This document shows, in pieces, positions 1-64,000 of a stretch of 64,000 nt of DNA (within the stretch, counting starts at the first letter, position 1; the number at the start of each line of letters is the position of its first letter). The DNA lies in the NCBI RefSeq assembly GCF_011174775.1, contig NZ_JAANHS010000011.1, forward strand, positions 1 to 64,000, read 5' to 3'. A model generated the notes under the pieces. The model did not search any database. It saw nothing but the letters and a program-made list of their open reading frames with translations, and was not told where the DNA came from. The position numbers and the translations under genes were made by a program. Source of the DNA: Rhodobacter calidifons (GTDB lineage Bacteria; Pseudomonadota; Alphaproteobacteria; Rhodobacterales; Rhodobacteraceae).

Positions 1-175
1 ACGCTTCGGATGGGCCGGTGGCGACGCCGAGAACCTCGCGCTTGCCGTTCGGCATGGTCCTCGAACCGGTGGCGGACAATGGCTCATTCTCCGTTTCAGG
101 TTCAAGGTCTCGCAACCCAAACCTTCTCCGAAGATCGGCGATGACCGCCAGCGTCACCCCCGGCCGCGCGCTGCG
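1..175. other. Window edge, no gene recognised
   Basis: No reading frame here resembles a known protein. Short open frames run through the segment but lack a ribosome binding site and a recognisable family. It may hold the end of a gene that lies mostly outside the window. Confidence 0.3.
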
Positions 176-1258
176 CTACGCCGAAGGCTCCGCGCGCGGC
201 CTCCTACACCACGTCGTGGGACACTGCCGCGGCACCTTCCGTTCCGCCCCCCAGTCGCCGGTGATCGTCAACTGATCGCCCTCCAGCATCACGCCCGCGA
301 TCGACTGCCCTTCCGGCCAGGCGATGCAGCCGATGATGTGGCGGACCTCGACAGTGCCCAGCGGGTCCAGCCGCAGCAGCGGCGGCTGCCCGGCGGCGGA
401 CAGGGGATCGGGCGTCTCTCGCGAGGACAGTCCCAGCATCGGCAGGGCCGCGCCTTCCTCGACCCCCAGACAGCCCCGGTGGCGGCCATTCCAGGGCGCA
501 TGGTCGCGCCCGCCGTTCGAATGCCACAGCATGGTCATCGGCAGCTGCGCCGGGTTGCGCAGCGACAGGAACAGATCGCCCTCCTTTGGCAGCACGACGG
601 CGGTCCAGCCCAGGCGCGAGGCCGGGTCCTCCACCCCCGCAACGAAATCCTCGTGGCTATCGCCCCAGGGATAGCGGTGCAGGTTCACCGTCCCGCCATC
701 CGCCCCCGGAAACTCGGCCGCATCCTCGGCCCGGCGCGGATAGGCCAGGGCCGAGCGGCCCCGCACCGTCTCCAGCGGTTCGGCCAGCGTCTCCCACCAG
801 CGCTTGCGCGAGAACGAGAGCCTGGCGCCGTTCGGCACCGAGACCATGGCATGGTTCGCCACCGGCAGCGCGCCCGAGCCGCCGATGAACAGGTGACGCT
901 GATAGACGAAGGGATGGCCGTCGCTGACCGTCAGTTCCTTGACCACCGTCGCCCCCTGCACCGCGCCGCCGAGCACCGCGCGCAGGCAGCCCTCGGGCGA
1001 TGGCAGCACCTGCCAGTCGCCATTCGCGCTCAGCCCGTGCAACCCCTGCTCCGAGGCGCCCATCGGCGCGGCCAGGAAATCGCCCCGAAGCCAGGCCTGA
1101 TGCGGCGGGGCCTCGGCGGGAACCTCGGCCTCGGTCCAGGGCGCGCGGTGCAAGGGCGCGATGTCGCGTCCCTGATCCCGGACGGACAGCCCGTCCAGCA
1201 CGCCCCCGCGCGGGAGGAAGTCGAAACGGATGCCCTCGGCGGCGATGCGATGCGTCAT
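176..1258 (-). CDS. Aldose 1-epimerase-like protein
   Basis: This is a 360-residue protein of the galactose-mutarotase-like beta-sandwich type, which normally interconverts sugar anomers or acts as an accessory in sugar catabolism. The call rests on overall pattern: a long beta-rich chain with conserved-looking Asn-His and Arg-Tyr-Pro stretches (NLHRYPWGDSHEDF, MLWHSNGG) and the family's typical length. I chose the ATG at 1258, starting MTHRIAAEG, because the frame upstream of it is low-complexity Arg/Gly-rich shadow sequence. The gene is 68 bp downstream of the cueR-like gene on the same strand and may be read with it, but nothing links it to copper. The exact substrate cannot be told. Confidence 0.6.
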   Translation of the reverse strand: MTHRIAAEGIRFDFLPRGGVLDGLSVRDQGRDIAPLHRAPWTEAEVPAEAPPHQAWLRGDFLAAPMGASEQGLHGLSANGDWQVLPSPEGCLRAVLGGAVQGATVVKELTVSDGHPFVYQRHLFIGGSGALPVANHAMVSVPNGARLSFSRKRWWETLAEPLETVRGRSALAYPRRAEDAAEFPGADGGTVNLHRYPWGDSHEDFVAGVEDPASRLGWTAVVLPKEGDLFLSLRNPAQLPMTMLWHSNGGRDHAPWNGRHRGCLGVEEGAALPMLGLSSRETPDPLSAAGQPPLLRLDPLGTVEVRHIIGCIAWPEGQSIAGVMLEGDQLTITGDWGAERKVPRQCPTTWCRRPRAEPSA

Positions 1259-1326
1259 GCGGTGCGGTCCTGTCCTGCCGGGCCAGCTTGGCCGCTTGCG
1301 CGCTGCGGTGCAAGTCGGGGCCGGGC

Positions 1327-1740
1327 TCAGCCCCCGGCGCTGCGGCAGGGGCTGCCGCCCAGCTCGTCCAGGATGGGACAATCGGGCCGATCGTCCCCGG
1401 CGCAGGCCTGGACCAGATGGGAAAGCGTGGCCTTCATCGCCTCCATCTCGCGGATGCGGACCTCCAGCGCGGCGATCTGCGCCTCGGCCAGGCGGCGGAC
1501 CTCGGCGCTGGCGCGCGTCCGGTCGCGCCACAGGGCCAGAAGGTCCGCAACCTTCTCCATCGGGAACCCGAGGTCGCGCGCCCGGCGGACAAAGCGCAGG
1601 ATCTGCACCTCCTTCGGGCCATAGGTCCGGTAGCCCGAGGCCGTGCGCCCGGCGGGCGGGATCAGGCCGGTTTCCTCGTAATAGCGGATCATCTTGGCCG
1701 AGACCCCGCTGGCGGCGGCGGCTTCACCGATGATCATCAT
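1327..1740 (-). CDS. cueR: CueR-type MerR-family copper-responsive regulator
   Basis: This 137-residue protein is a cytosolic MerR-family activator. The winged helix-turn-helix lies at the N-terminus ([23 protein letters not shown]) and is followed by a long dimerisation helix. Near the C-terminus the metal loop CAGDDRPDC has two Cys separated by seven residues, as in CueR-type Cu(I)/Ag(I)/Au(I) sensors, and continues as PILDEL. The start codon overlaps the copA stop codon (ATGA), so the gene is the second one of a copA-cueR operon and is probably autoregulated through the operator upstream of copA. An alternative start is the second Met, one codon in. The C-terminal tail has an extra Cys (SPCRSAGG). 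Confidence 0.88.
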
Positions 1741-4187
1741 CTGCGCGCTCCATAGCGTTTCAGCCGCAGGGCATTGGTCAGGACAAAGACCGAGGACAGC
1801 GCCATCGCCCCGGCGGCCAGGACCGGGGACAACAGGATGCCGAAGGCCGGATAAAGGACCCCCGCCGCCACCGGGATCAGGGCGACGTTGTAGGCAAAGG
1901 CCCAGAACAGGTTCTGCCGGATGTTGCGCATCGTGGCGCGGGACAGGCCGATGGCATCGGCCAGCGCGGGCAGCCGGCCCGAGACCAGCACCACATCCGC
2001 CGCCTCGATGGCGATGTCTGTGCCGGTGCCCATGGCGATGCCGACATCGGCCTCGGCCAGCGCGGGGGCGTCGTTGATCCCGTCGCCCGCGAAGGCCAGC
2101 GCGCCCTCAGCCTTCAGCTTGCGGATCGCCTCCGCCTTGCCCTCCGGTGTGACCTCGGCCACCACCTCGTCGATCCCCAGATCGCGCGCGATGGCCCGCG
2201 CCGTCCGCGCGTTGTCGCCCGAGATCATCGCCAGCCTGAGGCCCATCGCCTTCAGCGCGGCGATCGCCGCCGGGGTCGTGTCCTTCACCCGGTCGGCCAC
2301 CGCCAGCAGCGCCACGGCCTTTCCGTCCCGCGCGGCATAAAGCGGGGTTTCGCCCCGGTCGGCCAGCCGCTCCGCCTCGGCCGCGAAGGCCGCGATGTCC
2401 ACCCCGCGCCTGTCCATCTCGCGCGCCGACCCCAGCGCGATCTCCGCCCCCCCGACCCGGGCCGAAACGCCATGCCCGGGGCTGGCGAGGAACCCCTCTG
2501 CGGGCGGCAGGGCCATCCCCTCGGCCGCCGCCACGATGGCGCGGGCGACGGGATGCTCCGACTGCGCCTCGACGGCGGCGAGCAGGGGCAAGAGCGCCTC
2601 CCGCGTCTCGCCCGGCGCGGGGTGGAAGCTGGTCAGCACCGGCCTGCCCTCGGTCAGCGTGCCGGTCTTGTCGAAGGCCACGACCTTGACGTCGTGCAGC
2701 GCCTGCAAGGCCTCGCCCTTGCGGAACAGCACCCCCAGTTCCGCCCCCCGCCCCGTGCCGACCAGAATCGACACGGGCGTTGCCAGCCCCATCGCGCAGG
2801 GGCAGGCGATGATGAGGACCGCAACCCCGTTGACCAGCGCCATCGGCAGCGCAGGCGCGGGACCGAAGGCCAGCCAGACGAGGAAGGTCAGCGCCGCCAG
2901 CGCCATCACCATCGGCACGAACCACAGCGTCACCCGGTCCACCAGCGCCTGGATCGGCAGCTTCCCACCCTGCGCCGCCTCGACCATGCGGATGATGCGC
3001 GCCAGCATCGTGTCCGCGCCCACCGCCACCGCCTCGACCACCAGCGCGCCGGTCTGGTTCACCGTGCCGCCGATGACCCGGGCACCGGTGTGCTTTTCCA
3101 CCGGCAGCGGCTCGCCCGTGACCATGCTTTCGTCGATCCAGCTTGCGCCCTCGGCCACGCGGCCATCGACCGGCACCCGCTCGCCGGGCCGAAGCTCCAG
3201 CAGGTCGCCGGGCCGGAGCTCGGCCATGGGCAGATCGACGACGCGCCCCTCCCGCCGGACATGCGCCACGGCGGGTTGCAGCGCGACCAGCCGCGCGATC
3301 GCCTGCGAGGACCGGCCCTTGGCGCGCGCCTCCAGCAGACGGCCCAGCAGGATCAGCGTCACGATCATCGCCGCGGCCTCGAAATAGACCGCCACAGTGC
3401 CCGGCGGCATCAGCCCCGGCAGGAAAGTGGCCAGCGTCGAATAGCCCCAGGCCGCGCCCGACCCCACCGCCACCAGCGAGGACATGTCCGGCGCCCCCTT
3501 CAGCAGCGCCGGGATCCCGCGCGCAAAGAACCGCCGCCCGGGACCGGCCAGCACCAGCGTCGTGAGCAGGAACTGGATCAGCCAGCTTGTGCCCTGCCCG
3601 ATGGTCGCCATCACCCAGTGGTGGAACGCCGGAACCATATGCCCGCCCATTTCCAGCACGAAGACCGGCAGCGTCAGCAGGGCGGCGAGGGTCAGGTCGC
3701 GGGCCAGGCCCTTCGCTTCCTGCGCCTGCCGCTGCGCCGGGGACTCGACTGTGGCCGAGGCCAGCCGCGCCGCATAGCCCGCTCCCTGCACCGCCGCGAT
3801 CAGCGCCGCGCTGTCCGCCACGCCCTCGACCCGCGCGCTTTCGGTCGCCAGGTTCACCGTCGCCCCCGTCACCCCCGGCACCGCGCGCAGCGCGCGTTCC
3901 ACCCGCGCGACGCAAGAGGCGCAGGTCATGCCCTCGATCGCCAGCTCCTGCGCCGGGGCGGGGACCCTGTAGCCCATCCGTTCCACCGCCCCGATCAGCG
4001 CCTCGGGCGCGGCGCTGCCCTCGACCTCGGCCCGTTCCGTCGCCAGGTTCACCCGCGCCGCCGTCACCCCCGGCACCGCCTTCAGCGCACGCTCCACCCG
4101 GCCCGCGCAGCCGGCACAGGTCATGCCCGCGATGGGCAGGTCGACCGTCAAGGTCTTGGGGGTCAGGTCTTTCGGATGCGCCGTCAT
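1737..4187 (-). CDS. copA: Cu(I)-exporting P1B-type ATPase
   Basis: This 816-residue inner-membrane pump uses ATP to expel Cu(I) from the cytoplasm. Two N-terminal heavy-metal domains carry CxxC (Cys24/Cys27 in GMTCAGC and Cys89/Cys92 in GMTCASC). They are followed by membrane helices, the TGE actuator motif ([10 protein letters not shown]), the intramembrane [11 protein letters not shown] site, the phosphorylated DKTGTLTEG loop and the [10 protein letters not shown] hinge. The start at 4187 (MTAHPKD) is chosen because AGGAGG lies about 7 nt upstream. The longer open frame begins in sequence that contains the CueR operator. The gene is translationally coupled to cueR by an ATGA overlap. Confidence 0.95.
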
Positions 4188-4220
4188 TGTCCGCCTCCTG
4201 TCGGTCAGGGACGTAAGGGC

Positions 4221-4250
4221 ATATGGGGCTTCCCATGATGGGAAGGTCAA
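4221..4250 (-). promoter_or_regulatory. CueR operator/promoter of copA-cueR
   Basis: Read on the minus strand, a -35-like TTGACC is followed directly by the dyad CTTCCCATCATGGGAAG (4229-4245), two perfect 8-bp arms around one C. About 19 bp beyond the -35 lies a weak CATATG -10. A stretched 19-20 bp spacer holding a CCTTCC/GGAAGG-type dyad is the hallmark of CueR/MerR promoters. It sits about 35-60 bp before the copA start. Confidence 0.85.
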
Positions 4251-4272
4251 GGGGGCGCGTGGATTTTCCGGA

Positions 4273-5514
4273 TCAGAACCGCGTCGGCAGGAAGGGGGCG
4301 GGGTCCGGCCCTGCCGCATGGCCGTCGATCCACCCCGCCACCATCCGCGCGGTGATCGGTGCCAGCGTCACCCCCAGATGCCCGTGCCCGAAGGCCAGGA
4401 TCACCTCGGCCCCGCTGCGCGACGGGCCGATGACCGGCAGGCTGTCGGGGATCGAGGGGCGAAAGCCCATCCATTCCCGGTCCGGGGCGGGCAGGTCCGG
4501 GAAGAAGGCCCGCGCGCCTTCGACCAGTTTCGCTATCCGATGCGGCGACGGCGGCAGCGTCAGCCCGCCAAGCTCCACCGTCCCCGCCACCCGCAGCCGC
4601 CCGGCCATCGGGCAGAAGTAGAACCCCCGCGCCACGGGGCAGGCGGGGCGGTTCAGCAGCGGCTCGGCCATGTCCCATTCGACGTGATAGCCGCGTTCGG
4701 TGTCCAGGGGGATACGGTCGCCCGCCTGTGCGGCCAGGGCCCGGGAATGGGCACCCGCCGCGATGACCACCCGGCGAGCGTGCAGGTGAAGGCCCGCCCC
4801 CTCGATCACCACGCCATCGGGGCGCCGCTCCAGCCGCTCGGCGCGCGCGGGGATCAGCCGCGCCTTCTCCAGCACGGCCGCCGCGATCAGGCGCATCATC
4901 CGGCCGGGATCGTCCAGAAAGGTCGCCCCGGTGAAATGCGCCGCCCCGCCAAGGCCCGGGGGCAGGTTCGGCTCCAGCGCGGCCAGCCGGTCGGGGCCGA
5001 CCAGATCGACCTCGACGCCAAGCCTGCGGCGCCGGTCAAGTTCGGCCCAGGCCTGGGTGAAGGCCTGCGGCGTTTCGTAAAGATAGAGGCAGCCCCGCCG
5101 TTGCAGGATGCCCGCGCCCTGCACCCGCAGCGCGAGGTCATCCCACAGGTCCGCCGCCCCGGCCAGCAGCGCGGCAAGACTGCGGGCGTTCCGCTTTGCC
5201 TGGGCGGGCAGCGACTGCCAGAGAAAGCGGAGGAGCCAGGGCGCCAGCGAGGGCAGCGCGCGGTGGCGGATCGCCAGCGGAGAGGTCCGGGAGAACAGGA
5301 GCGAGGGCAGCGACCGCAGCACGGCGGGGGTGCCCACGGGGCTGGTCGCGTATCCGGCGATGGTGCCCGCATTGCCGTAGCTTGCGCCCATGCCGGGTTC
5401 ACCGGGATCGACCAGCACCACCTCGTGGCCCTGGTCGATCAGCTCCAGCGCGATGGTCAGGCCGATGACCCCTGCCCCGATCACGGCAATATCGGTTGTC
5501 TCACGGGTCAACAT
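4273..5514 (-). CDS. FAD-dependent amino-acid oxidase/dehydrogenase, DadA/PuuB-like
   Basis: This 413-residue flavoenzyme is of the D-amino-acid oxidase (DAO) fold. The N-terminal dinucleotide-binding motif [17 protein letters not shown] is followed by an acidic residue at the end of the second strand ([10 protein letters not shown]). The C-terminal flavin-contact segment [12 protein letters not shown] is typical of DadA/PuuB/glycine-oxidase relatives. I start it at [11 protein letters not shown], because upstream sequence is a palindromic repeat. It is the last gene of the glutamine-synthetase-like/ALDH/Fe-ADH cluster, 59 bp after the ADH gene. The context suggests oxidation of an amino acid or gamma-glutamyl amine, for example glycine or a PuuB-type substrate, but the substrate cannot be read from the sequence. 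Confidence 0.8.
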
Positions 5515-5526
5515 GGCAAGCCGTTC

Positions 5527-5579
5527 GCAGGGTGCGCCAAGGCGCACCGGCGGATGGTGCGCTGTAGCCCACCCTACAG
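5527..5579. repeat. GTAGGGTGSGC-type palindromic repeat
   Basis: An imperfect inverted repeat lies between the ADH and DadA-like genes. One end reads GGTGCGCCAAGGCGCACC, itself a hairpin, and the other end reads GGTGCGCTGTAGCCCACCCTAC. Its terminal CACCCTAC matches the more perfect copy at 8127-8189, which marks a dispersed family that could shape the mRNA between cistrons. Confidence 0.6.
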
Positions 5580-6734
5580 GCAGGCCTCGAACAGCGCGCG
5601 GGTGTTCTTCTTGGTCATCTTGACCGGGTTGCCGCCGCAGGACGGATCCTCCAGCGCCATCTTCGTCAGCATGTCCAGATCGGGGTCCTTGACCCCCAGC
5701 TTCGTCAGGTTCTTCGGGATATCCAGCGTCTCGCGCAGGTCGAGGATGCGCTGGTAAAAGCCCTTGTAGCCGCCCTTGATCCCGCAATAGGCCGCCGCCG
5801 AGGCCAGCTTGTCCTTCACCGCCTTGCGGTTGAAGTCCAGCACCATCGGCATCACCACGGCGTTCGTGGTGCCGTGGTGGGTGTTGTAGACCGCCCCGAT
5901 CGGGTGGGACAGAGCATGGATCGCCCCCAGCCCCTTCTGGAACGCCACCGCCCCCATGGCCGCCGCGCTCATCATATGCGCCCGGGCGTCAAGATCATTG
6001 GGGTCGGCATAGACCTTCGGCAGGTTCTCGAACACCAGCCGCATCCCTTCCAGCGCGATGCCCTGGCTCATCGGGTGGTAGAAGGGGCTGCAATAGGCCT
6101 CCAGGCAATGCGCCAGCGCGTCCATGCCGGTGCCGGCGGTGATGAACTTCGGCATCCCCACGGTCAGCGCCGGATCGCAGATCGTGATCGCGGGCATCAG
6201 CTTCGGATGGAAGATGATCTTCTTCTTGTGGGTTTCCGAGTTGGTCAGCACCCCCGCCCGGCCGACCTCGGACCCGGTTCCGGCCGTCGTCGGCACCGCG
6301 ATGATCGGCGCGATCTTCGACGCATCGGCGCGCGTCCACCAGTCGTCGATGTCCTCCAGCTGCCAGACCTTCAGCTTCTTCGGCTGATGCGCCATCAGCG
6401 CGATCATCTTGCCCAGGTCCAAGGCCGAGCCGCCGCCGAAGCAGATCACCCCGTCATGGCCGCCCGCCAGATAGACGGCGATCCCGGCCTCCATGTTCTT
6501 CTCGGTCGGGTTCGGGTCCACCTCCGAAAACAGCGCGCGGCCCAGCCCCCCGGCCTCCAGCACGTCCAGCGCCTGAGTGGTGATCGGCAGGCTTGCCAGG
6601 GCCTTGTCGGTGACGAACAGCGGCTTTTGCAGGCCGATGGATTTGGCGTGGTCGGCCAGCTCTGAAATCCGGCCGACGCCGAACTTGATCGCGGTGGGAT
6701 AGGACCAGTTCCGGTTGGGAACGTTGTGGCTCAT
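5574..6734 (-). CDS. Iron-containing (group III) alcohol dehydrogenase
   Basis: This 386-residue NAD(P)-dependent dehydrogenase of the Fe-ADH family oxidises alcohols to aldehydes in the cytoplasm. The nucleotide-binding GGGSALDLGK stretch and the metal-binding His cluster (HCLEAY, ALSHPIGAVYNTHHG) are visible, and length is normal for the family. It begins 4 nt after the aldehyde dehydrogenase stop codon, so the two are almost certainly co-translated. Together they would turn an alcohol group into an acid. Beside a glutamine-synthetase-like ligase, an amino alcohol such as ethanolamine held as its gamma-glutamyl amide is a reasonable inferred substrate. Confidence 0.9.
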   Translation of the reverse strand: MSHNVPNRNWSYPTAIKFGVGRISELADHAKSIGLQKPLFVTDKALASLPITTQALDVLEAGGLGRALFSEVDPNPTEKNMEAGIAVYLAGGHDGVICFGGGSALDLGKMIALMAHQPKKLKVWQLEDIDDWWTRADASKIAPIIAVPTTAGTGSEVGRAGVLTNSETHKKKIIFHPKLMPAITICDPALTVGMPKFITAGTGMDALAHCLEAYCSPFYHPMSQGIALEGMRLVFENLPKVYADPNDLDARAHMMSAAAMGAVAFQKGLGAIHALSHPIGAVYNTHHGTTNAVVMPMVLDFNRKAVKDKLASAAAYCGIKGGYKGFYQRILDLRETLDIPKNLTKLGVKDPDLDMLTKMALEDPSCGGNPVKMTKKNTRALFEACL

Positions 6735-6738
6735 GGCG

Positions 6739-8115
6739 TCAGACTTTCTTCAGATGATAGGATTTCGGCCGGGTCACGGAATGGAACCCGAGATAGCTCA
6801 GAGAGGTGCCGCGCCCGGTGTCCTTGACCCCGGTCCAGGTCAGCGCCGGGTCCAGGTAATCGGCCCGGTTCATGAACACCGTCCCGGTCTCGATCTGCGC
6901 GCCGATCCGTTCGGCGGTCTCGTAGTCCTGGGTCCAGATGCTGGCGGTCAGGCCATAGGGGCTGTCGTTCATCAGCCGGATCGCTTCCTCGTCGGTCTTC
7001 ACCGGCATGATGCCGACCACGGGGCCGAAGGATTCCTCGCGCATCACGCGCATCGAATGATCGACGTTGACCAGGATCTGCGGCGCCAGATAGGCCCCGC
7101 CGTCATCGGCGAAAGTCTTCGGGTCCAGAAGCGGCTTCGCCCCCTTCGCAATGGCCTCGGCGGTCTGGTCGCGGACGGTCTGGGCGAACCGCTTGTGCGC
7201 CATGGGCCCAAGCGTGGTGGAGGCGTCGAAGGGATTGCCCAGCTTCAGCTGGCCGACCCAGGCCACCGACTTTTCCACGAAGCTGTCGAACAGCTTCTCA
7301 TGCACATAAATCCGCTCGATCCCGCAGCAGCATTGGCCGGCATTGTACATCGCGCCATCCATCAGCACGTCCACCGCCACGTCGAGGTTCGCATCCTCGC
7401 GCACATAGCCGGGGTCCTTGCCGCCAAGCTCCAGCCCCAGCGGCGTGAAGGTCCCCGCAGCGGCACGTTCGATGGCCGCGCCACCCGCGACCGAGCCGGT
7501 GAAGTTGACAAAGCCGAACGACCGCTTGGCGATCAGGGCCTCGGTGGTGGCGTGGTCGAGGACGACGTTCTGGAACACGTCCTCCGGCACACCCGCGGCA
7601 TGGAAGGCCTCGGCCAGCCGCTCGCCCACCAGCAGTGTCTGGCTCGCGTGCTTCAGCACCACCGTGTTCCCGGCGATCAGCGCGGGGACCAGCGTGTTGA
7701 TCGTGGTCAGGTAAGGGTAGTTCCAGGGCGCGATGATGAAGACCACGCCCACGGGCTCGCGGGCGAGGAAACGGCGGAACTGGGCGCTGTCCTCCACCAT
7801 CTCGGGCGCCAGCGTCTTTGCCGCGATGGACGCCATGTAGTCGGTCCGCGCGTTTACGCCGCCGAACTCGCCGCCGTAACGGGTGGGGCGGCCCATCTGC
7901 CAGGCCAGCTCCTCGACCACGACCTCGGACATGGCGTTCAGCTTGGCGACCCCGGCCTTGACCAGCGCGATACGGTCTTCCAGGGGCCGCGCGGCCCAGG
8001 GCTTCTGCGCGGCCTTCGCGCGGGCGACGACGGTTTCGGCGGCCTCGGGCGAAAGCGGCATCCGTTCGGCATAGACCCGGCCGTCAACGGGGGAAATCAG
8101 TTGAATGGGTTTCAT
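6739..8115 (-). CDS. NAD(P)-dependent aldehyde dehydrogenase
   Basis: This 458-residue ALDH-superfamily enzyme oxidises an aldehyde to a carboxylate. The Rossmann segment (FIIAPWNYPY), the catalytic Glu region LELGGKDPGYV and the catalytic Cys region NAGQCCCGIER are all present. I chose the ATG at 8115 (MKPIQLISPVDG) because GAGGA lies upstream. The ATG nine codons earlier lies inside the palindromic repeat and lacks a ribosome binding site. It is the second gene of the cluster, between the ligase and the alcohol dehydrogenase, where it would complete alcohol-to-acid oxidation. Confidence 0.9.
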   Translation of the reverse strand: MKPIQLISPVDGRVYAERMPLSPEAAETVVARAKAAQKPWAARPLEDRIALVKAGVAKLNAMSEVVVEELAWQMGRPTRYGGEFGGVNARTDYMASIAAKTLAPEMVEDSAQFRRFLAREPVGVVFIIAPWNYPYLTTINTLVPALIAGNTVVLKHASQTLLVGERLAEAFHAAGVPEDVFQNVVLDHATTEALIAKRSFGFVNFTGSVAGGAAIERAAAGTFTPLGLELGGKDPGYVREDANLDVAVDVLMDGAMYNAGQCCCGIERIYVHEKLFDSFVEKSVAWVGQLKLGNPFDASTTLGPMAHKRFAQTVRDQTAEAIAKGAKPLLDPKTFADDGGAYLAPQILVNVDHSMRVMREESFGPVVGIMPVKTDEEAIRLMNDSPYGLTASIWTQDYETAERIGAQIETGTVFMNRADYLDPALTWTGVKDTGRGTSLSYLGFHSVTRPKSYHLKKV

Positions 8116-8126
8116 GTCAGTCCTCG

Positions 8127-8189
8127 TAGGGTGCGCATTCATGGCGCACCGTTCGGTGTGGAAGGTGCGCCATGAATGCGCACCCTACG
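8127..8189. repeat. Perfect 25-bp inverted repeat (GTAGGGTGCGC family)
   Basis: A 25-bp arm starting GTAGGGTGCGCATTCATGG (8127-8151) is repeated exactly in inverted orientation at 8165-8189 around a 13-nt loop. It fills the gap between the glutamine-synthetase-like and aldehyde dehydrogenase genes. A related imperfect copy lies at 5527-5579 in the same cluster. Confidence 0.85.
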
Positions 8190-8190
8190 G

Positions 8191-9558
8191 TCATGCGCGT
8201 TCCAGCAGCCGCTCGCGTTCGAAATCCGTGACCACGCGGTCGGTCTCGGAAATCTCCCACTGGGCGGCGTGGTGGTAGTGGTCGATCACGTCATCCCCGA
8301 AGGCCTCACGCAGCATCGTGGACTTGTGCATCAACTCTGCCGCTTCGCGCAGGTTGTGCGGGATCTCGCGGATGCCCTTGGCCGAATACATGTCGCCGCG
8401 CATCTCCGGCTCCAGCGCCATCTTCTTCTCGATCCCGTCCAGCCCCGCCGCCAGCAGCGCGGCACAGGCCAGATAGGGGTTCACGTCCGACCCCGGAATC
8501 CGGCATTCCACCCGGACGGCCTTGGTATGCACCCCGCAGACGCGGAAGCCCGCAGTGCGGTTGTCGGCACTCCAGACTGCCTTGGTGGGGGCGAACATCC
8601 CCACGGTGAACCGCTTGTAGCTGTTCACATAGGGCGCCAGAAACGCCGTGATGTCGCGGGCATGGTGCAGTTGTCCGGCAAGGTAATGCTTCATCAGCTT
8701 CGACATGCCGTGGCTGTCGGCCTTGTCGGCAAAGGCCGGCTTGCCGTCCCTCGTCCAGAGGCTCTGGTGGATATGACTGGACGACCCCGCGCGGCGGTGG
8801 TCGTATTTCGCCATGAAGGTCACCGACTTGCCCTTGGTCCAGGCGATTTCCTTGATGCCGTTCTTCACGATCACATGGTTGTCGGCCGCGTCCAGCGCGT
8901 CGGAGTAGCGGTAGTTCACCTCCTCCTGCCCGGCCTCGGCCTCGCCCTTAGAGTTCTCGACCGGGATCCCCGCGCCATAAAGCCCGTTGCGGATCGCCCG
9001 CATCACATCCTCTTCCTTGGTGGTCTGGAAGATGTGGTAATCCTCGTTGTAGCCGCTGATCGGACGCAGGGCCGACAGCCCCCCGTCGCGCAGGTTCTCG
9101 TAGCTGTTCTCGAACAGATAGAACTCCAGCTCCGTCGCCATCATCGGCTCGAAGCCCATCGCGCGGGCGCGTTCCACCTGCCGCTTCAGGATCGAGCGCG
9201 GCGCGTGGGGGACGTCGGCATGCGTCGCATGGTCCTGCGTGTCGCCCAGCACCAGCGCCGTGCCCGGCAGCCAGGGGATGCGGCGCAGCGTGCGCAGGTC
9301 GGGCTTCAGCACATAGTCGCCATAACCGGTTTCCCAGCTGGAGGACTTGTAGCCCTGCACCGTGGTCATCTCCATGTCCACGGTCAGCAGGTAGTTGCAG
9401 CAATGGGTCTCCTCCCAGCCGCCGTCCACGAAGAACTGCGCGTGAAAGCGCTTGCCCATCAGGCGGCCCTGCATGTCGATGCCGGCCGCGATCACGGTGT
9501 CGATCTCTCCGGCCTTCACGGCCTTTCTCAATTCGTCAAGGGTCAGATTACCGGGCAT
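8191..9558 (-). CDS. Glutamine synthetase-family gamma-glutamyl ligase (PuuA/GlnA-like)
   Basis: This 455-residue enzyme has the glutamine-synthetase fold and would join the glutamate gamma-carboxyl to ammonia or an amine using ATP. The C-terminal catalytic domain shows the metal/ATP signature SSSHIHQSLW and the KAVWSADNRTAGFRVCG and RIPGSDVNPYLACA segments. The ATG at 9558 is preceded by AGGAAAGAG. Beside an ALDH, an Fe-ADH and a DAO-type flavoprotein, it looks like the first step of a gamma-glutamylation pathway for amine catabolism, as PuuA is for putrescine. The amine is unknown, and a true housekeeping glutamine synthetase is unlikely here. Confidence 0.85.
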   Translation of the reverse strand: MPGNLTLDELRKAVKAGEIDTVIAAGIDMQGRLMGKRFHAQFFVDGGWEETHCCNYLLTVDMEMTTVQGYKSSSWETGYGDYVLKPDLRTLRRIPWLPGTALVLGDTQDHATHADVPHAPRSILKRQVERARAMGFEPMMATELEFYLFENSYENLRDGGLSALRPISGYNEDYHIFQTTKEEDVMRAIRNGLYGAGIPVENSKGEAEAGQEEVNYRYSDALDAADNHVIVKNGIKEIAWTKGKSVTFMAKYDHRRAGSSSHIHQSLWTRDGKPAFADKADSHGMSKLMKHYLAGQLHHARDITAFLAPYVNSYKRFTVGMFAPTKAVWSADNRTAGFRVCGVHTKAVRVECRIPGSDVNPYLACAALLAAGLDGIEKKMALEPEMRGDMYSAKGIREIPHNLREAAELMHKSTMLREAFGDDVIDHYHHAAQWEISETDRVVTDFERERLLERA

Positions 9559-9734
9559 GTCGTGGCTCTTTCCTGAGTTTGTCGGTCGGGGATCGGGGCC
9601 TTGCCCCGGCGTCGAAGGCGAGAGACCGCCGACGCTCCGCCGAACTCGGGCTTGCGCGGCCAGCAGGGGCCGCCTTCCGTATCCTGCGGCTCTGACCGCA
9701 TGCGATGATCTCCCCGTCACGGGAATTGCCGCCC

Positions 9735-9756
9735 GTGAATTTGATCAATCATTCAC
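9735..9756 (-). promoter_or_regulatory. Candidate operator upstream of the gamma-glutamyl ligase cluster
   Basis: An inverted repeat, GTGAAT and ATTCAC around a 10-nt TTGATCAATC core, lies about 180 bp before the ligase start. The 255-bp gap otherwise holds no gene. It could bind a dimeric repressor or activator, but no regulator is linked to it here. Confidence 0.35.
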
Positions 9757-9813
9757 AGGTCACGGCATTTCCGCAACCCCTTCCTGCCGGTTGGCGGCAA
9801 GCGATAAGCGGGA

Positions 9814-10728
9814 TCAGTAGCCGCGCGCGCGGTCCACCAGATGCAGGAAGGGCTCGCCCGCCTCGCCCCGCTGGATGTTCTCGGCGATCACGCGGGACGA
9901 GGTGACGGCCCGCGTATCGGCGGCGATGTGAGGGGTGACGGTGACCTTCGGGTGTGACCAGAAGGGGTGGTCCTGCGGCAGGGGCTCGACGCGGAACACG
10001 TCCAGCGTGGCATGGCCGATCTGGCCTGCGTCAAGCGCCGCCAGCAGGGCCTGATCGTCAATCAGGGCTCCCCGGCCGGGGTTCAGGATCACCGCGCCGC
10101 GCGGCAGCAGCGCAAGGCGGTCGGCGTCAAGCAGGTTCTCGGTCTCGGGCGTCTTCGGCAGAAGCGTGACGAGGATCTGCGCGGTGGACAGCGCCTGGCG
10201 CAGCCCCTGCGCGCCGTGCAGCTGGCCGGGCTTTTCGGTGCGGCTCCAGCCTGTGACCGGAAAGTTGAGCGCCCGCAGCGCCTCGGCGCAGGCCGATCCC
10301 AGCGCGCCCATGCCAAGGATCGTCACGGGACGTTCGCGGGCCAGCGGCGGGCAGGTCGGGTCCCAGACGCGGGCAGGGTTCACGATGTGGCGGTCCATGC
10401 CGAGGTGGTGGCGCAGGGTGTGACCGACCACCCACTCCACCATCCCCTCGGTCAGGCCGGGGTCGACCATCCGGCACAGGGGCTGGGTCAGGGTCGGATT
10501 GCCCACGATCTTCTCGACCCCGGCCCAGAGGTTCAGGACGGCCTTCGTGCGGGTGTAGGGGGTGAAGTCCTGCAAGGGCGAGGCGGGGGCATAGACGATG
10601 TAGTCGACCTCGGCCGGGGCGGCCTCGGTGACGATCCGGGCGGTGAGACCGGCCTCGGCCAGGGCGGCGGGCAGGTGGGGTTCGTATTCGGGCCAGAGCG
10701 CGGGGGCGGCGAAAAGGACGGTCAGCAT
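9814..10728 (-). CDS. ghrA: GhrA-like glyoxylate/hydroxypyruvate reductase
   Basis: This 304-residue D-isomer-specific 2-hydroxyacid dehydrogenase would reduce glyoxylate or hydroxypyruvate with NAD(P)H. The nucleotide-binding motif GMGALGSACAEAL, the catalytic Arg stretch NPGRGALIDD, the Glu region DVFRVEPLP and the catalytic His in VTVTPHIAADT are visible. The ATG at 10728 (MLTVLFAAPALWPEY) matches the usual family start; the longer open frame upstream is repeat-derived. It is on the same strand and 255 bp upstream of the ligase cluster, so it may have its own promoter. It would suit disposal of glyoxylate made by an amino-acid oxidase. Confidence 0.85.
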   Translation of the reverse strand: MLTVLFAAPALWPEYEPHLPAALAEAGLTARIVTEAAPAEVDYIVYAPASPLQDFTPYTRTKAVLNLWAGVEKIVGNPTLTQPLCRMVDPGLTEGMVEWVVGHTLRHHLGMDRHIVNPARVWDPTCPPLARERPVTILGMGALGSACAEALRALNFPVTGWSRTEKPGQLHGAQGLRQALSTAQILVTLLPKTPETENLLDADRLALLPRGAVILNPGRGALIDDQALLAALDAGQIGHATLDVFRVEPLPQDHPFWSHPKVTVTPHIAADTRAVTSSRVIAENIQRGEAGEPFLHLVDRARGY

Positions 10729-10849
10729 GGGTGAGGCTTTCGGAATGCCCACGCGTGGGCAGGATTTCGGGTCAAGGATTTTCAACAGGTTGGCCGTGGA
10801 CGTTTCCCGGTTGTCAACCCTCTTCCGTGGCGCCCTTTCCGGGCGCGCG

Positions 10850-10917
10850 CCGGAATTTTGCAAAATTCCGGTTCGGAGCCTTCAAAGGCTCCGGTCCGAT
10901 TTCTGCGAAGAAATCGG
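10850..10917. repeat. Three-hairpin intergenic element, copy 1
   Basis: Three perfect hairpins follow one another: module A at 10850-10871 (arms CCGGAATTTTG/CAAAATTCCGG), module B at 10874-10893 (CGGAGCCTT/AAGGCTCCG) and module C at 10896-10917 (CCGATTTCT/AGAAATCGG). The element ends 2 nt before the stop codon of the DUF1345 gene. The same modules recur at 60011-60078 and 63485-63551. Confidence 0.85.
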
Positions 10918-10919
10918 CG

Positions 10920-11546
10920 CTACGGACCGGCCGTTACGGCGGCGTTCACCGCGAGCGCAAGGATACCGGTGTTGTAGAAGAAACCGGCCACGCCATGCAC
11001 CAGAACCGCCCGGCGCAGGGGGCGGGTGGTGACCTCGACATCCGAAACCTGGGCGGTCATGCCGATGGTGAAGCTGGCATACAGGAAATCCCATGCGTCG
11101 GGATCGCCCTTGCCCGCAAAGGCGAAGCCCTCCCCCCGGGCCGCAGCGCGGTAATGCAAGTTGGCATAGTGGAACGCCATCAGCGTGTGGACGGTGGCCC
11201 AGCCAAGCGGCAGGCTGACCACAGCGGCCAGTCGTGCGCCCAGGCTGCTTTCGTCGGCGTTCAGCACGGTGATGATCGCTGCCACGCTGGCCAGCACCGC
11301 AAACCCCGCCAGAAACTGGATCAGGGCCACGCCCTCGTCGTCCTCATCGGCATGGCGGCGCAGGTCGTCCGGGCGGATCTGACCGGCGATCCGGGCGGTG
11401 AGGAGGAGGTAGGTCAGGAACAGGACATCGGCCCCCGCAAGCAGGGCAAGGACAGGGCCGAAGGACAGGGCCCAGCCGCCCAGTCCGGCGCCGAGCCCAA
11501 GGCAGAAGGACAGCAGAAAGCGTCCGTGGCGGCGGAGAAGCTTCAC
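10920..11546 (-). CDS. DUF1345 family integral membrane protein
   Basis: This 208-residue protein has about five hydrophobic segments and matches the DUF1345 pattern, including the HTLMAFHYANLHY segment and the DFLYASFTIGMTAQVSDV segment. It is an inner-membrane protein of unknown function. Its start lies directly beside the rodA stop codon, so it appears to be the last gene of the rod-shape operon, although nothing in the sequence shows a role in cell shape. A three-hairpin repeat follows its stop. Confidence 0.85.
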   Translation of the reverse strand: MKLLRRHGRFLLSFCLGLGAGLGGWALSFGPVLALLAGADVLFLTYLLLTARIAGQIRPDDLRRHADEDDEGVALIQFLAGFAVLASVAAIITVLNADESSLGARLAAVVSLPLGWATVHTLMAFHYANLHYRAAARGEGFAFAGKGDPDAWDFLYASFTIGMTAQVSDVEVTTRPLRRAVLVHGVAGFFYNTGILALAVNAAVTAGP

Positions 11547-12686
11547 TTAGCGCGGCCGGTGGACATGGGCGCTCTGCACCAGGCCGAAGCCGACCAGCAG
11601 CACCATCATCGCCGACCCGCCATAGCTCAGCAGCGGCAGCGGCACCCCCACCACCGGGGCCATGCCCATCACCATCGACAGGTTCACCGCGATGTAGAAG
11701 AAGAAGTTCGCCGCCACCCCGATGATCAGAAGCGAGGAGAACCGGTCGCGGTTCTGCCAGGCCGCCACCAGGCAGAAGCCCAGGATCAGCGCGTAAAGCC
11801 CCAGAAGCGAAAAGGCACCGACAAAGCCGAATTCCTCGGCCAGGGTGGTGAAGATGAAGTCGGTGTGCTTTTCCGGCAGGAAGTTCAGCCGCGACTGGGT
11901 GCCCTGCATGAAGCCCTTGCCCGACCAGCCGCCCGAGCCCAGCGCGATCTTGGCCTGGATGATGTTGTAACCCGCCCCAAGGGGATCGGCCGAGGGGTCG
12001 AGGAACGTGTCGATCCGGCGATACTGGTAGTCGTGCAGGAACTGCCATTCCGTGCCGCGCAGGGTGAAGACCCCGATCACGGCGCTGACCCCCAGCGCAA
12101 GAACCGCGCCGAAATACCACAATGAGACCCCGGCGACGAACATCACCGTCGCCCCGGCCAGGATCAGCATCAGCGAGGTGCCGAGGTTCGGCTGCATCAG
12201 CACCAGCACCGTAGGCACCACGATCAAGAGAACCGGGATCAGCACATACAGCGGCCGCGACACCCGTTTCGGGTCCAGCCAGTCGTAATAGGCGGCCAGC
12301 ACCATCACCAGGGTGAACTTCATCATCTCCGACGGCTGCAACCGGATGAAGCCCAGGTCGATCCAGCGCTGCGCGCCCATGCCCACGGTGCCGAAGAACT
12401 CCACCACCAAGAGAAGCACGAAGGCCACCAGATAGGCCACCCCCGCCATCGACCGCCAGAACCAGATCGGGACCATCGCCACGATGAACATCAGCACCAT
12501 CCCGACCGCGAAGCGTTCCATCTGCGGGCGCGCCCAGGTGTCCAGATTTCCGCCCGCGATGGAATAGAGCATCAGGAACCCGACCGAGGCGACGGCCGTC
12601 ACCAGAACCACCAGCGGCCAGTTCATGTACAGGATCTTGCGGATCCCCGTCGGTGCCTGCTTGACGCGATATTCCAGGAAACTCAT
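11547..12686 (-). CDS. rodA: Rod-shape SEDS peptidoglycan polymerase RodA
   Basis: This 379-residue multi-pass protein of the SEDS family polymerises lipid II glycan strands in partnership with the class B penicillin-binding protein encoded just upstream. About ten membrane segments and the conserved extracellular and cytoplasmic patches (WIDLGFIRLQPSEMMK, LMQPNLGTSLM, GAGYNIIQAKIALGSGGWSGKG) are present. It begins 7 nt after mrdA and closes the mreB-mreC-mreD-mrdA-rodA order. Confidence 0.95.
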   Translation of the reverse strand: MSFLEYRVKQAPTGIRKILYMNWPLVVLVTAVASVGFLMLYSIAGGNLDTWARPQMERFAVGMVLMFIVAMVPIWFWRSMAGVAYLVAFVLLLVVEFFGTVGMGAQRWIDLGFIRLQPSEMMKFTLVMVLAAYYDWLDPKRVSRPLYVLIPVLLIVVPTVLVLMQPNLGTSLMLILAGATVMFVAGVSLWYFGAVLALGVSAVIGVFTLRGTEWQFLHDYQYRRIDTFLDPSADPLGAGYNIIQAKIALGSGGWSGKGFMQGTQSRLNFLPEKHTDFIFTTLAEEFGFVGAFSLLGLYALILGFCLVAAWQNRDRFSSLLIIGVAANFFFYIAVNLSMVMGMAPVVGVPLPLLSYGGSAMMVLLVGFGLVQSAHVHRPR

Positions 12687-12693
12687 CGTCGCC

Positions 12694-14640
12694 TCAGGTC
12701 GCGCTGCGGGCCGGCGGCCTGCCGGTCACCGGATCGCGCAGGGGCAGTTCCCGCAGCATGGTCTCGATCCGGGCGCGCTGGCTGGCAGGATAGGCATTCA
12801 GCGGCGGCAGGCCGTCCGACAGGGCGCGCAGGATCACGTCACGGGCAATCGGCGCGGCCGCGGTCGAACCGCCGCCGCCGTGTTCCACCACCACCGACAC
12901 CGCATAGCGCGGATTGTCATAGGGCGCATAGCCCACGAACAGCGCATGGTCGCGCCGGTGCCAGGGCAGCTGGTCGTTCGAGATCACGCCGGCCTCGCGT
13001 TCGGCCTTCGAGATGTTGCGCACCTGGCTGGTGCCGGTCTTGCCGGCCATCGCCAGCGTCGGCTCGACGATGCGGCTGGATTTCGCCGTGCCATTGTCAC
13101 CGTTCACCACCTCGTGCATGCCCTTGCGCACCGCCGCCAGATGTTCGGGCGCGATGTCCAGCGCCGGGGCCTCGGGCACCGGCAGTTCGCGGCCCTGAAC
13201 CATCCGCACCAGCCGGGGCAGGACCTGCCGCCCGCTGGCGATCCGCGCCGTCATCACCGCCAGTTGCAGGGGCGAGGCCAGCACATAGCCCTGCCCGATC
13301 GAGGCGTTGATCGTGTCGCCGATCCGCCATTCCTGCTTGTGCCGCGCCATCTTCCATGCCTTGTCGGGCATGTTGCCTTCGGTGATCGCCGACATCGGAA
13401 TGTCGAACTTCCGGCCCAGGCCCAGCTTGCGGCCCATCTCGGCGATCTTGTCGATGCCGACCTTCTGCGCGATTTCGTAGTAATACACGTCGCAGCTTTC
13501 CGACAGGCTGCGCGACAGGCGCACCGTGCCGTGGCCGGACCGTTTCCAGCAGTGAAAGCGGCGGCCGCCGAACTCGATGTAACCCGGGCAGCTGACCCGG
13601 GTGTCCGGCGTCGCCACTCCGGCCTCCAGCGCGGCAAGCGCGGTGACCATCTTGAAGGTCGATCCGGGCGGATAGGCGCCCGAGACCGTCTTGTTGGCCA
13701 GCGGGCGGTGGTCGTTCTCCATCAGGGCGTTGTATTCGGCATGGCTGATGCCGCGCACGAAGAGATTGGGATCGAACGAGGGCGAGGAGGCGCAGCAGAT
13801 GATGTCGCCGTTGGTCACGTCCATGACCACCACGGCGGCGCTTTCCTCGCCCAGCCGGGCCTGGGCGAAGTTCTGCACCTCGGCGTCGATGGTCAGCCGG
13901 ATGTCCTTCCCCGGCGTGCCCTCGCGCCGCTCCAGCTCGCGCATGACGCGGCCGGCCGAGTTGACCTCGATCCGCTTGGTCCCGGCCTCGCCGCGCAGGG
14001 TCTCTTCCATCCACTTCTCGACGCCGATCTTGCCGATCTGGAACTTCGGAATGCGCAGCAGGGGATCCGGGGATTCCAGGTCGGCAAGGTCCTTCTCGCT
14101 GACCGGGCCGACATAGCCCACGACATGGGCGAAGTCGGTGTCCAGCGGATAGCGGCGGGACTGGCCGACCTCGGGCACGACGCCGGGCAGGGCGGGGGCG
14201 TTGACCGCGACCCTGGAAAAGTCGTCCCAGCTCAGCCGCTCGGCCACAGTCACCGGCACGAAGGCGCGCAGGGATTTCACCTGGTCGATGCTGGCCTGCA
14301 ACTCCTCGGCGGTCATCGGGATGATGGCGGCCAGACGGCGCATGACCAGATCGACATCGCCCGCCGCCTCGCGGGTGATGACCACGCGGTAGTTCTGTTC
14401 GTTGCCGGCGATGACCTTGCCGTTGCGGTCCATGATGATGCCGCGTTCGGGCGGGATCAGGCGGATGTTGATCCGGTTCTCCTCGGCCAGAAGCTTGAAC
14501 TGGTCGGCCTGATCGACCTGAAGATACCGCATCCGCGCGCCAAGCACGGCGACCATCGCGCCCATCGCCCCGCCCAGCATCAGGGTGCGCCTGTTCAGGG
14601 TGCGGTTGCTTTCCTCGGCCTCGCGGGCGGTCCGTTTCAC
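12694..14640 (-). CDS. mrdA: Penicillin-binding protein 2, elongation transpeptidase
   Basis: This 648-residue class B PBP cross-links peptidoglycan during cell elongation. It has a short cytoplasmic tail, one membrane anchor near residues 20-40 and a dimerisation domain. The transpeptidase domain has the active-site Ser in PPGSTFKM, a second motif SESCD and the third motif GKTGTSQ. The start is GTG and overlaps the mreD stop codon (GTGA), indicating translational coupling. It acts with RodA and MreCD in the elongasome. Confidence 0.95.
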   Translation of the reverse strand: MKRTAREAEESNRTLNRRTLMLGGAMGAMVAVLGARMRYLQVDQADQFKLLAEENRINIRLIPPERGIIMDRNGKVIAGNEQNYRVVITREAAGDVDLVMRRLAAIIPMTAEELQASIDQVKSLRAFVPVTVAERLSWDDFSRVAVNAPALPGVVPEVGQSRRYPLDTDFAHVVGYVGPVSEKDLADLESPDPLLRIPKFQIGKIGVEKWMEETLRGEAGTKRIEVNSAGRVMRELERREGTPGKDIRLTIDAEVQNFAQARLGEESAAVVVMDVTNGDIICCASSPSFDPNLFVRGISHAEYNALMENDHRPLANKTVSGAYPPGSTFKMVTALAALEAGVATPDTRVSCPGYIEFGGRRFHCWKRSGHGTVRLSRSLSESCDVYYYEIAQKVGIDKIAEMGRKLGLGRKFDIPMSAITEGNMPDKAWKMARHKQEWRIGDTINASIGQGYVLASPLQLAVMTARIASGRQVLPRLVRMVQGRELPVPEAPALDIAPEHLAAVRKGMHEVVNGDNGTAKSSRIVEPTLAMAGKTGTSQVRNISKAEREAGVISNDQLPWHRRDHALFVGYAPYDNPRYAVSVVVEHGGGGSTAAAPIARDVILRALSDGLPPLNAYPASQRARIETMLRELPLRDPVTGRPPARSAT

Positions 14641-15176
14641 AGCCGTCTCCCGAAATCATCCACTTCGCCGGTCGCGGGCTTGCGCAGGTCCAGCGTCAGG
14701 CGCGACAGGGCCACCACCACCGGATAGACCGCAACGGACCACAGGACCTGGACCACGGCAAAGCCGAAGGGGGCCTGCGGAACGAAGGCCAGTCCCAGCG
14801 TCAGCCGGTAGATCAGCATCATGCCCAGCATCACGCCCGAGACCAAGAGCCATTCGACCGGAAAACTCAGCTCGCGGGTCAGCGCAAAGCGGCTGCGCAG
14901 GAATTCGGTCGCCAGGATCACGATCGCGGCCCAGAGGCCGGGCGGGCGGAACAGGATCAGGTCCTCGACCAGAAAGACGAGCAGGATCAGCGGCATCGGC
15001 AGGAAATCGGGCCGCCGCACGATCCAGGCCAGGGTCACGCACAGCAGCAGGTCCGGCCCCGGCAGGGCGCCGGGCGCGCTGCCCAGAGGCAGAAGGCGCA
15101 GGAACAGAAGCCCCAGCGCGATGGCCAGGAACAGGCCCCGGAAGATCCACTGCTCCTGCCGCCAGAATTCAGCCAT
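14637..15176 (-). CDS. mreD: Rod shape-determining protein MreD
   Basis: This 179-residue protein has several membrane spans and matches MreD in size, hydrophobic pattern and operon position. The start MAEFWRQEQWIF at 15176 overlaps the end of mreC by 8 bp; a longer frame upstream is Arg-rich shadow sequence. MreD is known to bridge MreC to the RodA-PBP2 polymerase in the inner membrane. Confidence 0.9.
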   Translation of the reverse strand: MAEFWRQEQWIFRGLFLAIALGLLFLRLLPLGSAPGALPGPDLLLCVTLAWIVRRPDFLPMPLILLVFLVEDLILFRPPGLWAAIVILATEFLRSRFALTRELSFPVEWLLVSGVMLGMMLIYRLTLGLAFVPQAPFGFAVVQVLWSVAVYPVVVALSRLTLDLRKPATGEVDDFGRRL

Positions 15177-16170
15177 CGCCGGCCTCCGGTGCCGGACCCT
15201 CGGCCGCACCCGAGCCGGTCTCCTCGACATTGCCGCCCTCGGTGCGGGCCGGCGGCGCCGAGGCCGCCCGTTCGGCCGCCCCGGCCGAGGTGTCGGGCAT
15301 CGGCGCGCCCAGAGGCGGGGCGACCAGGTTGCCGGGATCGGTGATCGGCTGCAATTCGTGGCTGCGCAGCACGCGCAGGAACTCCAGCCGCTGGTAATCC
15401 GCCGCCAGCACCACGCGCAGCCGCTTGTCCGTCCCCAGCGCGACCTGTCCGACCAGCAGCCCCGCCGGAAACACCTCGCCGTCGCCCGAGGTCACCACCC
15501 GGTCGCCGGGGCGGACCTGATCGCTGTCCTCGATGAACTCCAGCGGTGGCAGCGGCGAGTTGTCGCCCGACAGCAGCGCCTTCTGCCCCGAGGGCTGGAT
15601 CGTGACCGGGATCCGGCTGTTCGAATCCGTCACCAGGATCACGCGGCTGGTGCGTTCGCCCACGCCCGAGATGCGGCCCACCAGCCCGATCCCGTCCATC
15701 GTCGCCCAGCCGTCGCGGATCCCGTCCCGCGCGCCCACGTTCAACAGCACCGACTGCCGGAACGGACTGCCGCTGTCGGCCATCACAACGCCGGTCACAT
15801 GCGTGAGCTTCGGGTCGAGCCGCACCTTGTTCAGGTCCAGCAGCCGGGCGTTCTTCTGCTCCAGCTGCAACGCGGCCTCTTTCCAGGCCTTCATCTGCTG
15901 CAACTCGCGCTTCAACTCCTGGTTCTGTTCGTAGATGCGCGTGTAGGACTGGAAGTCGTCGATCATCCCAGCAAACGCCGTCACCGGCCGCATCGCCCAG
16001 TCGAGGTTCGGCACCACCGCGTCGATCAGCGCGGCGCGGAAGCGTTCCACCCGCGGACTGTCGATCCGCCACAGGATGAACAGCGCAACCAGCACCAGCA
16101 CCGCCAGCCCGACCAGCAGCCGGCGCAGGGGGCGCGAATATTCCTCGGGTGCGGTGCGGTTCCTGGCCAA
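15169..16170 (-). CDS. mreC: Rod shape-determining protein MreC
   Basis: This 333-residue bitopic protein has a membrane anchor (LLVGLAVLVLVALFILW), then a periplasmic coiled coil (QNQELKRELQQMKAWKEAALQLEQKN) and two beta domains typical of MreC. The C-terminal tail after about residue 275 is Ala/Pro/Glu-rich and probably disordered. The start is TTG (residue sequence MARNRTAPEEY), supported by GGAAGG about 7 nt upstream. It follows mreB by 34 bp. Confidence 0.93.
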   Translation of the reverse strand: MARNRTAPEEYSRPLRRLLVGLAVLVLVALFILWRIDSPRVERFRAALIDAVVPNLDWAMRPVTAFAGMIDDFQSYTRIYEQNQELKRELQQMKAWKEAALQLEQKNARLLDLNKVRLDPKLTHVTGVVMADSGSPFRQSVLLNVGARDGIRDGWATMDGIGLVGRISGVGERTSRVILVTDSNSRIPVTIQPSGQKALLSGDNSPLPPLEFIEDSDQVRPGDRVVTSGDGEVFPAGLLVGQVALGTDKRLRVVLAADYQRLEFLRVLRSHELQPITDPGNLVAPPLGAPMPDTSAGAAERAASAPPARTEGGNVEETGSGAAEGPAPEAGDG

Positions 16171-16204
16171 GGGTCAGCCTTCCATCGCCATCGGCCAGAG
16201 GGCC

Positions 16205-17413
<1,209 letters not shown>

Positions 17414-17485
17414 CTATGATGGCCGGAAGCTCTTTCATTTTTCCGATATGGTGGCAGGGATCGACCGCAAACACGGGGGGCAGCG

Positions 17486-18241
17486 ATGACAGGGGTGGCA
17501 GGGCGCGTGGCGCTGGTGACGGGGGCCGGGGCGCCGGGGGGAATCGGTTTCGCCATCGCCCGGGCGCTGGCGGCCGGGGGTGCCAGGCTCTGCGTCACGG
17601 CGACGACCGGCCGCATCCACGCCCGCGGGGAAGAACTTGGTGCGATGTCGCACATCGCCGACCTGACCGACCCGGCGCAGGTCGCGGGCCTGTTCGCGGC
17701 GGTCGAGGCGCAGCTGGGCCCGGTCGAGATCCTGGTGAACAACGCGGGCATGGTGCAGACCGGCCTCGACGTGCCGCGCGGGCATCTGGCCGACTGGACC
17801 GACGAGGTCTGGGCGCATCACATGGCGCTGAACATCAACACCACCTTCCACTGCTGCCGCGCCGCGCTGCCCGGCATGGCCGCGCGACGGTTCGGCCGGA
17901 TCGTCAACATCTCCTCCGTCACCGGGCCGGTGGTGACCATCGACGGCTCATCCGCCTATGCCACCGCCAAGGCCGCGATCACCGGCATGACGCGGTCGAT
18001 CGCGCTGGAATACGGGCCGCGCGGGGTGACCTGCAACGCGGTCCTGCCGGGCTGGATCGCCACCGAAAGCTCCAGCCCCGAAGAGATCGCCGCCGGAACC
18101 CGCACCCCGGTCGGCCGCCCCGGCCGGCCCGAGGAAGTCGCCGCCTGCGCGCTGTTCCTCGCCTTGGACGAAGCCTCCTATGTCACCGGGGCGATGCTGG
18201 TTGTGGACGGCGGGAATACGGTGCAAGAGATGAAGGGATGA
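17486..18241 (+). CDS. Short-chain dehydrogenase/reductase (SDR)
   Basis: This 251-residue classical SDR carries the cofactor motif TGAGAPGGIGFAIA, the NNAG motif, the catalytic Ser in NISSVTG and the YATAK Tyr-x3-Lys pair. The C-terminal SYVTGAMLVVDGG is standard for FabG-like members. The substrate is unknown. Its last codons overlap the start of the next gene (ATGA), so the two are co-translated. It is the first gene on the plus strand opposite mreB. Confidence 0.85.
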   Translation: MTGVAGRVALVTGAGAPGGIGFAIARALAAGGARLCVTATTGRIHARGEELGAMSHIADLTDPAQVAGLFAAVEAQLGPVEILVNNAGMVQTGLDVPRGHLADWTDEVWAHHMALNINTTFHCCRAALPGMAARRFGRIVNISSVTGPVVTIDGSSAYATAKAAITGMTRSIALEYGPRGVTCNAVLPGWIATESSSPEEIAAGTRTPVGRPGRPEEVAACALFLALDEASYVTGAMLVVDGGNTVQEMKG

Positions 18242-18987
18242 CGGACGCCGCCTTCCTGCCCGGCGTTCCGGCCGAGGCCGTTCTGGCCGCCCTGAAGCGA
18301 TCCCCCGGCAGCGAACTGGCCTCGGGCAAGTTCGACAGCCCGGAGTCCTCGGCAGCCCTCGTTGCCAACGCCTTCGGCTGGTTCCTGAACCGCCCGCAGG
18401 CCCTGCCGCCACTGCCCGGCGTGCCGATGGGCCAGCCGGAAGCGGTGGAGATCGAGGCAGAGATGCGCTTTCCCTGGACCGGGGGCCGCCACCCCTGGCT
18501 CGATGCCGTGATCACCACGCCGACGACCCTCGTGGGGGTGGAATCGAAGCGGTACGAACCCTTCCGCCCCGGCAAGGCCGTGGGCTTCTCCGAGGCCTGT
18601 GACAGCCGCGACTGGGGCAATGGCATGGCCCGGTTCACCGCGATGCGCCGGGCCTTGGCAGATGGCAAGCAGACCTACCGGCATCTCGATGCGGTGCAAC
18701 TGGTGAAACACGCCTACGGTCTGCGGACGCAAAGCGTCAAACGGGCGCGGGGGGCGGTGCTGGTCTACCTCCATGCCGAGCCTGCCCAGTGGGCCAGCGG
18801 CAAGCCGGTCTCGCCGGACGCCATCATCCGCCACCGGGCCGAGGTCGCCGACTTCGCCCGCGCGGTGAAGGGCGACGACGTGACCTTCGTGGCGCTGCGC
18901 TGGTCGGACCTGCTTGACCATTGGTCGAAAGACCCGGCGCTCTTCGCCCATGCCAACGCACTGAGGGGTTGGTCCGGTTCGCTTTAG
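18238..18987 (+). CDS. Uncharacterised protein with PD-(D/E)XK nuclease-like core
   Basis: I do not recognise this 249-residue protein as a named gene. Its middle holds HPWLDAVITTP followed by VGVESKRYEPF. Asp89, then Glu102-Ser-Lys104 thirteen residues later, fits the D...ExK active-site pattern of restriction-endonuclease-like folds. No DNA-binding domain, methyltransferase partner or signal peptide is seen. It overlaps the SDR gene by 4 nt, an odd partner for a nuclease. It could be a restriction-like or DNA-repair enzyme, or a chance match in an unrelated fold. Confidence 0.5.
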   Translation: MTDAAFLPGVPAEAVLAALKRSPGSELASGKFDSPESSAALVANAFGWFLNRPQALPPLPGVPMGQPEAVEIEAEMRFPWTGGRHPWLDAVITTPTTLVGVESKRYEPFRPGKAVGFSEACDSRDWGNGMARFTAMRRALADGKQTYRHLDAVQLVKHAYGLRTQSVKRARGAVLVYLHAEPAQWASGKPVSPDAIIRHRAEVADFARAVKGDDVTFVALRWSDLLDHWSKDPALFAHANALRGWSGSL

Positions 18988-19090
18988 CTTGCGGGCATCA
19001 TGGCTAACGATCCCTGAACGCCCGCAGCCAAGTTGTTGATTTTATTAAGATTGCCCCAGCCGCCGCGCGCGGCGCGCCGGGGCCGATCGC

Positions 19091-20653
19091 TTACTCGCCG
19101 TGGTAAGAGACGGTCTTCACATCCTCGCCCGGCGCCGTCTTCTGCCGCCGGATGATGAGCCGGTTCAGCGCGTTGATATAGGCCCGGGTCGAGGCGACGA
19201 TGGTGTCGGTATCGGCGGCCGAGCCGGTGACGATCCGCCCCTCCTCCTCCAGCCGGACGCTGACGGTGGCCTGCGCGTCCGTCCCCTCGGTCACGGCATG
19301 GACCTGATAGACCTGAAGGCGGGCCTTGTGCGGGAAGAGCATCTTCACGCAGTTGAACGCCGCATCCACCGGCCCGTCGCCGGTCGCGTCGATGTGGTGG
19401 TCCTTGCCGTCGATCAACAGGATCATATCCGCCTCCTGCGGCCCCTCGGTCCCGCAGACGACCCGCAGCTTCTTCAGCTGGAGGTATTCATAGGCGTCGT
19501 TGGTCTGCTCATCCGAGACCAGCGCGATGAGGTCGTCGTCATAGACCTCCTTCTTGCGGTCGGCCAGCGCCTTGAAGCGGACGAAGACGTCGTTCAGCTG
19601 GTTGTCGGCCAGATCGAAGCCCAGTTCCTTGAGCTTCGCCCGCAGCGCCGCGCGACCGGAATGCTTGCCCATCGCGATGTTCTTCTGGGTCAGCCCGATA
19701 TCCTCGGGCCGCATGATCTCGAAGGTTTGGACGTTCTTGAGGACCCCATCCTGATGGATGCCGCTTTCGTGCAGGAAGGCGTTCTTGCCGACGATGGCCT
19801 TGTTGAACTGGACCGGGAAGCCGGACACCTGGCTGACCCGGCGCGACAGGTTCATGATCTTCGTGGTGTCGATGCCGGTGCGGAACGGAAGGATGTCGTT
19901 CCTGACCCGCATCGCCATCACCACCTCTTCCAGCGCCGTGTTCCCGGCCCGCTCACCCAGACCGTTGATCGTGCATTCGATCTGCCGAGCGCCGGCCTCG
20001 ACGGCCGCGAGGGCGTTGGCGGTCGCCATGCCGAGGTCGTTGTGGCAGTGGGTGGCGAAGATGATCTCGTCCGCGCCGGGCACCCGCTCCAGCAGCATCC
20101 TGATGATCCTGGCGGACTCCATCGGATAGGTGTAGCCGACCGTGTCGGGGATGTTGATCGTCGTGGCGCCGGCCTTGATCGCGATTTCCACCACGCGGCA
20201 GAGATAGTCGGGTTCCGTCCGTGTCGCGTCCATCGGCGACCACTGGACGTTGTCGCAGAGGTTGCGGGCATGGGTGACCGTCTCGTGGATGCGGTCGGCC
20301 ATCTGGTCCATGTCGAGGTTCGGGATGGCGCGGTGCAGCGGCGAGGTGCCGATGAAGGTGTGGATACGGGGGGACTTCGCGTGGCGCACCGCCTCCCAGC
20401 AGCGGTCGATGTCCTTGAAGTTCGCCCGGGCGAGGCCGCAGATGGTGGCGTTCTTCGCCCGCTTGGCGATTTCCGTCACGGCGGCGAAGTCGCCTTCGGA
20501 GGCGATGGGGAAGCCGGCCTCGATGATGTCCACCCCCATCTCGTCGAGGAGGGAGGCGATCTCCAGCTTTTCCTCGTGGGTCATGGTCGCGCCGGGGCTT
20601 TGTTCGCCGTCGCGGAGCGTGGTGTCGAAGATGACGACTTTATCCTGGGTCAT
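19091..20653 (-). CDS. leuA: 2-isopropylmalate synthase
   Basis: This 520-residue enzyme condenses acetyl-CoA with 2-oxoisovalerate, the first step of leucine synthesis. The catalytic TIM barrel begins FDTTLRDGEQSPGA and carries the metal-binding HCHNDLGMA motif. The C-terminal regulatory domain, the leucine-feedback site in this family, follows after about residue 390. The ATG at 20653 has AAAGGA upstream. A leucine-rich leader peptide and a set of competing stems precede it, indicating attenuation. Confidence 0.95.
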   Translation of the reverse strand: MTQDKVVIFDTTLRDGEQSPGATMTHEEKLEIASLLDEMGVDIIEAGFPIASEGDFAAVTEIAKRAKNATICGLARANFKDIDRCWEAVRHAKSPRIHTFIGTSPLHRAIPNLDMDQMADRIHETVTHARNLCDNVQWSPMDATRTEPDYLCRVVEIAIKAGATTINIPDTVGYTYPMESARIIRMLLERVPGADEIIFATHCHNDLGMATANALAAVEAGARQIECTINGLGERAGNTALEEVVMAMRVRNDILPFRTGIDTTKIMNLSRRVSQVSGFPVQFNKAIVGKNAFLHESGIHQDGVLKNVQTFEIMRPEDIGLTQKNIAMGKHSGRAALRAKLKELGFDLADNQLNDVFVRFKALADRKKEVYDDDLIALVSDEQTNDAYEYLQLKKLRVVCGTEGPQEADMILLIDGKDHHIDATGDGPVDAAFNCVKMLFPHKARLQVYQVHAVTEGTDAQATVSVRLEEEGRIVTGSAADTDTIVASTRAYINALNRLIIRRQKTAPGEDVKTVSYHGE

Positions 20654-20659
20654 GTCGCG

Positions 20660-20741
20660 GTCCTTTTCTTAGCTGAGCCTGGCGGGCGCTGGTCACCTCT
20701 GAGCGGTCGCGCCCGGGGGCACGCTCAGAGGCGGCTAAGAA
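20660..20741 (-). promoter_or_regulatory. leuA attenuator / RBS-sequestering leader structure
   Basis: Three pairings compete on the minus-strand transcript. The segment TTCTTAGC, at the Leu codons (20734-20741), can pair with GCTAAGAA just before the leuA ribosome binding site (20666-20673). CCTCTGAGCG at the leader stop codon can pair with CGCTCAGAGG to form a 10-bp hairpin. A GGCTCAG copy near the leuA start offers a third partner for CTGAG. No U-run terminator is evident, so ribosome stalling at Leu codons may act on leuA translation rather than on transcription termination. Confidence 0.65.
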
Positions 20742-20793
20742 GGAGAAGGCCACGGGGCAGCGCAGGGCATGCGGCCCTGTCGATGGCAAGCAT
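20725..20793 (-). CDS. leuL: leuA leader peptide
   Basis: This 22-codon reading frame starts ATG CTT GCC ATC and ends just before leuA. It contains four consecutive Leu codons (CTT CTC CTT CTT) followed by Ser-Arg-Leu-stop, and six further codons upstream lead to a second in-frame ATG at 20811. A TATAGT sequence 8 nt before that upstream ATG could be a -10 element, which would make the longer form almost leaderless. Such Leu runs are the classic sensor of charged leucyl-tRNA in attenuated leu operons. The peptide itself would have no other role. Confidence 0.75.
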   Translation of the reverse strand: MLAIDRAACPALPRGLLLLSRL

Positions 20794-21038
20794 ATGAGGT
20801 CCCGTGATCATGGGGCGCGACTATACGGGGGAAATCGGGGAAGGGAAGGGGATTTTTCGGTGGGCGGTGGGGGCCGCAAGGGAGCTCTGCCGCGGTGCGC
20901 CGCGCGCGGTCGGAATCCCAGTGCTTTGATTTGTATGCGGAAAATCTGCGAGCGTTAAGGATCTGGCAAGCTTTGGAGTCCTTGATCTGCAAAGCCCGCG
21001 CAAGGGGCTCGTCGTCTCCTCCGTTGTTCCGAAAGCCT

Positions 21039-21057
21039 GACTCACGCGGGCCGGGCA
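21039..21057. repeat. 19-bp direct repeat at left edge of hydrogenase island
   Basis: The 19-mer GACTCACGCGGGCCGGGCA lies 29 bp beyond the hypE stop codon. The identical sequence in the same orientation is at 41046-41064, just beyond hupC. Similarity extends outward: both copies are preceded by GTTCCGA and followed by GGCAGA. Confidence 0.7.
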
Positions 21058-21085
21058 TTCTTTGGCAGACCGATGGGCCCGGACC

Positions 21086-22108
21086 CTAGCAGATCCTGGG
21101 CAGCTGTTCGCCGATCAGCATGTCAACCAGGCGCGCTCCGCCGAAGGCTGTCCGCAGGGTGACGCGGCCGGCGGGGGCGGGCAGGGTCTGCCCGATGACG
21201 CAGGCCCCTTGTCCCTCGGGAAGGCGGCGCAGGGCGGCTACCAGCGCTTCGGCCTGATCGGGCGGGCAGAACAGGACCAGCCGCCCTTCGTTGGCCAGAT
21301 AGAGCGGGTCGAGCCCCAGGATCTCGCAGACACCGGCCACTTCCGGGCGCAGCGGCAGGCGGGTTTCGTCCAGTTCCACGGCGAGGCCCGCCTCGGCCGC
21401 CATCTCGTTCAGCGCCGAGGCAAGGCCGCCCCGCGTGCAGTCGCGGGCAGCGCGCAGGCCGGGCGCGGCGGCAAGGGCGGCCTGCATCAGATGGCCGAGC
21501 CCCGCGCAATCCGAGGCGAGGTCAACCGACAGCGCCAGATCGCCACGGGCGGCCAGGATGGTGGCGCCGTGGTCGCCCAGGACGCCGTTCACGATGACCG
21601 CGTCGCCCGGCCGGATGTGCCGCGCGCCCAGGTCGAGGCCCGGCGGAATGACCCCGACCCCGGCGGTGGTGATGAACAGACCGTCGCCCTTGCCGCGTTC
21701 GACCACCTTGGTGTCGCCGGTGACGATCCGCACGCCGGCCTGCGCCGCCTCGGCTGCCACGGAGGCGACGATGCGGCGCAGAAGGGCGATCTCGCAGCCT
21801 TCCTCGATGATGAAGGCGGCCGAGAGCCACAGGGGCCGCGCGCCGCCGACGGCCAGATCGTTGACGGTGCCGCAGACGGCCAGCGTGCCGATGTCGCCGC
21901 CGGGAAACTCCAGCGGCGTGACCACGAAACTGTCGGTGGTGAAGGCCAGCCGCGCGCCGGGTTCGCGCAGGGCCTCGTCCATCAGGCGGGCCTGATCCTC
22001 GGTGTCGGGGGGCTGGAAGACGCTGGTGAACACATCGTCGATCAGGTCGCGCATCGCGCGCCCGCCGCCGCCATGGGCCATGGTCACATGGGTGTCGCGC
22101 AGCGCCAT
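21086..22108 (-). CDS. hypE: Hydrogenase maturation protein HypE
   Basis: This 340-residue cytosolic protein dehydrates the thiocarbamate on its own C-terminal Cys to thiocyanate, the source of the cyanide ligands of the NiFe centre. The chain ends exactly in PRIC, the required carboxy-terminal Cys motif, and begins with the family's HGGGGRAMRDLI stretch. It is the last gene of the left hydrogenase arm and starts immediately after hypD. Confidence 0.97.
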   Translation of the reverse strand: MALRDTHVTMAHGGGGRAMRDLIDDVFTSVFQPPDTEDQARLMDEALREPGARLAFTTDSFVVTPLEFPGGDIGTLAVCGTVNDLAVGGARPLWLSAAFIIEEGCEIALLRRIVASVAAEAAQAGVRIVTGDTKVVERGKGDGLFITTAGVGVIPPGLDLGARHIRPGDAVIVNGVLGDHGATILAARGDLALSVDLASDCAGLGHLMQAALAAAPGLRAARDCTRGGLASALNEMAAEAGLAVELDETRLPLRPEVAGVCEILGLDPLYLANEGRLVLFCPPDQAEALVAALRRLPEGQGACVIGQTLPAPAGRVTLRTAFGGARLVDMLIGEQLPRIC

Positions 22109-23245
22109 CTATGCCGCCGTCTCGCGCGCGCCGGCATATTGCCAGTAGGCCGCACAGGCCCCTTCGGAGGACACCATCAGCGCACCCAGCGGCATGTCCG
22201 GGGTGCAGCCCTTGCCGAATTGCGGGCATTGCGTGGGCTTGAGCTTGCCCGTCATCACCGCGCCGCAGGCGCAGCCCTCGATCTCGGGCACGCTGCGCCG
22301 CCCGGTGGCATAGCCGATGCCGAACTTCTCCTCGGCGTCGAAGGCGGCGTATTTCGCCCGGATGCGCAGGCCCGAGGCGTCGATCTCGCCCAGGCCGCGC
22401 CATTCGAAGCTGGGGCGGCGTTCATAGACATCGGCGATGGCGGCAAGGCTGACCGAATTGCCGTATTCGGGCACCACGCGGGCATACTGGTTTTCCACCG
22501 CCGCCCGGCCTTCGGCGATCTGGGTCAGCACCATGAGGACGGATTGCAGCAGGTCGGTCGGCTCGAACCCCGCCACGACGATGGGCTTGCCGTAGTCGCG
22601 GGCGATGAAATCATAGGGATGGGTGCCGATCACCATGCTGACATGGCCCGGGCCGATGAAGCCGTCGAGCACCATGTCGGGATCGTCGAGCAAGGCCTTG
22701 ATCGGTTCGGGCACGGTGATGTGGTTGCAGAACACGCTGAAGTTGGTCAGCCCCTCGCGCGCGGCCTGCTGGATCGACAGCGCGGTGGAGGGGGTCGTGG
22801 TCTCGAAGCCGAGGCCGAAGAACACCACCTCGCGCCCCGGGCTGCGGCGGGCAAGCTCCAGCGCGTCCAGCGGCGAATAGACCATGAGGATGTCGGCCCC
22901 GCCGGATTTCGCCTGCAACAGGCTTTTCCGGTGGCCGGGCACCCGCATCGCATCGCCGAAGGTGGTGAAGATCACGCCCGGCCGCTCGGCAATCTCCACG
23001 CATTCATCGACCCGCGCCATGGGCAGCACGCAGACCGGGCAGCCGGGGCCGTGGACGAACTCCACCCCCTCGTGGATCAGCCTGTCGAGCCCGTAGCGGA
23101 AGATCGAATGGGTATGGCCGCCGCAGATCTCCATGATGTGGACGGGTCGCGCGCGGGCGGCCCCGATCGCGTCGGCCTTGCGGGCGATGGCGGACAGAAG
23201 CGCGCGGGCGGCGACGGGGTCGCGGAATTCGGAGGCGAATTTCAT
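22109..23245 (-). CDS. hypD: Hydrogenase maturation protein HypD
   Basis: This 378-residue iron-sulfur scaffold works with HypC to assemble the Fe(CN)2CO group. Conserved segments include EICGGHTHSIFRYGL, GPGCPVCVLP and the C-terminal Cys-rich region (CACGAVMTGKLKPTQCP ... FGKGCTP). The start at 23245 overlaps the hypC stop (ATGA). A longer open frame upstream belongs to a hypC shadow frame. Confidence 0.97.
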   Translation of the reverse strand: MKFASEFRDPVAARALLSAIARKADAIGAARARPVHIMEICGGHTHSIFRYGLDRLIHEGVEFVHGPGCPVCVLPMARVDECVEIAERPGVIFTTFGDAMRVPGHRKSLLQAKSGGADILMVYSPLDALELARRSPGREVVFFGLGFETTTPSTALSIQQAAREGLTNFSVFCNHITVPEPIKALLDDPDMVLDGFIGPGHVSMVIGTHPYDFIARDYGKPIVVAGFEPTDLLQSVLMVLTQIAEGRAAVENQYARVVPEYGNSVSLAAIADVYERRPSFEWRGLGEIDASGLRIRAKYAAFDAEEKFGIGYATGRRSVPEIEGCACGAVMTGKLKPTQCPQFGKGCTPDMPLGALMVSSEGACAAYWQYAGARETAA

Positions 23246-23484
23246 GCGAGGGACTCCCGGCTCAGGGCCATCTGGTCGAGAGTCTCCTGCGCCTCGTCCG
23301 CGTCGATCAGGCTCATCGCAAAGCCCACATGGATCAGCGCCCACTGGCCGACCAGCGCCTCCAGGTCATGGCCCGCGACGCAGGCCACGTTCACCTCGCG
23401 CCGCACGCCCGAGACCTCGGCCATCGCCATCAGGCGGGCGGCATCGGTGATGGCGGTGATCCGGCCGGGGATGCCCAGACACAT
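23242..23484 (-). CDS. hypC: Hydrogenase maturation chaperone HypC
   Basis: This 80-residue chaperone starts MCLGIPG. The Cys right after the initiator Met binds the iron intermediate and the precursor of the large subunit. It shuttles the Fe(CN)2CO unit from HypD to HupL. It lies between the broken hupR and hypD with overlapping or near-touching ends, as in a polycistronic hyp operon. HupF upstream is its paralogue dedicated to HupL. Confidence 0.96.
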   Translation of the reverse strand: MCLGIPGRITAITDAARLMAMAEVSGVRREVNVACVAGHDLEALVGQWALIHVGFAMSLIDADEAQETLDQMALSRESLA

Positions 23485-23487
23485 GGC

Positions 23488-24968
23488 CTATTCCTCCTCC
23501 TCGTCCTGCATCTGGCCCGAGGGGGCCGCGATGCTGTACCGGTCCAGCTTGGCGTGCAGGTCCATGCGGCTGAGGCCCAGTTCCACCGCCGCGCGGCTCT
23601 TGTTCCAGCGGTGGCGGGTCAGCGTTTCGCGCAGGATGCGCATCGCGATCAGTTCCACCCGGTCCTTCAGCGTGCCGTCCGACACCAGAACCGCCTGTGC
23701 CGTGCGGTCGGCACCGGCCTCGGAAGGCAGGGCCTGCAGGATCGGGCGGCTGATGAGATCGGCGCCCAGCACCGGCGTGCGGGCATGGATCAGCATCCGC
23801 GTGACCTCGTTGAGAAGTTCGCGCAGGTTGCCGGGCCAGTCGTAATTCTCCAGAAACTCCAGCGCGGCGGGGGTGAAGCCTTGCGCGGCCTTGCCGTGGG
23901 TGGCGGCAAGGTCGGTCAGGAAATGCTGGGCGAGCAGCGCCACGTCGCCGCGCCGGGCGCGCAGGGGGGGGGGATCGCCATCTCGACCACCGCCAGCGCA
24001 TAGTAGAGGTCCAGCCGGAACCGCCCGTCCGCCACCCGCGCGGGCAGGTCGGCGCCTGCGCCCGCGATCAGGCGCAGGTTGGTGGTCAGCACCTCCTGCC
24101 CGCCGACAGGGGTGAAACTGCCCTCGTCCACCAGCCGCCACAGCGCCGGTTGCAGCGCGGGCGAGGCCTGTTCGATTCCCGCGACGAACAGGGTTCCGCG
24201 GTCCGCCTTCTGCGCGAGGCCGATCTTGTTCACGCCCCCCGGCAGCACGCCGCGCTTGGCCCCGAACAGCTCGACCATCGCCAGATCATCGGGCAGGCCC
24301 GCCAGGTTGATCGCTTGAAACGGCTTGTCGGAGCGCAGCGAGGCATAATGCATCGCCCGCGCGAGCCGCGCCCGGCCCGTTCCCGGTTCACCCAGCAGGA
24401 GCACCGGCACATCGAAACTGGCATAGTGCCGGGCCGTCTCGACCAGGGCGTTCATCGGGCTTTGCGGGCTGCGCAGGATGGTTTCGAACCCCATCCCGTC
24501 GCGCAGGGCGGTGCGGCGGCGTTCCAGCTTGGTCTGGGCGGTCGAGGCGAGGAACCGCATCTCGAGCGCCATGCGTTCGTTGTCGCGGGCCAGCTGGAAC
24601 AGCCGCGCGCCGTTGCGGGCAGCCATCACAAGCTGGTCGGGATGCCAGGGCTTGGTGATGAACTGGTGGATGCCGGCGTCATTGATCGCCTGGGCCATGG
24701 CGGCGGGGTCGGTGTAGCCGGTGATGATGATGCGCACCGTATCGGGCCAGCGCTCGCGCAGATCGGTCAGAAGCTCGACCCCCGTCCGGCCCGGCATCCG
24801 CTGGTCGCAGATCACCACCTGCACCCATTCCTCCTCCATCCGCGCCATGGCGGTTTCGGCATCGGCGGCGGTGATGCAGTCGAATTCGTCCTCGAGCGCC
24901 ATGCGCATGGCCGAGAGCGAATTCGGCTCGTCATCGACCAGAAGGACGGTGGGGCGCGGGGCGGTCAT
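23488..24968 (-). pseudogene. hupR: Frameshifted hydrogenase response regulator HupR
   Basis: HupR is an NtrC-family regulator that activates hydrogenase genes. The receiver domain ([10 protein letters not shown], phospho-Asp in VICDQRMPG, Lys in ITKPW) and the central AAA+ domain are read from the start at 24968. The central domain has a Walker A-like [11 protein letters not shown] in place of the usual GxxGxGKE. The frame is lost at a run of ten C on the coding strand (23964-23973). The rest, [13 protein letters not shown] to the Fis-type helix-turn-helix ([17 protein letters not shown]), continues in another frame to 23488. Eight C would restore [10 protein letters not shown] and give a 492-residue protein, the family length; eleven would also restore frame. 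It may be true loss, slippage or sequencing error. Confidence 0.85.
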
Positions 24969-25987
24969 GCCTGCGCCTCGGCCAGCCGGGCGCGCAGCCA
25001 GTCGAGCCAGGCGGGCATGCCTTCGCCGGTGCGGGCCGACAGGCGCAGGATCTCGATCCCGGGGTTCACCCGGCGCAGGTTGGCCTCGCAGAGGTCGAGG
25101 TCCACGTCGCAATGCGGGGCGAGGTCGGTCTTGTTCAGGATCGCCAGCCGCGCGGCGGTGAACATGTCGGGGTATTTCAGCGGCTTGTCCTCGCCTTCCG
25201 TCACCGAAAGGATGGCGACCTTTGCCGCCTCGCCCAGGTCGAAGGCGGCGGGGCAGACGAGGTTGCCGACATTCTCGATGAAGAGGTAGGATCCCGGCCG
25301 CGGGCGCAGGTCGTCGATGGCGTGGCCGACCATCGCGGCATCCAGATGGCAGCCCTTGCCCGTGTTGATCTGGATCGCCCGCGCGCCGGTGGCACGGATC
25401 CGGTCGGCGTCGGCCGAGGTCTGCTGGTCGCCCTCGATCACCGCAAGGGGGGCGTCGCCCAGGGCCTCGATCGTGCGGCACAGGAGCGTCGTCTTGCCCG
25501 ACCCGGGCGAGGAGACGAGGTTGAGGGCCAGCACCCCCAGCGCGCGCAGCACCCGCCGGTTCGAGGCGGCGATCGCGTCGTTCTTGGCCAGGATCGAGGT
25601 TTCCACCTCGATCAGCCGGGCCTGGCTCATGCCGGGCACGGAAACCCCGGCCGGGCCGGTGCCATAGTGCAGATGGTCGTGGGTATGGTCGTGGTCGTCC
25701 GCGCCATGGGCATGGGCATGGGCGTGGGCGGGGTCGCCGTGGTCGTGGTGCGGCCCGTGGCTGTGGTCATGCGGATGGTCATGGTGGTGGTCGTGCGGGT
25801 GATCGTGCACCAGGTCGCCGTGGCGGTGCGGGTGGCTGTGGCGGTGATGATGGTGGTGCGTGTGTTCGCCCGGCCCGACGGGACCGTGGTCATGGGAATG
25901 GGCAAGGCCCAGCCGGTGGGCCTCCTCGTGCGAGACCTCGCGCCCGTCGATCACCACCTTGTCGCCGCAGCCGCACACCGTGCACAT
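24965..25987 (-). CDS. hypB: GTPase / nickel-binding maturation protein HypB
   Basis: This 340-residue GTPase delivers nickel to the hydrogenase precursor with HypA. It starts MCTVCGCGD, the N-terminal Cys motif. A His-rich domain with about 35 His spans roughly residues 30-107 and probably stores nickel. The GTPase domain follows, with P-loop [11 protein letters not shown], the VIEGDQQT segment and the NKTDL specificity motif. The start is chosen at the CTVCGCG motif; it overlaps the hypA stop by one base. The downstream end overlaps the hupR start (ATGA). Confidence 0.97.
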
Positions 25988-26328
25988 CAGAGCACCTCCA
26001 TATCCTTGATCCGCAGCTCGTCGCCGCCCTGCGGGATCAGTCGCCCGCCGCCGCATTCGGGACATGGGTCCAGCCGGTCGGCGATCTGAACCGTTTTCGC
26101 GCAGTCATAGCACAGCGCCTGGCCGGGCAGGTCGATCATTTCCAGCCGCGCGCCTTCGGCCGGGCTGCCGCGCATCACGACGTCGAAGGCGAAGTCCAGC
26201 GCGGGTTTCTCGACCCCGGCAAAGCGGCCGATCTCCAGCCGCAGGACGGTGACGCGGGCAAAGCCATGCGCGCGGGCCTGATCGAGGACGATGCTGCGGA
26301 TGCCTTCGGCGAGGCTCATCTCATGCAT
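25987..26328 (-). CDS. hypA: Nickel insertion protein HypA
   Basis: This 113-residue metallochaperone starts MHEMSLAEG, the N-terminal Met-His-Glu nickel site. Its zinc-ribbon has two CxxC pairs (CYDC and CPEC). It hands nickel to the HupL precursor together with HypB. The start overlaps the hupK stop by 8 nt and the stop overlaps hypB, consistent with tight coupling. Confidence 0.96.
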
Positions 26329-27196
26329 GGCTGACCTCGGCAACAGTCACGGGGGCCACCGTCACGGGAATGCAGGGATCATGCAGCGCGACAAGCCGCG
26401 CGGCCAGGTCGGGCCGGTCGCCGGGCAGGCTGGCGAGCGCCAGCGAAAGGGCGCCGCCGGGGGCAAGCTGATGGTCGGTCGGCGTGATCCGCAGGACCGA
26501 AGTGACACGCCCCCCCGCCTGCCCCAGACGCAGGGCATAGGCCCCGCGCGCGGCCTGCACAACTGCCGTGCCGTCGGGCAGGCGGCGGGGCGGCGGCAGG
26601 GCACCGTCGCGGGCGGCCTCCAGATCGACCAGCATCCCGAGGTAGCGCCAGAGGGGACTGCGGCCCTGATCCGCCTCCACCGCGCGCAGCAGCGGGTGGC
26701 CGGCCTGCCGCCCGGCGGGCGCGTTTTCGAAGGCCCCCATTGCCGCGCCCTGCGGCTGGGGCAGCGGCGGCACCGCGCCAAGGCCGCGCGGAAAGCTGCG
26801 CGCCACCGCCCGGCCCAGATCGGCGGCGGGCAGGGGGCTGGCCAGCCAGGCGGACAATTCGTTCAGCGTGGCAGGCAGGCGGCCCGCTGCGCCAGGCACC
26901 TCGGCCGGGTCGGGGCGCAGCGGGGGCAGCTCGAAGGCCCGGCGCAGGGTGACGAAGATGCGGGCGAGATGATCGCGGATCACCTCGGCGCCGGTATCGG
27001 TGGCGTGCGGCAGGCCAAGGGCGACCTCGGCCGCGGTGGCCTGCGCCATGCGGCAAAGGTTGAACAGGCGCGGCAGCAGCACCGCTGCCTCCTCCACCGC
27101 CCGCCCGACCAGATGCGCGGCCAGATCGGGTCCCGACTGGCGATCGATCTGCCAGCCCGCCGCCCCTTGCGTGATCCGCGCCGCGCCGAGCGTCAT
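26321..27196 (-). CDS. hupK: Hydrogenase maturation protein HupK
   Basis: This 291-residue accessory protein is related to NiFe large subunits and is thought to serve as a scaffold during HupL active-site assembly. It keeps vestiges of the large-subunit motifs: [13 protein letters not shown] where the first Cys pair would be, and [11 protein letters not shown] near the C-terminus where HupL has DPCLAC, with one Cys instead of two. It overlaps hupJ and hypA. The middle is Ala/Pro-rich and poorly conserved. Confidence 0.88.
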
Positions 27197-27963
27197 CCGC
27201 CCAGCTCCCCGGTCAGGAGTTGCCGCCGCGAGGGCGTGGCCTCGGGCTCTGCCGGGGCCGCGGGCTCGGGCGCAAGCGCGGCCTCGCGCCGGGCGCGGAT
27301 CTCGGCGCTGCGGTCGGTCTCGGCCCGGTTCTCGGGCCTGAACAGTTCGACCATCGCCGCGCGGGCCACCTCGACCGCCTGCATCTGGCTGGTGAAATCG
27401 CCCATCGGCGAGAACAGCGCGCAGGCCAGGTAGGGGCCCACCATCTCGCGGCTGGCGTGCATGAATTCGTAGTCGCCCGAGGGGAATGTCAGCACCTCCT
27501 TCGTGCCCGCCTTCAGGGCCGGGCGGTCGGCCCCCGGCAGGAACACGAGGTTCATGAACCAGGGCGCGATCAGGATGCCCAGGAACCCGCCCTCGTGCGG
27601 CTGGAACGCCACGGCCTGCACATGCAGCGCCTGATTGACCACGGGCAGGTCGCGCATCCTGGAATGGAACACCTTGGTGAAGTCGGCGACCAGGGCCTTT
27701 GTCCGCGCCTCCATCTCGGCCATCAGGGCGGCAGAGGGGGCGCCGGGATCCTCGCGCACCAGGAACTGCGCGCGCGGGGCGGAGCAGCCGGGGCAGGTCC
27801 AGTCCTCGGGCAGGTCGAGGAAGGCGGTGCCGGGGCTGATCTGCCGTGTCTCGTCGCCCTCGGCCGGGTCATAGGGCGTCCAGCAGATCTTGCATTCCAT
27901 GATCGCGGCCGGGCTGATCTTGTCGGCCGCGCCCAGATAGCTGCCTTCGAACCCCGGGGTCAT
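27193..27963 (-). CDS. hupJ: Rubredoxin-HybE-type hydrogenase assembly protein HupJ
   Basis: This 256-residue protein combines an N-terminal rubredoxin domain, with iron ligands in MECKICWTPYD and DWTCPGCSA, and a HybE/HupJ-type chaperone domain from about residue 85 (FHSRMRDLPVVN, FLGILIAPWFMNLVFLPG). In rhizobia these are separate HupI and HupJ proteins; the fused form is the Rhodobacter arrangement. It probably protects or escorts the hydrogenase precursor in the presence of oxygen. Start and stop overlap hupH and hupK, and the C-terminal 35 residues are Ala/Pro/Glu-rich. Confidence 0.9.
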   Translation of the reverse strand: MTPGFEGSYLGAADKISPAAIMECKICWTPYDPAEGDETRQISPGTAFLDLPEDWTCPGCSAPRAQFLVREDPGAPSAALMAEMEARTKALVADFTKVFHSRMRDLPVVNQALHVQAVAFQPHEGGFLGILIAPWFMNLVFLPGADRPALKAGTKEVLTFPSGDYEFMHASREMVGPYLACALFSPMGDFTSQMQAVEVARAAMVELFRPENRAETDRSAEIRARREAALAPEPAAPAEPEATPSRRQLLTGELGG

Positions 27964-28793
27964 CGGATCGCCTCGATCACTTCGCGGATGCGTATGGCGC
28001 TGTCGGCCAGGTCCTCGGCCGCGGCGATGGCGACCTCGGGCATCTCGCAGACCTCGTAGGTGTCCAGGATCAGCGTGTCCATCGAGTTGAAGAACTGCAC
28101 CTTCCAGACATGGGCCTGCGCGCAGGCGGTGACGCGGCAGTTGCCGTAGCCGCGCGACAGGATGGTGACCGAGCCTTCGCCCAGCGCCTCGGACAGCCAG
28201 GCCAGATCCTCGGGCGAATGGGGCAGGAGCGAGAGGTTCACCACATGGGCGAGGCTGCCGGGGCGGCGGGTCAGCGACTTGTCCACCAGCTCGGCCAGAA
28301 TGGCGGGCGCGTTGGCCAGCCCCGGCACGCGGCGGGCCAGGAGCCCGAGCGCCGGGCTGTGGGGCAGATGCGCGCGGGACAAGGCCAGTGTGGGCACGGG
28401 GGCGATCTCGACCGTATCCATGCCGGCGGCCAGCAGCATCCAGACCCCGGCAAAGACGCTTTCCTGCACCATCACGGCGGGCCGCCCGCGCAGCTTCATC
28501 GAGACCTCGCCCTGACCCAGGGCGTCGGCCATCACCTTGCGGGCGGCGGGCGACAGGGTAGCGAGGTCGAAGCTGACGGCAGCGCTGCCCCCTGCCACCG
28601 CCGCGCAGGCGCTGGCCATCTCGGACAGCATGGCCAGGGCCTCGGCCAGGGCGGCGGCGTCCTCGGCCTCGGGGATATGGGGTTCATAGACGCGCATGCC
28701 CGAGGGCATGGGCATGTATTGCAGTTCGCCCTCCGGGTCGGGTTGCGAGCCGGGCCCGAAGCCGGTGGGGGGAAGGGTGAAGGGCGAAACCAT
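27960..28793 (-). CDS. hupH: Hydrogenase expression/formation protein HupH
   Basis: This 277-residue protein of the HupH/HyaF family is needed for full uptake-hydrogenase activity; its biochemical role is unsettled. The conserved C-terminal half (ILSRGYGNCRVTACAQAHVWKVQFFNSMDTLILDTYEV) with its two Cys is clear. It overlaps hupJ by ATGA and follows hupG by 9 bp, the same order as in Rhodobacter. Confidence 0.93.
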   Translation of the reverse strand: MVSPFTLPPTGFGPGSQPDPEGELQYMPMPSGMRVYEPHIPEAEDAAALAEALAMLSEMASACAAVAGGSAAVSFDLATLSPAARKVMADALGQGEVSMKLRGRPAVMVQESVFAGVWMLLAAGMDTVEIAPVPTLALSRAHLPHSPALGLLARRVPGLANAPAILAELVDKSLTRRPGSLAHVVNLSLLPHSPEDLAWLSEALGEGSVTILSRGYGNCRVTACAQAHVWKVQFFNSMDTLILDTYEVCEMPEVAIAAAEDLADSAIRIREVIEAIR

Positions 28794-28802
28794 GGGCGGA
28801 CC

Positions 28803-29219
28803 TCAGGCGGCTTTGAGCGACAGGAAACGGGTGATGCGGGCGAGGTAGTCCGACCAGTCGCGCACCCGCTCCACCGCGCCCAGGAAATCGGACTGGCGGA
28901 AGAACAACAGGCCCGGCGTCTTGAGCGCGCGCCAGGTCTCGCGCAGGTCGGCCTCGATGGCGTCGCCGATCACCGCGCAGTCGAAGGCGCCCTGAAACGC
29001 CTGCCGCAGTTCCGGCAGGATCACGGCGGCGTCGGCGGTTTCCAGATTGCGGCGCGCGTCGCCCGGGATGAACAGGCAATGCACGCCGGGGCGGGCCAGG
29101 AAATCGGCCACCGCGTCGGGATCATCCAGCCGGGGATAACCGAAGTCTGTCGTCAGCCGGGCCAGGCTGGGGTGCAGGGCGGTGGCGGGGGGCAGGTCGT
29201 ATGGCGCATGGTCGTGCAT
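28803..29219 (-). CDS. hupG: Hydrogenase-1 HyaE-like chaperone HupG
   Basis: This 138-residue protein of the HyaE/HupG family has a thioredoxin-like fold without redox Cys (CLFIPGDARRN). The family is believed to bind the Tat signal of the small subunit and proofread its export. The start at 29219 (MHDHAPYDLPP) is chosen because the frame upstream reads through hupF in a shadow frame. It lies 5 bp after hupF. Confidence 0.9.
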   Translation of the reverse strand: MHDHAPYDLPPATALHPSLARLTTDFGYPRLDDPDAVADFLARPGVHCLFIPGDARRNLETADAAVILPELRQAFQGAFDCAVIGDAIEADLRETWRALKTPGLLFFRQSDFLGAVERVRDWSDYLARITRFLSLKAA

Positions 29220-29224
29220 CGGTG

Positions 29225-29545
29225 TCACCCTGTGGTTCGGCCCGCGTCCAGCGCGGCTTGCAGATGGGGGGGAAGGCGGGGCGTGCGGGCCTCGAGATCG
29301 GCAAAGGCATCCCCCGCGTCGCCGCCCGCCATGACCTGCGACAGACCGGCCAGCGCCTTGCGGATCAACAGCGCCTCGGCCTCGGGCAGGATCTCGCGCG
29401 CGGTGCCGAGGAAACCCAGCACCCAGTCGCCGGGGCGGGCATCGGGCAGAAGCGACAGGTCCAGAAGCTGCAACTGCCCGTTGTCGGTGGCATGGCCCAC
29501 GATCCCGTTCACCGCCTGAAGCTGCATCGGGATGCCCACGCACAT
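29225..29545 (-). CDS. hupF: HypC-family hydrogenase chaperone HupF
   Basis: This 106-residue paralogue of HypC starts [10 protein letters not shown], so that Cys becomes the functional N-terminal residue. It has the longer C-terminal tail typical of HupF. It protects the HupL precursor, especially under oxygen. The ATG overlaps the hupD stop codon. A TTG one codon upstream is an alternative start but would bury the Cys. Confidence 0.93.
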
Positions 29546-30153
29546 CAAGCGGCCCCCGGCAGAAAGCGGGCATCGCCAACGCGGCAGGCCGCATCCTCGG
29601 ACGGCCGGCCCGCCTCATAGGCGTCGCGGCGGATCGACGGGTCGGCCAGAAGCGGGCTGTCGGTGCGCCCTTCGCGCACCGCAACGCCCCAGTCGGCCAG
29701 GATGTCGCGCGCGATGGCCAGCGCCTCGAGGATACGGGCGGCGACGGCGGGGCGCAGGCCGCCGCCGTAATCCTCCAGCTCGACCGGCTGGCAGCCGATC
29801 AGCACCATGCGCGCCGGGCAATAGCCCATCAGCTGCGCCGTGGCGATCACGTCCTGAAAGCCGGTCTGATGCAGGCTCATCTTCCTGGCGCCCATGAAGG
29901 CGGGCACCTCGCTGTCGCGGATGACCTTGATCGTGCCGGGCGGCAGGCCGTAGTCGATAGCATCGAACACGATCAGCGCATCGGCCTCTTCCAGGAAGGG
30001 AAGCAGATAGAGCCCCTGCGTGCCGCCATCGAGCAGGCGGACGTGGTCGGGCAGGGCGTGGGTTTCGGCCATCATCTCGACGCAGCGGACGCCGAAGCCT
30101 TCGTCGGCCCAGAGCACATTCCCGATGCCCAGAATCAGAACCTTCGGCGCCAC
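29545..30153 (-). CDS. hupD: Hydrogenase large-subunit maturation protease HupD
   Basis: This 202-residue endopeptidase clips the HupL C-terminal extension after nickel insertion. Its nickel-sensing residues are in [14 protein letters not shown] (Glu), VFDAIDYG (Asp) and KMSLHQTG (His). The start is GTG (residues MAPKVLILG), preceded by GGGGAGGAAAG. It is the first gene of the left arm, divergent from hupT. In Rhodobacter capsulatus hupD instead follows hupSLC. Confidence 0.95.
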
Positions 30154-30350
30154 GGGTCTTTCCTCCCCTTGAGTGTGGTCGGATGCCTTTCACATCCGCC
30201 TGGAAGTGAGAGTATGGTTTTCAGGGGGCCGGGAAAGGGAATTTGCGAAATGCCCGACTTTTGTTCAAGCATCGGAAAGAACGACGGAATTTCGGTATCC
30301 CTCTGCGCACTGCGGAAGGCAGGCTGGAAAGAGGCCTTTCGGTCGGAGCC

Positions 30351-30361
30351 TTGACCGACAA
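30351..30361. promoter_or_regulatory. Candidate HupR-binding site in hupD-hupT divergent region
   Basis: TTGACCGACAA matches the TTG-N5-CAA palindrome described for HupR of Rhodobacter capsulatus. It lies about 90 bp before hupT and 198 bp before hupD, in the 298-bp divergent gap that must hold both promoters. I see no exact match just upstream of hupS. Confidence 0.5.
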
Positions 30362-30451
30362 CTTGCCTGCCAGTTGTACCTGGGGTGACAGGGCGGCGGG
30401 ACTGCCAACATTCTTCTGTTCACAGCCCCGCGCGGCTTCTAAGATTCCCGC

Positions 30452-31781
30452 ATGGCCTCTGCGTTCGACATCCTGAGTTCCGACCGACCGGCGCAGTTCA
30501 CCGATGACGCCTGGGGCGAGGTGCTGTCGGCGATGGACCGCACCTATGCCGACCTGGTGAGCTATCAGGAACAGCTCGAGCGGCAGAATGCCGAGCTGGA
30601 GGAGATGCGCACCTTCCTGACGGCGATCCTGTCCTCGGTGTCGGATGTGCTGATCGTGACCGACCGGGGGGGGGCGGATCGCGCGGATCAGCGAGTCGCT
30701 GACCCGGATTGCGGGGCCGGATCGCAGCCTTCTGGGCGCGCCGGTGGCCGATCTGTTCGCCGAGGAGCATCGGGGCACCGTGGCCGCCATGCTGCAAACC
30801 ATCCGCGACAGCCGCCGCACCGGCAGCTTCGAGGCGAACCTGCTGGCGGCCGAGGGGGTGGAGCCGCTGGACATCTCGATCGCGCCTCGGCTGGATGACC
30901 GGGGGCGGGTCGATGGTTTCGTGCTGACCGGGCGGCCCCTGGGGGCCCTGCGCGCCGCCTATGCCGAGTTGCGGCAAAGCCATGACGCGCTGAAGACGGC
31001 GCAGGCGCAGCTGGTGCGCAACGAGAAGCTGGCCTCGCTGGGCCGCCTGCTGGCCGGGGTCGCGCATGAGCTGAACAACCCGATCAGCTTCGTCTATGCC
31101 AACACCCATGCGCTGGAACGCTATGCGGGCAAGTTCGAGACCTATTTCGCCCGGGTTCAGGCCGGCGCCAGCCGCGAGGAGCTGATCGCCCTGCGTCAGG
31201 ACCTGCGGCTGGACCGCGAGGTGGCCAATCTGCGCGAGGCGACGAAGGGCGCGCGCGAAGGGGCCGAACGGGTGCGCGACATCGACGAGGATCTGCGGCG
31301 GCTGTCGGCCGACGGTGCGGGCGACATGGTGCTGTTCGACCTGGCCGAGATCGTGCGCGTCGCGGCCAGCTGGGTCATGCGCGGCCGGAAGGAGCCCGTG
31401 GCGCTGGAGATGGAGCCGATGCAGTCGGTGCAGGTTCGCGGTCGGCCCGGGCATGTCCAGCAGGTGGTGATGAACCTGGTGCAGAACGCGGTCGATGCGC
31501 TGGAGGGACAGGCCGATGGCCGGGTGCGGCTGTCGGTCGTGCAGGCGGGCGACCGGGCCGACCTAACGGTGCAGGACAACGGCCCCGGCATCCCCGCCGA
31601 GGTGGCGGCCGCGATCTTCGATCCCTTCTTCACGACCAAGCCGGTCGGGCGCGGCACCGGACTTGGCCTGTCGATCAGCCACAAGATCGCCCAGGAACAC
31701 GGCGGCACCCTGACCTTGTGCGACACGCCCGGCCCCGGCGCCTGCTTCCGGCTGAGCCTGCCCTGCGAGGCCGGGTCATGA
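30452..31781 (+). pseudogene. hupT: Frameshifted hydrogenase sensor kinase HupT
   Basis: HupT is the soluble PAS histidine kinase that, with HupUV, controls HupR phosphorylation. The frame from 30452 gives a coiled coil and the start of a PAS domain (SSVSDVLIVTDRGG). It goes out of frame at a run of nine G (30666-30674). The remaining PAS, the phospho-acceptor His box VAHELNNPISF, the N box NLVQNAVDAL and the G boxes DNGPGIP and GTGLGLSI continue in a second frame to 31781. Removing one G restores a smooth GGRIARISES junction and a 442-residue protein. It overlaps hupU (ATGA). It may be real inactivation, slippage or a base-calling error. Confidence 0.85.
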
Positions 31782-32764
31782 CGACGCTGCTCTGGCTTCA
31801 GGCCTCGGGCTGCGGCGGCTGCACGATGTCGCTGCTCTGCGCCGAAAGCCCGGGCGTGATCGAGATGCTGGAGGATGCGGGCATCCGCCTTCTGTGGCAC
31901 CCGGCGCTGTCGCTGGCCACCGGGGCCGAGGCGCGGGCGATCCTCGACGATGTGGCCGAGGGGCGGGTGCCGCTGGATATCCTGTGTGTCGAGGGCGCGA
32001 TCGCGCGGGGGCCGGGCGGGACGGGGCGGTTCCAGATGCTGTCGGGCACCGGCCAGAGCCTGATGGCCTGGGTGCAGCGGCTGGCGCCCAGGGCGCGGCA
32101 TGTGGTGGCGGTGGGCACCTGCGCGGCCTATGGCGGGGTGACGGCGGCAGGCGGCAACCCGACCGATGCGGTGGGCCTGCACTACGACGGCGCCCATCCC
32201 GACGGACTGTTCGCCCCCGCCTGGCGCAGCGGGTCGGGCGCGCCGGTCGTCAACGTGGCGGGCTGCCCCACGCATCCCGGCTGGGTGACGGAAACGCTGA
32301 TGCTGCTGGCGGCGGGCGAGCCCGTGGCGCTGGACGGCTACGGCCGGCCGCGGTTCTATGCCGATCATCTGGTCCATCACGGCTGCCCGAAGAACGAGTT
32401 CTACGAATACAAGGCCAGCGCCCGCAGCCTGTCGGAACAGGGCTGCATGATGGAGAACCTCGGCTGCATCGGCACGCAGGCGGTGGGCGACTGCAACATC
32501 CGGCCCTGGAACGGCGAGGGCAGCTGCACGCGCGGGGGCTACCCTTGCATCAACTGCACCGCGCCGCAGTTCGAGGATCCGGCCCATGCCTTCGTCGAGA
32601 CGCCCAAGATCGCGGGCATCCCCGTGGGCCTGCCGACCGACATGCCCAAGGCCTGGTTCATGGCGCTGGCCTCGCTGTCCAAGGCGGCAACCCCGCCCCG
32701 GATCGACCGGAACGCCCATGCCGACCGGGTGGTCGTGCCGCCCACCCTGCGCAAGCCGCGATGA
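31778..32764 (+). CDS. hupU: H2-sensing hydrogenase small subunit HupU
   Basis: This 328-residue small subunit of the cytoplasmic regulatory NiFe hydrogenase carries three FeS clusters. The Cys set matches a small subunit: SGCGGCTMS, VGTCAAYGG, AGCPTHPGW, HHGCPKNEF, and the distal CTRGGYPCINC region. There is no Tat signal, as expected for a cytoplasmic sensor. It overlaps hupT and hupV by 4 nt each, indicating coupled translation of the sensing module. Confidence 0.95.
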   Translation: MTTLLWLQASGCGGCTMSLLCAESPGVIEMLEDAGIRLLWHPALSLATGAEARAILDDVAEGRVPLDILCVEGAIARGPGGTGRFQMLSGTGQSLMAWVQRLAPRARHVVAVGTCAAYGGVTAAGGNPTDAVGLHYDGAHPDGLFAPAWRSGSGAPVVNVAGCPTHPGWVTETLMLLAAGEPVALDGYGRPRFYADHLVHHGCPKNEFYEYKASARSLSEQGCMMENLGCIGTQAVGDCNIRPWNGEGSCTRGGYPCINCTAPQFEDPAHAFVETPKIAGIPVGLPTDMPKAWFMALASLSKAATPPRIDRNAHADRVVVPPTLRKPR

Positions 32765-34197
32765 CGGGTGACGTGACCGGGGCGCGGCTGGTCGTCGGCC
32801 CGTTCAACCGGGTCGAGGGCGATCTGGAAGTAACGCTGGATGTGGCCGGGGGCCGAGTGGCCCGCGCGCAGGTGAACGCGCCGCTCTACCGCGGGTTCGA
32901 GCGCATGCTGGAGGGTCGCGATCCGCGCGACGCGCTGGTCATCACCCCGCGCATCTGCGGGATCTGTTCGATCAGCCAGTCCACCGCGGCGGCCCATGCC
33001 CTGGCGGCGGCGATGGGGCTGACGCCCACCCCCCAGGGCGCGCTGGCCGCTGCCCTGATCCACGCGGCCGAGAATGTGGCCGATCATCTGACGCATTTCC
33101 ACCTGTTCTTCATGCCCGACTTCGCCCGCCCCGCCTATGCCGGGCGCCCCTGGCATGCGCGTGCGGTGGCGCGGTTCATCGCGCTGGAGGGCGGCGCGCA
33201 GCGCGCGGCGGTGCAGGCCCGGGCCGAGCTTCTGCACGCCATGGGCCTGATGGCGGGCAAGTGGCCGCATACGCTGGGGATCCAGCCGGGCGGCGTGACC
33301 CGCGCGCCGGGGCCGCGCGAAAAGGCGCGCCTGGCCGCCACGCTGCGCGCCTTCCGCCGCTATCTCGAAACCGTGCTTTTCGGCGGGCGGCTGGAGGATT
33401 TCTGCGCGCTGAAGGACGTGGCCGCCCTGATGCGCTGGCCGAGCGGCGATGTGGCGCTGTTTCTGGGCATCGCCGCCGACCTTGGCCTTGCGGGACTGGG
33501 CCGGGGCGCCGGGCGCTACCTGTCCTTCGGGGCCTATCCGCTCGCCGATGGTCCGGCCTTTGCGGCGGGCACCCGCAGCGCGGGCGCCCCGGGCCCGGTC
33601 CGGCCCGCCGAGATCGCCGAGGATCTGAGCCATGCCTGGATGCTGGGCGGCACGGCGCATCCCCTGGACGGCATGACCACCCCGGACGAGGGCATGGCCG
33701 CCCCGGCCTACAGCTGGTGCAAGGCCCCGCGTCTGGCAGGCCAGCCGATGGAGGTGGGGGCGCTCGCCCGGCAGGTGGTGGATGGCCACCCGCTGGCGCT
33801 GGCCCTGGCCGAGGAGGGCGGGGTGGTGGCCCGCGTCGGCGGGCGGCTTCTGGAACTGGCGCGGACCCAGATCCTGATGGAGGCCTGGGTGGCGGCCCTT
33901 GCCCCCGGCGAAAGCTTCATGGCGCAGTGCAGCCTGCCGCGCGACGGGCAGGGCGCAGGCATGGTCGAGGCGGCGCGCGGGGCGCTGGGGCACTGGCTGC
34001 GCATCCGGAACGGCAAGATCGCCAATTACCAGATCATCGCGCAGACGACCTGGAACTTCAGCCCGCGCGATGCGGCCGACGTTCCCGGCCCGCTGGAGGC
34101 CGCGCTGGAGGGCACGCAGGTCGAAGGGCCGGTGCCGCTGGCCGTGCAGCATGTGGTGCGCAGTTTCGATCCCGGCATGGTCTGCACGGTGCACTAG
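32761..34197 (+). CDS. hupV: H2-sensing hydrogenase large subunit HupV, with a lost nickel-ligand Cys
   Basis: This 478-residue large subunit is meant to hold the NiFe site that senses hydrogen for HupT. The first ligand motif RICGICSIS is intact and the protein ends at His as HupV/HoxC proteins do, without a cleavable tail. The second motif reads SFDPGMVCTVH, with Gly472 (codon GGC, 34174-34176) where DPCxxC proteins have the terminal nickel-ligand Cys. One T-to-G change from TGC would explain it. The rest of the frame is whole. Unless the base is a sequencing error, this subunit should not bind nickel normally. Confidence 0.92.
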   Translation: MTGDVTGARLVVGPFNRVEGDLEVTLDVAGGRVARAQVNAPLYRGFERMLEGRDPRDALVITPRICGICSISQSTAAAHALAAAMGLTPTPQGALAAALIHAAENVADHLTHFHLFFMPDFARPAYAGRPWHARAVARFIALEGGAQRAAVQARAELLHAMGLMAGKWPHTLGIQPGGVTRAPGPREKARLAATLRAFRRYLETVLFGGRLEDFCALKDVAALMRWPSGDVALFLGIAADLGLAGLGRGAGRYLSFGAYPLADGPAFAAGTRSAGAPGPVRPAEIAEDLSHAWMLGGTAHPLDGMTTPDEGMAAPAYSWCKAPRLAGQPMEVGALARQVVDGHPLALALAEEGGVVARVGGRLLELARTQILMEAWVAALAPGESFMAQCSLPRDGQGAGMVEAARGALGHWLRIRNGKIANYQIIAQTTWNFSPRDAADVPGPLEAALEGTQVEGPVPLAVQHVVRSFDPGMVCTVH

Positions 34198-34210
34198 GGG
34201 AGGCGGCGGA

Positions 34211-34228
34211 CCGGGGGCCAGCCCCCGG
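34211..34228. terminator. GC-rich hairpin between hupV and hypF
   Basis: CCGGGGGCCAGCCCCCGG forms a strong stem in the 54-bp gap, followed by CCCCCGGGATATTT leading into the hypF start. There is no U-run, so termination is uncertain; it may moderate read-through or hypF translation. A related hairpin sits before lysS. Confidence 0.4.
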
Positions 34229-34251
34229 ACCCCCGGGATATTTGTGGACAG

Positions 34252-36489
34252 ATGAAAGAGCGGGCAGTCACGATCCGGGTGCAGGGGCAGGTGCAGGGGG
34301 TGGGGTTCCGGCCCTTCGTCTGGCAGCTGGCGCAGGAGTTCGGGGTGCGCGGGCGGGTCTGGAATGATGCGGAAGGTGTGGGGATCGAGGCCTCCGGCGC
34401 CGGGCTGGAGGCCTTTGTCGCCGCGATTTCCGCCCGGGCGCCGAAGCTCGCGAGGGTCGATGCGGTGGAGATCTCGGGCTTCGCAGGCGAGCTGCCCGAG
34501 GGGTTCGAGATCGCCCCGAGCCGGGGCCGGGGGGCCGAAACCCGCGTCACGCCGGATGCCGCCACCTGCCCGGCCTGCGTCGCCGAGATCGCCGAACCGG
34601 GGCGCCGCCAGGGCTATGCCTTCACCAACTGCACCCAGTGCGGCCCGCGCTTCAGCATCCTGAAGGGCCTGCCCTATGACCGGGCGCAGACCACGATGGC
34701 GGCCTTTCCGATGTGCCCCGACTGCCGGGCAGAGTATGAGGATCCCGCCGACCGCCGCTTTCATGCCCAGCCGGTGGCCTGCCCCACCTGCGGCCCGCGC
34801 CTGTGGTTCGAGGTGTCCGGCACCGAGCTGCCGGGCGATCCGATCGCGCAGGCCGTGGCCTGCCTGCGGGCGGGGGGCGTCGTGGCGGTGAAGGGGATCG
34901 GCGGGTTCCATCTGGCCTGCGATGCCCGCAACCCGGCCGCCGTCGCCCTGCTGCGCGCCCGCAAGCGCCGCCCGGCCAAGCCCTTGGCCGTGATGGCGCG
35001 GCGGGCCGACCTGGCTGCGCTGGCCGAGGTGACCGAGGCGGACCTTGCGCTCCTGTCCGATCCCGCCGCGCCCATCGTGCTCCTGCGCTCGCGCCGGACC
35101 CTGCCCGAGGGGATCGCCCCCGGCATGGCCGCGCTTGGCGTCCTGCTGCCCTACACGCCCTTGCACCATCTGCTCTTGGAGGCCTTCGGCGGCCCCCTCG
35201 TGATGACCAGCGGCAATCTGTCGGGCGAGCCGCAGGTGATCGGCAACGCCGAGGCGCGCACGAAGCTGGCCGGGTTTGCCGACGGCTTCCTGATGCATGA
35301 CCGCGAGATCGCCCGGCGGCTGGACGACAGCGTGGAACGCAGCCAGCCCCCGATGATCCTGCGCCGCGCGCGGGGCCGGGTGCCGGGCACTCTGCCGCTG
35401 CCGCCGGGATTCGCGGATGCGCCGCAGGTGCTGGCACTGGGCGGGCAGATGAAGGGGGCGATCTGCCTGGTGAAGAACGGGCAGGCGCTGCTGGGCCACC
35501 ACCTCGGCGATCTGGACGCTACGCTAAGTGCCGATGAGTTCGTCAAGGCGGTGGCGGACTACCGTGCGCTGTTCGACCATGCCCCCGCGCTGGTCGCGGT
35601 GGATGCCCACCCCGGCTATCGCGCCACGCAGGCCGGTCAGGCGATGGGCCTGCCGGTGGCCGAGGTCTGGCACCACCACGCCCATCTGGCCGCCTGTCTG
35701 GCCGAGAACCTCTGGCCGCTGGATGGCGGCAAGGTGGCGGGGATCGTGCTGGACGGCACGGGCCTTGGCCCCGACGGCACGCTCTGGGGCGGCGAGGTGC
35801 TGCTGGGCGACTACCACGGTTTCACCCGCGCCGCCCACCTGCGCCCCGCGCCGCTGATCGGCGGCGACAGGGCGGCGCGGGAACCCTGGCGCAATGCGCT
35901 GGCCCGGCTGGATCAGGCGGGGCTGGCGGACTGGGCCGATGCCCTGTTTGCGCAGGCCCCGCGCGACCTCTTGCGGCAGGCGGCGGCGCGCGGGATCAAC
36001 GCGCCGCTCTCGTCCAGCGCCGGGCGGCTGTTCGATGCCTTCGCCGCCGTGCTGGGCCTCTGCCCCATGGCGCAAAGCTATGAGGGCGAGGCCGCGATGC
36101 GGCTCGAGGCACTGGCGCAGGACGGGGGGGCGGGCCTGCCCTTTGCACAAAGGGGCGCCCTGATCGACCCCGCCCCGATCTGGGCCGAGGCGCGGCGCGC
36201 CCTGCAGGCGGGGGCATCGCCGGCCGAACTGTCGGGGCGGTTCCATCTGGGGCTTGCGCAGGCCTTCGCCGCCGCCGCGCGTGACCTCGTGGCGCGCGGA
36301 GAGGCCCGGGCCGTGGCCCTGTCGGGCGGGTGTTTCCAGAACGCGCTGCTGCACGATCTGACGATCCGGGCGCTGGGCGAGACCCCCGTGCTGACCCATC
36401 GGGTGACGCCCGCGAATGACGGCGGACTCGCGCTGGGGCAGGCGACCGTCGCGGCAGCGAATGCGCTGCGCGGGGTGGAAAGCCGCTGA
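34252..36489 (+). CDS. hypF: Carbamoyltransferase HypF
   Basis: This 745-residue enzyme uses carbamoyl phosphate and ATP to carbamoylate the HypE C-terminal Cys. Domains in order are an acylphosphatase domain (VQGQVQGVGFRPFVWQ), two zinc-finger blocks (CPACVAEI/CTQCGPRF and CPDC/CPTC), a YrdC-like domain, and a Kae1-like domain with the HHHAH-type metal site (VWHHHAHLAACL). The ribosome binding site is weak and the start is preceded by a GC-rich hairpin. It lies between the sensor genes and hupSL, as in Rhodobacter. Confidence 0.96.
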   Translation: MKERAVTIRVQGQVQGVGFRPFVWQLAQEFGVRGRVWNDAEGVGIEASGAGLEAFVAAISARAPKLARVDAVEISGFAGELPEGFEIAPSRGRGAETRVTPDAATCPACVAEIAEPGRRQGYAFTNCTQCGPRFSILKGLPYDRAQTTMAAFPMCPDCRAEYEDPADRRFHAQPVACPTCGPRLWFEVSGTELPGDPIAQAVACLRAGGVVAVKGIGGFHLACDARNPAAVALLRARKRRPAKPLAVMARRADLAALAEVTEADLALLSDPAAPIVLLRSRRTLPEGIAPGMAALGVLLPYTPLHHLLLEAFGGPLVMTSGNLSGEPQVIGNAEARTKLAGFADGFLMHDREIARRLDDSVERSQPPMILRRARGRVPGTLPLPPGFADAPQVLALGGQMKGAICLVKNGQALLGHHLGDLDATLSADEFVKAVADYRALFDHAPALVAVDAHPGYRATQAGQAMGLPVAEVWHHHAHLAACLAENLWPLDGGKVAGIVLDGTGLGPDGTLWGGEVLLGDYHGFTRAAHLRPAPLIGGDRAAREPWRNALARLDQAGLADWADALFAQAPRDLLRQAAARGINAPLSSSAGRLFDAFAAVLGLCPMAQSYEGEAAMRLEALAQDGGAGLPFAQRGALIDPAPIWAEARRALQAGASPAELSGRFHLGLAQAFAAAARDLVARGEARAVALSGGCFQNALLHDLTIRALGETPVLTHRVTPANDGGLALGQATVAAANALRGVESR

Positions 36490-36546
36490 CCGCCGGGGCG
36501 GAAAGCCGGCAAGCAGGCGACCGCCCCCCGCCGCGCCGCCACCCTT

Positions 36547-36559
36547 CAAGGCGCTGATT
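36547..36559 (-). promoter_or_regulatory. Candidate IHF site upstream of hupS
   Basis: On the minus strand AATCAGCGCCTTG fits the IHF consensus WATCARNNNNTTR exactly. It lies about 120-130 bp before the hupS start. IHF-assisted activation of hupSL is established in Rhodobacter capsulatus, so the position is sensible. Confidence 0.55.
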
Positions 36560-36680
36560 CAGCACAGGAAAACAGCAATCCGCGGCGGCGGCATTTTTCT
36601 TTGTATGCCACGGCACACCCTGCTTCCCTAGCGGCGGAGAGGTGCGAAGGCGCCTTTGGGGACATGAGGGAGGGCCAGCG

Positions 36681-37766
36681 TTGAGCCAGATCGAAACCTT
36701 CTACGAGGTCATGCGACGTCAGGGGATTACCCGGCGCAGCTTCCTGAAATACTGTTCGCTGACCGCCAGCGCCTTGGGCCTTGGCCCCAGCTTCGTGCCG
36801 CAGATCGCCCATGCGATGGAAACGAAGCCGCGCACGCCGGTGATCTGGGTCAATGGCCTCGAATGCACCTGCTGTTCGGAAAGCTTCATCCGGGGCGCCC
36901 ATCCGCTGGCCAGGGATGTGGTCCTGTCGATGATCTCGCTCGACTACTGCCACGTCCTGATGGCCGCCGCAGGCCATGCCGCCGAGGCCGCCATGGAAGA
37001 GGCGATGGAGCAGCACCACGGCAACTACATCCTGGCCGTCGAGGGCAACCCGCCGCTGAACGAGGACAGGATGTTCTGCATCGTCGGCGGCAAGCCCTTC
37101 GTGGAACAGTTGCGCCGGGCGGCCGAAGGGGCGAAGGCGATCATCGCCTGGGGGGCCTGCGCCAGCTATGGCTGCGTGCAGGCGGCCAAGCGCAACCCGA
37201 CGCAGGCCACGCCCGTCCACAAGGTCATCACCGACAAGCCGATCATCAAGATCCCCGGCTGCCCGCCCATCGCCGAGGTGATGACCGGCGTCATCACCTA
37301 CATGCTGACCGTCGACAGGCTTCCCGAACTGGACCGTCAGGGCCGCCCGGCGATGTTCTACGGCCAGCGCATCCACGACAAATGCTATCGCCGCCCGCAT
37401 TTCGACGCGGGCCAGTTCGTCGAGGCCTGGGACGACGACAACGCGCGCAAGGGCTATTGCCTTTACAAGATGGGCTGCAAGGGGCCGACGACCTACAACG
37501 CCTGCTCCACCATCGGCTGGAACGAGGGCGTCAGCTTCCCGATCCAGTCGGGCCACGGCTGCATCGGCTGTTCCGAGGACGGCTTCTGGGATCAGGGCAG
37601 CTTCTACAACCGCCTGACCAACATCAAGCAGTTCGGGGTCGAGGCGAATGCCGATCAGGTCGGCATGGCGGCCGCCGGCGTGGTGAGCGGCGCGGTGGCA
37701 GTGCATGCAGCCATCTCGGCGCTGAAACGGGCGCAGAAGAAAACGCAGGACAAGGTGGAGGGCTGA
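36681..37766 (+). CDS. hupS: Uptake NiFe-hydrogenase small subunit HupS
   Basis: This 361-residue FeS subunit of a periplasm-facing group 1 uptake hydrogenase passes electrons from HupL to HupC. It has a Tat signal (TRRSFLKYC then a hydrophobic stretch to AHAME), the proximal cluster motif [12 protein letters not shown], and a C-terminal hydrophobic anchor ([19 protein letters not shown]). I prefer a TTG start giving [15 protein letters not shown], because GGGAGG lies 8 nt upstream and homologues begin so. A GTG at 36642 would add 13 Arg/Gly-rich residues. Confidence 0.95.
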
Positions 37767-37769
37767 GCC

Positions 37770-39563
<1,794 letters not shown>

Positions 39564-39576
39564 GGGAGGGAAAGCG

Positions 39577-40149
39577 ATGACCAAACTTGCCTATGCGATC
39601 ATGCTGACCGTGCTGGCGGGCCCGGCGCTGGCCCACACCGGGGTGGGCGAGGCCAACGGCTTCGTGCACGGGCTGCAACACCCGATCTTCGGGCCGGATC
39701 ACCTTCTGGCGATGCTGGCGGTGGGGCTGTGGTCGGGCTTCGTGCTGCCGCACCGCTTCTGGGCCGGGGCGGCGGCCTTCATGGGGGCGATGGCGGTGGG
39801 CGCGGGCATCGGCTGGGCCGGGATCGACTTTCCGATGGTCGAGACGGTGATCGTCGGGTCGGTCGTGGCCTTCGGTCTGCTGACGCTGGTCGCGCGCCGC
39901 GGCCAGCCGGGCTGGGTGACGGGGGCCTCGCTGGCCGCCATCGCCGCCTTCGCCACCGCCCATGGCCACGCCCATGCGACCGAGGCCACGGGCAATGCCT
40001 TCGCCTATCTGGCGGGCTTCCTGATCTCGACCGCCGCGCTGCATCTGGCCGGTATCGGCATCGCGCGGGCGGTGGCCGCCCGGCCGATCGTGCAGCAGGC
40101 GATGGGGGCGGGGATCGCCCTGTCGGGCCTTCTGATGATGGCGGGCTGA
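39577..40149 (+). CDS. hupE: HupE/UreJ-family nickel permease
   Basis: This 190-residue inner-membrane nickel importer supplies the hydrogenase. It has a cleavable signal (MLTVLAGPALA), the conserved HPIFGPDHLLAMLAVGLW motif with the metal-binding His and Asp, and about six membrane segments. A His-rich HGHAH stretch lies between helices. The start at 39577 has GGGAGGG upstream. It sits between hupL and hupC, where the Rhodobacter capsulatus order (hupSLC) has no gene. Confidence 0.92.
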   Translation: MTKLAYAIMLTVLAGPALAHTGVGEANGFVHGLQHPIFGPDHLLAMLAVGLWSGFVLPHRFWAGAAAFMGAMAVGAGIGWAGIDFPMVETVIVGSVVAFGLLTLVARRGQPGWVTGASLAAIAAFATAHGHAHATEATGNAFAYLAGFLISTAALHLAGIGIARAVAARPIVQQAMGAGIALSGLLMMAG

Positions 40150-40153
40150 CATC

Positions 40154-40895
40154 ATGGCCCCCCCCCTCAGCCCCCGTTCCCGCCCATGACGCGGCCCCCG
40201 AGGACCTGGCTACCGTCAACCGGCAGACCTCGATCTATGTCTATGAGGCGCCTGTGCGCCTGTGGCACTGGATCAACGCCGCGTCGATCCTGGTCCTGAT
40301 CGTCACCGGCTACTTCATCGGCTCGCCGCCGCCCACGATGATCATCGGCGAGGCTTACGAGCAGTTCGTCTTCGGCTACATCCGCTTTGCCCATTTCGCC
40401 GCCGGGCAGGTGCTGCTGATCGCCTTCCTGGGCCGGATCTACTGGGCCATGGTCGGCAACCACCATGCAAGGCAGCTGTTCTACGTCCCGTTCTGGAAGG
40501 CGGACTTCTGGCAGGAGGTGCTGTTCGAGCTGCGCTGGTATCTCTTCCTGGAGAAGGAGCCGAAGAAATATGTCGGCCACAACCCGCTTGCTCAGGTGGC
40601 GATGTTCTTCTTCATCACGCTGGGCGTGACCTTCATGGTCTTCACCGGGTTCGCCCTTTACGCCGAAGGCGCACAGGAAGGCAGCCTGACCCATGATCTG
40701 TTCGGCTGGATGCACGGGCTGACCTGGAACAGCCAGCGGATGCACACCCTGCACCATCCGGGCATGTGGTGGATCGTGATCTTCATGATCATCCACATCT
40801 ATGTCGCGATCCGCGAGGACATCATGAGCCGCCAGTCGATCGTATCCACCATGATCTCGGGCCACCGCACCTTCAAGGACGACCGCGACGACTGA
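40154..40895 (+). CDS. hupC: Hydrogenase b-type cytochrome HupC, 5' end out of frame
   Basis: HupC anchors HupSL and passes electrons to quinone through two haems b. The conserved part starts NRQTSIYVYEAPVRLWHWINAASIL and continues through four membrane helices with His ligands (IRFAHFAAGQV, LHHPGMWWIVIFMIIHIYVAIRED). No ATG, GTG or TTG precedes it in frame. The ATG at 40154 is followed by nine C; with eight C it would read straight into MAPPSAPVPAHDAAPEDLA and then NRQTS. I therefore place the gene start there and treat the C run as a +1 frameshift. A CTG start at about 40206 is the alternative. Confidence 0.75.
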
Positions 40896-41045
40896 ACCTT
40901 GGGGCAGGGGGGCGGCAGCGCTGCGCCGGTCATGGCCGTGGCAGTCAGACATGGCGCGACCTGCCTCGCAGGCGGCTGGCGCCTGATCCCGGCTTCGGCC
41001 CGTCGGAACTGGTCGTTCATCGTCACACCGTCGGTTCCGAGGCAC

Positions 41046-41064
41046 GACTCACGCGGGCCGGGCA
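41046..41064. repeat. 19-bp direct repeat at right edge of hydrogenase island
   Basis: This is identical to 21039-21057 and in the same orientation, and lies 150 bp beyond hupC. The flanks also match (GTTCCGA before, GGCAGA after). The 228-bp gap between hupC and the TerB-like gene holds nothing else recognisable. Confidence 0.7.
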
Positions 41065-41123
41065 CTTTCAGGCAGAGCCATGGATCCTGAGCCTGCGGAG
41101 GCCGGGGTGCAGCCCGACCTGCG

Positions 41124-41540
41124 TCAGACGACCATGTGCCGCACCCTGGCCCCCCACTCGATCGCCGCCGCGTGGAGGCGGTCGATCTTCAGCTCTTCGC
41201 GGACCTCCTCCAGCATGCGGAGCTCGACCTGGGAGTGTCTTCCGTCCGCCGTGACCACGTCGCAGGCCAAGGCATAGGCGGTCTCGTAGAGGCGCTCCGG
41301 CAGGGCCTCGCGGATCAGGCCGAAGAGGGCGTCCAACCCGTCTTCCTCTTCGAACAGGTCGAAGACGATGCGGCTGACGCGGCGGATGCGGTCCGGGTCG
41401 TAGGTGGCGAAGACGGGCATGTGATTGACAATGCGGGTGATCGCGACAAGCTCGGCCGTGCGCACGTTTTCGTCCGAGGCGGAGGTGGCGACCATGACGG
41501 CGACAAGCGCGTCCTGGGGGGACATGGCGGATTCGGGCAT
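41124..41540 (-). CDS. TerB-family tellurite-resistance-like protein
   Basis: This 138-residue, mostly helical, acidic protein is of the TerB/DjlA-N type, with the family-like opening MSPQDALVAVMVATSASDENVRTAELVAI and a later DVVTADGRHSQVELRML repeat-like segment. TerB proteins bind metal and are linked to stress and envelope functions, but their biochemistry is unclear. No other ter genes are near. GAGGAG precedes the ATG. It is divergent from lysS. Confidence 0.8.
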   Translation of the reverse strand: MPESAMSPQDALVAVMVATSASDENVRTAELVAITRIVNHMPVFATYDPDRIRRVSRIVFDLFEEEDGLDALFGLIREALPERLYETAYALACDVVTADGRHSQVELRMLEEVREELKIDRLHAAAIEWGARVRHMVV

Positions 41541-41649
41541 GGTCGGCTCCTCTATGCGTCGGGCGGCAGATTATTGACGCGGCGCGGGGGGGGCAATAGA
41601 GGACGGGGGTCCCGGGGACTGGCCCCGGGCCCGTTTCAGGAGAGATGCG

Positions 41650-43230
41650 ATGACTGCGTTGCGCGATGCGGCGATGAATTCGAAGGCCTGGCCGTTCGAA
41701 GAGGCGCGCGCGGTGCTGAAACGGTACGAGAAGAAGGCCCCGGAAAAGGGCTATGTGCTGTTCGAGACGGGCTATGGGCCCTCGGGTCTGCCGCATATCG
41801 GGACCTTCGGGGAAGTGGCGCGGACGACGATGATCCGGCGGGCCTTCGAGGTCATCAGCGACATTCCGACGCGGCTGATCTGCTTTTCCGACGACGTGGA
41901 CGGGATGCGGAAGGTGCCGGAGAACGTCCCGAACCAGGAGATGCTGCGGCAGCACATGCAGAAGCCGTTGACGAGCGTGCCGGACCCCTATGGCGAGTTC
42001 GAGAGTTTCGGGCACCACAACAACGCGATGTTGCGGCGGTTCCTGGACACGTTCGGGTTCGAGTATGAATTCATCTCGGCCACCGAGTTCTACAGGTCGG
42101 GCCGGTTCGACGACACGCTGCGGCTGGCGGCGGAACGCTATGACCGGATCATGGCGATCATGCTGGCGTCCCTGCGCGAGGAGCGGCAGCAGACCTATTC
42201 CTGCTTCCTGCCGATCCATCCCGAAACGGGGCGGGTGCTGTATGTGCCGATGAAGGAGGTCAATGCGAAGGACGCGACGATCACCTTCGACGACGAGGAC
42301 GGGCGGGAGTGGACGCTGCCGGTCACGGGCGGACATGTGAAGTTGCAGTGGAAGCCGGATTTCGGCGCGCGCTGGGCGGCGCTGGGCGTGGACTTCGAGA
42401 TGTACGGGAAGGACCACTCCACCAACACGCCGATCTACGACGGGATCTGCGAGGTGCTGGGGGGTAGGGCGCCGAACCACATGACGTATGAGCTGTTCCT
42501 CGATGACCAGGGGCAGAAGATCTCGAAGTCGAAGGGCAACGGGCTGACCATCGACGAATGGCTGACCTATGCGGCGACGGAGAGCCTGTCGTATTTCATG
42601 TACCAGAAACCCAGGACGGCCAAGCGGCTGTGGTGGGACGTGATCCCGCGGGCGGTGGACGAGTATCACCAGCAGCTGAAGGCCTTTCCGGCGCAGACCC
42701 TGGACCAGCAGGTGAACAACCCGGTCTGGCACATCCACAACGGCAAGCCGCCGGCGTCGAAGATGGTGGTCAGCTTCGGGATGCTGCTGAATCTGGCCTC
42801 GGTCGCGGCGGCGAAGGATGCGGCGGGACTGTGGAAGTTCATCCGGCGCTATGCACCCGAGGCTTCGCCCGAGACGCACCCCGATCTGGATGCGGCGGCG
42901 GGCTTTGCGGTGCGCTATTTCGCGGACAAGATCGCGCCGACGCGGGTGTTCCGGCTGCCGGACGACCGCGAGCGGGCGGCGATGGAGGATCTGGTCGCGC
43001 GGCTGAAGGCCTGGGACGGGGGGCTGGACGACGAGGCCTTGCAGTCGATGGTCTTTGCGGTGGGCAAGGAACATGGGTTCGAGCCGCTGCGCGACTGGTT
43101 CAAGGCGCTGTACGAGGTGCTGCTCGGCGCCTCGGAGGGCCCGCGATTTGGCGGGTTCATCGCGCTGTACGGGGTCGAGGAGACGGTGACGCTGATCGAG
43201 CGGGCGCTGCGGGGCGAGCTGATCGCCTGA
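41650..43230 (+). CDS. lysK: Class I lysyl-tRNA synthetase
   Basis: This 526-residue enzyme attaches lysine to tRNA-Lys. It is the class I (Rossmann) form, shown by the HIGH-type motif [10 protein letters not shown] and the KMSKS-type motif KISKSKGNG. This form is common in archaea and spirochaetes and present in some alphaproteobacteria in place of the class II enzyme. AGGAGAG precedes the ATG at 41650. A GC-rich hairpin at about 41612-41628 lies before it. It ends in front of a two-hairpin repeat. Confidence 0.95.
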
Positions 43231-43573
43231 CCCGCGCGCGGCGCCGGTTTCCATGCGGAAACCGGCCCGAAATCCGCATGGATTTCGGCGCCCGGTGACA
43301 GGCCTGGTCCCTTCGGGTGGTGGCAGCGCACACGCGGCGAAAGGCGGAAGGGGGTGCGGTCTGGCCGGGCGCTTCGGGCGCGGAGAAGGCTTTGCTGGAA
43401 GGCGACGGGACCATCCTGCGGGCCAGGTGCCGCCACGGCTGCCGCGTGCGCGTCTGACGGACTGGCGCTTCATGCGCGAGGACCTGTGCCTGCGTCTGTT
43501 TGGCGCGTCGCAAACCCTGATGCTGGGCGCCGGGGGATCCGACCGGACCGGGCGACCGGACCCGGGATCCCTC
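43231..43573. other. Intergenic region between convergent lysK and CHAD genes
   Basis: These 343 bp hold the two-hairpin repeat at 43244-43288. Beyond it, short open frames exist on both strands but none has a ribosome binding site or family resemblance. A GC-rich inverted stretch with GGATCC and GGGATCC near 43536-43570, followed by TCTT, could be a terminator. Otherwise I see nothing. Confidence 0.4.
43244..43288. repeat. Hairpin-module element, two-hairpin copy
   Basis: The first hairpin is at 43244-43265 (CCGGTTTCC/GGAAACCGG) and the second at 43267-43288 (CCGAAATCC/GGATTTCGG). It begins 14 nt after the lysK stop. It shares the CCGG-ended first arm and the CCGA-T-rich second arm with the three-hairpin copies but lacks module B. 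Confidence 0.7.
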
Positions 43574-44443
43574 TTATGCGTTTTCGCGCCAGATCCGGCG
43601 CCAGTCGGTCCAGATGCGGGCGATCGCTTCGGGATCTCCGGCGAACAGTCGCGCCGACAGGGGAAATGCCCTGGCCTCGATCTCGGCCTGTGCGGCGTCG
43701 AGGCGCCGGGCAAGCATCTGCCGGGTCAAGTCGGGCACCTGCGCATCGGGCAGGGCCGCGACATGCGCCCGGAGGACGGCGAGGTCGTGATGGTCGCCGA
43801 GCATCTCGCCCAGCCGGTCGGCGCTGGCGACGAGGGGGGCGAACAGGTCGGGCCAGACCGGCGCAAAGAGGCGGGACTGATACCAGAAGTCCTTGGCGCG
43901 CTTGCGCCAGTCGTGGAAGGCTTCGTCCAGATGCGGGCTGCGCCGGGCGGCCCGTGCGGTGCGCAGGGCCTTTGCCCGGGTGTCGGCCAACCCCGCGCGG
44001 AGAATTCGGGTATCCTTGCCCGAAAGCGACCAGCCCTGAACCTTGTCGAGCACAGAGATCAGCCGCTCGCGAAGCGCGCCCACAGGCTCGGCAACCAGGT
44101 CCGGGCCGGGTAAGGCAAGGACAGAGTAAAGGCCCTGCATCGGTTCGGGACGGTCGGGAAACAGGCGGTCGAGAGTTGCAAGGCGGACGGCCGCATCGCG
44201 ACGGGCGGACAGGGCCAGGCCGACCTCGCGCAGGGTCTGGTTGGCGGCCGGTTGTTCTGCCAGCCCGCTCCGCACCAGCCGCAAGAGCGCGCGGGTCTTC
44301 TTGAGGTTCTTGCGGATGCCGTGCACCGCCCGGGGTGCATCGATCTGGTCAAGCCGAGCCAGGGCGCTGGCGAGTTCCTCGGTGGCGATCCGGCGCAGGC
44401 TGGCGGTCAGGTCGGTGTCGGCAAGATCGAAGGCGTAGGTCAC
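43574..44443 (-). CDS. CHAD domain protein
   Basis: This 289-residue all-helical protein is made of conserved His/Arg-rich helices typical of CHAD domains (HGIRKNLKKTRALLRLV, FHDWRKRAKDFWYQSRLF, MLGDHHDLAVLRAHV). CHAD domains are known to bind polyphosphate. I start it at a GTG (residues MTYAFDLADTD) at 44443, because AGGAG lies about 10 nt upstream. No polyphosphate kinase or CYTH partner is adjacent. Confidence 0.87.
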   Translation of the reverse strand: MTYAFDLADTDLTASLRRIATEELASALARLDQIDAPRAVHGIRKNLKKTRALLRLVRSGLAEQPAANQTLREVGLALSARRDAAVRLATLDRLFPDRPEPMQGLYSVLALPGPDLVAEPVGALRERLISVLDKVQGWSLSGKDTRILRAGLADTRAKALRTARAARRSPHLDEAFHDWRKRAKDFWYQSRLFAPVWPDLFAPLVASADRLGEMLGDHHDLAVLRAHVAALPDAQVPDLTRQMLARRLDAAQAEIEARAFPLSARLFAGDPEAIARIWTDWRRIWRENA

Positions 44444-44563
44444 GGTCTGCGCTTCTCCTGTCCTGGCTGTCAGTCTGGCGATGGTGCGCGCGCGCGTAAA
44501 GAGGCCTTGGCAAGCCCGAAGCACGCCCTAGGTTTCGGTGCAGGTCCAGCCGGAGGGCTTGCC

Positions 44564-44965
44564 ATGCGCCTTGCCTTGACTGTCATCGTGACGTCCGTCG
44601 TGCTTTCCCTGCCGCTCGCCGCCCAGGAAGCGCCGATCGAGAACACCATCCGCAGCCAGATCGAGGCCTTCCTTGCCGACGATTTCGCCCGGGCCTTCAC
44701 CTTTGCAAGCCCCAACATCAAGCGGCTGTTCGGCACGCCCGAGAATTTCGGGGCGATGGTCAAGCAGGGCTATCCGATGGTCTACCGGCCCGCAGAGGTG
44801 CAGATGCAGGAGCTGCGCGAGATTGCGGGCAACCTGTGGCAGCGGGTCAGGATCACCGATCAGGCGGGCAAGGGCTGGTATCTCGACTACATGATGGTCG
44901 AAACGCCCGAAGGCTGGCAGATCAACGCGGTCCAGCTTCTGCCCGCGCCCGACGTGGGCGTCTAG
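44564..44965 (+). CDS. DUF4864 secreted protein
   Basis: This 133-residue protein has a signal peptide (LALTVIVTSVVLSLPLAAQEA) and matches the DUF4864 pattern (IRSQIEAFLADDFARAFTFASPNIKRLFGTPENFGAMVKQGYP; quoted only as key words, with the SPNIK and GYPMVYRP parts most typical). The function is unknown; the fold is probably NTF2-like. It is divergent from the CHAD gene. Confidence 0.8.
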   Translation: MRLALTVIVTSVVLSLPLAAQEAPIENTIRSQIEAFLADDFARAFTFASPNIKRLFGTPENFGAMVKQGYPMVYRPAEVQMQELREIAGNLWQRVRITDQAGKGWYLDYMMVETPEGWQINAVQLLPAPDVGV

Positions 44966-45185
44966 ACAAGGGTCCCCGGGCAACGCTGCATCCTCCTTGC
45001 CTCCGGCCAACCGGGCAGGGCGCGGCCCCACCCTGTTCCGTTGCGTCCGGACGAAAGGTGCCGCGCGCTGAACTGAGCGGCGGTTAAGGCTTGCTTGCTA
45101 CCCCCTTCACCCCATGGCGGCGCGGTTTGTCGGGATGTCCTGACGCATCGCGTGTGGCAGAGGCGCGAAGCGAGGGTAATCGAAG

Positions 45186-47474
45186 ATGAACAAGGCTATC
45201 ACTGACGGGCTGGTCCTGATGCCGCCGCCGTTCTCGGCAGGCTTGAACCTCTGGTCGCGCGAGGACGGGACGCCCGGTTCGGGGTCGTATCAGGGCCAGC
45301 CGAACGCGGCGCTGGTGACGAACGACCAGGACTTCGGCGGCTGTCTGGAATTGCAGAAGACCGAGGCCACCCAGAAGCTGCGCAGTTTCGCGCAGACGCC
45401 GATCCAGCCGGGGCTGTATCTGCGGGTGACGGCGCGGGTGAAGGCGGTCTCGGGCAACCTGCCTGCGGTCCGAATTGCAGCCTGGGCGGGCGACGTGAAC
45501 GGGCAGAACGTGGCCGGCGTGCCGCAGGTCGGGCCTTCGGTGACGCTGACCACCTATGGCGAGGTGGTGACGGTCAGCGCGATCATCTCTCCAGCCAACC
45601 GCACCGGCGTGGACCTGCCCTGGTCCCTTCAGACGGTCTATGCCCATGTGGGCCTGGACCTGACCGGGGCCAATGGCGGGGTGGTGCGGATCGACGACAT
45701 CGAGGTCGAGGATGTGACCAACGTCTTCATCCGCAAGCTGATGGACTGGGTGGATGTCCGCGATTTCGGCGCGCTGGGCAACGGGACGACGAACGACGCG
45801 CCCGCCTTCCTGGCCGCAGATGCCGCGGCCGCGGGGCGCGAGATCCTCGTGCCCTCGGGCGTGTTCCGCCTGACGCAGGACGTCACGATCAACAGCCGCA
45901 TCCGGTTCGAGGGCACGCTGTCGATGCCCGCGAACCGCAAGCTGACGCTGACGCGGAACTATGACCTGGACACCTACGGCCAGGCCTTCGGGTCCGAGCT
46001 GGAGGGGTTCAAGCGCGCACTTCAGGCGCTGTTCTTCTTCACTGATTATGTCACGCTGGATCTGTCGGGCCGCCGGGTGGAGATCCCCGAGCCGATCAAC
46101 GTCGCGGCCCTGGCCGGGATCACCAGCTTCACCAGCCGCCGGGTGGTGCGGAACGGGTCGCTGAACGCAGTGTCGGGGCCGGCCTGGGAGACCGAAGTGG
46201 TGACCTCGGTCGCCACTTATTCGGCCGCGCAGAACACGACGCTGACCAATGTCGCCAATGTAGCCAACATCCCGGTGGGGGCGCTGGTCGAGGGCACCGG
46301 CGTCGGGCGCGAGGTCTATGTCACGGCAAGGAACGTCGGCGCGGGCACGCTGACGATCAGCCAGCCGCTCTACGCCGCCGTGGGCACGCGGACCTATACT
46401 TTCCGCCGGTTCAAGTACATGCTCGACTTCTCGGGCTTCGACCTGATGTCGCGGTTCGAGCTGGAGGACATCGAGTTCAACTGCCTGGGCGTCGGGTCGG
46501 GCGTCCTTCTGCCGATGTCGGGGTCTACCCAGCGTTTCATGTCCTGCACCTTCAACCGCCCGAAGGACCGGGGGATCAGCTCTGCCGGGACAGGCTGCCA
46601 GGGGATGTTCGTCGACATGTGCCAGTTCCTGTCGAACGAACAGTCGGTGCCGGCGGTGGACCGCACCACCATCGCGATGAACGTGCAGGCCAACGACACC
46701 AAACTGCGCAACAACCGGATCGTGCGCTTTGCGCATTTCGCAATCATCAACGGGACCGGCCACCTGATCCACGCCAATCACTTCTTCCAGGGCGACAACA
46801 CGACGGCGGGCGTGCGCCGGGCCGGGCTGGTCTTTACCCAGACCAACGTCTCGACCGTGGTGACCGGCAACTACATCGACAACTGCTTCATCGAATGGGG
46901 CAACGAACACGACTCGGAGCCCGAGGAGAACGGCGAGTTCTCGTTCGGCGGGCTGAACATCGTCGGCAACGTGTTCATCTCGTCCTCGACTTCGACGGCC
47001 TTCCGCTGGATCGTGATCAAACCCTACGGTCCGGGGCATTTCCTGTCGGGCTTCACGCTGTCGGCCAACAGTTTCCGCAGCTTCGGCGTGGTGATCGACC
47101 GGGTGGAGATGGTGGACACCACCTTCGCGACGCTGGATTTCACCCGCTCGCGCAATGTGCGGGTGGAGGGGAACAGCTTCAACAACGTCAGCCAGTGGAT
47201 CATCAACCCGGTCCAGGTGACCCACACGCAGAACACCGCGGCCGAGACCTGGAACGTCAGCGCGGGTGGCTTCGTGCCCTTTGGCGGGCGCATCCGCCAG
47301 GTGCAGTCGGTGGCGCCGGAAGGGATGATCACCAACGTGTCGAATGCCCCGCGCCATGTCTTCCCCTATGCGGTGCCGGGAACCGGCGCGGGCGGGAACC
47401 AGGCGCAGATCCGCTGGGGCGAGGCGGTGAAGGGCAAGGCGCTGGTGACGATGCGCATGGACGTGCCGGCCTGA
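45186..47474 (+). CDS. Beta-helix spike-like protein, pectate-lyase/GH28-related (GTA GhsB-like)
   Basis: This 762-residue protein has an N-terminal beta-sandwich (about residues 15-180, LNLWSREDGTPG) resembling a carbohydrate-binding or capsid-attachment domain. The pectate-lyase_3 start VDVRDFGALGNGTTNDAPAF follows at about residue 190. A long right-handed beta-helix then runs to a C-terminal beta-rich tail (QIRWGEAVKGKALV). There is no signal peptide. From memory, its opening resembles GhsB, the head spike of the Rhodobacter capsulatus gene transfer agent. GTA head spikes bind the recipient capsule, and some such genes lie away from the main GTA cluster. No other phage or GTA genes are here. 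A polysaccharide-degrading enzyme is the alternative. Confidence 0.6.
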   Translation: MNKAITDGLVLMPPPFSAGLNLWSREDGTPGSGSYQGQPNAALVTNDQDFGGCLELQKTEATQKLRSFAQTPIQPGLYLRVTARVKAVSGNLPAVRIAAWAGDVNGQNVAGVPQVGPSVTLTTYGEVVTVSAIISPANRTGVDLPWSLQTVYAHVGLDLTGANGGVVRIDDIEVEDVTNVFIRKLMDWVDVRDFGALGNGTTNDAPAFLAADAAAAGREILVPSGVFRLTQDVTINSRIRFEGTLSMPANRKLTLTRNYDLDTYGQAFGSELEGFKRALQALFFFTDYVTLDLSGRRVEIPEPINVAALAGITSFTSRRVVRNGSLNAVSGPAWETEVVTSVATYSAAQNTTLTNVANVANIPVGALVEGTGVGREVYVTARNVGAGTLTISQPLYAAVGTRTYTFRRFKYMLDFSGFDLMSRFELEDIEFNCLGVGSGVLLPMSGSTQRFMSCTFNRPKDRGISSAGTGCQGMFVDMCQFLSNEQSVPAVDRTTIAMNVQANDTKLRNNRIVRFAHFAIINGTGHLIHANHFFQGDNTTAGVRRAGLVFTQTNVSTVVTGNYIDNCFIEWGNEHDSEPEENGEFSFGGLNIVGNVFISSSTSTAFRWIVIKPYGPGHFLSGFTLSANSFRSFGVVIDRVEMVDTTFATLDFTRSRNVRVEGNSFNNVSQWIINPVQVTHTQNTAAETWNVSAGGFVPFGGRIRQVQSVAPEGMITNVSNAPRHVFPYAVPGTGAGGNQAQIRWGEAVKGKALVTMRMDVPA

Positions 47475-47484
47475 CGCCCGGGGG

Positions 47485-47528
47485 CCGGAATTCGACCGAA
47501 TTCCGGGACGATTTCCGAACGGAAATCG
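47485..47528. repeat. Hairpin-module element, two-hairpin copy
   Basis: Hairpins are at 47485-47506 (CCGGAATTCG/CGAATTCCGG) and 47509-47528 (CGATTTCC/GGAAATCG). It starts 11 nt after the beta-helix gene and precedes a terminator. Confidence 0.75.
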
Positions 47529-47530
47529 GG

Positions 47531-47555
47531 GGCGGTCCTGCAGGGCCGCCCTTTT
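47531..47555 (+). terminator. Rho-independent terminator of the beta-helix gene
   Basis: GGCGGTCCTGCAGGGCCGCC forms a continuous stem-loop and is followed by CTTTTGC on the plus strand. It lies directly before the stop codon of the convergent PNPOx-like gene. Confidence 0.7.
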
Positions 47556-47556
47556 G

Positions 47557-48048
47557 CTACAGATCCTCGGGCGCGATGTGGAAGGCGCGGGCGAAACCGC
47601 CGTTCAGCAGCGCCGACACCGGCTGGAACCGGACGAAGGCAAAGTCGGGCAGGTCGATGTAGACGCGCGCCTTTGGCGACCTTTCCAGCCAGCGGTCGCG
47701 CAGAGCGGGGCGGGCCGGGTCGTCCTGGGGTACGAAGGCGGCGCGGGCGCGGATCATCAGGCGGGGATGGCTCAGGGGATCGCCACGCTCGCCCACCTCA
47801 CCCAGCATCAGCGCGCAGTCGGGCCGGTCCCGCAAGGCGCGGAAATGCGGCGCAAGGCCCGAGACCAGCGTCAGGAGCCCGGCCTCCGGGTCGCGGGCAA
47901 AGGCGATGCGGCTGATGCCCGGAGTGCCGGTGTCCGGGTCGCTCCAGGCCAGGGCGGCATGTCCAAGGGCCAGGAGGTCCTTCGCCAGGCGGCGGGCGTC
48001 GTCGTCGGCGGGGCGGACCGGATCTTTTGGAGGGATGTTCGGGGTCAT
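47557..48048 (-). CDS. Pyridoxamine 5'-phosphate oxidase-like FMN-binding protein
   Basis: This protein of about 163 residues is of the split-barrel flavin-binding type (HALAWSDPDTGTPGISRIAF, LTLVSGLAPHFRALRDRPDCALMLGE, GDPLSHPRL). Relatives include HugZ haem-utilisation and general stress proteins. True PdxH is unlikely because its substrate motifs are absent. The start is unsure: I use the ATG at 48048 by analogy with relatives that begin just before PVRPADDDAR. An ATG at 48099 with AGGGGA close upstream would add 17 residues and extend almost to the divergent SulP gene. Confidence 0.75.
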   Translation of the reverse strand: MTPNIPPKDPVRPADDDARRLAKDLLALGHAALAWSDPDTGTPGISRIAFARDPEAGLLTLVSGLAPHFRALRDRPDCALMLGEVGERGDPLSHPRLMIRARAAFVPQDDPARPALRDRWLERSPKARVYIDLPDFAFVRFQPVSALLNGGFARAFHIAPEDL

Positions 48049-48151
48049 CTGATCTGCTGCGGTTGACAGGACGGTTGGCGAGGAGTCTTCTGACGGCATT
48101 TCCCCTCGCTTGCCAGCGATTACTGGCCGGATCCCTGGTTTGGACAAGACG

Positions 48152-49804
48152 ATGAGCGACAGTGCGCGGGGCCAGAGCGGCCCGACGGAGTTCCTACCCA
48201 AGCTGCTGACGGTCTGGCGCGAGGGCTATCGGCTTGCCGATCTGCGCGCCGATGCGCTGGCCGGGCTGACCGTGGCGATCGTCGCCCTGCCCCTGTCCAT
48301 GGCCATCGCCATCGCCAGCGGCGTGGGGCCGGAACGCGGGCTTTACACCACCATCGTCGGCGGCTTCCTCGTCAGCGCGCTGGGCGGGTCGCGCTATCAG
48401 ATCGGCGGGCCGGCGGGGGCGTTCATCGTGCTGGTGTCGGCCTGTGTCATGGCGATCGGGGTCGAGGGGCTGATCCTGGCCACGCTGCTGTCCGGGGTGA
48501 TCCTGATCGCAGCCGGGGCGCTGCGGATCGGGACCTATATCCGCTATATCCCCTATCCCGTGACCGTTGGCTTCACCGCCGGGATCGCGGTCATCATCTT
48601 CGCCAGCCAGCTGCGCGAGATGTTCGGGCTGACATTGCCGGGGGGCGAACCGGGCGAGATCCTGGCCAAGGTAGAGGCGCTGTGGGCCGCAAGGGAAACG
48701 GTCACCTGGGCGGCCGTCGCGGTCGCCGCGCTGACCGCAGCGGTGATCCTGGGCCTGCGACAGGTCCGGCCGCATTGGCCGGGGATGCTGATCGGGGTGG
48801 TCACCGCGTCGGTCGTCACGGCGGCTCTGGGCCTGCCGGTCGCCACCATCGGCACGCGCTTTGGCGCCCTGCCGCAGATCCTGCCCGCGCCGTCCCTGCC
48901 CGACCTGAGCCTTTGGCGCGAGGCGCTGCCCTGGGCGGCGAGCTTTGCCCTTCTGGGCGCGATCGAGTCGCTCTTGTCCGCCGTCGTCGCCGACGGGATG
49001 TCCGGCACGCGCCATCGGTCGAACGCGGAACTGGTGGCGCAGGGCGTGGCGAACATCGGTTCGGCCCTCTTTGGCGGCTTCTGCGTCACCGGGACCATTG
49101 CGCGCACGGCAACCAACGTGCGGGCGGGCAGCCGGGGGCCGGTGTCGGGGATGCTGCATGCGCTGTTCCTTCTGGCCTTCCTGATGGTCGCGGCCCCCCT
49201 GGCCGCCTATATCCCGCTGGCTGCACTTGCCGGCGTGCTGGCCGTCGTCGCCTGGGGCATGGCAGAGCGGCACGAGTTCGCGGCCCTGCTGCGGTCCTCG
49301 CGCGGGGATGCGCTGGTGGTCAGCGTGACCTTCCTGCTGGTGGTGTTCCGCGACCTGACCGAGGGGATCATCGTCGGCTTCGCGCTGGCGGGCCTCGTCT
49401 TCATCAAGCGGATGTCCGAGACCGCCGCCGTCCGGCCCCGTACCGACCAGCCCGAAACGCCGCGTGCCGACCGGGTGGTCTATCACCTGGAGGGCCCCTA
49501 TTTCTTTGGCGCCGCCGCGCAGCTGGGCGGGGTGCTGGACCGCATCGCCGAGGCCCCCCGGGCTCTGGTCCTGGACATGTCGGCGGTGCCGCTGATCGAC
49601 AGTTCCGGCGCGCGGGGCTTTCACAGCCTGGCCGACCGCGCGCGGCGCAAGGGTGGGCAGCTTTACCTTGTGGGCCTGACCCACAAGCTGCGGCGTCAGC
49701 TGGAGGCGCAGGGCCTGCGCGAACCGGAAGTGCTGTACCTGCCCGACATCCAGGCCGTCGATGCCGCGCTGGATGGCCCCGCAACCGTCGGCGAATCACG
49801 CTGA
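48152..49804 (+). CDS. SulP-family anion transporter with STAS domain
   Basis: This 550-residue inner-membrane transporter has about 10-12 membrane helices (LAGLTVAIVALPLSMAIAIASG, the SulP signature region) and a C-terminal STAS domain (ALVLDMSAVPLIDSSGARGF). SulP proteins carry sulfate, bicarbonate or C4-dicarboxylates; this sequence does not tell which. Its ATG at 48152 (MSDSARGQS) is divergent from the PNPOx-like gene. A hairpin follows at 49847. Confidence 0.88.
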   Translation: MSDSARGQSGPTEFLPKLLTVWREGYRLADLRADALAGLTVAIVALPLSMAIAIASGVGPERGLYTTIVGGFLVSALGGSRYQIGGPAGAFIVLVSACVMAIGVEGLILATLLSGVILIAAGALRIGTYIRYIPYPVTVGFTAGIAVIIFASQLREMFGLTLPGGEPGEILAKVEALWAARETVTWAAVAVAALTAAVILGLRQVRPHWPGMLIGVVTASVVTAALGLPVATIGTRFGALPQILPAPSLPDLSLWREALPWAASFALLGAIESLLSAVVADGMSGTRHRSNAELVAQGVANIGSALFGGFCVTGTIARTATNVRAGSRGPVSGMLHALFLLAFLMVAAPLAAYIPLAALAGVLAVVAWGMAERHEFAALLRSSRGDALVVSVTFLLVVFRDLTEGIIVGFALAGLVFIKRMSETAAVRPRTDQPETPRADRVVYHLEGPYFFGAAAQLGGVLDRIAEAPRALVLDMSAVPLIDSSGARGFHSLADRARRKGGQLYLVGLTHKLRRQLEAQGLREPEVLYLPDIQAVDAALDGPATVGESR

Positions 49805-49846
49805 CCCTTTACCGGGTTTCAAGGTCTGCCCCCCTGCACCCCCGCG

Positions 49847-49865
49847 CCCGCAGCACCCCTGCGGG
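49847..49865 (+). terminator. Hairpin after the SulP gene
   Basis: CCCGCAG and CTGCGGG form a 7-bp stem around a 5-nt loop about 43 bp after the SulP stop codon. There is no clear U-run, so it is a weak terminator candidate. Confidence 0.4.
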
Positions 49866-49921
49866 TGTGAGCGGTAACGGCTGTGCGAAAGCAAGCACTT
49901 GGCCGCCACACTTTTCACACA

Positions 49922-49964
49922 TTTGCAGAATTGACTACCAATCAGTCAATGAATTTACAGAATT
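49922..49964. promoter_or_regulatory. Candidate operator region upstream of acs
   Basis: The 288-bp gap before acs is markedly AT-rich at 49910-50010. It holds a dyad TTGACT-N7-AGTCAA (49931-49949). It also holds two copies of TTTRCAGAATT (49922-49932 and 49954-49964) spaced 32 bp apart, about three helical turns. This is consistent with control of acs by a dimeric regulator, perhaps of the acetate/glyoxylate type, but no binding protein is identified. Confidence 0.45.
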
Positions 49965-50092
49965 ATGTTGGAAAAATAGGGGGTTACGAAATTCTTTACG
50001 AAGTGCTAAGTTTACCCGGGGAAAGAGGGTTCCTGGCCGAATACTGATACAGTCGAGGGGTGTCTGTGACAGCCCTTCGGGAGGAGAAGAGA

Positions 50093-52051
50093 ATGAGCGA
50101 AGCAGCCAAATCCGTCTATCCGCCGTCCGCCGACTTTGTTGCCAGGGCGCATGTCGATGCCGAGGGCTATGCCCGGCGTTACGCCGCCTCGATCGCGGAC
50201 CCCGAGGCGTTCTGGGGTGCGGAAGGCCAGCGGATTGACTGGATCCGGCCCTATACCCGGGTGAAGAACACCTCGTTCCAGCCGGGCAACGTGTCGATCA
50301 GGTGGTTCGAGGACGGCACGCTGAACGTCAGCGCCAACTGCATCGACCGCCACATGCTGACCCGCGCCGAGCAGACCGCGATCATCTGGGAGCCGGACGA
50401 TCCGAAGACCCCGGCCAGGCACATCACCTACCGCGAGCTTCTGGAACAGACTTGCCGCCTGGCCAACGTGCTGAAAGCGCATGGGGTGCAGAAGGGCGAC
50501 CGCGTGGTCCTTTACATGCCGATGATCCCCGAGGCAGCCTATGCGATGCTGGCCTGCACCCGGATCGGGGCGATCCATTCGGTGGTGTTCGGCGGCTTTT
50601 CTCCCGATGCGCTGGCCAACCGGATCAACGACTGCGACGCGAAGCTTGTCATCACGGCCGACTGGGCGCCGCGCGGCGGCCGGAAGACGGGCCTCAAGGA
50701 CAACACCGACAAGGCGCTGCTGCATTGCTCGGACCATGTGAAGGTGCTGGTGGTCAAGCGCACCGGCGATCAGACCTCCTGGGTCGAGGGGCGCGATTTC
50801 GACCTGACGGCGGAAATGGCGGCGGCCAAGCCCTATTGCCCCTATGTCGAGGTCGGCGCGGAAGACCCGATGTTCATCCTTTACACCTCGGGCTCGACCG
50901 GCAAGCCGAAGGGCGTGGTGCATACCACGGGCGGCTATCTGGTCTATGCCTCGATGACGCAGCAGCTGACCTTCGACTATCACGACGGCGATGTCTTCTG
51001 GTGCACGGCGGACGTGGGCTGGGTCACAGGGCACAGCTATATCGTCTACGGGCCTCTGGCCAATGGCGCCACGACGCTGATGTTCGAGGGCGTGCCGACC
51101 TACCCCGACGCGGGCCGCTTCTGGGAGGTCTGCGCCAAGCACAAGGTCAACCAGTTCTACACCGCCCCCACCGCGATCCGTTCGCTGATGGGGCTGGGCA
51201 CCGAATGGGTCGAAAAGCACGACCTGTCGTCGCTGAAGGTGCTGGGCTCGGTGGGCGAGCCGATCAACCCCGAGGCCTGGGCCTGGTACAACACCCATGT
51301 CGGCAAGGGGAAGCTGCCGATCGTCGATACCTTCTGGCAGACCGAGACCGGCGGCCACATGCTGACGCCGCTGCCCGGCGCGATCCCGACCAAGCCCGGC
51401 TCGGCCACCAAGCCCTTTTTCGGCGTCAAGCCGGTGGTGCTGGATGCGGCCTCGGGCAAGGTGCAGGAAGAGGTCGAGACCGAGGGCGTGCTGTGCTTTG
51501 CCGACAGCTGGCCGGGGCAGATGCGGACGCTGTGGGGCGACCACCAGCGGTTCGAGGAAGCCTATTTCAGCCAGTACAAGGGCTATTACTTCACCGGTGA
51601 CGGCTGCCGGCGCGATGCGGACGGCTATTACTGGATCACGGGCCGGGTGGATGACGTCATCAACGTCAGCGGCCACCGGATGGGCACGGCAGAGGTGGAA
51701 TCGGCGCTGGTCGCGCACGAGGCGGTGGCCGAAGCGGCCGTGGTGGGCTATCCGCACGACATCAAGGGCCAGGGCATCTATGCCTATGTGACCCTGATGA
51801 AGGGGGTCGAGCCCAGCGAGGAGTTGCGCAAGGAGCTGGAGGCCTGGGTGCGGCAGGAGATCGGTCCGATCGCCAAGCCCGACCTGATCCAGTGGGCGCC
51901 GGGCCTGCCCAAGACCCGGTCCGGCAAGATCATGCGCCGCATCCTGCGCAAGATCGCCGAGAACGACTTTGGCTCCCTTGGCGACACCTCGACCCTTGCC
52001 GATCCCTCGGTGGTCGATGACCTGATCGCCAACCGCATGAACCGGGGCTAG
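50093..52051 (+). CDS. acs: Acetyl-CoA synthetase
   Basis: This 652-residue AMP-forming enzyme converts acetate, ATP and CoA to acetyl-CoA, AMP and pyrophosphate. Core motifs are [11 protein letters not shown] (ATP), [10 protein letters not shown] and the C-terminal [11 protein letters not shown], whose Lys is the site of inhibitory acetylation in this family. The ATG at 50093 follows GGAGGAGAAGAG. It is the first gene of a run of closely spaced plus-strand genes that continues with adk and an acetate-type symporter. Confidence 0.96.
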
Positions 52052-52055
52052 GGGC

Positions 52056-52718
52056 GTGGGTCCGGTTCTGATCCTTCTTGGCCCGCCCGGAGCAGGCAAG
52101 GGCACGCAGGCGCGGATGCTGGAGAAGGACTTCGGTCTGGTCCAGCTTTCGACCGGCGACCTGTTGCGCGCGGCGGTGGCGGCGGGAACCGAGGCGGGCC
52201 GCAAAGCCAAGGCGGTGATGGAGGCGGGTCAACTGGTCAGCGACGACATCGTGCTGGCGATCCTGAAGGACCGCATGGCGCAGCAGGATGTGGCCAAGGG
52301 CATCATCCTGGACGGCTTTCCGCGCACCGCCGGTCAGGCTGCCGCGCTGGACGGGCTTCTGGCCGAGGCGGGGGCGCGCGTGACCGCCGCCATCAGCCTT
52401 GAAGTCGAGGACGAGGCGATGGTCGCCCGCGTCTCGGGCCGCTACACCTGCGCCGCCTGCGGCGAGGGGTATCATGACGAGTTCAAGCAGCCCGCCACGG
52501 CGGGGACCTGCGACAAATGCGGCGGCACGGCGTTCAAGCGCCGGGCCGACGACACTGCCGAGACGGTGCGGGCCAGGCTTGCCGCCTACCACGCCGACAC
52601 GGCACCGCTGATCGCGTTTTACGAGTCGCAGTCAGTGCTGGAACGGGTGCCGGCGATGGGGTCCATCGACGGCATCCGCGCCATGCTGGCCGATATCGTG
52701 GGGCGCGTTTCAGCCTGA
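52056..52718 (+). CDS. adk: Adenylate kinase, zinc-LID type
   Basis: This 220-residue enzyme interconverts AMP + ATP and 2 ADP. It has the P-loop GPPGAGKGTQA, the AMP-binding QLSTGDLLRAAV and DGFPRT motifs, and a long LID with four zinc-binding Cys (CAACGEGYHDEF and CDKCGG). The start is GTG, 4 nt after the acs stop. Acs releases AMP, so coupled adk would recycle it, a sensible metabolic pairing. This may be an extra copy beside a housekeeping adk elsewhere. Confidence 0.94.
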   Translation: MGPVLILLGPPGAGKGTQARMLEKDFGLVQLSTGDLLRAAVAAGTEAGRKAKAVMEAGQLVSDDIVLAILKDRMAQQDVAKGIILDGFPRTAGQAAALDGLLAEAGARVTAAISLEVEDEAMVARVSGRYTCAACGEGYHDEFKQPATAGTCDKCGGTAFKRRADDTAETVRARLAAYHADTAPLIAFYESQSVLERVPAMGSIDGIRAMLADIVGRVSA

Positions 52719-52778
52719 CGGGAGGGGCCGTTCCCCCGGATCCCCCGGGGGGCGGAAAACAAGAAAGGGAGAGTACTC

Positions 52779-53036
52779 ATGGCAGACAAATCTTCTGCCA
52801 ACGCCTATTGGGCAGCGAACGTCCGGATCATCCTGATTTCTCTGGCGATCTGGTTCGCATGCTCGTTCGGGCTTGGCATCCTGCTTCGGCCTGCGCTGAA
52901 GGGCATCATGATCGGCGGTGCCGATCTGGGCTTCTGGATGGCGCAGAACGGGTCGATCTATGTCTTCATCATCCTGATTTTCGCCTACGCGAAGATGATG
53001 GGCAAGGTCGACCGCGATCACGGCGTGGAAGAGTAA
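52779..53036 (+). CDS. DUF4212 small symporter subunit
   Basis: This 85-residue protein has two membrane helices (IILISLAIWFACSFGLGILL and SIYVFIILIFAYAKMMG) and the family's DUF4212 architecture. Such proteins always accompany a sodium:solute symporter of the type encoded next and are thought to be its small subunit. It has GGGAG upstream and ends 13 bp before the symporter. Confidence 0.92.
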   Translation: MADKSSANAYWAANVRIILISLAIWFACSFGLGILLRPALKGIMIGGADLGFWMAQNGSIYVFIILIFAYAKMMGKVDRDHGVEE

Positions 53037-53049
53037 GGGGACGGGACAG

Positions 53050-55005
53050 ATGGATCAGTTTACCCTGAACCTGATCGTGGTTGGCATCACCTTTGCCATC
53101 TACATCGGGATTGCGATCTGGGCCCGGGCGGGCTCGACCTCGGAATTCTATGCGGCCGGTCAGGGTGTTCCCCCGGTCATGAACGGCATGGCGACGGGCG
53201 CGGACTGGATGTCGGCGGCCTCGTTCATTTCCATGGCGGGGATCATCGCCCTGGCCCCGGTCGGCGGCTACACGCAATCGGCCTTCCTGATGGGCTGGAC
53301 CGGGGGCTATGTGCTTCTGGCGATGCTTCTGGCGCCCTATCTGCGCAAGTTCGGCAAGTTCACCGTGCCGGAATTCATCGGCGACCGCTTCTATTCCAAG
53401 ACGGCGCGACTGGTGGCGGTGCTTTGCCTGATCGTGATCTCGGTCACCTACGTTATCGGCCAGATGCGCGGCGTCGGCGTGACCTTCTCGCGCTTCCTGG
53501 AAGTGACGACCGACACCGGCCTCTACATCGGTGCCGCCGTCGTGTTCGCCTATGCCGTGCTTGGCGGGATGAAGGGGATCACCTACACCCAGGTTGCCCA
53601 GTACATCGTGCTGATCATCGCCTACACCATCCCGGCGATCTTCATCTCGCTGTCCTTGACCGGCAACTTCCTGCCGCAGCTGGGCCTGATCGGGTCCTAT
53701 GCACCGCAGGGCGGCGAGATCTCGATGCTGGCCAAGCTGGACCAGGTCGTGACGGAACTGGGCTTCACCGCCTACACCGCCGACACGACGAACATGTTCA
53801 ACATGTTCCTCTTCACCATGGCGCTGATGATCGGCACCGCGGGCCTGCCGCACGTCATCATCCGCTTCTTCACCGTTCCGAAGGTCGCGGACGCCCGTTC
53901 GTCGGCCGGCTGGGCGCTGGTGTTCATCGCGCTTCTGTACACCGTCGCTCCGGCGGTGGGGGCGATGGCCCGGCTGAACCTGTCCACCACCTTCTGGCCG
54001 GGTGCGGTTGACGGCTCGGCCTTCTCGAAGCCCGCGCTGTCGGTTGCGGAAATCGAGTCGAACCCGAAACTGTCCTGGATCAACACCTGGAAGGCCACCA
54101 AGCTTCTGGAGTTCGAGGACAAGAACGGCGACGGCCTGATCCAGTACTTCAACGAGCCCAAGGCCGTGACCGAGGCCAACAAGGCCCTGGCCGAAGCCCA
54201 GAAGGCCCTGGCGGAAGCCGCGGCGGATGCCGACAAGACCGCGCTGGAAGCTGCCGTGACGGCCGCGACCGAAGCGCGCGACAAGGTGCTGGCCGAAACC
54301 ATGCTGGGCGGCAAGTCGATGGCCGAACTTGGCCTGACCGCGAACGAGGTCACCAAGGTGGACAACGACATCATGGTGCTGGCGAACCCGGAAATCGCGG
54401 CTCTGCCGGGCTGGGTCGTGGCGCTGGTCGCCGCGGGTGGTCTGGCGGCTGCGCTCTCCACCGCTGCGGGTCTGCTCTTGGCCATCTCGTCGGCCGTAAG
54501 CCATGACCTGATCAAGGGCGCGATCAATCCGAACATCAGCGAAAAGGGCGAACTTCTGGCCGCCCGGATCTCGATGGCCTTCGCGATTGCGCTGGCCACC
54601 TGGCTTGGCCTCAACCCGCCCGGCTTTGCAGCGCAGGTGGTGGCGCTGGCCTTCGGTCTGGCGGCTGCCACGATCTTCCCGGTCCTCATGATGGGGATCT
54701 TCTCGAAGCGCGTGAACACCGCCGGTGCCGTCACCGGGATGCTGGCCGGTCTGGTCTTCACCTCGGTCTACATCTTCCTCTACCTGGGCTGGTTCTTCAT
54801 CCCCGGCACGAACGTGTATCCGAACACGCCGGATCAGCACTTCTTCGGGATCTCGCCGCTGTCGATCGGCACCATCGGTGCGGTGGTGAACTTCATCGTC
54901 GCCTATGTGGTGTCGATGGTCACCAAGGCCCCGCCGCAGCATGTGGTGGACCTGGTGGAATCGATCCGCGTGCCCAAGGGCGCCGGACAGGCCGTGGCTC
55001 ACTAA
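53050..55005 (+). CDS. Sodium:solute symporter (acetate-type SSS, VC_2705-like)
   Basis: This 651-residue symporter of the SSS family has about 13 membrane helices and is related to ActP acetate permeases. The core FYAAGQGVPPVMNGMATGADWMSAAS motif region is present. Between helices, residues about 345-445 form a soluble insert. It has a calcium-loop-like DKNGDGLIQYFN (Asp357, Asn359, Asp361) followed by an Ala/Glu-rich helix that is strongly coiled-coil-like. Placement directly after acs and adk suggests uptake of acetate or a similar short acid. Confidence 0.92.
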   Translation: MDQFTLNLIVVGITFAIYIGIAIWARAGSTSEFYAAGQGVPPVMNGMATGADWMSAASFISMAGIIALAPVGGYTQSAFLMGWTGGYVLLAMLLAPYLRKFGKFTVPEFIGDRFYSKTARLVAVLCLIVISVTYVIGQMRGVGVTFSRFLEVTTDTGLYIGAAVVFAYAVLGGMKGITYTQVAQYIVLIIAYTIPAIFISLSLTGNFLPQLGLIGSYAPQGGEISMLAKLDQVVTELGFTAYTADTTNMFNMFLFTMALMIGTAGLPHVIIRFFTVPKVADARSSAGWALVFIALLYTVAPAVGAMARLNLSTTFWPGAVDGSAFSKPALSVAEIESNPKLSWINTWKATKLLEFEDKNGDGLIQYFNEPKAVTEANKALAEAQKALAEAAADADKTALEAAVTAATEARDKVLAETMLGGKSMAELGLTANEVTKVDNDIMVLANPEIAALPGWVVALVAAGGLAAALSTAAGLLLAISSAVSHDLIKGAINPNISEKGELLAARISMAFAIALATWLGLNPPGFAAQVVALAFGLAAATIFPVLMMGIFSKRVNTAGAVTGMLAGLVFTSVYIFLYLGWFFIPGTNVYPNTPDQHFFGISPLSIGTIGAVVNFIVAYVVSMVTKAPPQHVVDLVESIRVPKGAGQAVAH

Positions 55006-55062
55006 GACCCTTTGCGCCTCCGGGGAAACCCGGGGGCGCATCCTCCTTGCCGGAACAGGATC

Positions 55063-56886
55063 ATGGATCAGGACAGCACCCCGCTTCTGGCCTTCCTGGA
55101 GACGGTGCACCCCTACGACAGCCTGCCGCGGGACGAGATGGCGCGTGTCGCCGCCTCCTTCAGCCGCAGGCATTACGACGACGGTGCGGTGATCTATGCC
55201 GCCGGAGAGCCGCTGACCGGGATCTTCCTGATCCTGGAAGGCTCGGTCGAGGTGCTGGAGCCTTCCGGGGGCCTCGTGTCCCTTCTCGGTCCGCGCAACA
55301 GTTTCGGCGAACGCGGGCTGTTGCGCGACGGGATGGCGGTGACGACGGCGCGCGCGACCCGGGGCGCGGACATCCTCATGCTGCCGGAGGCCGAGTTCCG
55401 CCGCCTGATCGCGACCTATCCGGCCTTCGAGCGCTTTTTCCACCGGGGACGCCAGCACGAGGCGCGCGAGGCCGACATCTCGACCCGCAAGGTCGGCGAC
55501 CTGATCGCCCGCGCGCCGATTGCCGTGCCGCCCGACACGCCCATCCGCGAGGCGGCCAGACGGATGCGCGATGCGCATATCTCCTGCCTGGCGATCACCG
55601 AAGGCGACCGGCTGGTCGGCATCGTCACCGCGAGGGATTTCGTGAACAAGGTGCTGGCCGAGGGGCTGGACCCTGCGGCCCCGGTAAGCCGGGTGATGGC
55701 GGCTGACCCGATGGTGCTGACGCCGGACAGTCTGGGGTCGGACGTGCTGAACCGGATGCTGGAGCACCGGATCGGCCATCTGCCGGTGGTGGATGACGGC
55801 AGGCTGGTGGGCATGATCACCCAGACCGATCTGGTGCGGTTCCAGGCGGTGTCCTCGGCCCTGCTGGTGCGCGACGCCGCGACGGCGCAGACGGTGGCGG
55901 AACTGGCCGAGAATACGGCGCGCATCCCCCGCCTTCTGGTGCAGCTGGTCGGCGGCGGCAGCGCGCATGAGGTGGTGACGCGGCTGATCACCGACATCGC
56001 AGATACGGTGACGCGGCGGCTTCTGGCGATGGCCGAGGCGGAACTGGGCCCGGCGCCGGTGCCTTACCTCTGGCTCGCCTGCGGCAGCCAGGGGCGGCAG
56101 GAGCAGACGGGCGTCAGCGATCAGGACAACTGCCTGATGATCGACGATGCCGCGACCGAGGCCGACATGGGCTATTTTGCCCGGCTGGCGAAGATCGTCT
56201 CGGACGGGCTGAACGCCTGCGGCTATGTCTATTGCCCCGGTGACATGATGGCGACCAATCCGCAGTGGTGCCAGCGCATGTCCGTCTGGCGCGGCTATTT
56301 CCGCAAATGGATCACGACCCCCGATCCGATGGCGCAGATGCTGGCCAGCGTGATGTTCGACCTGCGCGCCATCGGCGGGACGGCCAGCCTTTACACCGAA
56401 TTGCAGGCCGAAGTGCTTGAGCTGGCCGCGAAGAACTCGATCTTCGTGGCGCACATGATCTCCAACAGCCTGAAGCACAATCCTCCGCTGGGCCTGTTGC
56501 GCGGCTTCGCCACGATCCGGTCGGGGGAATACAAGAACCACATCGACCTCAAGCACAACGGCGTGGTGCCGGTGGTCGATCTGGGACGGGTCTATGCGCT
56601 GATCGGACAGTTGCCAGCGGTGAACACGCGCGCCCGGCTGGAAGCGGCGGTAGAGGCGGGCGTCATCAGCGCCAGCGGAGGGCGCGACCTGATCGAGGCA
56701 TACGACCTGATCGCTCAGGCCCGGCTGGAACATCAGGCGCGGCGGGTGAAGGGCGGAGAAAAGCCCGACAACTTCATCGCGCCCTCGGAACTGTCGGATT
56801 TCGAACGCAGCCACCTGCGCGACGCCTTTGTCGTCGTGCGCACCATGCAATCTGCCGTGGGCCAGGCCCGCGGCGCCAGGAGTTGA
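55063..56886 (+). CDS. CNMP-CBS-DUF294 putative nucleotidyltransferase
   Basis: This 607-residue cytosolic protein has a cyclic-nucleotide-binding-like domain (about residues 20-140, GSVEVLEPSGG, GERGLLRDG), two CBS domains (about 150-270) and a DUF294 nucleotidyltransferase core. The core carries CGSQGRQEQTGVSDQDN, the G-S-x-G-R...D-x-D pattern of the GlnD-like superfamily. A helical DUF294_C region ends it. It resembles a signal-responsive protein-modifying enzyme. The family is repeatedly found with SSS acetate-type symporters, so its target may be the symporter or its regulators. The substrate is unknown. Confidence 0.88.
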   Translation: MDQDSTPLLAFLETVHPYDSLPRDEMARVAASFSRRHYDDGAVIYAAGEPLTGIFLILEGSVEVLEPSGGLVSLLGPRNSFGERGLLRDGMAVTTARATRGADILMLPEAEFRRLIATYPAFERFFHRGRQHEAREADISTRKVGDLIARAPIAVPPDTPIREAARRMRDAHISCLAITEGDRLVGIVTARDFVNKVLAEGLDPAAPVSRVMAADPMVLTPDSLGSDVLNRMLEHRIGHLPVVDDGRLVGMITQTDLVRFQAVSSALLVRDAATAQTVAELAENTARIPRLLVQLVGGGSAHEVVTRLITDIADTVTRRLLAMAEAELGPAPVPYLWLACGSQGRQEQTGVSDQDNCLMIDDAATEADMGYFARLAKIVSDGLNACGYVYCPGDMMATNPQWCQRMSVWRGYFRKWITTPDPMAQMLASVMFDLRAIGGTASLYTELQAEVLELAAKNSIFVAHMISNSLKHNPPLGLLRGFATIRSGEYKNHIDLKHNGVVPVVDLGRVYALIGQLPAVNTRARLEAAVEAGVISASGGRDLIEAYDLIAQARLEHQARRVKGGEKPDNFIAPSELSDFERSHLRDAFVVVRTMQSAVGQARGARS

Positions 56887-56890
56887 TCAG

Positions 56891-57409
56891 ATGGCCCTTG
56901 AACTGATCGGCGCGATCCTTGCGGCCGCCACCCTGGGCCTGCTGGCCTGGGCGCTGCGGCGCTGGCGGCCCGGCCTGCCGCGCTGGTTCGTGCCCGTCAT
57001 GGCGGCGGCGGGCCTGATCGGCGCGACGCTGGTGCTGGAATACAGCTGGTATGGCCGGGTCGCGGCGGAACTGCCGCCGGGGATCGAAGTGGTCCGCGTC
57101 GAGGAAGAGGCGATGCCGCTGCGGCCCTGGACCTACCTCAAGCCGATCACCATGCGCTTCTGGGCCCTGGACCAGCGCAAGCGGATGATCCACCCGCAGA
57201 TCGGCAGTCTGCGGATTGTGCCGCTGCTGAAATTCGCACGCTGGCGCCCGGTCGAAAGCGGCCTCATGGCCATCGACTGCGCCGGGGGGCGGCAGGTTCT
57301 GGTGGTCGAGGGGGTGGAGATCACCGAGGCCGGGGAATTGACGGGGGCAGAGTGGCAGGCGGCTCCCGAGGGCGATGCCCTTCAGGCCGCCGCGTGCAGA
57401 GAGGGGTAG
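56891..57409 (+). CDS. Conserved membrane-anchored protein of unknown function
   Basis: This 172-residue protein has two N-terminal hydrophobic helices (LIGAILAAATLGLLAWAL and WFVPVMAAAGLIGATLVL) and a soluble C-terminal part with ELPPGIEVVRVEEEAM and RPWTYLKPITMRFWALDQ. I do not recognise the family. It is 4 bp after the DUF294 gene and 3 bp before a response regulator, so it belongs to the same operon and may be part of the same signalling device. Confidence 0.7.
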   Translation: MALELIGAILAAATLGLLAWALRRWRPGLPRWFVPVMAAAGLIGATLVLEYSWYGRVAAELPPGIEVVRVEEEAMPLRPWTYLKPITMRFWALDQRKRMIHPQIGSLRIVPLLKFARWRPVESGLMAIDCAGGRQVLVVEGVEITEAGELTGAEWQAAPEGDALQAAACREG

Positions 57410-57412
57410 GGC

Positions 57413-57793
57413 ATGGACCGCAAGCCGCGCATCCTGGTGGTCGAGGACGAGGACAACATCGCCGTCGCACTGGATTACCTGATGACCCGCGAAGGCTATG
57501 ACCATGACCGGGTCTCGAACGGGGCCGACGCCCTGCCCCGCATCCGCGACACCCATCCCGACCTGGTGCTGCTGGACGTGATGCTGCCCGAGGTCTCGGG
57601 CTACGAGATCTGCGAGGGCATCCGCACCGATCCCTCGCTGGCGGACGTGAAGGTGCTGATGATGACCGCGCGGGGGTCGGCCATCGAACGCCGCAAGGGC
57701 CTTGCGCTCGGGGCGGACGGGTTCATTTCGAAGCCTTTCGAGCTGAAGGACCTGCGCGACGAGGTGCGGCGGCTTCTGATCGGAGCGGGCTAG
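57413..57793 (+). CDS. Single-domain response regulator (CheY-like)
   Basis: This 126-residue receiver domain has the acidic pair in VVEDEDN, phospho-acceptor Asp55 (LVLLDVMLPE), Thr85 (MMTARG) and Lys107 (ISKPFE). It has no output domain. It sits between the DUF294 gene and a sensor-like exonuclease. Because the neighbour's kinase-like region lacks its His, another kinase may be the phosphodonor. Confidence 0.92.
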   Translation: MDRKPRILVVEDEDNIAVALDYLMTREGYDHDRVSNGADALPRIRDTHPDLVLLDVMLPEVSGYEICEGIRTDPSLADVKVLMMTARGSAIERRKGLALGADGFISKPFELKDLRDEVRRLLIGAG

Positions 57794-57939
57794 GCCATGG
57801 CCGGGCTTCGCGCAGGGGTGGGATGCAGGGCGCTTCCCTCCCCCCTTCGTGGGCGAGGGAGAGGATGGCGGGGCCGCTTGGCCTGGCCGGATGCCCCCCT
57901 CCCCCATCCCCTCGCCACGCGGGGGCGGGGAGGCAGAAG

Positions 57940-60000
57940 ATGCTGACCCGCCTCTCCCTGCGCCTGCGGGTCTTCCTGATCTTCGCGGGCCTCGCCGCCG
58001 CGATCGTGCTTGCGACCGCCGGCGGTCTCTGGCTGGGCTACAGCCGCCTGGGTCTGCCCGGCATCGGGCAGGGCTTCGTGCAGGCGGGCGTCCTGGCCGG
58101 GTTCGCCGCCCTGGGTCTGGTGGCGGGGGTCTGGTATCTCTTCGACCTGAACGTCGCCAGACCCATCGAGACCCTCGCCGGCGCCCTGCGCGCCCGCGCC
58201 CATTCCGACGTCACGGCCGAGATGGACGCGGCCATCGCCCGCTATCTGGGCGACCTTGCGCCTGCCGCCCAGGCCGCCGCGCAAAGCCTGGCCGAGACGC
58301 GGTCGGCCCTGGCCGAGGCGGTGGCGCGGGAAACCCTGCGGCTGGGCAGCGAAAAGGCCCGGCTCGAGGCGCTTCTTTCGGACGTGCCGGTGGGGGTGAT
58401 CCTCTGTTCCGCCGACCATGCGCTGGTCTTCTACAACGGCCCAGCGGCCGACATCCTCGGCACCAGCCGCGGGCTCGAGGCGGGGCTGGACCGCAAGCTG
58501 TTCGACTATCTGCACGCCGCGCCCCTGCGGCTGGCCCACGAACGCCTGGCAGCCACCGGCGATCCTGACGCGGTGTCGGATCTGTTGTGCACCACGACCA
58601 CCGGTGCGCGCGTGCTGGCGGCGCGGATGCGGCTTCTGGGCGATGGCGGGACGCAGGGCTATGTCCTGACGCTGCGTGACATCACCGGCGAGATGGCGGC
58701 GGATGCCCGGCGCGAGGCGATGCTGGAAGCCGCGCTCGACAGCCTGCGCCGCCCCGCCGCGGCCCTGGCGACACTGGTCGGCGTGATGCCCGAGAACGCC
58801 CTGCCCGCGCCGATGCAGGATGCGCTGAAGGAAGAGGTCGCAAGGCTCAGCCAGGCCGTGACCCGGTTCGGCGCGGCCCGCGACGAGGCCCTGTCCGAAA
58901 CCGGCGCGCTGCCTCAGACCCGCGCCTTCGATCTGGCGCAGGGCCTTGTCGCACGGGCTGCCGCGCTGGGGATCACGGTCACCACGGAAACCGCCGACCT
59001 GATCCTGCGCTGCAACGGCTACGAGATCCTGACGCTGCTGGAACATCTTGCCCGGCAGCTTGCCGAGCGTGCGCCCCTGCATCTGACCATCGAGGAAGAG
59101 GATACCGGCGCCGCGATCCGGCTGTCCTGGACCGGCGCGCGGGTGGGGGTGGGCGAGCTTGACCGCTGGCTTGCCCTGCCGCTGGCGCCCGAGGCCCCCG
59201 ACCGCCCCGCCCGCGCCGTCCTTGCCGCCCATGCGACCGAGCTTTGGCCCGAGGCGCTGGCCGACGGGCGCCCCGCGCTCTGCCTGCCGATCCGCCAGGC
59301 CCGCCGCGCGGTGGCGCGTCCGAAACCCGTGGCGCGCAAGGTGGTCTACGACTTCGACCTCCTGTCGCCCGCCCGCACCGACCGCCTGGCCGAGGCGCGG
59401 CTCGACCGGCTGACCTATGTCGTCTTCGACAGCGAGACGACGGGCCTCAACCCCCGGCAGGGCGACGAGATCGTGCAGCTGGCCGCCGTGCGGATCGTGA
59501 ACGGCCGGCGGGTCGAGGGCGAGGTCTTCGACACTCTGGTCAACCCCGGCCGCCCGATCCCCGCCGTCTCGACCGAGGTGCACGGCATCACCGACGCGAT
59601 GGTCGCCGATGCGCCGGGCGTTCCGGAGGTGGTCCGCCGCTTCCACAAGTTCGCCGAGGGCGCGGTGCTGATCGCCCACAACGCGCCCTTCGACATGGAA
59701 TTCCTGCGCCGGGTCGAGGGGCAGTTGGGCCTGACCTTCGACATGCCGGTCCTCGATACGGTGCTCTTGTCGGCGGTGGTCTGGGGCCAGAGCGAGGTGC
59801 ACAGTCTGGATGCGCTCAGCCATCGGCTGGGGATCACCATCCCCGAGGAAGCCCGCCATACCGCCCTGGGCGATGCCGTGGCCACGGCGGATGCCTTCCT
59901 GAAGCTGATGCCGATGCTGGCAGGCCGGGGGCTGGAGACCTTCGGCGCCGTGCTGACCGAGGTGCGCAAGCACGGGCGGCTGTTGAAGGACCTGAACTGA
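57940..60000 (+). CDS. Membrane sensor-exonuclease fusion (PAS/degenerate kinase + DnaQ-like 3'-5' exonuclease)
   Basis: This 686-residue protein has two N-terminal membrane helices and a HAMP-like linker (FDLNVARPIETLAGALRAR). A PAS domain follows (VGVILCSADHALVFYNGPAADILG). A kinase-like region comes next with ALDSLRRPAAAL, where the phospho-acceptor His is replaced by Asp267. The C-terminal DEDDh exonuclease domain (from about residue 490) has FDSETTGL (Asp497, Glu499), HNAPFD and HTALGDAVAT. The ATG at 57940 follows GGGGAGG. The chain thus reads as a transmembrane sensor driving a nuclease. It closes the acs-SSS-DUF294 gene run. Confidence 0.88.
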   Translation: MLTRLSLRLRVFLIFAGLAAAIVLATAGGLWLGYSRLGLPGIGQGFVQAGVLAGFAALGLVAGVWYLFDLNVARPIETLAGALRARAHSDVTAEMDAAIARYLGDLAPAAQAAAQSLAETRSALAEAVARETLRLGSEKARLEALLSDVPVGVILCSADHALVFYNGPAADILGTSRGLEAGLDRKLFDYLHAAPLRLAHERLAATGDPDAVSDLLCTTTTGARVLAARMRLLGDGGTQGYVLTLRDITGEMAADARREAMLEAALDSLRRPAAALATLVGVMPENALPAPMQDALKEEVARLSQAVTRFGAARDEALSETGALPQTRAFDLAQGLVARAAALGITVTTETADLILRCNGYEILTLLEHLARQLAERAPLHLTIEEEDTGAAIRLSWTGARVGVGELDRWLALPLAPEAPDRPARAVLAAHATELWPEALADGRPALCLPIRQARRAVARPKPVARKVVYDFDLLSPARTDRLAEARLDRLTYVVFDSETTGLNPRQGDEIVQLAAVRIVNGRRVEGEVFDTLVNPGRPIPAVSTEVHGITDAMVADAPGVPEVVRRFHKFAEGAVLIAHNAPFDMEFLRRVEGQLGLTFDMPVLDTVLLSAVVWGQSEVHSLDALSHRLGITIPEEARHTALGDAVATADAFLKLMPMLAGRGLETFGAVLTEVRKHGRLLKDLN

Positions 60001-60010
60001 CGCCCCGGCG

Positions 60011-60078
60011 CCGATTTCTTCGCAGAAATCGGACCGGAGCCTTCCGAGGCTCCGAACCGGAGTTTTCGAAAACTCCGG
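60011..60078. repeat. Three-hairpin intergenic element, copy 2 (inverted order)
   Basis: Modules appear as C (60011-60032, CCGATTTCT/AGAAATCGG), B (60035-60054, CGGAGCCT/AGGCTCCG) and A (60057-60078, CCGGAGTTTTC/GAAAACTCCGG). The order is the reverse of the copies at 10850 and 63485, so the whole element is inverted. It sits between the convergent sensor-exonuclease and truA genes. Confidence 0.88.
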
Positions 60079-60085
60079 TCGCCGC

Positions 60086-60859
60086 TTACCGGGCGAACGG
60101 GTCCACCGGATAGCTGACCCCGACCAGATACAGCCCCTGCGGCGGTGCGACCGGCCCGCAGGCCGCCCGGTCCCGCGCCTCCAGCGCTGCCTTCACGTCG
60201 GCAGGCGTCCAGGCCCCCGCGCCGACCCGCTCCAGCGTGCCGACAATCGACCTGACCTGATTGTGCAGGAAGCTGCGCGCGGCCAGGTCGAAGCGGTATT
60301 CGATGCCGCCGGGATAGGGAAGTTCGGCGATCTCGATCCGGTCCAGCGTCTTCACCGGGCTTTTCGCCTGGCAGAGCGTGGAGCGGAAGGTGGTGAAGTC
60401 GTGGCTGCCGATCAGTTCCGCCGCGCCCGCCCGCACGGCACAGATGTCCAGCCGGTTCAGCACCTGCCAGACCAGGCCCCGGTCATGTGTCACGGGGGCA
60501 CGGCGGGCGACAAGGCGGAAGGTGTAGCGCCGCCCCGTGGCCGAAAAGCGGGCGTGGAAGTCGTCGGGGACCTTTGCACAGGCGATGACGGCAACCGGGT
60601 CGGGGCGCAGATGCGCGTTCAGCGCCGAGGCAAGGCGAAACGGGTCCCAGTCCTTCGTCAGATCGGCATGGGCCACCTGCGCCGTGGCATGGACGCCGGC
60701 ATCGGTGCGGCCTGCGGCGGCGATCGTATGGGGGCCGGGCTCCAGCTTGCCAAGGGCGGTTTCGACCGCCTCCTGCACCGAGGGCAGGCCCTGCGCCTGC
60801 CGCTGCCAGCCCGCGAAGGGGGCGCCGTGGTATTCGATCTGGAGCGCATAGCGGGGCAT
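60086..60859 (-). CDS. truA: tRNA pseudouridine(38-40) synthase
   Basis: This 257-residue enzyme makes pseudouridine at positions 38-40 of the tRNA anticodon arm. The catalytic Asp lies in [14 protein letters not shown], and the family segments [18 protein letters not shown] and [15 protein letters not shown] are clear. It is convergent with the sensor-exonuclease gene, with the three-hairpin element between. The upstream gap leads to the GGGTGGGCA hairpin. Confidence 0.96.
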
Positions 60860-60981
60860 GGGCCTTCCCTACCCCGGAAGCCTGCCCCCGCGCAATCCTT
60901 GCCAAATCCTGAATGCCCACGGCCAAGTCCCTGATTTCATGTGGGGTGGGTATGTGCCCGCGCGCGGTCAGCGCAAGCGTG

Positions 60982-61003
60982 GGGTGGGCAATACTGCCCA
61001 CCC
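60982..61003. repeat. GGGTGGGCA palindromic repeat
   Basis: GGGTGGGCA and TGCCCACCC form a 9-bp stem with a 4-nt loop, followed by further copies of CCCACC. It lies between divergent truA and ycjX-like genes. It is loosely akin to the GTAGGGTG hairpins at 5527 and 8127 in sequence and placement. Confidence 0.55.
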
Positions 61004-61071
61004 TGCCCACCCGCCTTCCATTCCCGCCCCGCCCACCCTATCTTGAGCCCCGCGCAGCAAAGGGACGGACC

Positions 61072-62487
61072 GTGGCATTTTCCGGACTGACGGACGGGAT
61101 CACCCGCGGGATCGAAGGGGCCGGGGCCACCCTGTCCGAGACCCTGTTCGACACCACCCTCCGCCTCGGCGTGACCGGCCTGTCGCGGGCGGGCAAGACC
61201 GTCTTCATCACCGCGCTGGTTGCCAATCTGCTGAACCGGGGCCGGATGCCGCAGCTGCGCGCCCAGGCCGAGGGTCGCATCCAGGCCGTCTATCTGCAAC
61301 CCCAGCCCGACGTGACGCTTCCCCGCTTCGATTACGAGGCCCACCTCGCCGCCCTGACCGGCGACAACCCCCGCTGGCCCGCCTCGACCCGCGCGATCAG
61401 CGAACTGCGGCTGTCCTTCCGCGTCCGACCCGCCGGGCTCCTGGCGTCCTGGCGGGGGCCGCGCACGCTCCACCTCGACATCGTCGATTACCCGGGCGAG
61501 TGGCTTCTGGACCTTTCGCTTCTCGACAAGACTTACGAGGCCTGGTCCGAAGCCTCGCTCTCGCGCCTGGAAAAGCGCCCCGAGGCTGCCGCCTACCTTG
61601 CGCTTGCCCGCGCCGAGGACGGCGCCCTGCGGCTGGATGAGGCGAAGGCCCGCCAACTGGCCGAGACCTACACCGCCTACCTGACCGTCGCCCGCGACGC
61701 CGGGAGGGTCGATGTCACCCCCGGCCGGTTCCTTCTGCCCGGTGATCTGGCGGGGTCGCCGGTCCTGACCTTCGCCCCCCTGCCGAAACCGGCCAGCACC
61801 GGCCGCTCCAGCCTCTGGCGCGAGATGGAGCGGCGGTACGAGGCCTACAAATCGAAGGTCGTCCGCCCCTTCTTCCGCGACCATTTCGCCAGGATCGACC
61901 GACAGGTCGTGCTGGCCGACGTGCTGGGCGCGATCCATCAGGGGCCGCGCGCGGTCGAGGATCTGCGGCGGGTGATGGCCGAGGTCCTGTCGGGCTTCCG
62001 GCCCGGCCGGAACAGCTGGCTTTCCGGCCTTTTCGGCGTGCATCGGGTGGAGCGCATCCTCTTTGCCGCCACAAAGGCCGACCATCTGCACCATGAACAG
62101 CACCCGGCGCTGACCGCGATCACGGGCGCGCTCTTGGCCGAGGCGAAACAAAGGGCCGACTTCTCGGGCGCGCGGACCGAGGCGATGTCTCTGGCCAGTT
62201 TGCGGGCGACAGTGGAGGAGCGCGTGACGCGCGACGGGGTCGAGGTTCCTGCGGTGCGGGGCATCCTGCAAGCGACGGGGCGACCTGCGCTGATGTATCC
62301 CGGTGCGCTGCCGTCGGACCCGGCGCGCCTTCTGTCGCCGGCACGCGAGGGGGCAGAGGCCTGGCTGGATGCGGACTATCACCTGATGACCTTCGCTCCG
62401 GCGCGACTGAGCCTGAAGCCCGGCGAAGGCCCGCCGCATATTCGCCTCGACCGGGCGGTCGAGTTCCTGATCGGAGACCAGTTGTGA
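61072..62487 (+). CDS. ycjX: YcjX-family P-loop GTPase-like protein
   Basis: This 471-residue protein has the Walker A motif GLSRAGKTVF and the nucleotide-site segment IVDYPGEWLLDL. Family members are stress-associated P-loop proteins that act with a YcjF-type membrane partner, encoded next. A GTG start (residues MAFSGLTDG) with AGGGAC upstream is preferred over longer repeat-containing frames. It overlaps the next gene by GTGA. Confidence 0.9.
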   Translation: MAFSGLTDGITRGIEGAGATLSETLFDTTLRLGVTGLSRAGKTVFITALVANLLNRGRMPQLRAQAEGRIQAVYLQPQPDVTLPRFDYEAHLAALTGDNPRWPASTRAISELRLSFRVRPAGLLASWRGPRTLHLDIVDYPGEWLLDLSLLDKTYEAWSEASLSRLEKRPEAAAYLALARAEDGALRLDEAKARQLAETYTAYLTVARDAGRVDVTPGRFLLPGDLAGSPVLTFAPLPKPASTGRSSLWREMERRYEAYKSKVVRPFFRDHFARIDRQVVLADVLGAIHQGPRAVEDLRRVMAEVLSGFRPGRNSWLSGLFGVHRVERILFAATKADHLHHEQHPALTAITGALLAEAKQRADFSGARTEAMSLASLRATVEERVTRDGVEVPAVRGILQATGRPALMYPGALPSDPARLLSPAREGAEAWLDADYHLMTFAPARLSLKPGEGPPHIRLDRAVEFLIGDQL

Positions 62488-63473
62488 GCCGTCCGCCGAA
62501 GCCGTTCCTGGAAGAGATGGAGGAGGGTGTCGATCCTTCGGCCGCGCCCCCTGTGCCGGATGGCTTGCCCGAGGGGCAGGCGATGCAGGCCGTGGCGGCC
62601 TTGTCGCAAAAGCGCGGATCGGGGCTGACGCGGTTTGCGCTCTGGGCCTTCGGGGCGCTGTTCAGCTTTGCGCTGTCGGTCGCGGCCTATGATTTCGTCC
62701 TGGGCCTGATGGAGCGGAACCTGGTGCTGGGCTGGGTGGCTTTCGGACTGGTTGCGGTGGCGGTCCTTGGCGCCTTGCTGCTGGCCCTGCGCGAATGGGG
62801 GGCCTTCCTGCGGCTGGGGCGGCTGGACAGCTTGCGGATGCGGGCCGTCGAGGCGCGGGTGGCGGCAGACCTGAAGGCGGCGCGGGGGGTGGTTGCGGGG
62901 ATCGTCTCGCTGTACGCCGCGCGGGGGGATACGGCCTGGGGCCGGGCGCGGCTGGCGGAACGCGAGGGCGAGGTAATGGACGCCGATGCCCTGCTGGCGC
63001 TGGCAGAGCGCGAGCTTCTGACCACGCTGGATGCCGAGGCGCGGCTGGTGATCGAGGCGGCTGCGCGGCAGGTGGCGACGGTCACGGCGCTGGTGCCGCT
63101 CGCGCTGGCCGATGTGGCGACGGCGGCGGTGGCGAACCTGCGGATGATCCGGCGGATCGCCGAGATCTACGGCGGGCGGTCGGGGAGTTTCGGGAGCCTG
63201 AAGCTTCTCCGCCGGGTGTTCGGGTCGCTGGTGGCAGCGGGGGCTCTGGCGCTGACCGATGACATGATCGGGTCGGTCGCGGGGGGCGGAGTGCTGTCGA
63301 AACTGTCGCGCCGGTTCGGCGAGGGGGTGGTGAACGGGGCGCTGACGGCGCGGGTGGGGGTGGCGGCGATGGAACTTTGTCGGCCGCTGCCGTTCGTCGC
63401 GCTGGAGCGGCCTGCGGTGTCGTCGCTGGTCAGTCGGGCATTGGCGGGGCTGGTCAACCGGTCGGAACGCTGA
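62484..63473 (+). CDS. YcjF-like DUF697/TIGR01620 membrane protein
   Basis: This 329-residue inner-membrane protein has two N-terminal membrane helices (FALWAFGALFSFALSVAAYDFV and LGWVAFGLVAVAVLGALLLALRE) and a DUF697-type C-terminal region (ALADVATAAVANLRMIRRIAEIYGG). The GTG start overlaps the ycjX stop. The pair is widespread; its role is not settled and it is usually linked to envelope stress. Confidence 0.88.
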   Translation: MSRPPKPFLEEMEEGVDPSAAPPVPDGLPEGQAMQAVAALSQKRGSGLTRFALWAFGALFSFALSVAAYDFVLGLMERNLVLGWVAFGLVAVAVLGALLLALREWGAFLRLGRLDSLRMRAVEARVAADLKAARGVVAGIVSLYAARGDTAWGRARLAEREGEVMDADALLALAERELLTTLDAEARLVIEAAARQVATVTALVPLALADVATAAVANLRMIRRIAEIYGGRSGSFGSLKLLRRVFGSLVAAGALALTDDMIGSVAGGGVLSKLSRRFGEGVVNGALTARVGVAAMELCRPLPFVALERPAVSSLVSRALAGLVNRSER

Positions 63474-63484
63474 TCCGCCGGGCG

Positions 63485-63551
63485 CCGGACTTTTCGAAAA
63501 GTCCGGGTCGGAGCCTTCAAAGGCTCCGGTACGATTTCTTTGCAGAAATCG
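63485..63551. repeat. Three-hairpin intergenic element, copy 3
   Basis: Modules are A (63485-63506, CCGGACTTTTC/GAAAAGTCCGG), B (63509-63528, CGGAGCCTT/AAGGCTCCG) and C (63532-63551, CGATTTCT/AGAAATCG). It lies between convergent genes and ends 2 nt before the pth stop codon. Module B is identical to copy 1. Confidence 0.88.
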
Positions 63552-63553
63552 GC

Positions 63554-64000
63554 CTAGCGAAACCTGTCCAGAAGCCTCTGCATCGGGCTGCGGGTGTCTT
63601 CTTGCGGCTGAGGGGTGGGCGCTTGTGGCTCGGTCTTGTCCTTCGTCGTGGAGGACCGGGGAGGTGCGGTGCGCAAACTGACGGCATTCATGAACTTCTG
63701 CCCGTCGCCCATGGCCAGAGCCTCGGCCCCGTCCGAAATGCCGCGGAGGAGGTCCTCCAGCCATTCTGCATCCGCCTTGGCGAAGTCGTGAAGGACGTAA
63801 GCGGCAACCGCGTCCTTGTGGCCGGGGTGGCCGATGCCGAGGCGGACGCGGGCGTAGGCGTCGCCCAGGTGCGCGTGAATCGACCGCAGGCCGTTATGCC
63901 CGGCATGGCCGCCGCCCTGTTTCAGGCGCAGCTTGCCGGGCGCGAGGTCGAGCTCGTCATGGAATACGGTGACATCGGTCAGCGGCAGTTTCCAGAAGGC
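63554..64000 (-). CDS. pth: Peptidyl-tRNA hydrolase, partial
   Basis: The 3' part of the gene is read from the window edge: [36 protein letters not shown] and [18 protein letters not shown] are hallmarks of Pth, which frees stalled peptidyl-tRNA. About the first 90 residues lie outside the window. The tail after FMNAVSL is a Pro/Thr-rich extension (about 40 residues) ending QRLLDRFR, as in many alphaproteobacterial Pth proteins. Confidence 0.95.

What the first reader, a model, noticed from the sequence alone, without database searches (positions are those of the whole stretch)
23488..40895. All three long G/C tracts seen in the window disrupt hydrogenase genes; H2-signalling chain carries three separate lesions
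I noticed only three G/C runs of nine or more, and each shifts the frame of hupR, hupT or hupC. With the HupV ligand loss, sensor, kinase and regulator are all affected while HupSL and most hyp/hup accessory genes are intact. Possibilities are regulatory decay giving constitutive or absent expression, slippage-based phase variation, or systematic homopolymer error. The HupV change argues that not everything is error. In Rhodobacter, loss of HupT derepresses and loss of HupR silences the hydrogenase, so the combined outcome is not predictable.
Basis: partly seen in the sequence, partly recalled or inferred. Interest (0 to 1): 0.75.

Follow-up and report, generated by a model that had tools for sequence, protein, structure and literature searches.

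The report
Broken hydrogen-sensing chain in hydrogenase island
In one bacterium the sensor, kinase and regulator that normally switch on hydrogen uptake each carry separate, recent-looking damage, most likely early decay of a dispensable gene island, although only fresh sequencing can rule out errors in three long G/C runs.

Summary
The window has three G/C runs of nine or more (G10 23964-23973, G9 30666-30674, C9 40158-40166). Two shift the frame inside hupR and hupT; the third puts hupC's ATG out of frame. HupV has Gly (34174-34176) where 79 of 79 readable relatives have the first Cys of the Ni-binding DPCxxC motif.

Generic homopolymer error is unlikely: of 49 genomic runs of eight or more that I could place, 23 lie inside single-frame genes, including five 9-mers, and I found frame breaks only at these three. 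The out-of-frame parts still resemble relatives and regulators show no raised N/S, so lesions are recent, or errors local to the tracts.

Correction: hupSL are open, but HupS has four substitutions at residues invariant in 51 of 51 homologues. The locus is a 20-kb island; 3 of 32 same-genus species carry both large-subunit types, and one species shows the flanks 2.2 kb apart.

Best reading: recent inactivation of the HupUV-HupT-HupR relay in a dispensable island. HupR acts last, so the predicted state is off. Phase variation is not excluded but unsupported. No reads were available.

The parts
23491..24968 (-). hupR, split: receiver and AAA+ core in one frame (about 24968-23974), AAA+ lid and Fis-type HTH in another (about 23970-23491)
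   Evidence: codon-frame HMM; tblastn split with 5 relatives; Pfam domains of the two pieces; predicted product 350 aa against 492 in L005
23964..23973 (.). G10 run (C10 on the coding strand of hupR); 12 of 12 aligned relatives have 8 bases here
30452..31778 (+). hupT, split: first 71-72 codons in one frame, PAS, HisKA and HATPase_c domains in another
   Evidence: predicted product from the ATG is 148 aa
30666..30674 (.). G9 run in hupT; 18 of 18 aligned relatives are net one base shorter
31826..32761 (+). hupU, sensor hydrogenase small subunit, open; annotated start may lie upstream
   Evidence: tblastn with relatives; matches hydrogenase small-subunit families below their cut-offs
32773..34197 (+). 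hupV, sensor hydrogenase large subunit, open, stop codon included
34174..34176 (+). GGC (Gly) in place of the first Cys of the C-terminal DPCxxC Ni-binding motif
   Evidence: 79 of 79 readable relatives have Cys; aligns with Cys of solved large subunits
34267..36483 (+). hypF, intact
   Evidence: TIGR00143 over cut-off
36681..37763 (+). hupS, open; substitutions at 36912 (K78R), 37068 (G130R), 37191 (P171R), 37311 (F211V) at residues invariant in 51 of 51 homologues
   Evidence: TIGR00391 over cut-off
37770..39560 (+). hupL, uptake hydrogenase large subunit, open
   Evidence: PF00374 747.6 bits
39577..40146 (+). hupE-like membrane protein, open (name by position, recalled)
   Evidence: tblastn with relatives; no NCBIfam match at 1e-10
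40158..40166 (.). C9 run directly after the ATG (40154) of hupC
40154..40895 (+). hupC, cytochrome b subunit; body intact from about 40164, ATG out of frame with it
   Evidence: TIGR02125 over cut-off for 40182-40892; N-termini of relatives; in-frame starts
21089..22108 (-). hypE
   Evidence: TIGR02124 over cut-off
22112..23344 (-). hypD
   Evidence: TIGR00075 over cut-off
23245..23484 (-). hypC-type chaperone
   Evidence: TIGR00074 over cut-off
24968..25987 (-). hypB
   Evidence: TIGR00073 over cut-off
25993..26328 (-). hypA
   Evidence: TIGR00100 over cut-off
26357..29219 (-). hydrogenase accessory genes; 27199-27963 carries the HybE chaperone domain, the other three (hupK, hupH, hupG by gene order, recalled) have no NCBIfam match at 1e-15
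29228..29545 (-). hupF, HypC-type chaperone
   Evidence: TIGR00074 over cut-off
29551..30153 (-). hupD maturation endopeptidase
   Evidence: TIGR00140 over cut-off
20885..41132 (.). hup island: conserved flanks (to 20884 and from 41133) lie 2.2 kb apart in G024 of the same genus

Best explanation
A recent, real loss of function in the hydrogen-sensing relay (HupUV sensor, HupT kinase, HupR regulator) of a dispensable 20-kb hydrogenase island. Shown: two frameshifts at long G/C runs, a displaced start codon at a third, a lost Ni ligand in HupV, and other changes at strictly conserved residues, HupS included. Inferred: silent or tolerated substitutions first lengthened the G/C runs, replication slippage then changed their length, and selection to keep the relay was weak. 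Because HupR acts last and is cut before its DNA-binding domain, the predicted state is hydrogenase off, whatever HupT and HupUV do; the displaced hupC start would also cut the enzyme from the quinone pool.
For: Frames split only in hupR and hupT, displaced start in hupC. HupV Cys in 79 of 79 readable relatives. Of 49 placed runs of eight or more, 23 lie inside single-frame genes and no further frame break was found. Counting 26 coding runs, three breaks all falling on the three hup runs has a chance of 1 in 2600 (by hand; post hoc). Window-unique changes at residues otherwise invariant: HupS 4, HupV 3, HupR C-part 4, against 0/1/0, 1/0/0 and 1/0/1 in L004/L005/L006 (Fisher 0.0012, genes chosen after seeing the data). 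No such change in LeuA (23 relatives) or MutS (26), so base errors are not pervasive. Island: 3 of 32 same-genus species have both large-subunit types; G024 has the flanks 2.2 kb apart. No nifH over cut-off. Rhodobacter capsulatus hupT and hupR deletions give constitutive and absent response (PMC5133592, passages); Cupriavidus necator H16 has a naturally inactive HoxJ kinase (PMC10073562, passages).
Against: No reads. Regulators as a group do not show raised N/S (31/65 against 56/155 for the rest, Fisher 0.34), so long relaxation is not seen; the cluster-wide window ratio (87/220) is above L004 and L005 but about that of L006 (124/306). HupV's count of 3 is matched by L074, and HupS's 4 is exceeded by the divergent L083 with 12. 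LeuA and MutS sets include a very close sister, which shortens the window branch. All frame breaks sit on runs, which is also what error would do. Clustering of three runs in 16.2 kb has P 0.043.
Confidence: 0.55

Rival explanations
1. Local sequencing or assembly error: the run lengths are wrong in the deposited sequence and the relay is whole; the HupV and HupS changes are real but harmless, or are errors too.
For: The out-of-frame parts are as conserved as expected of working genes: hupR 79-90% and hupT 66-85% identity to relatives, beside 86-90% and 68-88% for the in-frame parts. No regulator-specific rise in N/S. Public assemblies do contain artefactual frameshifts, and assembler choice matters (PMC11017572, abstract and passages).
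Against: Five 9-mers and eighteen 8-mers elsewhere lie in single-frame genes. Random error would have to fall on just the three hup runs. The HupV change is not in a homopolymer. No window-unique change at invariant sites in LeuA and MutS.
Confidence: 0.27
2. Slippage-based phase variation: the runs are contingency switches that turn hydrogen sensing and hydrogenase on and off in subpopulations.
For: Runs of 9-10 G/C inside or at the start of three genes of one pathway; downstream frames still conserved. Homopolymer tracts are proposed as a general regulatory device in prokaryotes (PMC2831843, start of abstract in a search listing).
Against: No comparable run at the aligned site in 12 of 12 (hupR) and 18 of 18 (hupT) relatives. 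mutS and mutL whole. Three independent switches in one chain would seldom all be on. The HupV lesion is not switchable. One search for phase variation with homopolymeric tract and hydrogenase gave two papers, neither on hydrogenase switching by title or abstract start.
Confidence: 0.1
3. Programmed frameshifting or transcriptional slippage on the G/C runs lets some full-length HupR and HupT be made from the sequence as it stands.
For: Both pieces of hupR and hupT stay conserved.
Against: The runs are not conserved in relatives; hupC would need a different event at its start; no other signal was sought or found.
Confidence: 0.04
4. The whole hydrogenase, not just its regulation, is being lost; the regulators are merely hit first or by chance.
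For: HupS changes at four residues invariant in 51 of 51 homologues; hupC start displaced; island absent from most of the genus.
Against: hupL has one unique change at an invariant site and hupS/hupL/hupE/hupC have N/S 21/79; HupS cluster Cys residues align with those of HoxK.
Confidence: 0.3

Closest known systems
Rhodobacter capsulatus HupUV/HupT/HupR hydrogen-sensing system
   Same: Same genes and domain layout, and a hup/hyp cluster in which the two hydrogenase large subunits, maturation genes and regulators lie together
   Different: Here hupR and hupT are frameshifted, hupC lacks an in-frame start near its 5' end, and HupV lacks one Ni ligand
Cupriavidus necator H16 HoxJ (naturally inactive kinase of the hydrogen-sensing system)
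   Same: A natural strain whose hydrogen-sensing relay is uncoupled by mutation
   Different: There one amino-acid change in the kinase leaves the regulator working; here sensor, kinase and regulator are all hit, so the predicted state is off rather than H2-independent expression
Homopolymer-tract contingency loci (phase variation)
   Same: Long G/C runs in coding sequence that change the frame
   Different: No evidence of length variation, no conservation of the runs, and one lesion is not a tract

Membership tests
HupUV/HupT/HupR hydrogen-sensing system | Sensor [NiFe] hydrogenase genes next to a PAS-HisKA-HATPase kinase and a receiver-AAA+-Fis regulator | tested here: met
   (in pieces for hupT and hupR)
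HupUV/HupT/HupR hydrogen-sensing system | Uninterrupted reading frames of hupT and hupR | tested here: not met
HupUV/HupT/HupR hydrogen-sensing system | Four Cys Ni ligands in HupV (RxCGxC and DPCxxC) | tested here: not met
   RICGIC present; first Cys of the second motif is Gly
Pseudogene / decaying pathway | Disrupting lesions absent from orthologues | tested here: met
   hupT full-length in 70 of 74 and hupR in 29 of 30 loci with a match; the 5 partial ones were not followed up, most have HupV near a contig end
Pseudogene / decaying pathway | Relaxed selection (raised N/S) in the hit genes | tested here: not met
   Fisher 0.34 for regulators against the rest; a recent loss would not show it
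Pseudogene / decaying pathway | Loss of conserved residues | tested here: inconclusive
   excess in HupS, HupV and HupR C-part, genes picked post hoc
Phase-variable contingency locus | Tract length varies between cells or strains | not testable with these tools
   no reads and no second strain; one genome per species
Phase-variable contingency locus | Tract retained at the site across relatives | tested here: not met
   12 of 12 and 18 of 18 aligned relatives lack it
Systematic homopolymer error | Runs of this length elsewhere in the assembly also break frames | tested here: not met
   23 of 49 placed runs inside single-frame genes, no other frame break found

The most novel reading that the evidence does not exclude
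Three G/C contingency tracts jointly switch hydrogen sensing and hydrogen oxidation on and off in an environmental alphaproteobacterium, with the sampled cell in the off state.
Probability: 0.08. Interest if true: 0.8.

Novelty: new member of a known kind. Interest (0 to 1): 0.36.

Why it matters
If real, it is a natural case in which sensor, kinase and regulator of one small relay are all damaged while most of the enzyme's genes stay open: a snapshot of how a patchy accessory island starts to go. It also warns that a hydrogenase locus in an assembly does not mean hydrogen use. If the tract lengths vary, hydrogen uptake would be phase-variable, which I did not find described in the searches I made. 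C. necator H16 is a precedent for natural uncoupling of hydrogen sensing.

Tried and rejected
Systematic homopolymer error: rejected as a genome-wide effect by the run survey. The survey list tallied 92 matches of an 8-mer; by hand I could place 91 of them in 49 runs, so one match is unaccounted for. Of the 49 runs 23 lie inside single-frame segments, 3 are the hup runs, and 23 are noncoding or at gene edges. Six of the edge runs were looked at as possible frame changes: L122 and L161 proved to be gene junctions by family search; L115 by the stop seen; L164, L167 and the second run of L173 by stop positions only. Of the five 9-mer genes four are over a curated cut-off (UbiG, acetylornithine deacetylase, glutamate racemase, GlgX); L119 matches a symporter model across the run but below its cut-off.

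Mutator by loss of mismatch repair: mutS and mutL are whole. A spare HupR: the next best matches in the genome are 30-33% identical. Alternative HupC start just after the tract: no ATG, GTG or TTG in frame before 40254. A first codon model picked the wrong strand and was retrained.

Frameshift control: in 420 kb (20 random-looking stretches plus L154) five frame-change candidates were flagged, none at a G/C run, none checked by homology; the filter missed hupR itself, and the 400 kb of the 20 stretches happen to hold no run of eight or more (35 of seven or more), so this control speaks only to shorter runs.

Papers: eight searches. The search for a hoxA pseudogene in Rhizobium leguminosarum found nothing; that precedent is recalled only and I do not rest on it.
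Full report
What is there. The window belongs to a 3.62-Mb draft genome in 59 contigs whose nearest hup loci among named genomes are from Pseudotabrizicola, a Rhodobacteraceae MAG and Frigidibacter (L004-L006). From 21.1 to 40.9 kb it carries hypE, hypD, hypC, hupR, hypB, hypA, four accessory genes, hupF and hupD on the minus strand and hupT, hupU, hupV, hypF, hupS, hupL, a hupE-like gene and hupC on the plus strand (hupK, hupH, hupG and hupE are named by position from recall).

The lesions. The only G/C runs of nine or more are G10 in hupR, G9 in hupT and C9 at the start of hupC. A codon-frame HMM trained on the same genome and tblastn with relatives' proteins both put a frame change exactly at the first two and nowhere else among the matched proteins. 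Twelve of 12 relatives aligned at the hupR site are two bases shorter and 18 of 18 at the hupT site net one base shorter, with interrupted runs. HupR as written would have 350 residues, against 492 in L005, and lack the AAA+ lid and the Fis-type DNA-binding domain; HupT would have 148, with the PAS, HisKA and ATPase domains in another frame. In hupC the body is intact and passes the family cut-off, but the ATG that relatives use is out of frame with it and the first in-frame start codon is 100 bases further on. HupV has GGC at 34174-34176 where 79 of 79 readable relatives have Cys (77 DPCMVC, one DPCMAC, one DPCMFC; L052 is cut off); in solved large subunits the aligned residue is Cys. That this Cys is a terminal Ni ligand is established knowledge, recalled.

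Is it error? The genome has 18 runs of nine or more and 49 of eight or more that I could place (91 of the 92 tallied 8-mer matches). Twenty-three lie inside single-frame coding segments (21, two), five of them 9-mers in genes with family matches across the run. The other runs, hup apart, are noncoding or at gene edges. So the assembly reads long runs in frame elsewhere, and breaks occur only in hup. Three breaks falling by chance on the three hup runs among 26 coding ones has a probability of 1 in 2600 (by hand, post hoc). Clustering of the runs alone is weaker: 4.3% for three of 18 within 16.2 kb, 45% within 64 kb. Relatives' hup regions hold 7 runs of nine or more in 1.44 Mb, two of them inside single-frame segments. 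LeuA and MutS show no window-unique change at otherwise invariant sites (23 and 26 relatives), so base errors are not pervasive; those sets include a close sister, so the test is for error, not for rate of evolution. None of this excludes error confined to the three tracts, and no reads were available.

How old is it? The parts beyond the frameshifts are still 79-90% (hupR) and 66-85% (hupT) identical to relatives, beside 86-90% and 68-88% before them. Terminal-branch counts of nonsynonymous and synonymous codons give 31/65 for the regulators and 56/155 for the rest in the window (Fisher 0.34); cluster-wide 87/220, above L004 (95/513) and L005 (80/371) but like L006 (124/306). The lesions are therefore recent, or not real. 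Conserved-residue loss gives a different hint: at sites invariant in the other sequences of 60% identity or more the window alone differs at 4 sites in HupS, 3 in HupV and 4 in the HupR C-part, against 0/1/0, 1/0/0 and 1/0/1 in L004/L005/L006. Over all loci K78R, G130R, P171R and F211V of HupS are unique among 51 of 51, L397M, P424Q and C468G of HupV among 79 of 79, E106A and G134D of the HupR C-part among 29 of 29, V204D of the HupT C-part among 70 of 70 (numbers count within the pieces used). Results against: L074 also has 3 such changes in HupV and L083 has 12 in HupS, and the three genes were singled out after seeing the data (Fisher 0.0012). HupS keeps the cluster Cys residues that align with C. 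necator HoxK.

Context. In the genus 7 of 32 genomes have a PF00374 match; three (the window's, G026, G029) have both a HupL-type and a HupV-type match on one contig, the others have other or fragmentary matches (G018 also has a partial hupT-like DNA match). The sister closest in LeuA and MutS, G020 (98% each), has no PF00374 match. In G024 window positions 20884 and 41133 lie 2.2 kb apart in the same orientation, so the hup locus is an island gained here or lost there. No nifH passes its cut-off; the two best matches are BchL and BchX. The one RuBisCO-large match is partial and was not typed. mutS and mutL are whole. There is no second HupR.

Mechanism. In R. capsulatus HupUV and HupT phosphorylate HupR without H2, and unphosphorylated HupR activates; deletion of hupT gives constitutive and of hupR no response (PMC5133592, passages). 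A HupV without a Ni ligand should not sense H2, which would leave the kinase on; loss of HupT would relieve that; loss of HupR ends the chain. So the order of events cannot be told, but the end state should be off, unlike C. necator H16, where only the kinase is naturally inactive (PMC10073562, passages). I take slippage at runs that had grown to about eight bases as the mutational route (inference), on an island under little selection (inference from its patchiness). Phase variation remains possible: the downstream frames are conserved, and that is what a recently switched-off gene would also look like. It lacks any positive evidence here.

Verdict. The rival that the whole hydrogenase is decaying overlaps with the main reading and is scored separately.

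Noticed in passing
window 36912, 37068, 37191, 37311: HupS carries K78R, G130R, P171R and F211V at residues invariant in 51 of 51 homologues, so the uptake enzyme itself may be impaired.
   Followed up: partly
window 20885-41132: The hup locus is a 20-kb island; in G024 of the same genus the flanks lie 2.2 kb apart. The content of those 2.2 kb was not examined.
   Followed up: partly
L177, L178 (G000:C56): bchL and bchX are present and over their cut-offs, with no nifH over its cut-off: bacteriochlorophyll genes without nitrogenase.
   Followed up: partly
L128 3484-3503 (G000:C59:52383-52402): A C20 run lies between genes, the longest G/C run in the genome by the pattern search.
   Followed up: no
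L179 1501-2004 (G000:C11): A single partial RuBisCO-large match (profile 2-171 of 299); form not determined.
   Followed up: no
L253, L254 (G020:C9:992-6841): In the closest sister G020 the sequence that follows the hup island here lies some 60 kb from leuA on the same contig, so the region is rearranged.
   Followed up: no
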